Below are positions 1-64,000 of a stretch of DNA of 64,000 nt, piece after piece. Origin of the DNA: Phorcus lineatus (lineage: Eukaryota; Mollusca; Gastropoda; Trochida; Trochidae); the NCBI GenBank assembly GCA_921293015.1, contig OV121081.1, positions 55,143,877 through 55,207,876 on the forward strand, given 5' to 3'. Positions within the stretch are counted from its first letter, which is position 1, and the number at the start of each line of letters is the position of its first letter. The notes below the pieces were generated by a model. The model had not been told where the DNA came from and did not search any database. It worked only from the letters and a program-made list of their open reading frames with translations. The position numbers and the translations under genes were made by a program.

Positions 1-2
1 GA

Positions 3-1196
3 ATATCAGAAAAGATAAAAGAAACAGTGGACAGTATATCGACAGTAGGGGAAAGCAAAGGGCCAAACGATGTCCACAGTCTGTTTATTGTGATAAATGC
101 AAGTTCACTTGTACAGCACTCATTTCTGAAGAGGAAAGGCATGAACTTTGTAGTAACTATTGGGCAATGGGTTCATATACACAGCAGCGTCAGTATATCG
201 TGGGCTCAGTGACACAGTGTGAAAGTAAAGGAGCATCGGACATAAAGAGAAGGTCAGTTTCAAGGCAATTTAGCTTCAACATTGACGGTAGACGTGTCAA
301 CTTGTCATTCTTTAACCCCAAGAAAGATCAATGCAACATATATATGCACTGTGTACAATCAAAGGAAAGAAAGTGGAACATTAGATTCCAACTGCATAGA
401 CCACTTCAAATTGCATCAAGAAAAGAAAGTAAGAGCGAGGTTGGATAAAGACAATGATAAGAAGAAAGCAAAAGAAGCACCTAACTACTCTTGTGCCTGC
501 TTTGACCTTGAGGCTATTCTTTCAACACCATGCTCATTAGTCAGCCAAATATACTACAAAAGAAAGCTCAATTGCTACAATTTCACAATTTATGAACTTG
601 ATTTATGAACATGCTGTAGAAGCGACTGACATCAATGTAATTGATCACAAGTTTCTGGAAAGTGGTCACACACAAATGGAGTGTGACTCAGTCCATGCTA
701 GCATTGCACATGTAAAGAAAAAACATCCATCTTTGTTCCTCATCAGTGGGATACAGTAATTTCGATGGCAAGAAAACAAAAACCATACTTAACCATTCCA
801 TTGAAGCATTGGGATGTATCAGATTTCAAAACCTTTACAAAGGACAATTTTGGACAATTTCAGAAGGATACATGTGGCAACAAAGTCCAATGGAGACACA
901 TAAGGTGGTTGCAGTTTAGAAAGGGTGAAAAGGAAGTAATTCACTTTAAGACCAGCTTTGACGAGGAAACCTTCCGTTGCATTGACGTGAACAAGCGCAA
1001 ACTCTGAGGTGGGCAATCTTCATTGAAACACTGCTATTCCTCAAAGATTCCAATATCAAATGCCAAGAAATCTGATTTGGTTTCTCTGTGTCAATCACTT
1101 GTGATTCCTGAAGAATTTCATCAGTATTATAGAGACCTCCCTGCTGGAACATCAGCCAAGGACTGCTGGGTATCTAAAAGCTCAACTGATACCTAG
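3..1196 (+). pseudogene. Decayed transposon-associated protein gene (DUF7869-like family)
   Basis: Pieces of one protein family read in order on the plus strand, separated by frameshifts and stops. A Cys-containing segment with ISEEERHEL lies near 88-170, PKKDQC near 319-337, YYKRKLNCYNFTIYELDL at about 553-608, VIDHKFLESGHTQMECDS at about 637-690, and NAKKSDLVSLCQSLVIPEEF near 1060-1120. I recognise this order from uncharacterised invertebrate proteins that I believe are annotated as DUF7869 and often sit in transposons; the family name is from memory. The left end is cut by the window edge. The part between the Cys segment and PKKDQC looks deleted. No frame spans the gene, so it is dead. 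Its function is unknown. Confidence 0.6.
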
Positions 1197-1765
1197 GAGG
1201 ACATTTGATTTAAGTGTTTTTGTGAAAAGGAACATCATTTTCCACAATAGAAGAATTGCATGTTGTATTTGGAAGTTTTCAGGTTTTATAATATATAATA
1301 ATCTCTTGTCAATACATTACAATTAAATACATAGCACCTTCTGGCGGAAGAAAATTTTATGAAATGATTTCTTGCCATAAGGGGCTATCTCACTAATTAC
1401 CATAAATATGCCAATCAAAAGGTCATGGGTCATCAAGTTTAGCATGCCAAGATTCCTTGTAGCCATATATACTTATGAGTAAAAGTATATGAATATGAAA
1501 TATCTTCCTGATTTAGGGCGTGGAAATGAAACCTTTAAACACGTTTTTCTCAGTTTCATCTTTTCACGAGATAGCCCCTTCTGGCAGGCAGGTATCGATA
1601 TATATGATGAAAAAAAACATGTATGGAATCCATCTTCCTGATTATACCTACAAACAAGACATATGGTTATGTAAAGAACATTGAAATACCGATATCTATC
1701 AGTGAAATAAAACTGTCGAAACATTGTTGATATCTTTAGATTACTATTTTGTGTAACTGATGACT

Positions 1766-1833
<68 letters not shown>

Positions 1834-2692
1834 ATATTTGAAAAAGAGTTCACAAGTATACAGTATTATATATTCAAAGACAAAAAATGACACATAGCCA
1901 TCATTACTCCAACATGTTTCATTGATATCTTCAGGGAGTCTTACAAAAACAGTTATGACGTTATGATGTCACAATATAATTGACATAACAATGGTATGAC
2001 GTCACAATATAGCAAGTGGTAGGATGGACACAATATGTTATTATTCTTAAGCATTAAGTTGAGGTTTTAACATTTTAATGAAAAAGTCTTCTTTCAACTG
2101 ACGCATTATTTATATATATAGTTGTGAGCAACTCTAAGATAAAAAGAATACTTAATTAAATACAAGTTTTATGTCGTTTAGTGACAAGCGTAAAGTTGTT
2201 ATTTATGAATTCGATTTGATACATGGAAAATGTATTATTCACCCCGTATTCATGTAACAAAACACTTTTTACAGCATCATGAATAAGATATATGGAAACT
2301 TGAATGCTGACTTAACGACCAGTGAAATGGTTCCAAAGGGTGTGGACATCCAGTGTAAATAACGCGCCACATTGCAGCCTGTCAGCTGGAGTATTTACAA
2401 AATCAATGCGGTTTCTTTATATAAATTTTATATTTTATTGGTTATAAGTTAACATACATCAATGTTAAGTAATGCGATCTTGTAACTCAACAATAGGTGG
2501 AGTGGGTTTGATCTTGACAGCTTTGAAGGCATAACGATCCATTATCACGCCAGCATATGGTTACGTACGCCAATCAATACAACTTCATGCATGACAACAG
2601 TATGAGACTGGTCATATTTTCTATTTTGTATTCTCTCGCAATTGTGAAAAAGTTCAAAGCTGACATTTCTCTTTAAATATAACATTTTCATC
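1197..2692. other. No gene recognised
   Basis: AT-rich sequence with the AT microsatellite. A short inverted motif (AAGGGGCTATCTC near 1380 and its complement near 1567) may mark an old repeat. I see no coding signal. Confidence 0.5.
1768..1827. repeat. (AT)n microsatellite
   Basis: About 60 bases of uninterrupted AT dinucleotide, followed by a short ACAC run. Confidence 0.95.
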
Positions 2693-2701
2693 CATTTGGT
2701 T

Positions 2702-3905
2702 GGCAGTGTGAAGTTGGTTACTTATTCCTTATTCGATATTCGACTTTTCTATTTACTTATTCGAAAAAGACTTCTGAGAGTATCAAGGAATGTTTGCACC
2801 ACCTTGTAGGTATTCTCAAATAAAAGATCATTCAATTATCTATCCAATGGGGTATGCAACGTTATAATACATAGGGTCATTCATACCGTAAAGGCACAAA
2901 AAGCGTTAGTATATAACAAAATTGGTGAACAACAACTTCTGAGAGTACCAAGAGATATTTGCACCACCTTGTTGGTATACTCAAATGAAAGATAATTCAA
3001 TTACCTATTCAATGATGTATCGTACGGCATAATACATGGACGCTGTCGTACCGTAAAGTCATAAAAAAGCGTTACCATGGACAGAAAATGATAAACAACA
3101 ACTTCTGAGAGTATTAAGGAATATTTGCACCACCTTGTGCGTAGACTTGTATTAAAGATAATTTAATGACCTACCCACAGATGTATATTACATTATAATA
3201 CATAGAGGCGTTCGTACCGTTAAGTAACAAAAAGCGGTATTGCGGTCAACATTACATTTTTTTATTCTTGAATGAACAACTTCTGAAAGTATCAAAGGAT
3301 ATTTGCACCACCTTGTATGTAGACTTAAATGAAAGATAAGCTAATTACCTACCAAATGATATACACTACATCATAATACATAGAGGCGTTTGTACCGTAT
3401 AGTAACAAAAAGCGTTACTGTATGCCCACATTTAATTTTTTAAAATTCTTGTTCGAACAATAACTTCTGAGAGTATCAAAGAATATTTGCATCACATTGT
3501 ACGTATACTTAAATGAAGGAAAATTTAATTACCTATCCAATGAGATATACTACGTTATAATACATAGAGGCGGTCATACCGTAAAGTAAAAAAAAGCCTT
3601 ACTATGTATCTCTTATTTCATTTTTTTATTCTTGTTCGAACAACAACTTCTGAGAGTATCAAAGAATATTTGCACCACATTGTACGTATACTCAAATGAA
3701 AGTTAATTCAATTACCTATCCAATGAGGTATCGTATGGTTTAATACATAGAGGCGGTCGTACGGTAAAGTAGCAAAAAGCGTTACTATATGCCCATATTT
3801 CTTTTTTGTTATTCTTGTTAACACAACTTCTGAGAGTATCAAGGAACATTTGCACCACCTTTTACGTATATTTAAAAAAAAAGATAATTTCCTTACCAGG
3901 GCATA
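2702..3905 (+). repeat. Left arm of foldback element: seven tandem units
   Basis: The marker CTTCTGAGAG recurs at about 2771, 2936, 3102, 3280, 3464, 3647 and 3827, giving spacings of 165-184 bp. Each unit also carries a GTACCGTAAAG motif and an AAAAAGCGTTA motif. Inner units are more diverged than outer ones. Confidence 0.9.
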
Positions 3906-4019
3906 CCGGGACAATATCCATATATGTCGAAAGTAATGATTAAAGATACAAGCACAGTGACATATAGAGTAGAATATTGCTTAATGAAGTACCGTGGAAA
4001 TTTTGAAGCATTGTTCTTG

Positions 4020-4715
4020 GCTCTAGGTTCTATGCGTCGATCTTCGAATTCGGTGCTTTTGATTGTCCGATATATGCATATTGTGTGCTTATAACTTGAA
4101 TTTTAATGTCAATCAATCAATCTTTATTTACGTACTTAAAATGCCACAGGCCTGTAGTACATTCATTGGTAGATCACATCATTAAATTATTACAAGTTTT
4201 TACAATATTTCTTCTATATAGCATTGCATAATAAATATACATTGCAAGATTCTGTAGTAATAGAGAATTTTAATGTGGGAATCTTAGGCGCTTCTGATTG
4301 CCCATGTATGCATAATTAATGCTCGCATCTGGTGGTCCCCTGTGTCCATCCTGGGTGCTTTTCACGATACCATATGTGCATACTTGGTGATTGTATGTGT
4401 GCATCATGGTTGCTACAAGTGGCCAATGCTTGCATCTAGGTGTCTGTAACTGGTTGTGCCATGTGTGTTTTTTGTGTGTTTGTAGCTGATGGTCACATGT
4501 CCATCTTGGGAGCTTTTGATGATTCAAAGTGTGCATATTGGGGGCTTGTATCTGTTGGCCATCCGTATGCATCTTGGGTGATTCCGGTGGCCCATGGGTG
4601 CATTTTGGTTGCTTGTATCTGGTGGTCCTTAGTGTACATCTTTGGTGCTTTTGGTGATCCTATGTGTGCATCTTGGATTTGTGCTTCTGGTGGCCCATGT
4701 TTTCATCTTGGGTTC
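4020..4715. repeat. Degenerate ~31-bp minisatellite inside the foldback element
   Basis: Imperfect units containing TGGTGGCCCATGTGTGCATC and TTGGGTGCTT repeat from about 4277 to 4715. A first unit lies at 4020-4097, so the array was split by a later LINE-tail insertion. The open frames across it come from repeat periodicity and are not credible genes. Confidence 0.75.
4110..4264 (-). mobile_element. 5'-truncated LINE 3' end inserted in the minisatellite
   Basis: A 155-bp insert is flanked by the 12-bp direct repeat GAATTTTAATGT (4098-4109 and 4265-4276). Read on the minus strand it ends AATAAAGATTGATTGATTG, a LINE-type 3' tail with tetranucleotide repeats. The minisatellite resumes on both sides. 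This is a target-primed insertion nested in the foldback element. Confidence 0.8.
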
Positions 4716-4739
4716 TTTAGGCGGTCAGTGAATTTATTT

Positions 4740-5165
4740 TCATTTTACTGACTCTGTATACTGAATTCCAATCAGTGCGTTTTTCAGCAATCTGCTGCCA
4801 CTCCAGATGCAGTGGTGCATCCAACTCTGCCACAGTTTGAACAGGGGGGTCTCTTCTACGTATACGGCGACCAAAAGTATCCCATAGATGTTCTATCGGG
4901 TTCAAGTCGGGACTGAAAGCAAGCCACGGTAGCATTGATATGGCTTCCCGAAATGTGGAATTACCACAGGTAGAAGGATGTTATCTCGATATTTCTGAGC
5001 ATTGAGTGTACCTGGAACTGTCACAAGGTCGGTTTACAACCGGAGGAGACACAACCTCATATCATAGAGCCACCACCACACTGATAGGTTGATGGGACAT
5101 GTCTTGGTGCGAAATGGGTGTTAGCTTGTCGCCAAACACGAATTCGGCCATCCTTGCCATAAATG
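4740..5165 (-). pseudogene. Tc1/mariner transposase fragment
   Basis: The minus strand encodes the end of a Tc1-type DDE transposase. SPDLNPIEHLWD, the signature around the last catalytic segment, lies at about 4870-4915 and is followed by RRIRRR. Further upstream (about 5050-5165) a different frame reads GRIRVWRQAN and CGGGSM, the family's GRxRVW and GGGSxMVWG blocks. Stops and frame changes separate the pieces, and the N-terminal DNA-binding half is missing. It lies inside the foldback element and is inactive. Confidence 0.85.
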
Positions 5166-5599
5166 AATCTCAAACTCATATGCAATCATTTGTTCGAGAT
5201 AACAGACGATATTGCTGCCACTAAAATGTTGATTTCTCCAACTACACGTTTCACTACGAGTTTCAAAAACATATGTGATTGGCTGCATCAATATATGTGG
5301 AGTTGTTTATGCCATAAAACATCTTCGAAATACTTTTCGTCAACTTGTTGAAAATATATGCTCAATTGAATTAAGTGGTGCTTAACTTATTGTTCTGAGT
5401 ATATGTCACTATATTTTAAGAAATGCACTGGGATATGATGTTCCCAGTAATTTTGTGACATAACATCTTGCCATTGTGACCCATGCATGGGCTAATTGCC
5501 AAGTACCTTTGTCCTGATGGTAGAATTTATTAAAGGGACTGTGCACATTCTGTCAAGAGGCTGCAGTTATTGGCTGTAATGGGATACATGGCTCTGCTT
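5166..5599. other. Core of foldback element, no gene recognised
   Basis: AT-rich filler between the Tc1 fragment and the right arm. A 62-codon open frame here has no recognisable domain. Confidence 0.4.
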
Positions 5600-6791
5600 C
5601 TTGTCGACACTACACGCCTCTTTGTATTATGACGTAATATACCTCATTGAACAGGTGAATGAATTATCTTTCATGTAAGTATACGTACAAGGTGTGAAAA
5701 TTCCTTGATTCTCTCAGAAGATGTTATTTATAAGTTTGGTTATATAGTACCGCTTTTTGTTACTTTTAAGTACGAACGCCTATGTACTATAACGTAGTCA
5801 ACCTCAATGGATAGGTAATTAAAATATATTTCATTTGAGTAAACGTACAAGGTGATGAAAATATCCCTTGATACTCTCAGAAGTTATTGTTTATCATGTT
5901 ATATAGTAAAGATGTTTGTGCCATTACGATACGAACAACTCAATGTATTAAAACGTGTTATCCCTCACTGGATAGGTAATTGAATCATCTTTTATTTGAG
6001 TATACGAACAAGGTGGTGTAAATATTCCTTCATCCTCTCAGAAATTGTTGTTCGAACAAGAATAACAAAAATGAAAGAAGAGATACATAGTAATGCAATT
6101 TTTGAATTTACTGTATAAACACCTCTATGTATTATGACGTAACATACCACATTGGATAGGTAATTGAGTTATCTTTCATTTTAGTATACGTAAAAGGTGG
6201 TGCAAATATTCCTTGATACTCTCAGAAGTTGTTGTTTATGATTTTGTTATATAGTAACGCTTTTTGTGCCTTTACGGTACGACAGCCTCTATGTATCATA
6301 ACGTTGTATACCCTATTGGATAGGTAATTAAATTATCTTTTACTTGAGTATACGTACAAGGTGGTGCAAATATTACTTGATAATCTCAGAAGTTGTTATA
6401 TATCATTTTCTGTCCATGGTAACGCTTTTTATGACTTTACGGTACGACAGCCTCTATGTATTATGCCGTACGATACATCATTGAATAGGTAATTGAATTA
6501 TCTTTCATTTGAGTATACCAACAAGGTGGTGCAAATATCTCTTGGTACTCTCAGAAGTTGTTGTTTACCAATTTTGTTATATACTAACGCTTTTTGTGCC
6601 TTTACGGTATGAATGACCCTATGTATTATAACGTTGCATACCCCATTGGATAGATAATTGAATGATCTTTTATTTGAGTATACCTACAAGGTGGTGCAAA
6701 CATTCCTTGATACTCTCAGAAGTCTTTTTCGAATAAGTAAATAGAAAAGTCGAATATCGAATAAGGAATAAGTAACCAACTTCACACTGCC
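5600..6791 (-). repeat. Right arm of foldback element: seven tandem units, inverted
   Basis: The complement CTCTCAGAAG recurs at about 5711, 5875, 6034, 6219, 6384, 6547 and 6713. The outermost two units match the left arm almost base for base. Inner units differ from the left arm by small indels. Confidence 0.9.
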
Positions 6792-6800
6792 CATTTGGTT

Positions 6801-7859
6801 CAATCATTTTAATTTATCACAACGACATCAGTTCTTTTGCTTCCTAAAATGTTTAAGGCTCCCTCAAAATAAAAAGGCCTTATGGGAAATTTTTAGACTA
6901 TGTCAAGTTCTGTGACAGGATAGTTACATGATAACTCTGAAACGCAGCGAAAATGGCGAAGAAAGTGCAACGAATGACAAATATTTCAGAGATTTTAGCC
7001 ACAATTGAGTAAAAAACGGTTACGAACTAAATCAAAACTTACAAAAATTCAACCGTTCAACATGAACAAGTCAACTTGTCGTTACTGCCAATGCAAATGA
7101 TCATATGCCGGCATTTCATTTTGTAATTTTCCAAATAAGGTAATCAAAAGATTCATTCTGGTGGTAGGTGAACATCTTTGCCAGTATAGCTGATGCTATA
7201 TAGATTTAAAAAATCTCATTGAAGCACATTTCCTAGGAATTGTTTTCACTTTCAGGAATATTTCTGTCTTTAAAGTGCAACAGGTTAAATTTGGTGAACG
7301 ATCTTACTCCACTTTTCAAATCATTATTTGCAATAGTGTACATTTACAAAACGTTGACGTTGGGCGCTATTCAGTTAAGGGAATCTATTGTTGGCACGGC
7401 TTTTACGTATGCATTTAAGACGGACGATGTTGAATAATTTCAAAGAAAGAAATCGATTCCCCTCAAAATAATAACTTCAGACATGTACCCATCACCTGAC
7501 GTCAAAAATTGAAATCGTAAATCAGTTTACAAGTTGACTATATATAGTAGAATATACGAGAAGGAATGGGTTTACGAAACAGAACAGATCAGATTGTTGT
7601 ATTTTGATTATTTTACTTTTCACGAAAACTCAACTCCGACTGCATTTTTGGCATCTGACGTATGGCAACAAAGAGGCTTTAATTATGATCTTAATCAAAA
7701 TTATCTTATCTTGCCCTAAACAATATCACATGCTTTTCCAAAATTGTATCAAATTATGGTTTTCACCTTTTTCATGCAAAGCAAAATAGCCTCATAAAAC
7801 AAATGCGATTTGGTTGTCAGACACCCACTTTGTAAAAAATCACTTGAAGAACAACCAAA
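6801..7859. other. No gene recognised
   Basis: Sequence between the foldback element and the Tc1 relic. Only short AT-rich open frames without recognisable motifs are present. Confidence 0.5.
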
Positions 7860-8690
7860 TTGACTTTAATACAACGTGAGCGAGCAATCGTGATGATTGA
7901 AATGGGAGCCAACCACAACCATAGTGTAAGAACGCTTGGCGGTCACCGTAAAACTGCCACAAGACTAATGCAAGGTTATCGTCATTCGGGACAGACCTCA
8001 GACCGTCCGAGAGTCACAACCCACCAGGACGACCAATATCTGCGCACGTAACACTTCAGAAACCGCTTCCTGACAGTGACGTCATCGGCGTCGCATGCCC
8101 TGGGTCACCGGGTAAGCAGACGCACAGTCCCAGACGTCTAAGGTCCCATGGCATCAAGGCATAACGTTCCGGGGACAGCTGTTGACAGTCGACGAAGACT
8201 TAGATGGGCGAGGACGGTTTTACGTTGGCAGCGACGTCAGTGGCAGAAGATACTTTTCTCTTACGAAAGTCGGTTCTGTCTCTTCAAAGCAGATGGAAGA
8301 GTACGTGTCTCCCTCCCGTCGTCTGTCCCTTTCTTCGACAACAGGCACAAGGTATGATCTTTCAACAAGACAATGCCCGATCGCACACGGCTCGAGTTAC
8401 TCAGAACTTCCTTGCTAACAACATCGACCTTTTGCCGTGGCCAGCATGCTCGCCTGACATGTCACCGATCGAACATCTTTGGGACGTTTTGGATCGTCGT
8501 ATTCGTCAACGACGACGACCACCTCCAGATAACCTCCAGCAACCTGCTCAAGCCTCTCAAGAAGAATGGCAGCGCATTCCACGTAATGACGTCAGACGTT
8601 TGATTTTCAACATGCGTCAGAGGGTTAACCTGGATTTCCCTGCACCGGCATCAGTCATGACAGTGAACTTGAACTTTTTTACCCCCAGCC
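7860..8690 (+). pseudogene. Tc1-like transposase, frameshifted and internally deleted
   Basis: An N-terminal helix-turn-helix-like segment (from about 7863, LIQRERAIVMIEMGANH) is followed by frameshifted middle blocks (RRRLRWARTVLRWQRRQW, SYESRFCLFKADGRVRV, about 8190-8320). The C-terminal half reads MIFQQDNARSHTARVTQNFL, then ACSPDMSPIEHLWDVLDRRI, which carry the second Asp and the last catalytic block of a DD34E transposase (about 8355-8500). The usual 50-odd residues between GRVRV and MIFQQDNARSH are missing. I found no clear terminal inverted repeats. This is a dead copy of a different Tc1 lineage from the one at 4740-5165. Confidence 0.9.
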
Positions 8691-8749
8691 TAATATCGGA
8701 GACTGTGTCGTTCATACCGGAAGCTGATTTGTTGCATGTTTTATGAATA

Positions 8750-11700
8750 ATGTTCTTGATGAAGAAACATTTTGTTTTTTTAATCTCACTTTTTTTTCTG
8801 CAATCTAGATTTAGATACATGGTAGCGTTTCTTTTGCCCGTGAGTTTATGACATTTACAAAATACATAGGTATTACAAGAGTTTATACAACTGCATTATA
8901 AAAGATATGATATTTTATATAATATATACTTTCTCGTGTATAATCGTTATTAAATCAATTCCTACTTTTGGGGGAAAGTTACGTCATTTTCTTCCCGGAG
9001 GAGCTATAAACAGCTATAAAGTGGATTTCAGGGGCTACGGAGGAAAGCTGCTATATTGCACCTGCATCTGCTCCGTAAATCTTTGTACAAAGCGATTGGC
9101 TTCACAACCGTTACCATGATTCCACGTGCACTGATTGAGTTACCCATGTCTAGGTAACTGAAATGTTTTGAACTCCATGTAATAAATTCAGCCAACAGGA
9201 AACACCTTCGTCTAGGCCAGCCGTCTGTCGAGAATAATAAACAATATGCTCTTTGTCAGTCCTTAACCTTGAATTTTCGCCCTTTTCAACTCAGATTAAA
9301 ACGTTGCAAATGCTAAAAGATTGTAACGTGCATTTTGTTATAATAAAGTGAAATATTTTTCTTATTTTTAATACATAGGGAATGATATCCAAAAGCCGTA
9401 ATAAAAACAACGCGCCACAAAATATTTCGTATTAACGTTATGTGCATAAACATTGTGTAAAACGTGATCAACCTAATTGATTCATAAAGAGCGAATAATT
9501 CTAAGGAGGCATAAGTGATAGATAATTTTTTTTAAAGATAATTTGAATCTATATATTTGAAAACGAGAACCAATTGTAAAATCGATGAATTATCAACGTT
9601 CATACAATACCGAAGAAGGGATGTCGTTGATTCTTCTCTAATGATACATAAATATTTCGTGTGATGTCCCTTTACAATAAATCATATTTTATTTATGCAG
9701 TATAGTAAATGCAGTAAGTCACATATGGAAAGCTGCCGTTTAACTTCGATGAAGGTAATCAAAAGCATGCCGAGTCCATACATTTGTTCTGAAATCGCTA
9801 CAGTAGCCATTTGTGGTGGTGCGAAGTGATCAAGGATTGTTGCTAGTATTATATATTGGACAAAGAAGCATCCTGGCTGTAGCATTGACCCTAATATCCT
9901 TTACTGATGCTTAGAAATAGACAAGAGACACGTGTAGTCAGTCCCATGCTTTTTATTCCTCACCTTTACAACCCATGCCGTTTCCGGTCCCTCTGATCAT
10001 GATAGTGCATGATACTTCCCATACAATATATCTCGTCTTATCACCAATACACTACATTGGCGGTGTCAACAAATTGAATCAATTGTTATTTGATTTAATG
10101 ACACGCGGTATATTTGTATGAACTGTATTGAATACTCTAGCATCAAAAGGACTACTCACTTGAATTTATCAAAAATCGAGCGTATTTGGAAAATATTTTA
10201 AAGCTAAAGGATCATTTTATATTTCAACAAGGAAATTGAATTACACAACTTGAAGTGTCATCTGTTGAATCGATAAATCGCAGATGTTGCGATCGACGAG
10301 GGTTGCGACTCATTTTTAAAACAGTTTTGATTTGTTCTCTCTGGGCTTTATTATTTGTTTCATCTAATGATATCGTGTCTTTCCAATTAAACGTTTATGA
10401 AATTATTATTAAATAATCTTAACAGTTTTAGGTGTACATATTGAGATTTATTTATATGTCATTTCATTTAGAAGTATAAGGGTTATTTTGACAGTAAAGT
10501 CTCTTGAAATGATTAAAACTATTTTGTAACGAATCGTAATAAACAATTGGCTTGAGTTTAGGTTTCAGTCAAAGAACCAACAACAAACAGAAACAGATAT
10601 CTTACATGCATATAAACAACGCAAAATCATTATCTATCATGAAAGAGTTACGAGAACGAAACAGTGTCTTCACTACGATCAAATGGCCCTAAGGCGTTTA
10701 CATCATCAGGTGTAATCCCCCTATGCTCTGACTTCATTGGAAACACAAATTACAAATGAATGCTATGACTTCACAACGTTGATGACTCAACAATGCATTG
10801 ACGTCATAATTCTCAAGAAGACTGACAACAGTTATATGTTCAGCTTTACGACTGAAAACGGCTCGGAAATGAATTTGGATAATGCATAAAATCTAATCCT
10901 CGGTAATTTTCGGATATTTGTTACTTTAATCAACTCCTGTTGATATACCTGATATTAGAGTACAATTTGGTGAGATTATCTATCTTAATAAAACAATATT
11001 TTTTCAAAATATGAAAACTATCAAACGTCATGAATTCATTATAACCTTAAGGTATTTTGACAATATATGGCAATTATGATATAATATAATTTTATAACCG
11101 AAGTCGCGAAATCAAAGAAAATATTCAAACCAGCAAAGAAGCTAGAGATGAGTACCAAATGACCCAACTATAGAACACTACGCAACAGGCAAATTGTGAT
11201 GTCAAGCGTTGTTTAGGGCATGACATTACCCCGAAAAGGTGAAAATTTCCTTAGGGAATCGTAAAAACATATCGGAAACCCGATATAATATAATCGCTCT
11301 CATAGGTACTATATAGTTTTTCTGACATGTCATATAAAAGCTATGGTCATAGTTTGTAAAGAAGTCGTACCAGCAGGAACGTTGAATTTTGTTCTTGTTA
11401 ATGAGTATCTGTCCCTAAAATTTAGATTTAAATCCTTAACTATATTAACACAGTAACAACATGTGATTTATAATGTAACCGAAATTTTCTTACAGACGAG
11501 AACATTCCACATCTATTATTAGCAAAGTTACGAGTAAGTGGCAAGGCTAATGAAAGCGGTTAAAATTGAAATTAGGCTACCTTGGCTGATTTTGGGTTTA
11601 ATATATGTATATTATATGGACATTTTAGACATAGATACGAATTATTTTTGGGTAATTGAAAGAATCCATAAAAAAGGAAAAGAGTTAAAATGTCGATGTC

Positions 11701-12080
11701 AAAGTGACAATCGGAGATTAATCTTTGTACGACAGATGGCGTTTCCTTTCAAATAGAAAAAAAGACAGGTTTTTTAACCATTGATGTAACTGGCTTGAAA
11801 CAAAGTCAAAATGACTATGATTTTCAAGCGTAATGTGACACAAAATGACAAAATTTAACAGTCGTGGGTGAACAACAAAATGAAAGTATCTTGTCATGCA
11901 GTTTCAAATTCTTTATAAATGTGACATACTATACGACTATGATGATCACAGAAATGACATCTTAATGATTTCCGAAGAAATATGTCATTTACCTAAAAAT
12001 TCATTCTTTAACTATCAAATACGCATCTTTACACAAGTTACAAATTATTACAATAAAGCTTGATTCATCGTTCAGGAACA
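8750..12080. other. Long intergenic stretch, no gene recognised
   Basis: About 3.3 kb of AT-rich DNA between the Tc1 relic and the first GalNAc-transferase. Open frames of 60-70 codons (8907-9119, 9682-9885 minus, 11538-11756) show no domain, codon bias or splice context. Downstream regulatory sequence of the minus-strand gene would lie at the right end, but no AATAAA was seen close to its stop. Confidence 0.5.
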
Positions 12081-13832
12081 TCAAATTAACCTCGGTTCCC
12101 TATTTTTAAGCCACTTCCACTTCTGTCTGTCCGAGCCATCACATGACTGTTGAACAAGGACACTAGCCTCGCCGTCAACACCAATGCAGAGTCCTGTTAG
12201 AACATTCCTGATAAACTGACCATCAAATGACCAAGCCTGCATCCCTCTCTGACCATGGCATTTGAACAACCGCACCTCATGGCCATGATAACTGTCAAGG
12301 CAATGATCATGGTTTCGCACTTCATAAAAATCGGACATGTCCCATAGTTGGTTGCCTCTTAAACCATGACATCTAAAGATAGACGCTTTCTCATACTCGG
12401 ATCCCGTGTCCATACACTTGTTTGGAAAGAGGACACTCCTGATCTCTCCAGTGTAAACCCCGTCTTCACGGATGAACATTTCAGGGTATACGTTATCAAG
12501 GTACCACTTGAAGTTATTGCACTTGAGTCCCTCTCGTAGCTTCCTACGTTCAGATAGATCCCCTAAATGAACCTGTTTTCCGTTCCAGTTGGTAACGAAC
12601 ACCTTGTATTCATCAAGCCACACGTTAGCAACACGGCCAACGTTTCGAGGATAGATGTATGAAAAGTTGAGGTTACCGTGATGGTAGTTTGCATGAGACC
12701 GATAAACATGACCTACGTGAGAGCAAGGTATAATCTCCATACTTCCTCCACAGGTCCAAGCTTTGACAGACAGCTCTGAATTTTCTCCACCCCAAATCAG
12801 TAGTTCCGGATCATACTTGCCCAGCTTCACAAACCAGTCTCGGTTCACTGTGAAGAGCCCACCCGCCATTGCCGGAGACAGAATCGGATCAGTTGGAGAC
12901 TTTCGACGTTTCTGTTCACGCTCTGGTATATATATCCAGTCAAATCCAAGACTTGGAAACTTCAAAACTGCCACGTGTGCAGGCACAGTGCTCAATATTT
13001 GAAAATTCTGCATGTCGATAACCTCAATTACAGGCATTGGGATAATCTTAGGATCATGAGCAACTCTCTCCAGCAATGGTTCAAGCCAGCGTTCAAAACA
13101 CTCACAATGACTATCCAGGAAAGTGACTGTGGCTGCAGTTGCTGCATCAAAGCCGATGATCCTTGCTTTCGTCAAGCCTACCCGTTCACGGGACCGTAAG
13201 ATCTTCACCTTAGGATATCTAGATAGATACGTCTCCAATGGTTTGCCAAGATAGTCTTTAGTTGAACAATCGTCCACAAGAATTACCTCCTTCAGCAAAC
13301 TCTCAGGAGAGTTATCTAAAACGCTGTGTACAGTACGAAGCAGTGTCGTCCAGGTCTCGTTCATGAAGATGATTACGACGCTGGTTTGTGGCAGTTGTGA
13401 CACATTGTAGCTGATATGTTCACATTCTCGTATTCGGATTCGGGGAGGACGTCTGTGAAGCGATATGAGATTGCTAACGTAGTTGTGGTATCCATTTTCC
13501 TTCTTACTTTTGTCATATTTGATACGTTCCTCTTCAGGCAAACGAGAGCTGTCGATAGGAACAGGGGCTCCAAACTCACCAGGGTTTGTAAGGTTGAAAA
13601 GTCCTTTTACTAAACTAACATTCGGCATATCCGGAATGAAAACCCGAAATGAATGTGGTTCTTCTTTATCCATGTTTTCTAAACTTTCATCGGGTAGTTT
13701 TGAAGAAATAAATGCATAGAATAAAACAATGATTATCAAAAATGTGTAACCAATTCTGTAGAGCTTTCTGTTTAAGCGAAACTTTCTCAAACACCTTAAC
13801 AGCATGATGGATTTGTGTATAACGAAGCGCAT
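12081..13832 (-). CDS. Polypeptide N-acetylgalactosaminyltransferase, copy A (intronless)
   Basis: Predicted Golgi type II membrane enzyme that transfers GalNAc from UDP-GalNAc to Ser/Thr, the first step of mucin-type O-glycosylation. From the ATG at 13832 it is 583 residues. It has a short basic cytoplasmic tail, a hydrophobic anchor at about 28-44, and a stem. The GT-A catalytic domain (about 150-380) carries [13 protein letters not shown] at 240-244 (the DxH metal site), and the Gal/GalNAc-T motif [14 protein letters not shown] with WGGENSELS at 347-355. A ricin-type lectin domain (about 460-576) has QLW, QAW and QKW motifs. The shared Met at 13805 (574 residues) is the likelier start, because homology to the partner at 18326 begins there. 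There are no introns and no stops. The length is normal for the family and the protein is probably active. The orthologue class cannot be assigned. Confidence 0.95.
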
Positions 13833-14909
13833 CAGATATTGTGTTTATAAATTAAACACTCAGAGTCAATACTTCAAAAACATCTGTCGTGGGGCAAGTG
13901 CAAATCAATGAACATGCTTATCAATTTATAATAACTATGTTGAAAATCCATTTTTCAAGTCTGATTTACAACAAGTGTTTTAAATAATCGGTTTGCTTTG
14001 CAGTGCTCTTCTCATGACGTGTCTCATGCCAGTCGTAAATTTAGATTCGGCTTTGGAATGAAACGATTACTCAATACAAAATAGGAAACACAAAAGGTCC
14101 CTGATTTATAGCATTCATATGTTGAGACCATATTCCTAAGCTGACCAGGACATGTCGTATTTGTATAATGTTGTAACAACTAACGCTGGTAATAATCGGA
14201 TGCTTTGTGGTACTGGGTCGTTTTGGGTGTACCGATTTCCCTATGCCAGTATTGAATCAAGTCATTGATAGATTCAGGTTTGCACCTCACACCATGCCCA
14301 AACCGAATCTGTTTCCCAAATGAATAAATTGGGGGGAAATCTTATTTTTTCCGACGGTAAACAATATTAGAAACTGATTTCTGCCTCCCCGTTAAAAATG
14401 AACCGCTGATTCATCGTTGAACCAAATTTTAACTTAGTTTCTAAGTTTAAAGCTTTCACATTAATAATACCACTGCAAGCGATTGTACAGTTTGACGTCA
14501 CCTAAGAGGGGCGTTCACTGGCTGTGTTGGTAATGCTGGATGCAGCGATCTGCGGCTTGGGCGGCTACTTTTGGACACTAACATCTAGGTCTTTTCTTGG
14601 CGAAATTATTCCGAAGGAACTGTCACAAAAGAAAAAATATTATGCTCTCACGAATAATCAAATGTCGAGCAACTTTAGACTGCGACTCTGTTGCCTTATC
14701 TTTGCAATATTTCTGTAAACAATGACTAATGACAATGACTGTCATACAAGCGTGGATTGCAGTATGTGGCAACATATTGCGAAACATTCAAATTGTTTAA
14801 AGTCAAGCACAACTGATTTTTTCAAATATTTTTATCAACAAAAGTGCACAAGTAAAAAAGATTTAGCTGCAACAGTTCAAATAAATATTTCATCGTTCAA
14901 ATATAGTGG

Positions 14910-15445
14910 TGTAACGATTCATCGATAGTATCGATGTTTGCATCGTCTACTACGCGATACGAGTGCATCGATACAAAACATGTTTAGACAATATATCAGG
15001 ATATTTATATCGCGAGGGTCCATGATACATCGATGTATCGCCTTAAAGAGACAATATATCCTGATACTGTTAACATAATTCGTTTCAAACAAATAACTAT
15101 AAAAGCTAAAAAGGTGTTTATTCTATTTCAGAGATAACAGTGATTAGAACAGAAACAGACACAGAAAATATATGGTATTTAATATTTAATTTCACAGTCT
15201 CTCCAATTTTGTGATTTCCCTTCATGTAATATCTAAGACAGGTTGGTATCTAAATATAACATTACTGTTCTATGTCCTATCTTTAGTTCTTTCATAAACT
15301 GTAGAGAATCGGGATACGTATTGTATCGCAACCACTGTATCGTGATGATAATCGTCTCGCAGGTTCCTTGGCAATAATTCCATAATATATTGTCTCGCTC
15401 ATTAAAACTAGAATCGGGATATATCATCTCGCCACTAAGGCTATG
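14910..15445. repeat. Possible hAT-like element remnant
   Basis: It begins AGTGGTGTAACGATTCATCG, a form seen at ends of hAT-related repeats, then has many CATCGAT/ATCGATG and TATCG motifs, and ends near TCTCGCCACTA. I could not find matching 8-bp target duplications, so the type is uncertain. Confidence 0.3.
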
Positions 15446-15899
15446 ATACCCAGGCTTCGAATAGTGTTTTCATCTCCTCCAATACTTACATACAAATGCT
15501 TCAGTTGCGGGGAAAACAGTTATTCTTATCATTATTTGTATAAGCTGATAATAACGGAAACGGCTCTTACGTTAATAGACAAATATACATTAGCAAACAT
15601 ACCAAACAAAAAATCGAATATACTCCCTTAACGTAGACAACAAAGATTGAATATTGTCAAAAATGGATATAGAATAAAGTAACTTAAAACTCATAATTTC
15701 GACTTTCTTTTTCTTATTGCGAGTTTATTTAACGTAAGAATTATGGTTGGTCTCATTATTACGAGTACAGTACTAGTTCTCGTGCTTAGATTTCTTTATA
15801 ACAATCAGGAGTTTTTAGCTATAAAATATCTATATCTAAATTACAAATATTAATTTAAGAAAGACGAGATTTTTCAAATAACTTACCTATCAGTAACAA

Positions 15900-16110
15900 C
15901 CTATGTATGTCTTTGTGTCTGCTGTAGGTGAGTTCTAAAATTACGTTTGAGTCATTGACGCGCGACACTGTTGGATTTTCAATCACAAATCAAGACTTTA
16001 ACCCGTTTATTGTTACTATACTAAGCATTAGGATTCTGGTCTCCTGAAACAATCACTACTTCTCGATAAAATAATACCATTTATTAAGTTTGACATATAC
16101 TATATGGGAT
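15900..16110 (+). repeat. Dispersed repeat, copy 1
   Basis: It shares a series of blocks with 61170-61400 in the same order: GTCTTTGTGTCTG, TGTTTGAGT-like, ACTATACTAA, ATCACTACTT and TTTGACATAT. The family is unknown to me. Confidence 0.55.
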
Positions 16111-16169
16111 ACAATGCTACTTCCGGTCCCAGGTCATCAGTTTCCAATGTTGTAATATGCAGTCGATAA

Positions 16170-16246
16170 AGCATCTTCCTACGCAAAGCTTAACTATTGC
16201 CAGTCTCGAACTGTCCAAGTTAACCCTTGCTGCCGAGATAAGACTT
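16170..16246 (+). repeat. Inverted repeat, left arm (pairs with 17975-18050)
   Basis: About 65-75 bp beginning CATCTTCCTACGCAAAGCTT match the reverse complement of 17975-18050 with a few differences. The right arm lies about 280 bp upstream of GalNAc-transferase copy B. Confidence 0.85.
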
Positions 16247-17974
16247 TTCTGGCTTGATACCAGCGCCCTCACTGGCGAGTTTTAAGTTCTCTCCAGTTAC
16301 CTCCCTTACTATGGCCAATCGGCGACGCCGTGTCATTTGCGATATAATCAAAAATGGCCGCGCCCATTGAAAGTGACCTGTTTGATCAGGTTACAAAGAA
16401 GTTGTCATTGCAAACCTTTCAAACAAGAAGATTCAGTTTATAAATGTATTGATGGACGGAAAAGATGTTTTTGTTGTTATTAGGACCGGTTTTGGTAAAT
16501 AAATAACATATGACTGCGCCCCTTATATTTTTCAAAGGGAAGTATGTAGGCCCATTTATCGTGGTCGTTACCATTAAATAATTGTATTTTATCATCAAAT
16601 AAGTACAGTTTACACATTGATTATTTTTTAATAGCTGAAAAATTATCCTGGAAAATATGTGAAAATCAAATTATAGGGGAGAAAATATTTTTAGACATAC
16701 AATGAATAGTATATATTGTCTATGCAATGTATATTAACAGAGGTGCCCTATTTTCAGGGCAATTATGATTTAATTGATAAAGTAATATCATTGAACGAAA
16801 CAAAGTAATATAATCATTAGAATAAATTTAATTTAATTTTAGTTGATATTAAGATTAGATAAAAGCATTTGTAAAACTACGAAACATATTCTGGTACAAT
16901 TACTACAAAAATGGACTGAACTTGTCTTAGTTTTACCGGGCACACCTTTTTAGTTGGTAAGCTTTGACACCATATCAAGAACATAACAATTGTCTATCTT
17001 TATCATGTGCACAAGTCTCATATTTTATCATCCAACTGTTCACAAACACACGTACAAGCCAAACGGGAAATATTTCACGGAGAGAATGATAATTTTATCA
17101 AAGCAAATACCAAGTACCAAAGTAATATTTTCAAAAATGAAAATGACCCAGTGAAATCAGTGAAAATGGAAGTAAATATAACAATTGTTTTACTTTTTTA
17201 ATTTTTTTATTGACGACATATTTAAATGGTACACGTCAACATACCTGGTTTTTGACTGTAAGAAGTAAAGTTAATTTTACATGTTTTTACCTAGAGCTCT
17301 TAACAATGATATGTAGTCTCTCGTAACCCGTTTTGGGTGGCATTTGTACTTTTATCTCAGTTGAATATTTAAAGCAAACATTGTAATCCATGTTGTACAA
17401 ATGGTGAGACTTTAATAAACTATATTGTATTGTATTGTATTGTATTGTAGTAAAGTTTGTTGAGAGTAACGTTTACTACCGCGATACAACGAGGTCGCAG
17501 GCTACTACATTTCAAGAGTTATGACATCGCGAGATGTTCAAATTTTATCGGTTAATTTATGTAAAATTTAATCAATGTTTTGGTTCAACGGGTATTCAAT
17601 AAAGTTTTTGCAAGCACAAAAGATAAAACAATTGTACGATGACAGGAAATAAAGTCTTGCCGGGCGTAGTGCATCGAGTCGGTGCTTCAAATCATGATCA
17701 ATTTTATCGAGCTTAATTAGTTTGCCGAAGCATGTTAAGAATAAATTCTTTGACAGGCCGCTGTCCGCTATAGGGTTGTAGAAAAATAATGACGCAAATT
17801 GACTATAGGCATAAATGAACTTGAATATATTGTTCATCGCTTTGGAGGCGGCACTTTCTCTTTACAAGTCTTTCAGTGGACGGACTGCGACATGGGCGCA
17901 GCCATATGTTTGTTCGAGTCCCCGGATGTAGCTTTTGCTAGGAGCTTTCTGACTGGACTAGCTAGAGAGCTAGC
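16247..17974. other. Right part of the GalNAc-transferase spacer
   Basis: AT-rich, with no gene recognised. It contains a LINE-type 3' tail at about 17330-17452. Confidence 0.45.
17330..17452 (+). mobile_element. LINE 3' end with (ATTGT)n tail
   Basis: A 3'-UTR-like stretch ends in TTTAATAAACTAT followed by about five ATTGT pentamers. This is how many CR1/L2-type LINEs terminate. No coding part is left. Confidence 0.5.
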
Positions 17975-18050
17975 ACAGGAAAGCCCATGTCGGCAGCAAG
18001 GATTAACTTGGACAGTCGAGACTGGCAATAGTTAAGCTTTGCGTAGGAAG
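17975..18050 (-). repeat. Inverted repeat, right arm (pairs with 16170-16246)
   Basis: Complementary partner of the arm at 16170. It may be a terminal repeat of a decayed element or part of the inverted duplication that produced the gene pair. Confidence 0.85.
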
Positions 18051-18325
18051 ATGTCGATAAAGAGAAATTCAAGAAACTGTTGAAAAATATGTCACCTATG
18101 GACCACCAAGAGTCGAAAATAACTTACCATTCAACCCAAGGAACCCATTTTACTCCCATTTCGAAGCCTCGATATCGATGCTATGACAGTAACCGAAATT
18201 TGCCTGTCCGTCCCTCACATCAGGTGGTTTGGTAATGTGAATCAGAGTCCTAAACCGCACAACCGAGACGAAAAATCACAGCTGTTCAGGAAATATTGAT
18301 TCTCTTTGACGATTGTAGTATTAAG

Positions 18326-20116
18326 ATGCATATTTTATTCAAAAGTTTATTATACTTAAAGCACATCATGATGTTAAGGTGTATGAGAAAGTTTCGCTCA
18401 AACCGAAGGCTCTTTAAAAAAAGCTGCACATTTTTAACAATCATTATTGCATTCTATGTACTGATTTCGTCAAAACTACCCGATGAAAGTTTAGAAAACA
18501 TGGATAAAGAAGAACCACATTCATTTCGGGTTTTCATTCCGGATATGCCGAATGTTAGTTTAGTAAAAGGACTTTTCAACCTTACAAACCCTGGTGATTT
18601 TGGAGCCCCTGTACCTATCGACAGCTCTCGTTTGCCTGAAGAGGAACGTATCAAATATGACGAGAGTAAAAAGGAAAATGGATACCACAACTACGTTAGC
18701 AATCTCATATCGCTTCACAGACGTCCTCCCCGAATCCGAATACGAGAATGTGAACACATCAGCTACAATGTGTCACAACTGCCACAAACCAGCGTCGTAA
18801 TCATCTTCATGAACGAGACCTGGACGACACTGCTTCGTACTGTACACAGCGTTTTAGATAACTCTCCTGAGAGTTTGCTGAAGGAGGTAATTCTTGTGGA
18901 CGATTGTTCAACTAAAGACTATCTTGGCAAACCATTGGAGACGTATCTATCTAGATATCCTAAGGTGAAGATCTTACGGTCCCGTGAACGGGTAGGCTTG
19001 ATGAAAGCAAGGATCATCGGCTTTGATGCAGCAACTGCAGCCACAGTCACCTTCATGGACAGTCACTGTGAGTGTTTTGAACGCTGGCTTGAACCTTTGC
19101 TGGAGAGAGTTGCTCATGATCCTAAGATTATCCCAATGCCTGTAATTGAGGTTATCGACATGCAGAATTTTCAAATATTGAGCACTTTACCTGCACACGT
19201 AGCAGTTTTGAAGTTTCCAAGTCTTGGATTTGACTGGATATATATACCAGAGCGTGAACAGAAACGTCGAAAGTCTCCAACTGATCCGATTCTGTCTCCG
19301 GCAATGGCGGGTGGGCTCTTCACAGTGAACCGAGACTGGTTTGTGAAGCTGGGCAAGTATGATCCGGAACTACTGATTTGGGGTGGAGAGAATTCAGAGC
19401 TGTCTGTCAAAGCTTGGACCTGTGGAGGAAGTATGGAGATTATACCTTGCTCTCACGTAGGTCATGTTTATCGGTCTCATGCAAACTACCATCACGGTAA
19501 CTTTAACTTTTCATACATCTATCCTCGAAACGTTGGCCGTGTTGCTAACGTGTGGCTTGATGAATACAAGGTGTTCGTTACCAACTGGAACGGAGAACAG
19601 GTTCCTTTGGGGGATCTATCTGAACGTAAGAAGATACGAGTAGGACTCAAATGCAATAACTTCAAGTGGTACCTTGATAACGTATACCCTGAAATGTTCA
19701 TCAAAGGAGACGGGGTGTACACTGGAGAGATCAGAAGTGTCCTGTTTCCCACCAAGTGTATGGACACGGGGTCGGAGTTTAAAAAAACGTCAATCTTTGA
19801 ATGTCATGGTTTAAGAGGCAACCAACTATGGGATCTGTCAGATTTGAATGAAGTGCGAAACTATGACCATTGTCTTGACAGTAATCATGGTTTTAAACTG
19901 AGGCTGTTTAAGTGTCATGGTCAGAGAGGGATGCAGGCTTGGACATTTGATGGTCAGTTTATCAGGAATATTCAAACTGGACTATGCATTGGTGTTGACG
20001 GCGAGTCTAGTATCCTTGTTCAACAGTCCTGTGATGGCTCGGACAGACAGAAGTGGAAGTGGCATAAAAATAGGGAACCGAGGTTAGTTAAGAGACTCTT
20101 TGCCAACTCTGAATGA
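18326..20116 (+). CDS. Polypeptide N-acetylgalactosaminyltransferase, copy B (intronless)
   Basis: Paralogue of the minus-strand gene at 12081-13832, with the same reaction and location: Golgi GalNAc transfer to Ser/Thr. The open frame reaches back past 18326, but the first ATG codons are at 18326 (596 residues) and 18368 (582 residues). Homology to copy A starts at 18368, so I favour that start. It has an N-terminal signal anchor, an intact [19 protein letters not shown] and WGGENSELS, and a C-terminal lectin domain with QLW, QAW and QKW. The last eight residues (KRLFANSE) extend beyond copy A because the sequences part at the stop codon. By my count, only about 6 of some 375 catalytic-region residues differ from copy A, against about 27 of 168 in the lectin part and 14 of 35 in the anchor. 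A candidate AATAAA lies at about 20542. Confidence 0.93.
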   Translation: MHILFKSLLYLKHIMMLRCMRKFRSNRRLFKKSCTFLTIIIAFYVLISSKLPDESLENMDKEEPHSFRVFIPDMPNVSLVKGLFNLTNPGDFGAPVPIDSSRLPEEERIKYDESKKENGYHNYVSNLISLHRRPPRIRIRECEHISYNVSQLPQTSVVIIFMNETWTTLLRTVHSVLDNSPESLLKEVILVDDCSTKDYLGKPLETYLSRYPKVKILRSRERVGLMKARIIGFDAATAATVTFMDSHCECFERWLEPLLERVAHDPKIIPMPVIEVIDMQNFQILSTLPAHVAVLKFPSLGFDWIYIPEREQKRRKSPTDPILSPAMAGGLFTVNRDWFVKLGKYDPELLIWGGENSELSVKAWTCGGSMEIIPCSHVGHVYRSHANYHHGNFNFSYIYPRNVGRVANVWLDEYKVFVTNWNGEQVPLGDLSERKKIRVGLKCNNFKWYLDNVYPEMFIKGDGVYTGEIRSVLFPTKCMDTGSEFKKTSIFECHGLRGNQLWDLSDLNEVRNYDHCLDSNHGFKLRLFKCHGQRGMQAWTFDGQFIRNIQTGLCIGVDGESSILVQQSCDGSDRQKWKWHKNREPRLVKRLFANSE

Positions 20117-22203
20117 AGGTATTATTAGTCCTTATATCTGTTACCTTCATTACAGTAGTCAAGTTTGCATTAGTTTTGATGTTTTATTAGTCTATGGTTA
20201 AGGATGTTTTATCACTATCTAACAACGTGATTTGATATTATCTGAAAAAAGCATTCAAATTACGATACCATATTTTGTCAGAAGTTAATAACATCATCTG
20301 AAGATGAAGTTTCAATCAGTTCAATAATAACAATGGATTATATAAGATGAAGTTGTTCTGATGACCCTATGAGTATTGATACCATGGTGTTTCTACATGC
20401 GTTTCTATAAGTAGGAGATATAACACGTTTCTTTCATTGCTTACATCAAGAGAGGAAAATAGACTACATGTATATACAAATACCAAATCATGGTTGCTTT
20501 CAATTAATTGTACACTCATTTCACTTTGCTGTATAAATGAAATAAATACCTTTTGGAACCAAGACCACCATAGTTATAATATTTATTTTGTTTTCGAAAC
20601 ATCTAACTTAAGTGTTAGTATTGAAATAAGTATGATTTATAAAATGACTATTTACACATATTACAGACGTTTTAAAGTTAAGCTTACATATTTTTTATGA
20701 TGAAACATGTAGCTATGTATAATACTACGAACATACTCATCCACATATTGTACGATATATAACCAAGTATTTAAACTATACCGAGCAAAAGAAACTTATC
20801 AGTTTATCAATTCTCTATTTTGAAAATGTAATAAGATCACATTCCAAGTTTTGACAATTTTTTAAATGAAACATGACTTGTGCAATATCACGTGACTGTG
20901 GTCACCTGACCATAGGTTGTCTTGTCGGTCTAAATATATCAATCAAGAGCACGAAGACTGTAGTAAGTACCATCAATTAACATCCCTGCGACTACCTTAG
21001 CACTAAGATGTCGCTGAAAATCTGGGCCCTGAGGTTGAATAGTTACTCGACTGCTCAATAAACAAATACTGACGTCTGATTAGCATACAACGTTTGAGCG
21101 TTATATATTGATTTTAAGGTCATGCGGCTTGTCATCGATTCAACAACTCTGAGACATTTTAGGAATTTTAGGATCAAACTACATGTACTCGCCCTGTACA
21201 TAAGCAAGCAAAACAACAGGCAGGCGACGTCATAAGTGTTAACGTTACGTCGTTTTCCATCGAAAAGGTGCATTTTGTAACTCGTTAACAAAACTTGATC
21301 TCGTTTCGTACTCATGTAAAAAATTTAAGTCATCGAACGATTCAAGTTTGTAGAAAATACTAAAAATAAACGTCTGAAATGTGCACACCCACTGACTGTG
21401 ATCGCAGAGTGAAAAACTTGCCATATCGTTTTTAAAGTTTTAATTTGTCGTCCAGTGTTTTAGGAAATGAAGGAATGATGTGTTTTGCCTCAACATCTAC
21501 AGGTGTTTCCTGTGGTTTTAGCACGCAGAAAATATTTAGAAATCAATAAATTGTACTTTTAACACGTTAAAGAGTGGCTCCCTCAAATGTCAAAAGCCAT
21601 ACTTAGTTAGATTTTGAAATCGTATTTAGTAACCATACATGTTCTTAAGAATCTCTCGATTAATTTTAAAACTTATTTTTTGTTATTAATTGTATAAAAA
21701 AGTGAAATATTTTAACACGTCAGTTGGTGCATAACAATTTCAGTTTGTGCATCACACGTTTCACCTACTGACCTCAGAGAGCACATCTCCAGTAACCTTC
21801 TGCTGTTTTCTGTTTGTTCCATGCCAACCTGTACCATGTTGGTAGTTCTCGTAGATCTCGTAGAAAGTACGACGAATTTCAATTCAACAAGGTACATGGA
21901 TCAATCTGATTTACCATTTTGGGTTTTCAACTTCTTTAGATTTATATTTTTGGCGATTTCCATGGAAACGTTGTTTAGAATTACGGTTCCGGAGCAGAAC
22001 TTTAAAACCTTTAAATCTAGCTCATTGTAACGTGTTACGTGGATCACTGTACGTGTGTAAATGTGCCTTTCGGTTTTCATCTTTTTTGGAATTTTATTTC
22101 GATTCTATTCAGAAGCAATGTCCAACGAAACTTGTCAGGCAATCATCTCGTGTAGGTAAGATTATCAAAGGTTAAGGTTATATCAATTTTAATCTACAAA
22201 ATA
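20117..22203. other. Downstream of GalNAc-transferase B, no gene recognised
   Basis: Likely 3' UTR up to a possible AATAAA near 20542, then AT-rich sequence with open frames under 90 codons and no motifs. Confidence 0.5.
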
Positions 22204-22768
22204 CAGCTGCATACCAAAAATGTGTTCACATACTTAGTGCAAATATCATTTCATTTGAAATGTCTTTGTGGCATCGTAGCATTGCGAAAAAGAAACGGAT
22301 GATTCTGGATTTTCATTACAGAAGTGAAGATCTATTGCACTTTGTCGCAGTCGTATTGGGTCAACATTTCGAAAACAGTAAATTTTATTTTTCTCTACAA
22401 AATCCTTTATAAGTGACCAACAGCTTTAAACAAAAGTCATGTTTGTTCGTTTGCATTAAGTAAACATGATTTCGTTGATTTTGTTCTAAGAGAGTCGAAA
22501 TGTAACATTCGAATCGAAATTAAAGGAAATCGAAATTTAAAAAATGTAACCCCTTTTCCCTATTCAACCATGCCAAAACTCTAAATTTTGCTTCAGAGAA
22601 TAAACAATTCAACAACAAGTAAAAGAATGGCCTTTTTACCTATTGTCAATGGGAGATCCCTTGTCAGTTCTGCTGAAATAATGTTATTGACGTTCAAACC
22701 AAACCTAAATTACATGATATTTGCACTAAGATACAGTAGTAAGTGAGAACACTTTTGATATGCAGCCG
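22204..22768. mobile_element. TA-flanked MITE with CAGCTGCAT termini
   Basis: The ends are inverted repeats starting CAGCTGCATA (left) and CGGCTGCATA (right, complement). Each is followed by an AAAA(A/G)TGT block and TTAGTGCAAATATCAT, and each is bounded by TA. The 565-bp interior has no gene. TA flanks suggest mobilisation by a Tc1/mariner-type transposase. Related ends occur at 45316 and 56224. Confidence 0.7.
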
Positions 22769-24113
22769 TATGAGCAACTCAAAATTCTAGGCTCGATAAT
22801 TGCCATAGTGCTATGTACATGTATTTTAATTTAAGAAGGCGGGGGCACAGACAAATGGTTCTATTTGTTTCTCTTTAACGTAGATTATCGAAGGACAATG
22901 ATAAGCACCAAACTAAGTTTAAGTTTGTTTAAGGCTCACGTGTTATCATTTTGAAGAGGAAATATAAGTAAAATTTACACAACATTTTGTAACCCTCGCG
23001 GGAATAGAAATATAATTATCAACTATGTAACATACGTAGTGAAAATCATTTCCTATATAAATACTCAATCCATATCCCGCAAAGACTGGTGAAATTGTTT
23101 TGTTGATGATATACATCCAGTAAAAGAGGGGGGAAAATTCATATTCCGTTTTGTAACACCTTGTGCATTGCAATGTAATATTGATAATGTGTTCAATATT
23201 TAGTTTTGCGATCTTGATATTTTGATATCATGATTATTATTTATGATTGATGATATTGACTTGCAATTCCGGTTAATTTCTAGTGTTCAAAGCCGACCAG
23301 GAGAGAAGGTTTCTTTTCAAGTTTCAAATTAAAAAATCGTGAGCATGAGCGGATAAGGATTGAGCGTTACCAACATTCTCTTCATCTGTTTGTGTCTGCC
23401 CGTTGTAATGTGATGCTGCTGTGAATAATCAAGTAACCCGAACCGAAGAAATAAAAAAATAACGACGAGTAAAGATATACTTACTGACGCAATAAAATAG
23501 CAACATGTCTTCAAAAATAGAACTGTAAAGACCCCCGTTATGTATAAACTACGACAAAGTTTAATGTACGTGAGTTGAATGGACGAAGAATAAAATAACT
23601 TTTAACTCATAACCAGTTGTTTTTTTAATTTTGCGAGTTTATTTAAAGATCGACTGAAATGACCCATGGCAACTTTCGTGATTCATAAAATACGTATTCT
23701 AATTTGCCAGTAACTTGAGTTTAAATTTTCGAAATCGGCCTATAAACAACCTTAATACGGCTTTTTCCAATCACCAGCTAATTAGCACCAGTGAACAGAA
23801 CTGAACTGGCCCGTGGTTACTGAGGCGTGTCCAGCCACGTGTACAGATAATTGGTACATAATGAAAACGTTATTGGTACAGGTTGTGGATGTTGAACATG
23901 GGGACAATAAAATAAGAGTATTAAGGAGGATGTACAATTACAATTTTATCATAAATTACTTATCAAATTATTTCTCAATAAACTAGCCTTATATAAATAT
24001 TTACCCAAGTTGCACAATATCTTTACATTATTACAACTAAAAAGTTGAATAAACTTTATTACTGATGAACATTTGTAATAATAAGGTTTGATATATAATA
24101 TTCTATAGTTGAT
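22769..24113. other. No gene recognised
   Basis: AT-rich sequence. A stretch near 23590-23650 (AACTCATAA then GCGAGTTTATTTAA) resembles 15690-15740, probably another dispersed repeat. The right end is the 3' UTR of the minus-strand LINE. Confidence 0.45.
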
Positions 24114-24668
24114 TTACGATGGACATTTAAATACGAAATGGAATTCGTCTTCTATATCATCTTTACACATTAGACATTTACGATAAGCAATATTTATATT
24201 ATTATATCTACCAGTTTCTACAGCTAACTGGTGGGAACTAAGCCTAAATTTAGATATATAATTTCTATACAGACGTGGAATAGATTTACATAAATAATAT
24301 TGAAGTGAACATTGATCAATTATAATATAATACATCACGCATTTAGAAGAACTAGACAACTGACTAAAGATATACTGGACCGCATGATCATTAATTCTTT
24401 GTTTTATAACTAATAGATAATCTGTTGGTAATTCCTGCTTCAACCATATCTCACTGAAACCAATGTTCGACAATATACTTTTAACCTGATACGCCCAATT
24501 CTTGACACCACGGGTTTCCACTTCCTCATAAAGATATTCATAACAACCTCTTAAAATACTGTTATCAGACACAAGAAGCTTACACCAATATTTAACCATG
24601 TTATATTGTCTTTTAAATAGCAACGGACACGGACACAGGTGGCCGTTATATAATCCTATCGCATTCAA
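24114..24668 (-). pseudogene. LINE ORF2 C-terminal fragment
   Basis: A 184-residue open frame resembles the C-terminal end of CR1/L2/jockey-like LINE proteins. The diagnostic block is CLMCKDDIEDEFHFVFKCPS, a C-x2-C/DE-(Y/F)-H-x-x-F-x-C knuckle. It is preceded by the usual Trp- and Leu-rich connector. The reverse transcriptase domain is absent, so the copy is 5'-truncated. The LINE 3' UTR would run left to about 23930. Related C-terminal pieces occur at 35144, 51481 and 53315. Confidence 0.8.
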
Positions 24669-25251
24669 TTTCAGTTCTTGATTTAGTTGTCTCTAATGAT
24701 TATATCCCATATACAGACAGCCATTATGCAGACACTTTTAAAAACCCAGTACGCAGACACTTAAACACAAGGCCAACGATGGCAATCCCTCTGAATATAA
24801 TGGGATAGTCCACTTGTCTTGTCACATTGGAATTCAATGCTTAGAAATAAAAACTTTTTTGACAATATAATTTATTTACTTAACTTTGCATTAGTTTCAA
24901 TTTATTCCATTCAAATTTGAAATGATTTGTTATAAAAATGTAACTTGCAATATAAATATCAAATAACTCTTCTTTTACTAGTTAATAGTGATACAATGAT
25001 ATCACCAGTTGGGCTTGTGATGTCTACATAACTTTGATTTTACTAGCAAAAAGTGATCCACAAATGTCACCCGGTAGTCTAGTGATCTCTACAAAATTTG
25101 TTTTTACAAGCAAATGTCACCTGTTGGTGTAGTTGTCTCTACATAACTTTGTTTCTACAAGCAAAAAGTGATCCAATGATGTCACAAGTTTGTCTTATAA
25201 TCTATTCTCAACTTTGTTTTTATTAGCAAGAAGCTACTTTTTCTTGTTGTC

Positions 25252-25330
25252 AGGGGGCGGGATAGCGCAGTGGTTAGCGCGTTCGGCTTCGAATCAGGAG
25301 GTCCGTGGTTCGAATCCCGCCAGGGGCTCG
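25252..25330 (+). repeat. tRNA-like (SINE-head) sequence inside MULE copy 1
   Basis: It contains A box TAGCGCAGTGG (25263-25273) and B box GGTTCGAATCC (25307-25317) at normal tRNA spacing. The anticodon position would read TCG, recalling tRNA-Arg. The acceptor and T stems do not pair properly, so it is not a working tRNA gene. It is probably a SINE promoter head carried by the transposon, since both MULE copies have it. Confidence 0.75.
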
Positions 25331-25389
25331 GCAACTTTGTCTGCAGTAGAGAACTGGGGTTTTTTTTGTAGAGAACGTCTTTGTTCTTT

Positions 25390-26289
25390 GTCTTTGCCTT
25401 GCTGCCTGATCGTCGAACCGCCACCTACGTCAGACTGTTCAGACTTCTCAAGGCGAAGATGTTGGAGGAACTGAACAGTCCACTGGCCCCAAGAAGGATA
25501 CAGGCAGACTTTGAGCTTGCCCATAAGAGCCATTGAGTCAGAGTTTCCAGCTGCAGAGATAAGGGATGCTACTTCCACTTCTCTCAAGCACTCTGGATGA
25601 AGACACAAGACCTCAGTCTCGCAGTTGCCTACAAGGAGGACCCAGCTGTGAAGCAGTTCATAAGGAGAGCAGCCGCCCTTGCCTTGCTTCCCCAAGACCA
25701 AGTTCAAGACACCTGGATTGATGTCATGAACACCTCCCCGGACACTGATCGTATTGACGATTTCATGAACTACATGGTCGTCACCTGGGTGGACTACGAC
25801 GCCCGTTTTCCTCTGCCACTGTGGAACCACAACAACACCGAAGTACCAAGGACAAATAACAATTTGGAAGGTTTCCATAATCGAATGAATAGGTCCATTC
25901 CACATCGGCATCCAAACATATTCCGGTTAGTGGAAGTTATCCGGAGGATCGAGATTGCGGACAGAGCAAAACTTGCACAAGTTGCCTTTGGAGCTGCCCC
26001 ACCAAGTCGCAAGCGAGTCTATGCTGAGTTAGACAACCGCATCGTGAGGTTAAAGGAACAGCTGAGCAACGGAGAGAAAACCCCGGTTCAATTTTTGGAT
26101 GCAGTGGCCAAACTTATAAAATGTGATGAAATGAGGAACAGATCGAATTATTTAAACATCAATCAAAAAAACATGAGCAAGATCTCCTTTCTTTCTTTTC
26201 ATGAATTATACCTGGAAATGAAACACCATGGTGTTTGTGTGTGTACTAGTACTAGTGATATCAACATCAACAATAAAACATGTATCTAA
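25390..26289 (+). pseudogene. MULE transposase, C-terminal half, frameshifted
   Basis: Translation from 25390 gives VFALLPDRRTATYVRLFRLL, then RRIQADFELA with a catalytic-type Asp. Two frameshifts (near 25516 and 25560) interrupt IRAIESEFPAAEI and GCYFHFSQALW, the family's FP-x-A/GC-x-FH-x-Q block. A long frame then continues through PLPLWNHNN, RTNNNLEGFHNRMN and a helical C-terminus. The RTNN-x-EG-(F/W)-HN/NN block is typical of animal FLYWCH/MULE transposases. The N-terminal third and zinc finger are missing. It cannot make an active enzyme. Confidence 0.85.
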
Positions 26290-26457
26290 CATATATCTAT
26301 ATTTGTTATAAATAGATATATAAATTCATATAACAACCACATCGTCTTGTTTAATAAGGTGTGAGGCTGTAGCTAAGCTGTTCACTGAAGCATGAATGTT
26401 GTTGTTTAAAGCGTCTGCGTACTGGCTGTCTGCGTAATGGCTGGTTACCTCTCTAAT

Positions 26458-26809
26458 TATACCTTTTGAATTTTAACGCCTTGGACCCACCAAGCGGAAT
26501 ATATGTCCTGTCATAATGGCGTAATCTTGGCATTCGACTGCTACTTAGTTTATTGTCACGGCGTCCAGTCATTTTGAACCAATGAACTTGTAGAATATAT
26601 ATTCAACCAATAAATTAAGAGAAGGAGATTTGGCTCATGCACTTCTACGGACTATGACACTCATTTAAAAAAGTACATCGTGAATAACGGGTACCAACAT
26701 TCTTTAGGATTACATAGGATGCTTCTAACGCTTGTGCCAGGTATGTTTTCATGTCATTGATTGTTAAATTCGAAGACAGAGATATTGCAACACGGTGTGA
26801 GATGTTATA
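26458..26809. other. Spacer between the two MULE copies
   Basis: About 350 bp of ordinary sequence that belongs to neither element. It includes the outer edges of the two target duplications. No gene seen. Confidence 0.6.
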
Positions 26810-27002
26810 CTAGCTAAGGTAACCAGCCATTACGCAGACAGCCAGTACGCAGACGCTTTAAAACAACAACATTCATGCTTCAGTGAACAGTTTAGCTACA
26901 GCCTCACACCTTAGCTAACTAAATGGAATAGTCCAGATAATAAACAAGAAGATGTGGTTGTTATATGAATTTATATATCTATTTATAACAAATATAGATA
27001 TG

Positions 27003-27410
27003 TTAGATACATGTTTTATTGTTGATGTTGATATCACTAGTACTAGTACACACACAAACACCATGGTGTTTCATTCCCAGGTATAATTCATGAAAATGAA
27101 GAAAGGAGATCTTGCTCATGTTTTTTTGATTGATGTTTAAATAATTCGATCTGTTCCTCATTTCATCACATTTTATAAGTTTGGCCACTGCATCCAAAAA
27201 TTGAACCGGGGTTTTCTCTCCGTTGTTCAGCTGTTCCTTTAACCTCACGATGCGGTTGTCTATCTCAGCATAGACTCGCTTGCGACTTGGTGGGGCAGCT
27301 CCAAAGGCAACTTGTGCAAGTTTTGCTCTGTCCGCAATCTCGATCCTCCGGATAACTTCCACAAACCGTAGGTGGCGGTTCGACGATCAGGCAACAAGGC
27401 AAAGACAAAG
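27003..27410 (-). pseudogene. MULE transposase remnant with internal deletion
   Basis: The minus strand reads the ALLPDRRTATY segment, then jumps in another frame to VEVIRRIEIADRAKLAQVAF and the C-terminal helices seen in copy 1. The RTNNNLEGFHNRMN block and the catalytic Asp region are deleted. Confidence 0.85.
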
Positions 27411-27453
27411 AACAAAGACGTGCAGAACAGTTCTCTACTGCATACAAAGTTGC

Positions 27454-27532
27454 CGATCCCCTGGCGGGATTCGAACCACGGACCTCCTGATCCGAAGCCG
27501 AACGCGCTAACCACTGCGCTATCCCGCCCCCT
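27454..27532 (-). repeat. tRNA-like (SINE-head) sequence inside MULE copy 2
   Basis: It has the same A and B boxes as in copy 1, on the minus strand (B box 27467-27477, A box 27511-27521), with one or two base differences. Confidence 0.75.
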
Positions 27533-27862
27533 GACAACAAGAAAAATTAGCTTCTTGCTAATAAAAACAAAGTTGAGAATAGATTATAAGACAAACTTGT
27601 GACATCACTGGATCACTTTTTGCTTGTGTTTTGTATTTGAATGGAGTAAATTGAAACCAATGCAAAGTTTAGTAAATAAATTGTATTGTCAAATAAACAA
27701 TTATTTCTAAGCATTGAATTCCAATGTGACAAGAAAAGTGGACTGTCCCATTATATTCAGAGGGATTGCCATCGTTGGCCTTGTGTTTAAGTGTCTGCGT
27801 ACTGGGTTTTTAAAAGTGTCTGCATAATGGATGTCTGTGTAATGGGATATAATCCTAGCTAA

Positions 27863-29704
27863 CAATATAATCTACGTTAGTTAAATACAAACGAATCATC
27901 CACTAAGTACTAAGTTGTCATAAAGTGAAGTGAAACAAAATTATTTTTTCTACAGTAAACATTAAACAAGTTTTTACATTCTCTCCCGTTTATTACAAAA
28001 ACCTTCATTTTTTTCGAGACAATTTGGAACTTCATATCGATAATAAATGTTGTAACACTACGTGATATCCCATAGTAATGGATCTCTCACCGACCAAGTT
28101 CTTAACCTTTTTGATATAAACCCACCCAAGAAAACCGCGTCCAAGGATTGTCACAGTCCAATCAAAATGGATTTGAAGACTAAGAGGGAAAGTTTATATC
28201 ATGAAGCAGTTACATATCGTCCTTTGGAATTCTTTCGGTCATGCTATTGCCTCTATTTTTCTGTTGGATTAGCTTAAAAATACAGAGAAAATCAAAGGGC
28301 TGGACTTTCAGCTGACGACTAGCACGTCACACACTGGGCGTGGCTTCGAGTCATGCTTCGGTGATTTTGTGTAAGTGTTCGCCAGGCTCATTAGGCGGTT
28401 ATCCAAAACAGGGGTATAAATGGTCTCCTATTAGTCGAATTAAACGTATATTTTCTCATTTTTTGGCTCTATTGATTCTTATAAGTGAAGCGACTACAGA
28501 TAATAATTTGTAATAATCACAATTATGCGTTACGTCTCCTCTTATTTTGAGTACAATTTTGTTATTTCAATTTTTCATAAAGTAATGACGAGTTTTAACT
28601 ATAAAATATCTATATCTCAATAACACATGTTAATTCCCCTAGCATAAGCAACAATGTTAATTTTTGTGTATATTATAGCCCTCAATATTGAAATGCAAAT
28701 CACCAAATCCAACCCCATTGTCAAATTTCGCAAAAGTCATGAGGTAGAAATATGAAATTCCCATCTCAAATTGGGACTTTCTTCAAATACTGAAAAAACA
28801 TAAAAAGTTGATAAACTCAATAAGAAGTGCGTTTGTTATATGTATCGAAGATAAGTTACTAGATTCTTGGCTATCGCAGTCGCGATGCGACTTTTTTAGG
28901 ATACACTTGAATTGCTTGCTGGACGATGCGCCGATATGCAGCATCACCTGAACTGTAAAACAGACATAAAAATGAAAAGTATTGAAAACACAACAGGAAA
29001 GATTGTTGTAACTGATATTTTTTGTTCTCGGCAAGAATAATTAGTTTAATTTATTTACTCTGTAAGTGAGTATACGACTAACACATGATTTTTCTATACG
29101 TTATTAATGCCTTATACGAAAGTTTTGGTTGTTTTGATAAATAGAGGATATAAAACGACCGTCCACCTTCCTATGGTTATTAAACGAGTTAATGATTAAG
29201 TATAAAACGGGCAAAAGCTCATTAACGAATTTCACTATAAAAATAGTATTAAATTAAAGGAAGTTAAGTATTTTCTTAAATATCCTACCTCAGTAATCAA
29301 GCATTGTTGATGATAGTGTACTGAATAAAAGATTTCAACGTCTTGGCCGCCATTTTGACGGCGATGCTGATACTGTGACGCCACAACCACACAATACAGT
29401 GACGTATTTCTTGCAGTAATATTACACTGCGGTATCTTACACGGTCGAGTAATAAATAGAGAACACTAAACTACGTCCAGTCTGACAGCATTTTTATATA
29501 ACGAGTGTATGGTTTGGTATTTAAAGAGCGAAAGTTAGTTAGATATGGATACCAATCATGAAAATGTAATTAAAACGGGACTGAGTTTAGTATTTTATTA
29601 ATTACTCGCAGACTTATATAAGAAAAATAGCATGAAAACCGCCCAGATTACCACTACTGCGGCGCAGCTAACAAATTGTAGCTGTAAGCTATATTTTACA
29701 AATA
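27863..29704. other. No gene recognised
   Basis: AT-rich sequence. The stretch at 28590-28650 (AACTATAAAATATCTATATC) matches one near 15815, probably a dispersed repeat. A GCCGCCATTTTG motif at 29346-29357 resembles a YY1/Pho site, but no transcript can be tied to it. Confidence 0.45.
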
Positions 29705-29950
29705 TATCAAACTAAGCCCCTGATATTGTATGGTTCTGAAATTTGGGGAATTCTTATACGGGATACTATTGAAAGATTTCATATACAATTTTGTATAAGT
29801 GTTCAAATGTTGCTGTGATTAATTGATGAACGTGGAAGATCGTTTGACACCCTTCACAGAGTGATTAATATTGGTTTGAATTATTAGACTATCAAGATAC
29901 AAGATTCACAGAACAGTGTTATCCTATGACGTGTATTATAGAAGTGGTAG
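29705..29950 (+). pseudogene. LINE reverse transcriptase scrap
   Basis: Translation gives PLILYGSEIWG, the conserved block after the RT palm in CR1/jockey-like LINEs, followed by degenerate FDTLHRVINIG-like sequence with stops. It parallels PILLYGTEVWG in the element at 52419. Confidence 0.6.
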
Positions 29951-30519
29951 GTTGTAACACATGGGCTTCTGTTGTAAGATATTGTTCATGTATGGATTTT
30001 GTTTTCTATCGTTATCCCAGCGTGTTGGAAACAAAAGCGTACTTACTGATTGTACAAAGCATTTTGCCAATGTAAATGACAGTTTTTCTTTAGATCTGTA
30101 TTTTATCAATAAAATTACAGTGGGGGGTCATTTTGTGGAAATGAAATGCAAGGGGACATTTCTGTTTATACAAGTATATCAATAGTACATGTTTTAACAT
30201 AACTAGCCTCTGTAAACATATGCAGTTGTGCTGTTTCGTTTTATAGTTTCTAGAAATGTTATGTTTTCAGTTGAAATTTAAACTCAAAATTAGAACTCAA
30301 AACCGAAATGTAAGTTATGTATATTGACTGAACATCATATCTGGCTGTGTCTTTTAAAGGTTTACAACACTAAAATTTTAAATTTTGTACATTTTAGTAT
30401 CATTTTTCTAATCAAAGCTTCTGAACTTAAATATTTATGTGAATCACTTAACATTTATTCAAATATGTTCTACTATTGGAGTTGAATGTTTTACGTCTGT
30501 GTAAAACAGATATCTGTTA
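29951..30519. other. No gene recognised
   Basis: AT-rich. A 74-codon open frame at 29961 has no motif that I recognise. Confidence 0.4.
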
Positions 30520-30900
30520 TTCGCATAACGAGTAAGTATAGAAGTTGAATGTTTGAAGTTTTGGTTGAACCAGTTATTCGTGATTTGAATATAGAGTTAT
30601 AATTATTATATCACTTGAATGTTTGAATGGATTTTTTAAGAAGTAACATTTATTCTAATATTCATTTAGTATAGCAGTTGAATGTTTGAATCAGTTATTC
30701 GTATATCTAGTTAGTATAAAAGTTTATTGATCTATAATGTTGGGTGAGCCAGTAATCAGTTATTCGAAGTTAAATGTTTGAATATTAGTGTACATAAATT
30801 ATCAGTTATCCTAATATTGTATAAAAAATATGTATAAAAGTTTATTGACTGTGAAATTTTGATTATTCGAAAATTGTTATTTGAATATTTGCATCAGTCA
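30520..30900. repeat. Degenerate tandem repeat
   Basis: GTTGAATGTTTGAA, CAGTTATTCG and AAAAGTTTATTGA blocks recur several times at irregular spacing. The array is old and diverged. Confidence 0.45.
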
Positions 30901-31182
30901 TAAAGTAATTGGAATAACGAGTAACAAATAACCAATGATTTCTATAGGCCTAAACAAACATGCATATATTGAATATTCTGCTGTTAATTTCAGGCTCTTA
31001 TTCAATAGCCGTGGGCAGTAAAGGTACTGTTGACAGAGATTGATTTATATTTTTTCTTTCATTTTCTTGGAAAAGAATTCAGAAGTAAATCAGCAGGTAA
31101 GGTGACCTTAACATGTTTTCCCCAATAGGTTAAAATAAAGGCTCTACATACCAAAAGTTTGTTCACCTCCTGTGTATCTCTG

Positions 31183-31225
31183 CGCACGCACACACACACA
31201 CACCCACACACACATATATATATAT

Positions 31226-31301
<76 letters not shown>
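31183..31301. repeat. Compound (CA)n/(TA)n microsatellite
   Basis: CA repeats alternate with TA repeats, ending in a long TA run. Open frames crossing it are artefacts of periodicity. Confidence 0.95.
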
Positions 31302-31307
<6 letters not shown>

Positions 31308-31402
31308 ATAGTCTGGAAATCATTTTTAAAAAAGACCCCATGATGATCACTGAATAGTGTGAAACCGGTCGGGGATTGAAATCATTTCCAGACTTTTGTT
31401 TT
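31302..31402 (+). ncRNA. Hammerhead-ribozyme-like hairpin (probably inactive)
   Basis: A 19-bp inverted repeat (AAAACAATAGTCTGGAAAT at 31302-31320 against ATTTCCAGACTTTTGTTTT at 31384-31402) closes a loop. The loop reads ATGATGA, a CACT-GAAT-AGTG mini-hairpin, then GAAA and CCGGTC (31340-31370). This order matches the hammerhead core CUGAUGA-stem II-GAAA. The first core base is A instead of C, which should disable cleavage. Minimal hammerheads occur in Penelope-like elements and retrozymes. The fold is seen; the ribozyme reading is inference. Confidence 0.35.
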
Positions 31403-33114
31403 TTATCTATTTATTACTTGAACTATGAAGAAGTTTTTTTGTGTTAATATATATATATAAAGAAATAAGTACAAATGTTACGATTCTAAAGAAATGAGTA
31501 CAAATGTTACAGGCTCGTGAATAAGATGATACAGTGAAAAGAATCACAAGTGGTTCTTGACCATTTAAGGCAGCAAAGTTTGAAATGGAATGTCTACATG
31601 TACCTGACTAATTTTGTAGCTTTGAAGTCAAGCTGTTGACTATGGTATCAATGCTGAGTTATAAAAAAAATCCTGAAGATTTATGCTGCGCGGAATATAT
31701 TTCTTTGTAAAAAAATTCTTCTACTTACATATATTAATATTCACCTGTAACATCTCTGAAAACTTCATAATTCACAGTCGAAGCACTTATAAAGGCTCAT
31801 CTGTGTACCATTTGTGTAAAATGTAACAATATAAATGGAGACATTGTTATCTCAACAGACAGTATAATTTCTTACCCAAGCGGAAAAAAATGTCTTCTTA
31901 TTTTCATGTAACGTTACAGTATTTATAAAAAATAAGTCGTGACATGATATGCTGCCAGAATTCCTCCATATTCACATGCATGAATGCGTGAATGAAGACC
32001 GAATTAACTTGCAACTCGCCTTCACAAATGTATTTTCCAAGATAACCTCAAATATTCTTAAATCTGACAATAAGATAGGGGAAATAATCAACAAGGAGTT
32101 CGGAATCACAGTGTATCTGTGCCACGTGAATTATTGCGAAAAATTCACCGCTTAACCTCAGAATCTATCAAAATAATAAACTCGGATAAGATGAACCGTA
32201 ATTCGGATCATCTTTTTGATGTATGTTTTAATATTACATGAGGCAAAATAAACATTGCAACAATTTGTTGCTGTGCTGTTACAGCGGGTACCGAAAGTTT
32301 TGTCACTTACTTTCCTATCTTAGTGCGAACAACATGCATTTTGATGTTTCTTTGAAGATTCATAGCATGATTTAACAAAAAGACATAACGATTTAATGTT
32401 TCATAATATAATCTTTTATCATATCACAGAGCTAAATGTACAATGTTTTGCAGCTCGTTTAAGAGTTAAGGGGTCAACGTTTTGAATATTCCAGTTATCC
32501 CCAAATATAATCTCTAATTGGTGGTCATCAGTGTCAAACATTAGTCATGTTATCTATCTTATACTTATTCATTATAGCTATGATGCAGTTCATGTTATTT
32601 ACCGATAAAGAGAATTTATTAGAATCGAAAATTTAAAAATCTGATCCCGTCTGTTTAATTTTTCTTTTCAAAGAAAATTTGCTCTATTCACCTGACAATG
32701 CATTGTGAAGTTGCAAAATTATAATGTAACATATGAACATGGCAAGGTATATTGCAAATGTAAATGAAGTTGTACAATTGCCGTCCAAATGTAAACCAAG
32801 TTACAATTGGTTGGCCTTTTAATGAAATATCACCCTTAATTTTCTCATTTTCTATTCCAAACAATCTCCTGACATAAAGTTACTTTAAAACCTCATGATT
32901 ATCTCACAATAAGATAAGTTTACGAACATAACGCAAGCTGGGTGCCTTTCAAGATCCATTTTAGATGTTGAATAGATCTGAGAATTATTACTGTATAGGA
33001 TTGTTAATGAAATGAAAGAATGCCTAGGCAGTTTTGCAGTTTAATGTCTGTGACATTGGAGATATTAAGCTAATGAGTTGTTTGACCGACGTACATTAGC
33101 GTTATATGCAGCTG
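31403..33114. other. No gene recognised
   Basis: AT-rich sequence. AAATGAGTACAAATGTTAC-like duplicates occur near 31460-31510. Open frames are under 70 codons. Confidence 0.45.
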
Positions 33115-33123
33115 AAGTAAAAG

Positions 33124-34064
33124 CAATCTCATTAAAATGAAATCTAATATTGCTGCACTACGTTACGCAGACTATAGATTTCACTAGGCTCCCTTACTCA
33201 AGCCGTCAGGTAAACCTTTGCTTCAGTTTGACCTCTAAATCTAATTTGCTTGCCGCAGATACCTTCTAGCAATCACAATGGTCGTCTCTTGTTGGCCATC
33301 AAAGAGATAGCAAGTAAATTTAACTCGTACACGTTGAAAAACTTATATGTTTTCGATTTCACAGAACAAATTGGAATCATTTGCATATGTCTATCAAATT
33401 CATTGAACCCAGCAGATTTAGTTATAACACTTCAGTCTTTGACGAAACAAGGGTCAATCTCATTAGCATATAAACGTCGTATATGACTAATATAAAATGA
33501 TTAAGAAACCTAGTATTGGTATTTGTACATAGTTTGGTTGTTGGTTTTTTCTCAGCATGTTTATGGTTAATTTGTTTCGCGAAATTTAAAATTATTCAAT
33601 GATTATTACAAACTAAAAGACGAAACGTTTATTCAACGTATCTGTTTCGAGAATAAGCATTTGGATTGTTATATTATTATTATATATAATTATATATAAT
33701 ATATTATTATATTGTATAATGTTGAGGAATGCAGAGTTTGCATTGCGAAAGATAACTTTATAGCTTTCGATTTGACTTGTTTGTCCAATAAACCAGCTAG
33801 GATAAATCAAATGTACATAAATACATTAATTCGGGTATTTAGGCAGTTCGACATTCGGAATACAGTCGGAAGGTTTTGGTTTCCGAGATCTGAAAAGCGT
33901 ACAAGCGAAATGCAATTCGCCTGCACCATAGATTACGGGGCGAATTCGCTGATTGGCTGATTTGAATTATGTCAGAGGCAAACCTGACGACTCACGTAAC
34001 GGAGCCTGGTGAGATCTACAGACGTAATGTAGTGGAGCATTTAGATTTCATTTCAATGAGATTG
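33124..34064. mobile_element. Non-autonomous TIR element with 9-bp target duplication
   Basis: Terminal inverted repeats of roughly 95-110 bp start CAATCTCATT and share ATGAAATCTA, CACTAC, TACG and CAGGCTCC-type blocks. They are bounded by the 9-bp direct repeat AAGTAAAAG (33115-33123, 34065-34073). Flanking identity extends a few bases, so the exact terminus is uncertain by 1-4 bp. The 941-bp length without a transposase and the 9-bp duplication suggest a MULE-mobilised element. The 70-80-codon open frames inside look random. Confidence 0.75.
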
Positions 34065-34073
34065 AAGTAAAAG

Positions 34074-35143
34074 CAACTGCATTTTAATAGCAATTGTGTA
34101 GTTGTAATCTTCAGCCATCAGCTTTCACATTTCATGCGTTGTTGCATAGGTAAGTGTCCATGTATTTTCATATAGCATTCATTAGATGTAGATACATGTA
34201 GTTCAAAGAAGATAGCATATACCTGAGATATAGCATAAATATATAGATATATAAAAGCTAATATAGTATACATGTAGTTATATTTTCACTTCAATGATAT
34301 CGTCTTTGAATTTTTTGTGTTATTGAATAAGCTTTGTTGAGAATGAAAGTACCCATCTATCTTGGCAAAAACCAAAGAAATGAACATGAACAGATCTAAG
34401 AGAGTTAAAATCTGTCTTGCTTTTTTAAGACATTTATGAAAACGAGAAAAAAACGAGATAACCGTACGTTTGGCAACACCATGCTTGGTAGGTAGTTTTC
34501 TTACCTCTCCCCGTGATATGCGATAAGTGATGTACTTGCTTCAAACATTACAAATTATATTCATATTCAATATTTAATATATTATTTTCATGTTTTAAAA
34601 TCTATGAAACTGCTGATGCGGTTTCTTTCAGCGAGAGAAAGCCATACTTCATTAAAGTATAAGTACTCAATATCAAATTTTCTTATGTTATTAATAACGT
34701 AATAAACAATGTCTAGAGTCATCAAACGAGTATCAATATGTATTTTGTGTGCTAAATGTACCAAATTATCAAGTTTTTAAGTGTATCAAATAAAGAATAT
34801 ATCAAAGTGAAATGTTTGGTTTTACGGATATATACCAACGTTTGCTATATGTAGAATAAACTTTGGGATGACCCCCAGGGTGTTTAATATTCTCTCTATA
34901 AGTGCGCATGAATGAATCTCACACTGGGAGGAATAGGTGTGATGTCTCAAACTTTAATTGTCATGTGAGTGATTAAATGTATGGTGTTTTTTTATTTGGC
35001 TTGGTTATAGGTTTGCCATGTCAGGCAGTCTGTTTGGTCATGTTGCCTTCAACTTCAATTTTGTATTCTCATTCAGCCACCATCGCTGGTACATGAGAAG
35101 AAAATACATACAAACATGATTGTGGTTACAATGGCCTTAGTTT
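34074..35143. other. No gene recognised
   Basis: AT-rich intergenic DNA without open frames of interest. Confidence 0.5.
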
Positions 35144-35350
35144 CTATATTTTGTTGCCCAAAAACATTAACCGGGAAGTTTCTTGACTTCGGTCAGGTAT
35201 CAGTCTTTCTAAATTCAGCAGGAATAAAATGGTTCGTTTCGTAGAGAAAACTTCACATTTAAAAATGTAATGAAATTCGTCAGCAATCTTTGGGACTCTA
35301 CAAAGTTGGGGGGTCCTTTTCTTCTCGGGGACCACACATCTCCGGCGCAC
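35144..35350 (-). pseudogene. LINE ORF2 C-terminal fragment
   Basis: A 68-residue frame contains ADEFHYIFKCEVF, the tail block of the CR1/L2-like LINEs seen at 24114 and 51481, followed by LLNLERLIP. The rest of the element is missing. Confidence 0.6.
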
Positions 35351-36290
35351 TTCGAAAACTTCACGAAACCTAACAACATATGCATTAGGACATTAACTTA
35401 AATACAATTTGGATGGCTTCAAACATTATTCAATGTACATTAAAATCGCATCTTCTATAATGAACTTAAGTTTTTGACAGGTAGTTTACTAGACTACCAT
35501 TTAGTCTATCAAAGATATTTTTACTCAAAGCAAAAGTTCTTTAGATATAATTTTGGTCTTGCAATTTAATTTGTATTGCTTAAGTCTGGACCTCCTGAAC
35601 CAAGACTCAGACTATGTGAAAGGCTCCAAGTTTTACATAGTCAAGAGGCAGGAATAACAGGGATAAATGTTTACCTGTTTGTGATTGTCAAAAGATCGTT
35701 TAACCAAACTCCGCTAATGGATGAAACTTTTCCCAAACGTCTCTAAAAATAACTCACTCACTCGCTCGTTTGAATATGCAACTAGCTGTATGACCTTTAA
35801 GCTAGTCAACAGAATCTATTTTAACGATGGTACGTTTTAAATCAAGTCATATTCATAATTATAATCAAGAATTGATTAAGATGGTCTGTGCCATGATTGT
35901 TAGTTATATACATGCTTATGCTTCAATTAGGACATTATGTAAATACCAGGAACATCTGTTGCATAAAGGAATGACTCGTGCAATCGTTTTTATAAATGTT
36001 AGCTAACTCAATAGTAGTATTTAATATCAATGTGGAAACGTGGTAATGATTGCTTTAGAAAAGTGACAGGTGTGCCAGGAACGTACAAATACATGTCATC
36101 ATTTTATCCGATAGACAGACAACTAGGACGGGATAACCTCTCACTTCGAAAGTTTGAAATACTACTTTATTTAAATAAATGATTGAGGTGAGGTGAATTG
36201 GTTTAGATATGTATACGTTTCAAAATATATTATTTAAGTTCAAATATTCCAACTCAACTTCATAAGAAATCGAACAACAGCAACCAAAAT
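35351..36290. other. No gene recognised
   Basis: AT-rich. GAGGTGAGGTGAATTGG at about 36185 is a second copy of the terminus of the repeat that begins at 36291. Confidence 0.45.
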
Positions 36291-36480
36291 GAGGTGAGGT
36301 GAGTTGGTGTTTAACGCCGCTTTCAAGAGTATTTCACTTATATCGCGGCTGCTATTATTATTGCGGGGAGAAAGCCCGCAACACCATTGTGGCTATTCAT
36401 TGTGGTGAAACCTGCGACCATCGGCTGGAACTAGCGAACCATGGGTGGTACTGCGCTTAGATTCAGTGTAGCATTGCACC
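36291..36480 (-). repeat. SINE-like dispersed repeat, copy 1
   Basis: It starts GAGGTGAGGTGAGTTGG, then GTTTAACGCC, and contains GGTGAAACCTGC and CTAGCGAACC. The reverse complement of these blocks recurs in order at 55525-55679. The GTTTAACGCC/GAGGTGAGGTGA signature resembles repeats I associate with gastropods. Confidence 0.65.
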
Positions 36481-36712
36481 CTTAAATGATTGAAAGGCAA
36501 GTCTAAGGATGGCGCATAACGAACTCTGAAATATTACTGTAGTTAGATTACGTGTGCTGTTGGTTGTGAACTTCCTCGAAGTGGAGATAAGAATGCTAGA
36601 CAAAGCAATGGGTTGATTCAACATACACAACAAAAACGATACGTATCCTCTTTATGCTTTATATATCTTATTCTTTTTGTTTAAAAAATAGCACACATAC
36701 TCCTATTTTCAT

Positions 36713-36895
36713 CTAAACATGTAGTGTTTCAATCGAGTCATTCACAGTTCTCGGGGTACTCCGTACAGTGTCATGTTTGTCAGTCGTAGTGTGGATCAGA
36801 AACTCGGAAACAAATCCTAGAATGGTCAAATGAAGCACCCAAAGAACGATGGTGATGCCGAGTACAATCTGAATCCGTCTGGCCAGAAGAACCAT
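36713..36895 (-). CDS. Possible small type II membrane protein or first exon
   Basis: The ATG at 36895 opens a 60-residue frame. It starts MVLLARRIQIVLG and has a hydrophobic stretch of about 22 residues, then a polar Thr/Asp-rich stem. This layout matches the N-terminal anchor of a Golgi enzyme. The local base composition is more GC-rich than its surroundings. No downstream exon was found on the minus strand, and the frame simply stops after IETLHV. It may be a small protein, an orphaned first exon or chance. Confidence 0.25.
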   Translation of the reverse strand: MVLLARRIQIVLGITIVLWVLHLTILGFVSEFLIHTTTDKHDTVRSTPRTVNDSIETLHV

Positions 36896-37964
36896 CGGGT
36901 AAACACTGGTGTCTCACACAAGCCTGCTCCTGCAAACAAGAGCGCATCGTGCTATAAGGGCACTAAAGGACATTTAAGAAATAATTATCTTAACCTTCCT
37001 TCTGATTGCACTAGGTACATTGTATCATTTGTATTGGAACGATCGGCGCACTACGAAATCTGCAGGGTGTCTAAAACATTATTCAAACATTTTATATTCA
37101 TTATACATTACATCTTCCAAAAACATTCTTACCATTGGATGGTAATTATCTGTAGTTAGTATTTACGCTTTATTTTTCATTCGTTTACACACAAATACAT
37201 AAGACATGACTTTATCCTTGGTTTTGTTATAATACTGATAAGGCCAAGCGATATTGAGAGATATTTATCCTTTCAGGTGATAAAGCGCAACGTGATTCAA
37301 ACCTTTATCCTCGAGGCATGAAAAAATCAACAAGAATAAAATGTGACATTCTTACCTGTTTACTCAAGGTGTTTTTCTCCTATGAATGTGCATATGTATC
37401 AGATCAATGACATGCATAAGACGTGTCGTTGTCGATAACTTCATGCTTAAACGTTAAATGTATGAAACGTGTGAAACAGCTGTAACCGCTTTCACTTACA
37501 ACGATATTTTACTTTATTGATGAATTAACTTTGCATGTCTCTGAATAGATATGATATGAACATATAAATCAATTATATGTGCATGAGGTATTGTGTCATG
37601 TTGCCTTATTCATTAATTTTTGACAACATTTATTGAGTTTAGACTGTTGAAAAAGTTAGAATTAATGCAAATGAATTAAGCTCAGCATTAATTTAAATGA
37701 AAGCCTGTAATTGACAAACAGTAATATCAACTTGCACAAAACACCAATGTAACATAAAACGACTAAGGTAGCCTTAGATCAATGTTAAATAATGCAAATG
37801 GTGATAATTTCGTTTACAATGATAAAGTTGCTTTTGATATAAATTCTATTAAATCATGGGAGACGTACACGTGAAAAGTGTCTTTATTTTGTTATTATTT
37901 TGTTTAAAAAGTAAGAAGACATTTGAACTAGATTTTGAAACGTCAAACAAAACCAATTTCTCTG
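36896..37964. other. No gene recognised
   Basis: AT-rich. An open frame at 36830-37159 overlaps the minus-strand candidate and shows no domain. Confidence 0.45.
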
Positions 37965-38010
37965 ACTTTTGATTCAATGATTTCAATGTTGCAGGGTATC
38001 ACCTTAAGTT

Positions 38011-39596
38011 TTTTTGTTTTGTTTTTATTTCACTGTTTTTGGTACAAAGTCAACATAAAGAGATCAATCGAATTGTTGAAAAATGGAATTGTAATACTAA
38101 TATTCCAAATATACAGTTATAATCATAGCGTCAACAATGTAGATAAAACGTCGACATCAACTAAACAACGTATGACAAGAAGACCAAAATGTGGCAATGT
38201 TACACTACAAGTTATCTTTGAATTGTATTTATCTAAGGTGTATGCAGATTCAATGTCATGTTTAATGTGTGCCATGTTTGGGCGTCTGTTTGCTAGTCTT
38301 GATTTAAAAATGTTGTACTTTGTGAGAATGATGATACGATTGACTACGTCATTTCTTCTCTCTCGGTATCCAAATAGTATTTTCGACTTATCAAAGTGAA
38401 GAAGGGTGCCAGTTTTAAGTTGAATCCATTTAATAACATTGCTCCAAATTTCTTTTATTATATTGCAGTCATAAAACATGTGCGTTATAGTTTCCACTTC
38501 GTTTTTACAAAAAGTACAGACATTGGTGTCAATCAATTTCATTTTTGATAACAGTTCATTTGTTGATATGCATCTGTGGATAATACTATACTGAAACCAT
38601 TGATGTTTTACATTAACAAGTGCCCTGAAAGGTATCTTATGAATATAATTCCAGTCAATATCCGATATTTGTTCGTTAAAATCGATATTCCATTTCTTCC
38701 TGTATTTGTTGTTTGCATTTTGATTTTCGGTTGTTTGTAGTGTATCATAAAATATTCTGCATCCTTTGCTTGTTTTCACTAGATCTTGTAAAAAATAAGG
38801 AATGCAGGGCATGCAGGTTTTTCTGAGTATAGTGTTATTCGTTATTTTACAATAGCGTTTTATAGTTTTATAGATCCCGGCATATTCTAAAAAGTTTGTT
38901 TTGCAGTTGTACAATTTATTAAATTGTTAATAAGTTAGTATGTTTCCTTTGTCATCTACCAAATCGTTTATTAAAGATACTCCCGCCTTTACATAGTGTG
39001 TGTAGCATATTGGCTTATTGCCTATTCTAAGGTTATCATTATGCCAGATAGGCTGTGTGAGCACATCATTTTGCTCCTTAATGCATTGTCCTTTACTACT
39101 GATGTATTGTCCCCATGCTAATAACACATCCATCCAAAAATCATTTGTTCGCTTTGTCAGTATGTTTTCTTTGATATGTTGTTCACATTTTGATAGAAAA
39201 TTCATATCATTTGTGTTGATGTTAAGGTAAAATAATTTGCTAAGTTTCGAATCTTTCTTGAATAACCTGTTAATCCATGTAATCTTTTGCGATTTGATCG
39301 TATTTTCTACGTTTGGTACCCTTAATCCTCCATCTTCAATTGATTTGCTAAGAATTTTTCGACTTACTTTATCGGGTTTATTTTGCCAAATAAATTTGAA
39401 AAACTCAGTATTTAATTGTTTCATAAAGGTTTTGTTTGGATTAGGGAGAGCTGAGAATAAATGATTTAATTTTGGTAGTATCAGACTTTTTAATACTGTA
39501 TTTCTACCTATAGGTGTAAGGGCTCTTGCTGACCATTTCTTCATTGTAAGCCGTACTTCCTTAAGTTTGTCTTTGTAGTTTCTTTCCACCTTTCTT
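38011..39596 (-). mobile_element. 5'-truncated L1/Tx1-like LINE with target duplication
   Basis: A 1586-bp insert is flanked by the 14-bp direct repeat TATCACCTTAAGTT (37997-38010, 39597-39610). On the minus strand it ends in an A-rich tail (complement of the T-rich run at 38011-38025). Truncation at 39596, an A-rich tail and a target duplication are the footprint of target-primed reverse transcription. Confidence 0.9.
38123..39589 (-). pseudogene. L1/Tx1-like LINE ORF2, C-terminal region with one nonsense codon
   Basis: A minus-strand frame opens at the truncation point and runs WSARALTPIGRNTVLKSLIL, PKLNHLFSALPNP, FFKFIWQNKPDKVSR, then GGLRVPN and, near the end, CTFCKNEVETITHMFYDC. These are the post-palm thumb and C-terminal Cys/His blocks of L1/Tx1-clade LINEs (LTPxGRxxVIK, FIWxxKPxKI, GGLxxPN, CxFCxxxxETxxHxFxxC). 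A single TAA at 38927-38929 breaks the frame; both parts are in phase. The endonuclease and RT palm are absent because of 5' truncation. Confidence 0.88.
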
Positions 39597-40015
39597 TATC
39601 ACCTTAAGTTGTTAAACACCCATCTCCAATCATCAAGGGCTAAATGTCCGATACTCGAGCCACTTATCCAACTGTGAATTTTCATAGGAAATGCGCGTTT
39701 GGTATGTATTGCTTCAATGACTTAAAAGTGGCAGTATATCACCTTCAATCGTTAAACACTCATCTTCGATCACCGAGGGTTAAATGTCCGACACTCTTTA
39801 CTTCTCCGACTGGGAATTTTCATCTGAAATGCGTGTACTTAATAAATTGCTTCAATGGCTACAAAGTTGCATCACTTTATCCTATCCTCGGTTACTCTTC
39901 TGTTATCATCCCTTGGAAATGTTATCACATTTCATTGCTTCAATGACCTTTAGTTGCTATACACACTCCTTGGTCACCTGAGGACTTGATGTCCAATACT
40001 ATCCATTATGTTTGC

Positions 40016-40590
40016 CCTTGATTCTGTTTACGAAACAATATCATAGTTTTATGCAGTTGAAACTGAGTTTGGTAGATTATTTTTTGACACAGCGCTGGTT
40101 GTTCTACTACACGCAGCCGTTGAAACTGGGGACAGCTTCCCCAATGAAAAGGATTATATTTCGCACACAAAATCAATAATAAGAGTCATAATCACGCCTC
40201 AAATCAATCCCACCCCTACAAGTGAGAGTTTTTTGCACCTAAACTCAATTCTTCCTCGTCACTTACCCTTCTCACCAACGCCTCCCCCAACCCCAACCTG
40301 CTACGTGTACGTGAAATTGAAAGGGGAAATATTTTGTAAATGGAAACAAAAGTTAGATATTTTGAGAGAATATTGTTATCATTTCCTTGTTTATTCACAT
40401 TTGTTTCCGGGCAGGAATCCTCTACGATTTGGGAAAGGCATGTTTAGTGTTAACTTGACATTTGGTGAGTTTTATTTGTTTCCAAATGATGATGATTGTA
40501 GATTGTTTGTGCATAGCTTGAACGTAATACATTATCAAAATCTTTATTTCTCTTCTTTTGCAGAACACATAATTTTCAGGTATCGGTGAA
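40016..40590. other. Upstream region of the Ig receptor gene
   Basis: Probably contains the promoter and 5' UTR. TTTTCAG at about 40573-40579, just before the start codon, could be a splice acceptor for a non-coding first exon. No TATA box was identified with confidence. Confidence 0.35.
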
Positions 40591-40657
40591 ATGAAAACTA
40601 CTGGAAATTTCTTTGCATTATTTATGATGATTTCTGAGTCTTTGTCACGTTCAATAG
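40591..40657 (+). CDS. Ig receptor exon 1: signal peptide
   Basis: The ATG at 40591 starts MKTTGNFFALFMMISESLS, a short hydrophobic leader. The exon ends at ATAG|GTACGT, phase 1. It is the weakest exon because the leader is only moderately hydrophobic. Confidence 0.7.
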
Positions 40658-43600
40658 GTACGTACTTGAAATTTCATAATAGCAAAAATGGTGAATAAAG
40701 TACCATTTTAAAATATATCTATCATTAACACTTTTAAACAAGTTTTCAAGGGACCTTTCCTCTTGTCTTTGTAAATACAATATTGGACTTTAGTTAAAGT
40801 TAATCCAATGCTTTATTGGCCATATGCAATTAACAATGTGGTTGTTTATTGATGTTTATGTCAGCCTCTCGTGATTAGGGTCGAGGATCACATGAAGCTG
40901 GTTTCAGTGGTCTTGTAAACTTCATAAGTCTATCACAAAAGGCCACTTCCATTTATTCTCTTTTCTTTCAAAATATAAGGACATTTTTTATAACTTAACT
41001 TTCCTCAGACCTGAATGTGCCGCTTAAAGCGCTATCGGGAAGCAGGAAATTGGTTTACGCAGGACCGGAAGAGACCATCATGTTCAACTGTTCCATCGCT
41101 GGTGTCAAGGACCCAAGGTACATAATCTTCACTGAATTTTGGGAAATGAAATCTCAAGTGCTCAAGCTGCACGGGTTGAAGAGAAAATAACGCTATGAAA
41201 CAAATGTATGGTTGCAAATCGTATCAAAAGGTTTAATGGTTGTTCCGTAATGGCTACTTGATTAAGTTGTTTTATTGTTCAAGTAATGGTTAGAAATTAA
41301 TATAATAATGTTTTCAAATATTGTTTTTTGGAATGTGAAAAAATCTTTTGAAGAAGTATGTGAAAAAAGGCAACTGGAGCTGTGTCTATTGTAATGGTGG
41401 TTTTTGGAGTGGTTGTTGTGTGTTTGGATTTGATATTAATGAAAAAGTAGGGGTTTATTTTCATGTCATGAAATAGTAGTTTTTGGAATGGTTTTCATGA
41501 AATGACGGTTTTTGATAGGTTGTTCATGATTTTTTAAAATTTGTTATTCATGAAATAGTGTTTTTTTGGATTGTTCATTTAATGTAGTTTTAGATGGTTT
41601 ATGAAATGTTGGTTATTTAAGTGTTGTATTTGCATATGATTCATGAAGTGATTGACAATGGTTTATAATAGACAGCTCCTGGGGAAACAGTTACCTGCCA
41701 TACTATACTCGGACTGAAGCGCTCATAAAATACACTACAAAAACTCACTGTCCAGCGTATTATTTGTACAACATCGATATTAGCTCGCTATAGGTACCCT
41801 CACTGATCATAGCATTATTTCCATCTATGATATTAACATCGGCTGCCATGTAAAATGATTTGTAAGCATAAAATATAGAATATAAAGAAAAAGATTTAAA
41901 TACATTTATTTCATTGTTGAAAGGTAATTGTTATAGTTCATGAAGTAATCGATTGTCTCATGAAGTGATTATTCATGTTTCATGATGTGATGGCTCATTG
42001 TTCTTTGCTGGTTGATTAAATTTGCTTATGGTTTATCGCATGAAAGCGTATTTATGTTTACGATCGACTCATGGCTCTTTGTTAATGAGATTATAGTCTA
42101 TGGTTCCTGACTTCATTCGTGATTGTTTAAAGATCCATTTTCATCTTTACATAATGTTCTAAGTAATTTTAACGTATTCATTGCAAAATTAGAAAACGTT
42201 TAATTCAAACAAAACGACAATCAGACCAAAATTCATTAAAATAATTGCAATTAAACGAAAGGGCATTCCCGAATCGACGTGGTACTATAAATAGAAGGGG
42301 CGTATTATTTGCAAGATCGCGAAGGATTGTGGGACGTAAACAGAGGATGTAAACAAAGATGGCCGAATCAAGACGTTCGCGGAGACCGAGTCGAAAACTC
42401 TTAGAAAGTTTGGAGGTAAGGAAACGTTTTCATGTATTGGAACAGCATTTAGTTCGATAGAATATACGTTTATCTGCTCGAATAAATAATAAATAAATAT
42501 CCATCATCGTGATCGGAAGCCATAACAATGAGATCGCGATAAACAGGAAGTATGGTAAATCCTACACATAAAACTGTGACGTCACGGATTGTGGGTTCGT
42601 TTATGGCTACGGCAAGTTTTGGAGGGTGGTATACTTTGAAATTAAAATTAAATACCTTCTCGTTGATTATAAATTCTTTCTATGGTCTCAAAAAATTGTT
42701 GAAAGATTTTTCTACAGAACTGTATAGTCGGATGTGCGATATATGAAAACGGAGTTATTACGAATGCAAAGTTGAAAATGGATCTTTAAGGACTTGTGGC
42801 TCATATTTCATGAAGTGTTATCCTATGGTTCAGGCGATGATTGTTCACGGATCGATCAACCAATGGTTCATGACGTGGCCCAATGCTCATGAAGTGATGT
42901 TATAAGGTTGATCATATAACGCTTACTAAAATACAGAGGAAGAATTGTCGACAGTGCTGTAGTAATGGGTAACTACTTGTTGTAAGATTCAATGTTACAG
43001 TTATATCTCTGACTACTGACACTATACATCAAAGAGGGTACATGCGCATTTGTCTTGTGTCCCACTGCTTTCATGTTAAGCTTCGTATTAAAAATTCCGT
43101 GATCACCCTTTTGGTCGTACGTTGGGATATAGAATATTGTCAAAATCATTGTTTTGTAATTAAAAAAAAGAAAAACATTATTTGCCTTTTCGTGATCGTT
43201 TAGTTGTGCTGCCATTTTGCTGAACTGCAAGCGAGGCTGAGAAGCGAAAATTGCCGATTTTTGACGAGCATGTTTCGGTTTTTGGCAGTGTTGGTTACCG
43301 GCTTGGAAGCTTGTGTGGCTCATTCGCATCCTGTCTCAGGGTAAGACGTAAAGCTGACGCTCCACTCCACTTAGTGGATCATACAGGAGACAGGGTAGTG
43401 GAGTGGAGCGTCAGCTATACGTCTTACCCTGAGACAGGATGGGCTCATTCGGTGACATCGTTTCCATTTCGGAAGATTATGTTCTATTAAAAACGGCCAC
43501 CGTTTCCATCCAAGACGCATTTTCTTCAAGTTTTGAATAATTATTTTCCCATACGAATGATTTTTGCTCCATATAAGCGTATTTTCCTTCTATTCCGCTG

Positions 43601-46600
43601 ATTATTCACCGTTTGTATGATAGGCCTGGTGATGCATGGTCTTCGTGGTCGATTTCTTTATTCTAGGATCATGAGAATCATTTCCATTAATTTTAGTAGG
43701 TCATTTTCCCTTTGTACAGTTGATCGTCATAATCCTTTATAGTTGAACCCAATCATTTTCATTTATAGGAGATAATCATTTGACATTTTCAGTAGATGTA
43801 AATAATTCTATAGAACTTTCTTAGACAATTTCCTTCTCAACCTTCAAAGTTCTATATCAGCTTCAGGTGGTTATTGAACGACTCGCTACTACGACAGACG
43901 AACAGGACGCTGCTGGTGGAGGGGGCCTCAGAGGGCCATGATGAAGAGTACACCTGTCTCGTCACCTCCAGGATCGGGACTCTCCGCTCAGAGATACTCA
44001 CCCTCAGACTCGCAGGTAGGAAACATCCCTTAAAACGGGTCATTGCTGACTTGACTTTGCAACTTTTCAGCGTTGCTGATTAGGGATATAAATGGAGAGT
44101 TTATTTGATACAGCATAAAGTTTTTAAGCCACGTTTATTCATATCTTTCGGATAGTTAAAGCGGACACCGAAAAGATTAGAAAATTATAAACAAGGATGG
44201 CAAACCCGTAAGATTTTACTGGCGCTTTTGTCATTAAGCTGTATTACAAGGGCTTTATATTTTCTATCTACGGTATCATGTATGTGAAGAATACTGCTTC
44301 TTGGTCTCGGTAGAAACTGAAAACCAATCACCCAGAACGGTCATCATCGTTTTCTCAACCTCTCGGTTTACATTTTCTACCAAACCCCAAGAGTCGTGTC
44401 CGTCCCATATTCGAAGACATTTCTAAAAATGGTCGACAAACATAATGGTCCGTTCAATTGTAGATAGTATATTTTATGCCAGTTTCTTGTCAATATTTCT
44501 GATGTTGACCTTTTGTCATTGCAGAGATAATATCGACACCAAGTCGCCGAACAAGAGAGAAGGACGACGTAGACCTATTGGAGTGTGATGTGCCGCAATA
44601 TTCGGTACCTCCTCCCCAGATCATTTGGTTCAGGAACAGAAAACCTCTTGGTGAAGACGCTGAAAACATGTACACTGACATCAACGGTATCAGTATCATA
44701 ATTTTCATACTTTTAACAATCTCACTACAACTCCTGTTACAACTAATAAAGATAATGATTCGCCTGACGAGAAACAGCGATACGAGATTGTATCATATCT
44801 TTGAGATAAACAGTTTTAAGATATTGAACCTTTGTTTAATGAGTAAAAATGGTACGAGACCGAATCCTAGCGTGGGAAATAACATATGATAATATAAAAA
44901 TGAAGAATTTATCATACATGTAGCTTTGAGATTAACAGTTGTACAATATTGATTCCTAGTTTGGTGAGTAATATGGCTACAAGATTGAATCCTAACCTCG
45001 AGAATAACAGTTTTATGAGATTGGACACTAGCTATGGGATTGAACAGTTTTACGAGATTGTATATGAAATATTTAAATGAAAATCCAAGGAATTCTGAAT
45101 TGCATAAGTATGAACTCTTCTGTCCTTTTATCATGCCAACAATTGAAATTTTGTACGAGACCGGACGATTGAAAAATGCGTTTTAAAGATGTTTATTTAC
45201 ACATTTTTTGTCAGTTAATCCGAAGTTTCAAGTTTTAACGTCCAAACTTAATTCAAATTATATGATATTTGTACTAAGATACACAACCAAGTGATCAAAC
45301 TTTCGGTATGCAGCTGTATATCCGCTCTGATGATGATGAAAGGATATTATTCAAGTATTTATGAATATGAAGGAAGTTCCTTATTTTGACATTTCATTGA
45401 CTGCTTACATCTGATCTTTGTTCCCGCTCAGGCTCCCTGGTATTCATGTACAAAAGCCAGGATGATAGGAATGCTAGGTACCAATGTGTGGCGACCAATT
45501 TCATCCTCAACTCCAGCGTCGAAGGTGACTCTGTGTACTTCAAGAGTCGGTCAACATATCGTAAGTCATGTCTTGAGATAGAGAGAGTGGCACAAAACTT
45601 TGGTGGCGTCTCATTAAAAATTTCACTAAAAACAAAATTTCCTAAGGAACGTTTCCTCCCGTACTTTACGATGATAAACTATATGATAATAGTTTGGATA
45701 TTGCAAATATAATGAACCAATATTTCACTAATCAAACCAAAGTCAATTATCCTGACAGGCAAATTGAAGACGTTATTCCTACCATTAACAATCCTCTATG
45801 TGATCTGTATCTTTATACAAATGAAGTTCATGATATTCTGTCTTCATTAGATACAACAAAAGCGACGGGGCCAGACGGCATTAGCAATAAGTTCTTAAGA
45901 ATGAACTCTGAACTGTTAGCGGGTCCTCTTACAGAAGTTTTTAACTTATCGCTTTCTAAAAAGATATTTCCGCAAATTTGGAAAGATGCCTCCGTTGTTC
46001 CTATTCATAAAAAGGGAAGTATTAATGATTGCACGAATTACAGACCTGTTGCACTGACAAGCTGTGTGGCCAAAGTTTTTGAAAAATGTGTATTTAAACA
46101 TGTCTATAATTTTCTCAGAGATAATAACATATTGTCTAACCTACAATCCGGTTTTACACCAGGGGACTCTACTGTCAATCAACTTACATATCTTTATGAT
46201 TTCATAGCTGAAGCAGTAGATAAAGGTAAGGAAGTAAAAGCGGTCTTTTGTGATGTTAGTAAAGCTTTCGATAGAGTTTGGCATAAGGGCATAATTTACA
46301 AACTTAAAAAAATTGGAATAAATGGAAATTTGTTAACATGGTTCGAGAGCTACCTTGAGAACAGAGAACAAAGTGTTGTTATTAATGGTTTCCGATCTGA
46401 CAACAGGCAAGTCTTCGCTGGCGTGCCACAAGGTTCCGTCTTGGGGCCGCTTTTGTTTATTTTATATATCAACGATATAGTTGAAGGCATCAATTGCAAT
46501 ATACGGCTCTTCGCGGACGATACATCCCTATACGCGATTATTGGGGATCCCGTTGAAACTTCTGCTGATATAAATGATGACTTGAAGCGAATTTCTGAAT

Positions 46601-49600
46601 GGGCGGACAAATGGCAGGTATCATTTAATCCAAATAAAACTGTTTCTATTCGGTTTACTAGAAAATTGCAACCAGTTCAAATGCCAGATTTGACCATGAA
46701 TGATAATACTATTGACTCGGTTCAAAGTCACAAACATTTGGGCCTTACTTTACAACATGACTGTTCTTGGAATGACCATATAAATGAAACTGTTAAAAAG
46801 GTTGCCCCAATGGTTAATTGTCTTAGGAGTCTCAAATATAGATTGAACCGAAAAACATTAGAGATAATGTACAAACAGTTCATTCTTCCTGTATTTGACT
46901 ACTGTAGTCATATATGGGATAACTGTACAAAACAACAAGCAGATATGTTAGAAAAACTTAATCTTGATGCTCTGAGAACTGTGTGTGGTGCCGTCCGTGG
47001 TACGAGTCATGATAAAATATATAAAGAAACAAATTGCAAACCATTAATCCATAGACGATATGTAAACAAATTAAGTTTGTTTTATAGTATGGTTAATAAT
47101 AATACACCAAGTTATCTTAGCAACCTTGTGCCTCATAAGATATCAGATTTTGTTGATTACAATCTTCGCGATGACTCAAAACTTCAGACCATAAACTGTA
47201 AAACAGTAAATTATGCAAAATCCTTCCTTCCTGACACAGTTAAATTATGGAATTCATTACCGATAGAACACAGAAACTCCCCATCTTTATCGACATTCAA
47301 AAAAGCCATAAACACGGAAACTGAAATGCATACTAATTTCGACTTACATTATGGTAGTAGATTTTCTCAAATAATACATTCTCGCCTTAGACTTGAATGC
47401 AGCAACTTAAATGCACACAAGTATGAAAGATTCATATCATCAACTCCCGACTGTTCTTGTGGCCATAACTATGAAGATTCGACCCATTATTTCTTTTCAT
47501 GTCCATTGTTCATGAATATAAGGGAAAATATGTTTTTCTATAACAAAGGTTTTGACCTGAGATCGGTCCTATTTGGAAACCCAAATTGTTCCTCTTATGT
47601 AAATAACGAACTATTGATATCTGTGCACGAATTTATAGATTTAACAGGCAGATTTGCATCGGATCCATAATTGGTATATTTCATTGTTATATTGGTAAAG
47701 CTTGTTGGCGACTATATATTCATATATATTTTTTTTATATACACCATGACATGTTCTTTATCTTGCTGGCGTATGTATAGATAAGTATATATATTCATTA
47801 TACAATCACCATGACATGTTCTATATTTTGTATTTTGGAGCGGTATTAACATAAGCTTCTAGCTTGTTTACCAATCCAGTTCTTTTCTGAAATAAATATG
47901 TTTAAACCATAGAGAGAGAGGGGGAGGGAGAGAATACCTCAGGGAGAGAGAGCGAGGGGGGAGAGATATACCTAAGGGAGATAGAAAGAGGGAGGGAGAG
48001 AATATCTCAGGGAGAGCGAGGGAGGGTGAGAATATCTCAGGGAGTTTGAGTCATTTGCCCGCGTTTTCGATCAGACAATTTGGACTTTTGCCTGTACATT
48101 GCAACTATATTGAGCTGATGTGCAATATGGAAACCACCATTACTTCTCGATATAATAACACTTTTTATGAGGATTCACATAGTTCACACCAACAACATAC
48201 CCCCTTTTATGCCCTTAATATCTTAAGCTTTAATCGGTCTACTCTTGATTGTATTCTTTACCTATAAACCTCAAATAAAATTTTATAATAATAATTTTTG
48301 GAATTTATCAAATTATGCCATACAAATCATTCTTTATGTCTATGATTATTAATATCTTCATATCCTTGTATGCTTGTCCTTATTAAGTTATAAAATCTAC
48401 TTCTCCAGCCCGCCACCAAACAAGACCGATACCATTGCGTTACGGTCTAGAGTCCGTGACTGGAATTGAGGGGGGTGACGTCATACTGGAGTGTGTTTTT
48501 AAAGGGGAGTAAGTAACGTTTTTCAATTAGCCTAAATTTGGCCAAACTATTCGTAATCTCAGTCCACTGATCGGGGTGTTCGAGATTATGACTGGACAGT
48601 AGATGCATTCGAAACTTCTTTTACATCGATTTTCATTTTGATGTAATGCCGTTAAACTTACAATCGGGAGGCAAATTGTCGCTTCCTACGGGCAATGCTT
48701 GCATGTTTACTGCATGAAATTGGCAAGGCAGAGTTTCACATTTCTAGCAATAATGTTGCTTATCAGGGAATTATACCCTTAGAGTCGAATCAGCTGATCT
48801 CATCAGATTTTTAACAAAGAATACAAACAAGGCACCGTGTAATACCGTGTCCATGAGACGAGTGAATGGTGGTATTGTAACTGAAGACTGAAAAGCAGTA
48901 AAGTAAAAAGTACTGTTAAATTCATGGTTTTCTTTAAAAAGTATTAAATGACATTATAAATTGATAATGATTTTATCAAATGAGTTTGTAAATCTTTACT
49001 TTGAGGTTAGGGTTTCTCTTATTTATTTTAATAAGCCAATAGATATTGAAAAAAAGGCATTGAGTAAACCATGACACTATATAAATTTAATGACCGCTGC
49101 AATCGGTTTGTAATACATGCTTCCATATCCTAAACATTATAAATCCATCTTACCAGTTCAGTGGGTAGGGGGGGACTTTGCTCAGTGTTTTGTTTAGAAT
49201 TTTATCCTTGCCATTCTATTTTTACCAATGATGCATAATTTCATAGGTCAAGGTCCAAAAGAAACCATGTTCTCTTACGTTTTCATAACTTAAATTTTGA
49301 TCGTTGTTTTCAGTCCCATTCCAGAGATCAGTTGGAAGAAATTTGGATTCAGCGAACCTGTTGTAAACAGTGGATATATAACCTTAATGAGAAATCAGCT
49401 GGTCTTTTCAAAAGTCCGGGTATCTGACGCTGGAAATTACACATGCGTGGCGAGAAATACAAGGGGAGAGGAGACGAAAACATTTCAGCTTCTCGTAAAA
49501 GGTGAGTAGTTAATCGAGGGTTTTACGCGCATATAAGACATTTTGATTTTAAAAGTCGAAGAAGATCTCATTTACCTTGAAAAACATGTCTGCTTTTTTT

Positions 49601-52600
49601 CGGGTAAAATGTGAGTTGTTAACAAAGGTCCTTACTTAGGCCTACATATCTCATATTTCTGAAATTAAATCTTAATTCATTATTTGTATAATGCTGCATG
49701 TATATGTATATATTTACTTCGGTCAAGTGGAATGTAAACTATTTCTGAGAAGAGTTTATCTTTAAAATGTTTTTATGAGGGGAAATAATTCATAGTTTTA
49801 TTGCATTCAATCCAATTTTTATTAAAATTATAATTGAAAATTGTTCATAATATTCTAAAGATTTGTTTCACCTCGTCAATCACGTTAAATACAACATTAT
49901 TTCTTCTTGTTTGGTGCGAAGCAAGAGCATCCGCCAAAGTAGTCCCAGAAAGCACTACTGCGCTTGCCGGAAGTGACGTCTCACTGAGATGTGCACAACC
50001 TAGCGGCGACATACAGTGGTATATAGACGGAACGTCCTTCAAGAATGTCGGCAAGGGCTTGAATGGTATGTATGTTAAGATTTTAGGATTCTACAAATCG
50101 ATGAAAATGTATCATCCAACATTTTTAAAGTAGGGAAGACAAGATGTTTCAATGGATAATAGATATATCATACTCGTGCTTTTAGGTCAGTCGATTCATT
50201 GGTATCAACCGATCAGCAGGCTTCGATATAATGGAACAACCAATTCAGATATTTCGAATATTATTTTGGAAACCATTTTGATTGAAATTTGCTTCATTCA
50301 AATTTTTAACCTTTGTTATATAATATAATGATACCTGCCATTAAATCATGTTCTCCTTCTATAGAAAGCAACTATCTGAACCTTACTGAAGACAAATCTT
50401 CCCTGACCGTTCATCCCGCCGGAAACAGTACCAACGGAATATGTGTTCAGTGTTACGTCACTGATGATCGCTCATACAGTCTCTACAGCGCATGCGTCAA
50501 ATATGTCGGTGAGTCCATTGATTATGATATTGATTTTATCTCCAACTGTGTCTATTTGAAATTAAGAAAGCGTTCACATATACGTAATTTTTAGGGAATA
50601 TGTATCTATGTTATATTTCTTTAGAATCTGTGGACCAACTGCCAACAACAACACCCTCGATTGATAGTACGACGCCAGCTGCTACGATAGGTAAGCGTAA
50701 CGAAGATGTACATAATTATCAATTCGTGAATAATTGTCGCTTCTTTACAAATTTCATGTTATCCTAAACGAATGACGTAGAGATTTCCTATCATCAGGAA
50801 ATTACTTTTATGCCACACGAGGTGACATGACTATGGTAGATGTATTTGTAATTTGTTTTGGATCATCCTAATGAGTGCTACTCGTTGTATTTCAAACGTA
50901 ATCGGGTCACAATAACGTTAAATTGGCTCCGTCTGCTTAACCAATCAAATTAATCTTAAAATTGGTCGACAAATCATAGTTGCAGATTCTGAAACCCAAC
51001 AGATGCCTGTTTGGATAATAATCCTGGGGACTCTAGCAGGAGTCTTTGTAGTGTCTGCAGCAATCGTCACCATTGTCTTACTCATAAGGTGAGTTAATGT
51101 ATTGTCTGCAGCAAGTGTCACCATTGTCTTACTCATCAGGTGAGTTGATGTAGTGTCTGCAGCAAGTATCACCATTTTCTTACTCATCAGGTGAGTTTAT
51201 GGGTGTCTCACCTGGAAAGCAACATTTGTTATTACAGTAAAAAACCCTTTGAAGTTTCACCGAAGGCAACTTATGTTGTTTTAATGGATTAAAACGTTGG
51301 GTTATAAAGAAATGTGAACTACCTAACGAAATTGACTGATTTTAACTCAGTAATTATATGAACTTTCGCTCACTACTGACTGAAGGCACTGACTACTCAC
51401 TGGTTGACTTTTCGATTTTAACTCACCAATTATCATAGATAGATAATATACCTGGATGTCAAGTTCAAGTTCTTTATTCACTAAAACTTCTCACAGTGGT
51501 ACATTCTTAAATAATCATTAATACATTTATTTTTTTTGCAACGAGGCAACATCATATTTTTTTTAATTTGTTCAGAGATACATTTAATGAATTTACTTAG
51601 TTTGTCAGCAATTGTATAACAATTTTCTGAAATAAGTCTATGAAGTTTAAGGTAATTAGGTTTTTTTCTATTTTCTAATAAACAATTACACTCAAAAATA
51701 TAATGGTACTCATCACCCACTTCACCAGAGTTAGACATCAAACACTTTCTATCATTGTAAGGAATACGATGTCAGCGCCCTACTTCAACAGGGAGTTTAG
51801 TGTATCTGTTACTTGTTCTAAATTTCAAAATAAGTAGTGAAACTTTAGCTGGTTATGAAATATAACCTTCAGCACCAAACATTGGTTTTATACAGTCATA
51901 TATTTTACCTTTAGATGATAACGACTTTTGATATTGCCATTGTGTTATAAACTGATCGGTTAAGATGCCTTCAACTTTAAAGAGGAGCCAATTTCTATTA
52001 ACATAACTCTGATTATACCAAATATATGACAACCCACAATCATCTAAAATCGTTTTTACAAAGTGTAGCCAAGGAGGCTGATATTCAGTACTATTTTCAA
52101 CTGCTAATAATTTGGAATACACCTTACATGAGGGCCTGCCACATCAACAAAATCATCAACATAGATACATTGAAACAGAGCCTGAGCCAGAGTTTCAGTG
52201 AATAAAATGTGGTGTTGATAGTATATGTATATATTTGTTATGTATTTACAATAGAATCCTGGGAATTAATACATAACTGGATGTAAACAAACGTGTCATG
52301 ATTTATTTTACTAACATTTGCATTATTTCATTTATTTACCAATTCACATTTTAGTGTCACTAATGTGGTTAAGATCACATAGATCCTCTATTGTTCGCAA
52401 GATGCAGTCGACCAGTATGTATAGAGATAGGAGTTCTTCAGATTTTCATGTTGTTATTTGCAGACGATATGGCGGTTGTAGACCCTACGGTCATAGGTCT
52501 TCAAAAGAGGTTAGATAAATTAAGTAGATATTGTAATAAATGGCAGCTTAAGGTTAATGTTCCAAAAACTAAAGTAATGGTATTCAGAAAGGCCGGAAAG

Positions 52601-55600
52601 CTGAGGAAATATGAAAAGTTTTTCTTTAACGGTGGTCAGTTGGATATTGTTAGTTCTTATAAATATCTTGGTGTACACTTTTCCAGTTCAGGTTCATGGT
52701 ACATTTCACAGAAGATTCTTTCAGAACAGGCTTTGAAAGTTCTTAGAATTATTCGCTCTAAGTCGTATAATTGTATAAATCTTCCATTTAAAGTTTTATT
52801 GCATATTTTCGATGTCAAAATTTTACCGATTCTTCTGTATGGTACAGAAGTTTGGGGATTCCATCCATCTTCTGACGCTGTCCGAGTCTATGATAATTTT
52901 TGTAAAGATGTTTTGCATCTAGGTAGAACAACGCCTAATTTAGTAGCTCGAGGCGAGCTAGGTAGATATTCTCTCCGAGTTCATCAATATGTAAGAATTA
53001 TCAAATACTGGGTAAGGCTCTTGTTTCAACAGGATAATGTTATTTTAAAAAAAGCTTATGATTATCAGTATAGTTTGGCAGAGGCTGGAAGGAAATGTTG
53101 GGCCTTGAATGTTAAACAATTGTTGTTCAGTTATGGTTTCGGTTATGTGTGGTTAAATCAAGGTGTTGGACATATTAATGTTTTTATTTCTTTATTTAAG
53201 GAAAGGTGTATTGCTATTGATAACCAATTTTTTCTTGAAAGTATTTCAAACTACTCTAAACTCCAGTTATATAGCACTATCAAAATTTAAGTTAAATGTG
53301 AAGATTATATATCGTTGGTTACTATACCAGTGTATCGTATTGCATTGTGTAAATTTCGATGCTCCAACCATAAATTGTTAATTGAGGAGGGAAGAAAGAT
53401 CGGCCTACCTCGCATCCAAAGACTATGTCCATTTTGTATCGTTCAAGTAATTGAATCTGAGTATCATTTTTGTATGGAATGTGACTTTTATGATAATCTT
53501 CGTCGGAGCCTGCTCCCTAAATACTACACTTCATTCCCTACTGTTAGTAAATTTCTGCAGTTGATGTCATCACGAAATAACACTATTGTTAACAATCTGG
53601 CTAAATATGTATTTCTAGCATTCAAGAAACGATCCAGTTTCCTATCATACAACTAGCAATGTATATCATTTTATGGCTCTTCAACTATATTTAATATCAT
53701 GATGCATGTACATGTATAATGGGCCGGTGGCCCCTTTACGGAAATAAACACAGTTTCAATTAAAGTCGACCAGTATAATCCCCTGGTGTGTTGGTTTAAA
53801 CATTACAAATGTTGCTTTTCCGGTAATGAACCAGATTATGTAGTGTCTGCAGCAATCGTCATCACTTTATTACTCATCAGGTGAGTTTATGTAGTGTCTG
53901 CGGAAATCATCATCACTGTCTTACTGAGTTTATGTAGTGTCTACAGCAATCGTCATCAGTGTCTTACTCATCAGGTGAGTATATTCAGTGTCTGCAGCCA
54001 TCGTCATCACTTTATTACTCATCGGGTGAGTTTATGTAGTGTCTGCAGCAATCGTCACCATTGTCTTATACTCATCAGGTGAGTTTATTGGAAACATGCC
54101 ATATTTTGTATTTTTCGGACATCATCTCACCCTAATATGGTGGGGCAGAAAGTAATAATAAATGGTAACATGTAATGTTTCGTGAGATATAGTGATCATC
54201 ATAACTGCCTTAACCCTTCGTCGATAAACTCGAACATTGCCATCGTTCCAGAATAGGCAAAACCTGATCGCGTCTGTAAACAGCACCCTCTCCCAGTCAC
54301 GTCGCTGCCCCCGGCGTACTGTACGTGTCCATCGTATTTCTGCGTTAACGGTGTAAACGGGTCAAATCCATTCCACGGAAGGGGCGGTAGGCTCGTATAC
54401 CAGCCAAACGAAGTCGACAAAGGGTTGTTCTTGTGCTGATTACATTACCGAGCGCCGGTTTTGGAGGTGAATCTGCCTGATGTAGCGACCGCAGTTGTTA
54501 CCCTCGGTCTTCCCGATCTTGGTCTGTCCTGTGTGTGGCCTGTATGCTGGTAGCGTATTAACAGTATTCTGATGATGGTTTGGTTGCAGTTGACGGTTCT
54601 TGCCATTTGACGTTGGGAATTTCCCATAGTGGACATGCCTATCGCTTGGTCACGTTGCGTACTTGGTATACTTTTGGTGTTCTTTATGTTACAGAATGTC
54701 TGCTATTTCCAACAAGTGTATTTATGCAACATTGCTGCACGTGCATCACAAATCATGACTCCAAAACACGTTTTGCACGTGTTTGTGAGTGCACAATCTC
54801 AGTGGCTGCGTTCTTCGTGTAGAGGAAACGATGCAGTTATGATATCATTTCCTGCTTAGAATTTAACCCGTACCGGCCCTCATAAAAAATGAAACCTTCT
54901 TTTGCCTGGGAGTTTATTATTCTCATACTTTTATTCATATCATCACGAAGAAATCATATCAGTCCGAGGCCTCGCTGTTCTCTCACTGCTAAGAGGTTGT
55001 TCAACTCTTATATATGATGTGGTTATGATACGGGGTCCTTGTAAAACCTACAGAGAATCATTATTGGTACGATATATGCAAAATCATTTGATGCATTAGT
55101 GGTATCAAAATGTTAGAAGAGTTTCAATTGAAATAGTGTCATCATTAGCCAATAGGAAAAGAATATATTTAGGAGAGTTCAACAAACTCTGCAGGGAGAT
55201 CATGAGGCAACATGTTTTTTATCTGTATATATGTTTTACTATATTTTTTAAATGTTTGCATTATCATTAAATTTGTTTATGATGGGCGAATCTGTGTCAC
55301 CCATATTTTCACTTTTACAATCCCTTGCAATGTCGCAAATGCATGTACGCTTTTTCTAAACTCAATTTACTCACTGAATGCATGTACTGTAGGAAAAAGA
55401 TGATGCCCTTTCTTGAAAAGTTTCTTTTTCATTACCCGCCAGGGGCTAGACAACTTTTTTTTGCAGTAGACTGTTCTACACGCAGGAAAGTTTGGATACA
55501 ATGCTTCAACGAATTTTATTGATGTACCACCCACGGTTCGCTAGATCAGCCGATTCTTGCAGGTTTCACCACAGTGATTAACCACTATAGTGTTTTTTTC

Positions 55601-55924
55601 TCCCTGCTATAATGCTAGCAGCAGTGATTTAATGAAATACCCTTCAAAGAGGCGTTAAACCCCAAGTCACCTCACCTCCCTTTTTATCGTAAACTAATAA
55701 TGTCCCTCATGGCAGAATTTTTTTCCGCCTTCATTCATCAGTAAATATACCTACTGCACATGCATACATACATAATATCTCATTTAGCCATCATTTATTT
55801 CAGAAAACAAAGACGTGGCAGGAAGAAAAAAGAGGACTCACGCGTGTCCGTTGTTAGTTGTACTTTGCGAACTCGGACCAGCATTCTGTGCGAGATCAAC
55901 CTACTTGAGGACAAAAATTGGTGA
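40591..55924 (+). CDS. Four-Ig-domain type I membrane receptor, 12 exons
   Basis: Gene model built from splice sites. Exons: 40591-40657, 41009-41117, 43867-44015, 44525-44686, 45432-45560, 48409-48508, 49314-49501, 49922-50065, 50365-50508, 50625-50690, 50986-51088, 55804-55924. All introns are GT-AG, and the sum is 1482 nt in one frame, giving 493 residues. Signal peptide 1-22; Ig1 about 23-108; Ig2 about 109-205; Ig3 about 206-301 (canonical I-set with DAGNYTC); Ig4 about 302-397 (extra Cys, no DxGxYxC); Thr/Pro stalk 398-419; transmembrane helix about 428-453; 40-residue tail starting KQRRGRKKK. The tail has no tyrosine, so no ITIM or ITAM. Several N-glycosylation sequons occur in the Ig domains. 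There is no fibrinogen domain, so it is not a FREP. A cell-surface adhesion or recognition role is inferred; the ligand is unknown. Confidence 0.87.
41009..41117 (+). CDS. Ig receptor exon 2: Ig1 first half
   Basis: Acceptor TTTCCTCAG|AC, donor CCAAG|GTACAT, out phase 2. Encodes DLNVPLKALSG through EETIMFNCSIAGVKDP, with the first Ig cysteine. Confidence 0.88.
41330..42910. repeat. Degenerate TTCATGAA-type repeat in intron 2, interrupted
   Basis: Blocks such as TTCATGAAGTGAT, GTTCATGAAAT and TGGTTTATGA recur from about 41330 to 42120 and again at 42790-42910, with the TTAA-flanked element between. Old simple-sequence expansion. Confidence 0.5.
42131..42785 (+). mobile_element. TTAA-flanked element with an exon-like start
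   Basis: The ends are inverted repeats: AGATCCATTTTCATCTTTAC at the left, and the complement of TTGAAAATGGATCT at the right. Each is bounded by TTAA (42127-42130, 42786-42789). TTAA target duplications are typical of piggyBac and Kolobok elements. Inside, ATG at about 42360 opens MAESRRSRRPSRKLLESLE and runs into GAG|GTAAGG, a plausible first coding exon with a splice donor. The rest of the transposase is gone. Superfamily assignment is open. Confidence 0.6.
43327..43441. mobile_element. 115-bp foldback MITE in intron 2
   Basis: Two 45-bp arms starting CATCCTGTCTCAGGGTAAGA are perfect complements except for one base, with a loop of about 25 bp. They are flanked by the direct repeat GGCTCATTCG (43317-43326, 43442-43451), a 9-10-bp target duplication. 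The near-identity of the arms suggests a young insertion. The duplication length fits MULE-type mobilisation. Confidence 0.88.
43867..44015 (+). CDS. Ig receptor exon 3: Ig1 second half
   Basis: Acceptor GCTTCAG|GTGG, donor CGCAG|GTAGGA, out phase 1. Encodes WLLNDS (core Trp) through HDEEYTCLVTS, with the second Ig cysteine, and a final strand. Confidence 0.92.
44525..44686 (+). CDS. Ig receptor exon 4: Ig2 first half
   Basis: Acceptor GTCATTGCAG|AG, donor CAACG|GTATCA, out phase 1. Encodes DDVDLLECDVP through PQIIWFRNRKPLGED, giving the cysteine and core Trp of Ig2. Confidence 0.92.
45200..45316 (-). repeat. Partial CAGCTGCAT MITE end in intron 4
   Basis: ATGATATTTGTACTAAGATACA and GGTATGCAGCTG followed by TA match the right end of the MITE at 22204-22768. 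The opposite end was not found. Confidence 0.55.
45432..45560 (+). CDS. Ig receptor exon 5: Ig2 second half
   Basis: Acceptor CCCGCTCAG|GC, donor ATATC|GTAAGT, out phase 1. Encodes RNARYQCVATNFILNSS, with the second cysteine of Ig2. The LINE insertion starts 28 bp beyond the donor. Confidence 0.92.
45588..47908 (+). mobile_element. 5'-truncated LINE (jockey/CR1-like) in intron 5
   Basis: A 2321-bp insert is flanked by ATAGAGAGAG (45578-45587, 47909-47918). Its 3' UTR has AATAAATATG close to the end. It lies in the sense orientation of the Ig gene, only 28 bp past the exon 5 donor, and brings its own polyadenylation signal. The repeated nature of the target makes the duplication slightly ambiguous. 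Confidence 0.8.
45646..47670 (+). CDS. LINE reverse transcriptase, long intact frame
   Basis: The frame is open from a TAA at 45643 to a TAA at 47668. It encodes the linker DDKLYDNSLDIANIMNQYF, then a full reverse transcriptase with KATGPDGI, NYRPVALT, KAFDRVWHKG, GVPQGSVLGPLLF, RLFADDTS (catalytic Asp pair) and WADKWQVSFNPNKT. The C-terminal tail ends in CSCGHNYEDSTHYFFSCPLF, a CxC/H/C knuckle. All palm residues are intact and there is no internal stop. The endonuclease domain is missing through 5' truncation, so it is not autonomous. It acts in copying LINE RNA at the target site. Lineage (jockey versus CR1) is judged by eye. Confidence 0.9.
   Translation, partial: GTFPPVLYDDKLYDNSLDIANIMNQYFTNQTKVNYPDRQIEDVIPTINNPLCDLYLYTNEVHDILSSLDTTKATGPDGISNKFLRMNSELLAGPLTEVFNLSLSKKIFPQIWKDASVVPIHKKGSINDCTNYRPVALTSCVAKVFEKCVFKHVYNFLRDNNILSNLQSGFTPGDSTVNQLTYLYDFIAEAVDKGKEVKAVFCDVSKAFDRVWHKGIIYKLKKIGINGNLLTWFESYLENREQSVVINGFRSDNRQVFAGVPQGSVLGPLLFILYINDIVEGINCNIRLFADDTSLYAIIGDPVETSADINDDLKRISEWADKWQVSFNPNKTVSIRFTRKLQPVQMPDLTMNDNTIDSVQSHKHLGLTLQHDCSWNDHINETVKKVAPMVNCLRSLKYRLNRKTLEIMYKQFILPVFDYCSHIWDNCTKQQADMLEKLNLDALRTVCGAVRGTSHDKIYKETNCKPLIHRRYVNKLSLFYSMVNNNTPSYLSNLVPHKISDFVDYNLRDDSKLQTINCKTVNYAKSFLPDTVKLWNSLPIEHRNSPSLSTFKKAINTETEMHTNFDLHYGSRFSQIIHSRLRLECSNLNAHKYERFISSTPDCSCGHNYEDSTHYFFSCPLFMNIRENMFFYNKGFDLRSVLFGNPNCSSYVNNELLISVHEFIDLTGRFASDP
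47909..48046. repeat. GA-rich minisatellite
   Basis: GAGAGAGAGGGGGAGGGAGAG and AATACCTCAGGGAGAGAG-type units repeat about four times. The array begins exactly at the right target duplication of the LINE. Confidence 0.85.
48409..48508 (+). CDS. Ig receptor exon 6: Ig3 first half
   Basis: Acceptor TTCTCCAG|CC, donor GGGGA|GTAAGT, out phase 2. Encodes GGDVILECVFKG, with the first cysteine of Ig3. Confidence 0.9.
49314..49501 (+). CDS. Ig receptor exon 7: Ig3 second half
   Basis: Acceptor TTGTTTTCAG|TC, donor AAAAG|GTGAGT, out phase 1. Encodes PIPEISWKKFG and VSDAGNYTCVARN, a textbook I-set pattern. Confidence 0.95.
49922..50065 (+). CDS. Ig receptor exon 8: Ig4 first half
   Basis: Acceptor GTGCGAAG|CA at 49922, or GCAAGAG|CA at 49928; both keep the frame, so a two-residue alternative is possible. 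Donor GAATG|GTATGT, out phase 1. Encodes AGSDVSLRCAQPSGDIQWYI. Confidence 0.85.
50365..50508 (+). CDS. Ig receptor exon 9: Ig4 second half
   Basis: Acceptor CCTTCTATAG|AA, donor GTCG|GTGAGT, out phase 1. Encodes NGICVQCYVTDDRS and an added Cys in YSACVKYVG; the usual DxGxYxC turn is missing. Confidence 0.88.
50625..50690 (+). CDS. Ig receptor exon 10: Thr/Pro stalk
   Basis: Acceptor TTTCTTTAG|AA, donor GATAG|GTAAGC, out phase 1. Encodes a linker rich in Thr, Pro and Ser (LPTTTPSIDSTTPAAT), a likely O-glycosylated stalk. Confidence 0.88.
   Translation, partial: NLWTNCQQQHPRLIVRRQLLR
50986..51088 (+). CDS. Ig receptor exon 11: transmembrane helix
   Basis: Acceptor AGTTGCAG|AT, donor ATAAG|GTGAGT, out phase 2. 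Encodes MPVWIIILGTLAGVFVV and a further hydrophobic run ending LLIR. The 3' end of this exon is the source of the 51-bp tandem repeat that follows. Confidence 0.92.
51041..51200 (+). repeat. 51-bp tandem repeat from exon 11, proximal block
   Basis: The last 48 bp of exon 11 plus GTGAGTT recur twice directly downstream. Each copy retains TGTCTGCAG, TCACCATTGTCTTACTCATC and AG|GTGAGT. Reading through the first donor gives an immediate in-frame stop. Confidence 0.92.
51450..52138 (-). pseudogene. CR1/L2-like LINE, C-terminal fragment in intron 11
   Basis: On the minus strand, a frame from about 52122 reads PPWLHFVKTILDDCGLSYIW, then in another frame DEYHYIFECNCLLENRK. The element ends AATAAAGAACTTGAACTTG. 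It is an old 5'-truncated copy with at least one frame change. Confidence 0.75.
52419..53656 (+). pseudogene. LINE RT thumb and C-terminal region, frameshifted
   Basis: It begins with LLFADDMAVVDPTVIGLQKR, passes CNKWQLKVNVPKTKVMVF, SSYKYLGVHFSSSG, PILLYGTEVWGF and ARGELGRYSL, and breaks near 53285. A second frame continues to CPFCIVQVIESEYHFCMEC and a helical end at 53656. Palm motifs before FADD are lost. One frameshift separates the two parts. Confidence 0.88.
52419..53763 (+). mobile_element. 5'-truncated CR1/L2-like LINE with 13-bp target duplication
   Basis: A 1345-bp insert is flanked by AGTCGACCAGTAT (52406-52418, 53764-53776). It starts within the RT palm just before the Asp pair and ends after GGAAATAAACACAGTTTCAA. 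It lies in intron 11 in the sense orientation. Confidence 0.88.
53838..54085 (+). repeat. 51-bp tandem repeat from exon 11, distal block
   Basis: About five further units, with TGTCTGCAGCAATCGTCA and CTCATCAGGTGAGT at about 53838, 53889, 53930, 53982 and 54033. One unit has a short deletion. It is separated from the proximal block by 2.6 kb of inserted DNA. Confidence 0.92.
54190..54645 (-). pseudogene. Tc1/mariner transposase relic in intron 11
   Basis: The minus strand starts MSTMGNSQRQMARTVNCNQT and continues DRPRSGRPRVTTAVA, the N-terminal helix-turn-helix and GRPRxTT linker of Tc1 transposases. A broken segment at about 54199-54300 contains SGFAYSGTMAMFEF-type frames corresponding to the FCLFxxDGRVRV block. 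The catalytic C-terminus is missing. Confidence 0.8.
55434..55500 (+). repeat. Fragment shared with the MULE tRNA-like unit
   Basis: CCCGCCAGGGGCT, CAACTTT and TGCAGTAGA match 25316-25350, directly after the tRNA-like B box of the MULE copies. It shows that this sequence also exists outside those elements. Confidence 0.6.
55525..55679 (+). repeat. SINE-like dispersed repeat, copy 2
   Basis: GGTTCGCTAGATCAGCC, GCAGGTTTCACCACA, GGCGTTAAAC and AAGTCACCTCACCTC are the complement of blocks at 36291-36480 in the same order. It lies 125 bp upstream of the last exon of the Ig gene. Confidence 0.65.
55804..55924 (+). CDS. Ig receptor exon 12: cytoplasmic tail and stop
   Basis: Acceptor CATTTATTTCAG|AA, in phase 2 with exon 11. 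Encodes KQRRGRKKKEDSRVS through INLLEDKNW, then TGA at 55922-55924. A weak donor-like GTGACG overlaps the stop, so an alternative tail cannot be excluded. Confidence 0.82.
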
Positions 55925-55989
55925 CGTCCTTCTTAGAAAAGAATAATGTGTTTACTAAACACCATATCATATTGCTATTGCTTAGTCGA

Positions 55990-56080
55990 TGTGCGCGAAA
56001 AATAAACCCCGCGAATCAGTCATTTTTTATGTTTGCGCGAAAATAACACCCCGCGAAAATAAATGATTTTACAGTATCTC
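55990..56080. repeat. CGCGAAAATAAA-rich repeat with candidate poly(A) signals
   Basis: GCGCGAAAAATAAACC and GCGAAAATAAATGATTTTAC form a near duplication and resemble a MITE end common in mollusc DNA (recollection). AATAAA at 56001-56006, and again near 56058, lies about 80 and 135 bp past the Ig gene stop codon, so the repeat may supply its polyadenylation signal. Confidence 0.45.
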
Positions 56081-56223
56081 AAAATCACCTTTTTTGTATA
56101 TTTGAAAGGTTATATTTACACTGTGAAACAAATTAAATAACTTCATGTTTTTGTTGTCACATATACCCAAAGTCCATTTTTTTAAATTCCTTTTTAAAAA
56201 AAACCCAGGTTGATATTATCCTA

Positions 56224-56370
56224 CAGCTGCATCCCAAAAATTTGTACATCCACTTCTGTTAGCAAGTGCAAATATCGTCTATTGCGTGATCACGAGGAAT
56301 CGTACGTGCCGAGGCGAAAAGGAAACCTATGATTTTGCGCGTTCACCTTAGTCGTGATGACCCAATGTAC
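56224..56370 (+). repeat. Partial CAGCTGCAT MITE
   Basis: TA followed by CAGCTGCATCCCAAAAAT, AGTGCAAATATCGTC and GTCGTGATGACCCAATG aligns with the left end of the MITE at 22204. The right end was not found. Confidence 0.55.
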
Positions 56371-59300
56371 TACAACATGATCTAATTTCTTACTTATCAG
56401 TTCATCATAACATTTTTCTAATTGAAGTGAACGCGGGTAAACAGTTACGGGTACGGGTTTGACCCCCATCCCATGGGTGACCTGCGAAGGTGAACTCCCT
56501 TTTCAATTGGTGACCCCTTATATGTTTTACTTTTACATACATGTAATAAACAACTTTTCGCACACATATATGTCAGACATTGTCTGTGGAGAGAAAGCTG
56601 TTTATCATTCTTATAATCAGACATCTTATTCTTCTTTGATAAAAGAAATAAACAATTCACACAAAAACACAAAACGAGAATAACTGAAATACCATTATAT
56701 TTTAACATCAGTTTGCAATATAAGAGATCTAGATTTTATCATTGAAAATACAAGGGAAGCTACCAGTACTTTTAGGCATTTATATTCACTACATGCGGCT
56801 CGACATTTCAGAATTCCAGTGCCACAAATGAATTATTTCAGCATTATGATCCTAAAAATAACCATTTTATCTAAAAGAGGAGCCCAGCTCCGGATTCGAA
56901 CCCCTCGAACCCACCCGTTGCGCGGTATACACTGGGATAAAGGCGTGGTCTATTCTACCCGGAAGTTTACACACTGCCCAGCTAAAAACGTATTTTCAAA
57001 GCAGGAAGATCTTACACGCAAGGCAGCCTATTGGGATTTCTACTAACACGGTAAAGTACGCTATTGATTCATGGTTGTGAACTTGTTCAATATTATGTGA
57101 AATGTATTTCGTATCTTAGGAAGGAAAAGGCCTAAGACCTGAACTGAGTACCATGTTAGCCTGACTACTTGGGTATAAAAGGGGTGTGAACAGCTAATCG
57201 GATAGTCGGTTGAGGTGAATACGCAATTGTGGACTGTTCGTACATAACCTGTTTACAATACTGCATTGAATTAAAGGGGCAGTAGCATTTGTTGATGCAA
57301 AACGCATTATCTTTGGAGGGTCAAAACATATCTTTGCTTAACCCAATCATCCATGGTCGTAGAGGATCTCATTGAGTACAAAGCATAAACCACGGATGAC
57401 CATTTTTGTGTGAACGTCTTTGATTATTTGAAGTAGGGAAATGGATTCGCATAGCTTAAACGATCATGATATTTTCGTTTTAAAACTGCGTCTATTTAAC
57501 GAAAATGAAATTTCGTGAGAACACTTTATTGTCGAAAACATGCTATTCCCCCTTGAATGATTTGCAAAATCAGTTCCCACTATGTCAGTGTGTGACACAA
57601 TGTATATATATCTGTCAGTGTATAAGCAACATATCAAAGACCAGTCCAGTGGTATGAATCACTTCATTCATCATCCTACCCATGTCATTATTCCAACTGT
57701 AAAGCAGTGTTTTGGAATGAAATACAGGAGAGTACCTCATGATAAGTATCCTTTTAAAAGCTTCTATAAATAGAGAATAACTCCGCATGCCTTAAATATG
57801 CAAGGCTTTAGAAAACAAAATTATACCTAAAAATAGTTATCATGTTCTTACTGTTATTTAAGTCAGAAGTGAAGACGAATTTACATTTTGTTTGCCTGTG
57901 AAACCTTATGCTCATTAAGAAAGAAGTTTTTGAAATGTGCTAACGTCAAATCAAAAATTATGTACAATCCATCTCAAGCCTCTACTCTTGAAGTTTTTAT
58001 AAAATGTTGCCATTTATATTAAACAATTAAAAAATCCATTCGAAAATCACGTGACCATTTGCACTGACAGTTTCAACTGTACCATGGGCCACATGCTGAA
58101 TAATCATGTCTGTCTGTCTGTTTGTCTATTTGTCTGTTTGTCTGACTGTCTAACAATGTGCTGAACAATAGGCTGGACATAGTTATTCGTCGTGAGTTGA
58201 TGAATTTTGCTCACATTTACATCACATTTTATAGCCTTTAATTAAAATACATCCAAATGACATTTAAGACAATACTAAATGTCACATAAATATAAATATT
58301 TTCTAAAACATTTGTGAACACAACGACTTAAAAAATCAAATCTTTCTATAATTAAATTAAAAAAGGGGTGTCCCTTTACGTTTAATCCCCCTAAGACACA
58401 GGAAGCACACAATTGTTGCTGTAATTCTATAACTGAAACTGTTTGTTCATCCGTTCGAGTTCTTTGCACAGATGAGGAGGGGGAAAACTATCTATGACAT
58501 TATGCTTGCTTTCTACTCAAATAGCGTACATGTACTTACATACATCTACTTAGACAGCTTCATCAAGTGATCGAGCATATCCCTATGAGTATGACGACCT
58601 AGATAAATATTGATGAGTTCTTATGTTTATACTGCCGAGAAATGATGATATAACATTTCATGTTATAATAACTTAAATTCCAAAATTGTATTTATTTAAT
58701 ATAAAAAAATCAATTTCTTTGTGGAAAACGAAGACATATCCACATGTAAAACCTTCATTTACTTTTTCAAACTTTTGTACAGTTGATTTGCCTTTTTATC
58801 AATTATTTTATAATAAAAGATAAGCAGATTCGAATACACCTCCACGCAGCCAATTGCTCAAATATCGCTTAGCAATACATCGCCCATTCTAGCGTATATG
58901 TAGGCCTTTATAACCACTTTACAAAAATAGCGCTTCACACACACTTAACGATATTATCATTTGTGATAGGACAAGAAAGTGTTTGACCAAAATAAGTGTT
59001 GAAGATGTACATGTAGTTCTTTATCATTTTTCTTGAGCAATCGCCCCCATACATCTGCAGACTATTTGATTCAATCAAGCAAACTAATTTGAAATCGATA
59101 ATCAGAATAAAGATTTGAACTAACGATATGTTACTTTCGTACTTAATTTTGTTATTTTAACCAAACTTTTTAGAATTTTCTAGAAATTGTTTTTACTTGA
59201 ATATTCTCTTTGTAAACTAACACGAACATTCAGGTCATTATTCTTGCCCAATACACGGATACATGGATGTTTACACGGACGTAGTTCAACTATCTTCCCT

Positions 59301-60177
59301 TTGATGAGCGTGTAGCTTGTGTTGCTAAGATATTGACAAGAAGTAACCCTTATTCTGACCTCTGTGTCATTCAATGAAGCAATTAATCAAAATAGATTGC
59401 TTAGACTGAGTTGAATAGAAAATGGTATCATGAATGGATATGTCAGGGTACATGTTAGGAAAAATTATAGAGGTGAGGGGGGCTGAATTTCACTGAATAG
59501 TGAATAATTATAGTAATATGGGTATCTCCTGCTTTTTATTACTTTTTGTACTTTACATGTAGGTCTCGTTTGAATATCAATTATTTCTCCCTAATGTAGG
59601 ATACTAAGTGTAGTAATATAACACCGGGTAAACATGGTCTTATTAACTATTAAAATCGTACCATATGAGTGAGGCATAAGCGCCTTAAAAACATTAATGC
59701 ATCGATTAATTATTTGGTTGTCATATAGACACATTCCTTATATTTTAACATATGACAAACGTCAAAGTCTGAGCTTTATCCAATAGTTATTGAACAAGTT
59801 TTATGTGAATGAATATATAAATACGGGATGCTATACCTGTCCTCAAAATAACTTCAATGTAAAAACGGTAATCCTATCAAGTTAAACTCACAATGAACTG
59901 TAAATGAAACATTTCATTAATGGATTCTCTGAACTATGTTCGTCTCACCTACTAGGACAAACGAGTAACCAACGAGTACGAGCACAATTACACAGACAAC
60001 AAACCAATGACCCAAATATCCATGTAAAGTTAAATTAGCACTTGTAAATGTGGCAATTGGAATTTTAATAAAATTATCCCTTTCTTCAACGTTTACGCAA
60101 TGAATTATACATATATTCAAGTATGCGCGTATGAGTGTATAAATTTATATATGTATATATATCGCGTTATCGCATAT
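56371..60177. other. Gene-poor stretch
   Basis: No coding region recognised in 3.8 kb. A (GTCT)n patch lies at about 58107-58153. GGATTCGAACC near 56890 matches a tRNA B box, but no A box was found at the right distance. Confidence 0.5.
58107..58153. repeat. (GTCT)n microsatellite, imperfect
   Basis: A run of about eleven GTCT-type tetramers with a few substitutions. Confidence 0.85.
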
Positions 60178-60830
60178 AAAAATAATATACTTCAGACGGC
60201 ATATGCTGACTTAATAATGACTTGACGCGTCGCATTTCAATTTGTTAACAAGTTATTGGATGAAAATACATCCTTATGACAAACATATAAAATACGTGAA
60301 AAATAATATACTTCAGACGGCATATGCTGTAGGTTTCATTTTAATAATGACTTGACGCGTCGCATTTCAATTTGTTAACAAGTTATTGGATGAAAATACA
60401 TCCTTATGACAAACATATAAAATACGTGAAAAATAATATACTTCAGACGGCATATGCTGTAGGTTTCATTTTAATAATGACTTGACGCGTCGCATTTCAA
60501 TTTGTTAACAAGTTATTGGATGAAAATACATCCTTATGACAAACATATAAAATACGTGAAAAATAATATACTTCAGACGGCATATGCTGTAGGTTTCATT
60601 TTAATAATGACTTGACGCGTCGCATTTCAATTTGTTAACAAGTTATTGGATGAAAATACATCCTTATGACAAACATATAAAATACGTGAAAAATAATATA
60701 CTTCAGACGGCATATGCTGTAGGTTTCATTTTAATAATGACTTGACGCGTCGCATTTCAATTTGTTAACAAGTTATTGGATGAAAATACATCCTTATGAC
60801 AAACATATAAAATATGTGAAAAATAATATA
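60178..60830. repeat. 130-bp tandem repeat (satellite-like), five units
   Basis: AATAATATACTTCAGACGGC recurs at 60181, 60302, 60432, 60562, 60692 and (partial) 60822. Later units are exactly 130 bp apart and almost identical; the first lacks 9 bp (spacing 121). Each unit contains GACTTGACGCGTCGCATT and ends ATAAAATACGTG. There are no spacers and no flanking cas genes, so it is not a CRISPR array. Confidence 0.97.
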
Positions 60831-61739
60831 CTTTAGACGACACCGACTTTCGGTATCATTCTAATGTCTTTCAACAATGTGGAACAATAATCGCATTCAT
60901 AAATTTCACACTTTCTATTATTAAGTGACACTGAGTATGTTTCATGAATTTGTGGCTTCAATAAGAGTCAGGATACCATATGAGTTAAATTCATAGCATC
61001 TCCCTAAAAGTGCACCCTTATCTCTATAATGCCAAAAATAGGTTATTTTCTTGTTATAAATGGTCATCGGAAAAGGACCATGTAATTGTTAGAAAATTGA
61101 AATTATGATTTTTTTCACCTGAATATTTGTTAGAAATAGTACAATTACCTGCTGAACTCTACCAATCCAAACTTGTCTTTGTGTCTGTTATACATAAGTA
61201 TCCAAAAATATGTTTGAGTTACTGAGCCATTGTCCGGATTTCGATCATTAATTACGACTTTTACCTTTGACTGTCACTATACTAACGTAATATGCTATCA
61301 AGAGGGTAATCTAAGAATGAATCACTACTTTTCATTAACATTGTGCAAGTTATTTAGTTTGACATATTTTACTCAAACAACATACTCTGTGCCCCTTTAA
61401 TTCCTTTAATAGCCTACATGTATTAGGTAGGTCATTGGTATGTATTATTAAGGTTAATTGTAAATGGTTTATGTGTAAAATATTCTTAAAACATAACAGA
61501 TTGAAGATGAAACTTCGTATTTAAGTTCATTACAAACCTGTTTGACAAAAAATTTGATCATCATGTTGTTGCTACCCATGTAGTGTTAAACATGGAAAGG
61601 GGCGTACTATACATGATGATATATGCATTTCTCTTTAAAATATAAAGTAAATGCGAGATGTCAACAGGATTTACTATTATGTACAGTTCAGTTTGGCTGT
61701 TTATCCTAATATAAAAATGTTCTTGATTTTCCGCTGCTC
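60831..61739. other. No gene recognised
   Basis: AT-rich, including dispersed repeat copy 2 at 61170-61400. Confidence 0.5.
61170..61400 (+). repeat. Dispersed repeat, copy 2
   Basis: Matches 15900-16110 block by block (GTCTTTGTGTCTG, TGTTTGAGTTACTGAG, CACTATACTAA, ATCACTACTTTTC, TTTGACATAT). Confidence 0.55.
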
Positions 61740-62230
61740 TCCATTCTCTGCGCGCATTTTTTAATTACAGATTGGACAGATTGTAAACTGGGGATTGCAG
61801 TTAGTTTCGCATTTATCTATGTGCGCGCTGTGGGGGATACATCTATGATTTGGAGTTTTAATTCGTTGTTTATGCCCCCGCATTCTTTCTTCAGCAACAA
61901 CCCCGTGTGGCCAATATATTCTTCTCCTCCAGCAGCGTATTTGATAAATATATCAGATTTGTTGTGGCGCAAGACACGTTTTCCGTCTTGAGTTATTTTT
62001 TAAAAGAGATTGAATTCACATCTTAAATGTGTGTGCATTTGCCGGTCTATTAAAATTGGGGATTCTACTTTTCAAAAAAGTGAAGATTATCATTTAAAAG
62101 AATGAGCTTCATATATTTTGATAAAAATTCTTTTGGGATTATATCCGGTATGTCATGGGGATGGTTGTCAAGGAAAATAGTAAGTTGCTTTTACATCCAA
62201 GCCATGAGGGATATTATATAATTGTAAAGT
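61740..62230 (-). pseudogene. Penelope-like element: RT and GIY-YIG endonuclease remnant
   Basis: On the minus strand from about 62225, one frame reads LYNIPHGLDVKATYYF, the (S)LYTNIPH motif of Penelope-like reverse transcriptases. The next frame reads DNHPHDIPDIIPKEFLSKYM and LILLNDNLHFFEK, the block before the QxxGTAMG motif, which is missing. Further on comes GGEEYIGHTG, then after a frameshift RMRGHKQRIKTPNHR, HSAHIDKCE and FTICPICN. Together these form the GIY-YIG endonuclease pattern YIGxTG-R-H-HxxxC. Several frameshifts and a deletion make it dead. Confidence 0.75.
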
Positions 62231-64000
62231 TCAACAATGTTATAATTTTTATAATCTCTAAATGTTATTTGATAGTGACGACTTAAACAATCGACCACTG
62301 AATAAGAAATGTATTAAAATATATTCAAACAACATCTAGAAGTAGGTACTTATTACTTTATACGCTTTGCAATGTTAATTCCTAAAACGATTTATAACGC
62401 AATCTTTATTCACGATATCCAGTACATCTGTACAGCGAGAGCAATTACCATTGGCGTGAGGTAATTCGATAATAGCAGGGATCCATGCACGTTGCAATTG
62501 TGTACAAGAAGGGCACATTTATTTCGGCTTTTCAAAGCTTGACCCAGAAAATTAAAAAGCGAACTTGCGGTTGATAAGATAGATAATTGACTTAGGTCAT
62601 ATGTTACAGGTGATTTAGGTCAAGAAAACAAGGCGTGAGGACTTATGACTCGTGTATGTGTCTACATGTACGTTTGTATAAATATATGTATGGGTTGGTA
62701 GGTGTTTGTATGATGGAGGTTCTTTCACCTCCTCACACAATGCTTTGTACACAATATATATTTCAAATATCTGAATAGACATAATCAAAAGAAAAACGTA
62801 TCCCTTTCAAATAATGAAATGGTAAATAAATTTACATTTTTCAAAGCGAATTTAAAAGTTTATTTCTTCCGCTAGTCTCTTGATTTGAAGGTTATATTAA
62901 TATCAATATTGATATTAATATAAATAGAGAAAGTTGTAATGACGAAAATTAAAATTCTCCACACTGTTCATGAATGTTACACATGTTAACTTTAAATGTA
63001 ACCTTGCAAATGTACATGTTAAGTTTTATTGAGGCAGGCAAATAGCAGCTTTTCAAGTGTTTCGTGATGACATATCGTTAACCACTGGTGAAGGTAATTT
63101 ATGTCTAAAGTGTAACAACTCACGTTTCTAGCTTCCTCCTTCACTAGCATTATAGATGTTGTTTTTATGAGTGAATTGTCCTGACAAATAAATTAGACAG
63201 GATCTTTTTGAGATTATTAAGAGGATCAATTTAAAGACACAAGTGCACACCAATATTTCGAATATACGACGAATGCAGTGATATTGCATATCTCTCGATA
63301 TTAGTAATGATCCGCATTCGGGTAATCTTCTTCGTTATTTGTTCAACAAATAGTTACGTATTAAGGTTATAACAGTTGATTCTAAAACACCGGACTATTT
63401 AATGTAACGTTCGATAAACCCGCATGAACTTCGATTTTGGAAACATTAAAATTTTTCTTACAGCCAGAAAAACGAAAACGGTAGCCGCTATTTTAATCAA
63501 ATAACAATGCTTGTACTAAATTTTTTAAATCAGTTAAGTTACAAGATTGCTTTAATGAACAATAGTTCATCCAGGAAAATTCAAAAGCTGCACACATTAC
63601 TGGTTCAGCCGTTTTCAACTGTCCATAATTTTTTCCAGTTTGTGCACAGCTGACTACAGATTTTATATGTCACTAAGCGGACTTTCGCCGTCTTAACTTT
63701 TTCACTATTAATTATAGGTAAAATGTAAGTTGTAATAAGTATTTCCTTGCATCGATAGAAAGTTAAAAAGAACGCCTATATCCTCATATAAAATATCCAA
63801 TTTGAACCGAAAAACGTGCTAGAGTGCCTTTAAACTGGAAATTCCTCGTCCTGTTTTCTATTGTAGTACTTTTTACTATCACAGATTAGCCAGGTAAAAG
63901 CTCTCGGTTTGAGTGACATTATTGTTAGAATCCCTCTTCAGGCGAGAGCTTTGTTTGGATACATCTTAAAATACGTAGATTTAGAATCATCAGGACTTCA
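62231..64000. other. No gene recognised
   Basis: AT-rich to the end of the window. The only notable structure is the 32-bp perfect palindrome at 62892-62923. Confidence 0.5.
62892..62923. repeat. Perfect 32-bp AT palindrome
   Basis: Two 16-base halves (TTATATTAATATCAAT and its complement) with no loop. It could form a small cruciform; its function is unknown. Confidence 0.9.

Follow-up and report, generated by a model that had tools for sequence, protein, structure and literature searches.

Two neighbouring polypeptide GalNAc-transferase genes of Phorcus lineatus, copies A and B, lie head to head in the window (the whole 64,000-nucleotide stretch of DNA analysed here), and sequence comparison indicates that gene conversion between these inverted copies has very probably homogenised a core of ~1.1 kb. 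The copies are much alike within one delimited tract and far more divergent around it, a contrast greater than constraint accounts for. Conversion of the core is well supported in two ways, by synonymous divergence and by reference to a paralogue serving as outgroup; conversion is most likely the cause of the tract, and the neighbouring gene most likely the exchange partner.

Both copies carry a GT2-fold catalytic domain (PF00535, matched at 1.1e-31 and 5.2e-32) followed by a ricin-type lectin domain (PF00652, 2.1e-21 and 3.2e-21), as in the GALNT/PGANT enzymes (GT27). In the PDB, copy A is best matched by PGANT9, over residues 83–575 (E 4.7e-134), and the motifs DSH, WGGEN and SHVGH of copy A, aligned with PGANT9, are identical in copy B. 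We take DSH to be the DxH metal motif, WGGEN to be a loop, and SHVGH to contain a further metal-binding His. The FHNE of PGANT9 reads FMNE in copy A, copy B and a third paralogue on another contig. Domains and motifs together identify the predicted products of both copies as polypeptide GalNAc-transferases. The putative type II anchor would consist of a short basic tail and a single hydrophobic segment; alignment columns 1–48 carry a net charge of +9 and +10 in the two copies, with a hydrophobic run judged by eye. An AlphaFold2 model computed from a two-row alignment had a mean pLDDT of 32 and was discarded.

The arms of the inverted repeat formed by A and B are 1726 nt long, 94% complementary and spaced 4554 nt apart. 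For copy A, the ATG that it has in common with copy B is the likelier start. Homology between the copies ends sharply, at the 5' side in alignment column 12, nine bases upstream of the common ATG, and at the 3' side where copy A, the left gene, reaches its stop codon and identity drops from 19/20 to 5/20. BLAST of the flanks revealed no collinear similarity; its hits were a 68-base inverted repeat within the spacer common to both genes, a single wrongly oriented match of 72 bases (E 1e-9) and otherwise short matches with E values of 0.001 or worse. The preliminary description had likewise found flanks and untranslated regions unalignable and similarity stopping at the stop codon. Simulated common flanks were detected in 38–40 of 40 cases at a divergence of 0.3 and in 0–1 of 40 at 0.7, so an old duplication fits these data. 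Scanning the spacer for bacterial promoters, under a model unsuited to an animal gene, yielded 23 sites, compared with a mean of 20.2 in shuffled sequence.

Table 1. Copies A and B and their aligned segments, in window coordinates.
Feature	Coordinates	Strand	Details
GALNT copy A	12081..13832	(-)	583 aa, single exon; common ATG at 13805-13803
GALNT copy B	18326..20116	(+)	596 aa, single exon; common ATG at 18368-18370
Copy A tail + anchor, diverged (columns 12-48)	13704..13814	(-)	dS 0.436; 15/37 residues differ
Copy B tail + anchor, diverged (columns 12-48)	18359..18469	(+)	counterpart of copy A segment
Copy A putatively homogenised tract, stem + catalytic (columns 49-423)	12579..13703	(-)	dS 0.050, dN 0.007
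Copy B putatively homogenised tract, stem + catalytic (columns 49-423)	18470..19594	(+)	matches copy A tract
Copy A catalytic-lectin link (columns 424-463)	12459..12578	(-)	7/40 residues differ, dS 0.161
Copy B catalytic-lectin link (columns 424-463)	19595..19714	(+)	matches copy A segment
Copy A synonymous peak, lectin alpha repeat + beta start (columns 464-530)	12258..12458	(-)	dS 0.752, dN 0.099, ratio 0.13
Copy B synonymous peak (columns 464-530)	19715..19915	(+)	matches copy A peak
Copy A lectin end (columns 531-588)	12084..12257	(-)	dS 0.091; 7/58 residues differ
Copy B lectin end (columns 531-588)	19916..20089	(+)	matches copy A segment

The two proteins differ at 15/37 residues in the anchor, 6/375 in the core (stem and catalytic domain) and 27/165 in the linker and lectin domain (columns 424–588), close to the 14/35, 6/375 and 27/168 counted previously. 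Synonymous divergence is uneven along the coding sequence, the core having a dS of 0.050 whereas the anchor reaches 0.436 and linker plus lectin 0.314. Third positions differ in 13 of 375 core codons and in 25 of 165 linker and lectin codons, and the longest identical DNA runs reach 244, 188, 128 and 111 nt, which bears out the earlier observation of long identical catalytic DNA, third positions included. The synonymous excess lies chiefly in columns 464–530 (dS 0.75) and in the anchor. A reading in two blocks, core against whole lectin domain, was replaced by the five segments of Table 1.

Among codons capable of synonymous change, 9/354 differ in the core, compared with 22/130 in linker and lectin (p = 1.4e-7) and 4/21 in the anchor (p = 0.004). 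None of 200,000 uniform-rate simulations reproduced the contrast between the core and linker plus lectin; with rates varying among segments it was matched in 43 of 200,000 (coefficient of variation 0.5) and 447 of 200,000 (0.7). None of 300 permutations reached the score that the segment scan gave to the synonymous differences, and chance is excluded as the cause of their clustering. The best single segment in the scan is the high block 464–530 (17/52 codons inside vs 18/453 outside), not the low core; tested within columns 424–588, the score of this peak was reached by 59 of 2000 permutations. Lectin codons outside the peak (5/78) are not significantly more divergent than those of the core (p = 0.15), so the contrast rests partly on one scan-picked block of 67 codons, whose dS is probably overestimated. 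With the peak omitted, the core still lies below the remainder (9/354 vs 9/99, p = 0.007), a difference matched by 41 of 200,000 simulations, or by 3027 of 200,000 under segment-rate variation of 0.7.

These results modify the preliminary description. Even synonymous divergence, which it named as grounds for preferring selection on the protein, is not what the copies display, but the unevenness is mainly that of the anchor and columns 464–530 and does not reach significance in the rest of the lectin domain. Its proposal of conversion confined to the catalytic domain holds only approximately: the tract takes in the stem as well, its right edge has a 95% interval of columns 409–471, and the lectin domain outside 464–530 is not significantly above the core in synonymous divergence. 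The residues and the synonymous changes disagree on this boundary, the former placing it at column 424 and the latter at a median of 456.

As an outgroup we used a paralogue from the same genome, on contig C15 (L006), which is 64% identical to A and to B and, like both, a single exon open along its whole length. Besides A and B themselves, a DNA search of the genome (958 Mb, 74 contigs) with copy A returned nothing but the C15 paralogue (70%) and, on contig C5, a decayed catalytic fragment of 261 nt (73%). Relatives of copy A were not found in a viral sequence collection (5 pattern matches), nor were relatives of the A1 alignment in a bacterial and archaeal one (247 pattern matches), both being poor places for an animal gene. 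The distances of A and B from the C15 paralogue agree to within one residue in all five segments (25/67 each in the peak), and polarising the peak changes on it assigns 12 and 16 nt to the two branches, with 6 unclear. Synonymous sites are saturated against the outgroup in most segments, so the changes are not datable on it.

These distances bear on the alternative that the pair is recent and that in one copy the anchor and the lectin alpha/beta segment were acquired from a different paralogue. The dS peak is indeed an island flanked by lower dS on both sides, selected first by the scan, and such a donor may be lost or missing from the assembly. We nevertheless regard this origin as improbable, given that the genome search with copy A yielded only the C15 paralogue and the decayed C5 fragment besides the pair, that the two copies stand at the same distance from the C15 paralogue throughout with peak changes on both branches, and that a recent pair would be expected to retain alignable flanks, whereas those of A and B lack collinear similarity. 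Very improbable, in our assessment, is a duplication of the coding sequence alone, as a retrocopy or through breaks at either end of the gene, with quicker divergence of both ends thereafter: A, B and the C15 paralogue each form one open exon and the limits of homology nearly coincide with the coding sequence, but an mRNA copy should bring untranslated regions too, and the uneven synonymous divergence would be left unexplained.

The second line of support for conversion comes from residue differences. Against the outgroup, 115/372 core and 64/165 lectin residues differ, and the ratio of A–B to A–outgroup differences is 0.052 in the core, against 0.65 in columns 12–48 (p = 8e-7), 0.47 in 424–463 (p = 8e-4), 0.52 in 464–530 (p = 1e-5) and 0.29 in 531–588 (p = 0.005). 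With the lectin domain as yardstick, the core should show about 49 differences but has 6 (p = 1.5e-6); across the choice of yardstick segment the expectation is 34–76. Because of this deficit we reject selection by itself, that is, a core whose protein or codons are more constrained without any exchange, and give it almost no credence: dN does reach its minimum across segments in the core, and codon bias, weak as it is (effective number of codons about 56), is slightly stronger there (about 56 vs 61), but the core is only moderately slower than the lectin domain against the outgroup and ten times slower between A and B, and synonymous divergence differs between segments too.

Under the favoured reading, conversion of the core, an old inverted duplication would have produced two head-to-head intronless GALNT genes, which then diverged by ~0.4–0.75 per synonymous site, sufficient to blot out most flank similarity. 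Later non-crossover repair between the copies (interlocus gene conversion) would have overwritten ~1.1 kb of stem and catalytic domain in one or a few events, the latest when dS was at most about 0.05. Older differences would be retained in the anchor and in the lectin alpha/early-beta part, and these differing parts may change location or substrate choice.

The lectin domain had been proposed to be free to diverge, but dN/dS is 0.13 in the peak (464–530) vs 0.14 in the core, arguing against relaxation there. The alpha repeat has a net charge of −1 in both copies, and a PGANT9-like charge switch in this repeat was accordingly rejected; the beta repeat carries 0 and +2. A more speculative possibility, which we hold to be rather unlikely, is that conversion between A and B recurs while selection repeatedly rejects exchanges of the anchor and of the lectin segment spanning alpha and early beta, making the pair a two-gene PGANT9-like switch with a common catalytic engine, two locations and two glycopeptide preferences. 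If selection does hold the peak, sequence alone would flag the lectin and anchor residues that split the work between GALNT paralogues, and A and B would form a multi-domain enzyme pair with one common engine and separate targeting parts.

The type of event is already known, and the gene pair is new; in the titles and abstract openings listed from open-licence PMC literature, we found no description of GALNT genes with conversion limited to a domain. Mirror-image neighbours are described as a setting for conversion, with ectopic gene conversion in the palindromic Hsp70 and Amylase pairs of Drosophila (PMC3924832). Like these, A and B are linked mirror-image paralogues apparently homogenised by conversion; unlike them, the putative homogenisation spares part of the coding sequence, and the comparison here covers one species. 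In the human red and green opsin genes, which are subject to conversion, divergence is reported to peak in exon 5 (Teshima and Innan, via PMC3924837), and most of the A–B pair similarly shows low divergence interrupted by a local peak, although functional sites and opposing selection are described for the opsins, whereas A and B are known by sequence alone. In Drosophila, PGANT9A and PGANT9B are described as products of a splice switch within one gene, with alpha versions of opposite charge (PMC6115407). The present pair likewise joins a single catalytic domain type to two lectin alpha versions, but does so with two genes, and with an alpha repeat of the same net charge in both.

Copies A and B point in opposite outward directions. 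Of the inverted repeats listed for the window, theirs is the longest (1726 nt, 94%). Each has matches above the curated cut-off to the GT2 catalytic and ricin-type lectin families, and among solved structures the best hit for copy A is Drosophila PGANT9 (E = 4.7e-134, residues 83–575). These matches identify both genes, on sequence evidence, as polypeptide GalNAc-transferases encoded in one exon. The GalNAc-transferase motifs DSH, WGGEN and SHVGH are found in both copies. Outside the two genes, a tblastn search over the window gave a top match of E = 0.15. The open frame antisense to the catalytic region of copy A is probably due to chance. An inverted repeat also lies within the 4493-base spacer between the genes.

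Features of the window and of the A–B alignment, with dS (Nei–Gojobori) and dN between the copies
Feature	Position	Orientation	Description	dS	dN
Copy A	12081–13832	minus strand	long ORF, 583 aa		
Copy B	18326–20116	plus strand	long ORF, 596 aa		
Antisense open frame	12804–13199	plus strand	131 codons		
Spacer repeat	16172–16239 / 17987–18053	inverted	68 bases, 96% identical		
Gapped palindrome	24710–27841		about 3.1 kb		
Palindrome arms	24710–24916/27635–27841; 25157–25356/27428–27627; 25924–26320/26972–27368	inverted	94–98% complementary		
Two arrays	2702–6791	inverted	tandem units roughly 160–184 bases		
Outer arms of arrays	2702–3067 and 6426–6791		99% complementary		
Tandem repeat	60081–60860		period 130 bases; inner copies 100% identical, outer 68% and 96%		
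Anchor	columns 12–48			0.436	0.230
Core (stem + catalytic)	columns 49–423			0.050	0.007
Linker + lectin, whole	columns 424–588			0.314	
Linker + lectin, first part	columns 424–463			0.161	0.094
High block	columns 464–530		lectin alpha repeat + beginning of beta	0.752	0.099
Linker + lectin, last part	columns 531–588			0.091	0.052

Elsewhere in the window, the palindrome, with its three arm pairs, contains a near-identical protein stretch open on either strand. A Pfam search of both stretches matched none at E 0.01, and the palindrome may be a mobile element. Reverse-transcriptase stretches (two RVT_1, one zf-RVT) and a DDE_3 transposase fragment occupy 45646–47670, 52373–53290, 38123–38926 and 8204–8746, the frame at 45646–47670 being uninterrupted for 674 codons.

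The preliminary description had reported a nearly invariant core flanked by divergent ends, and its counts hold within a few residues: the copies differ at 15 of 37 anchor residues, 6 of 375 core residues and 27 of 165 residues of the remainder. Relative to the core, p = 3.7e-13 for the anchor and p = 4.6e-10 for linker plus lectin. Synonymous divergence, named beforehand as the check, with even dS counting against conversion, proved uneven. Counting only synonymous-capable codons that encode the same residue, the copies differ at 9 of 354 core codons versus 22 of 130 codons for linker plus lectin (p = 1.4e-7). The core/rest contrast arose in 0 of 200,000 simulations under a uniform rate, and in 43 and 447 under rate variation of 0.5 and 0.7, respectively. 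A Bayes factor of e^8.8 favors a model in which some inner segment has a separate rate over one in which the rate is uniform. A free scan of synonymous differences, whose score was matched by 0 of 300 permutations, chose the high block, not the core. With that block left out the core is still lower (9/354 versus 9/99, p = 0.007), a contrast matched by 41 of 200,000 uniform simulations, 1230 at variation 0.5 and 3027 at 0.7. Codon usage is weakly biased (Nc 56 for the core, 61 for the remaining codons).

Lectin repeat limits were drawn by eye from the CLD and QxW motifs. The dS of the high block is inflated because the block was chosen by a scan; within columns 424–588 this peak was matched by 59 of 2000 permutations. 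Its dN/dS is 0.13, versus 0.14 in the core; the peak is constrained about like the core and, on the conversion reading, its greater difference reflects greater age. The two side segments hold 16 replacements versus 6 synonymous changes and the core 6 versus 12 (p = 0.024, uncorrected, from rounded counts), only a hint of a replacement excess. The synonymous data place the edges of the low tract at columns 51 (17–77) and 456 (409–471). Synonymous differences showed no clustering inside columns 49–423 (5550 of 10,000 permutations), and a small cluster at 242–257 within columns 49–463 was matched by 18 of 300.

The 958-Mb assembly containing the window (74 contigs) yielded 58 matches in a catalytic-family search. 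Among them are two full-length paralogues in a single exon: one on contig C15, 64% identical to A and to B, which served as the outgroup, and one on C29, about 40% identical. PGANT9's FHNE is FMNE in A, B and the C15 paralogue. Taken with a decayed catalytic fragment on C5, the C15 paralogue points to a small GALNT subfamily lacking introns. Against C15, copy A differs at 115 of 372 core and 64 of 165 lectin residues, so that the core is slower by a moderate margin only, whereas between A and B it is ten times slower than the lectin domain. The ratio of A–B to A–C15 differences is 0.052 in the core, compared with 0.65, 0.47, 0.52 and 0.29 in columns 12–48, 424–463, 464–530 and 531–588 (p from 8e-7 to 0.005 for these four segments against the core). 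Linker and lectin residues outside the peak are thus significantly above the core, unlike their synonymous codons (5/78, p = 0.15). With linker plus lectin as yardstick, about 49 core differences are expected versus 6 observed (p = 1.5e-6). This test rests on residues, independent of synonymous sites, and speaks against protein constraint as the cause of low core divergence.

These outgroup comparisons and a DNA search of the same genome favor interlocus gene conversion between A and B over its rivals; we consider conversion very probable. It is improbable that one copy took its anchor and lectin segment from another paralogue. Such a donor could have been lost or be missing from the assembly, but copy A DNA matches four places in its own genome: A, B, C15 (70%) and C5 (73%), the last a decayed catalytic fragment of about 261 nt with internal stops. 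Moreover, in each of the five segments the distances of A and B to C15 agree to within one residue (A/B differences from C15: anchor 23/24 of 37; core 115/115 of 372; columns 424–463, 15/14 of 40; 464–530, 25/25 of 67; 531–588, 24/25 of 58), and both branches carry changes in the peak (12 and 16 nt, with 6 unclear).

The flanks of A and B gave no collinear alignment, and identity drops from 19/20 to 5/20 at the stop codon of copy A, both as first described. At the 5' end, homology begins at column 12, 9 bases ahead of a common ATG. This ATG is the likelier start, because the in-frame ATGs farther upstream, chosen by the ORF caller, are not common to both copies. In simulations of flank detectability (shared flanks of 150–600 nt, several divergences), 38–40 of 40 were recovered at divergence 0.3, 15–34 at 0.45 and 0–1 at 0.7. 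The lack of homology between the flanks agrees with a duplication of the age implied by the anchor and the lectin peak rather than the younger age of the core. Duplication of the coding sequence alone is a very unlikely account of the pair. Selection only, with no exchange between copies, is likewise very unlikely given the outgroup test.

Conversion would act between mirror-image neighbors over a tract of about 1.1 kb. Tracts would be unable to pass beyond the coding sequence, since homology stops there, and the anchor and alpha repeat may have been spared either by chance or by selection rejecting their exchange. Two alpha-repeat sign swaps six residues apart, E486K and R492E (A: E, R; B: K, E), leave net charge unchanged and might represent a swapped salt bridge. 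Beta-repeat net charge goes from 0 to +2 between copies.

Palindromic gene pairs of this kind, according to a review, are homogenised by conversion, with harmful crossover products contributing little (PMC3924832). For selection rejecting exchange of a segment, the red/green opsin pair, as treated in PMC3924837, is a precedent. In PGANT9, according to PMC6115407, two lectin alpha region versions on one catalytic domain alter substrate preference, a precedent for a functional reading of the A/B lectin differences; unlike the PGANT9 case as described there, alpha-repeat net charge is equal in A and B (−1).
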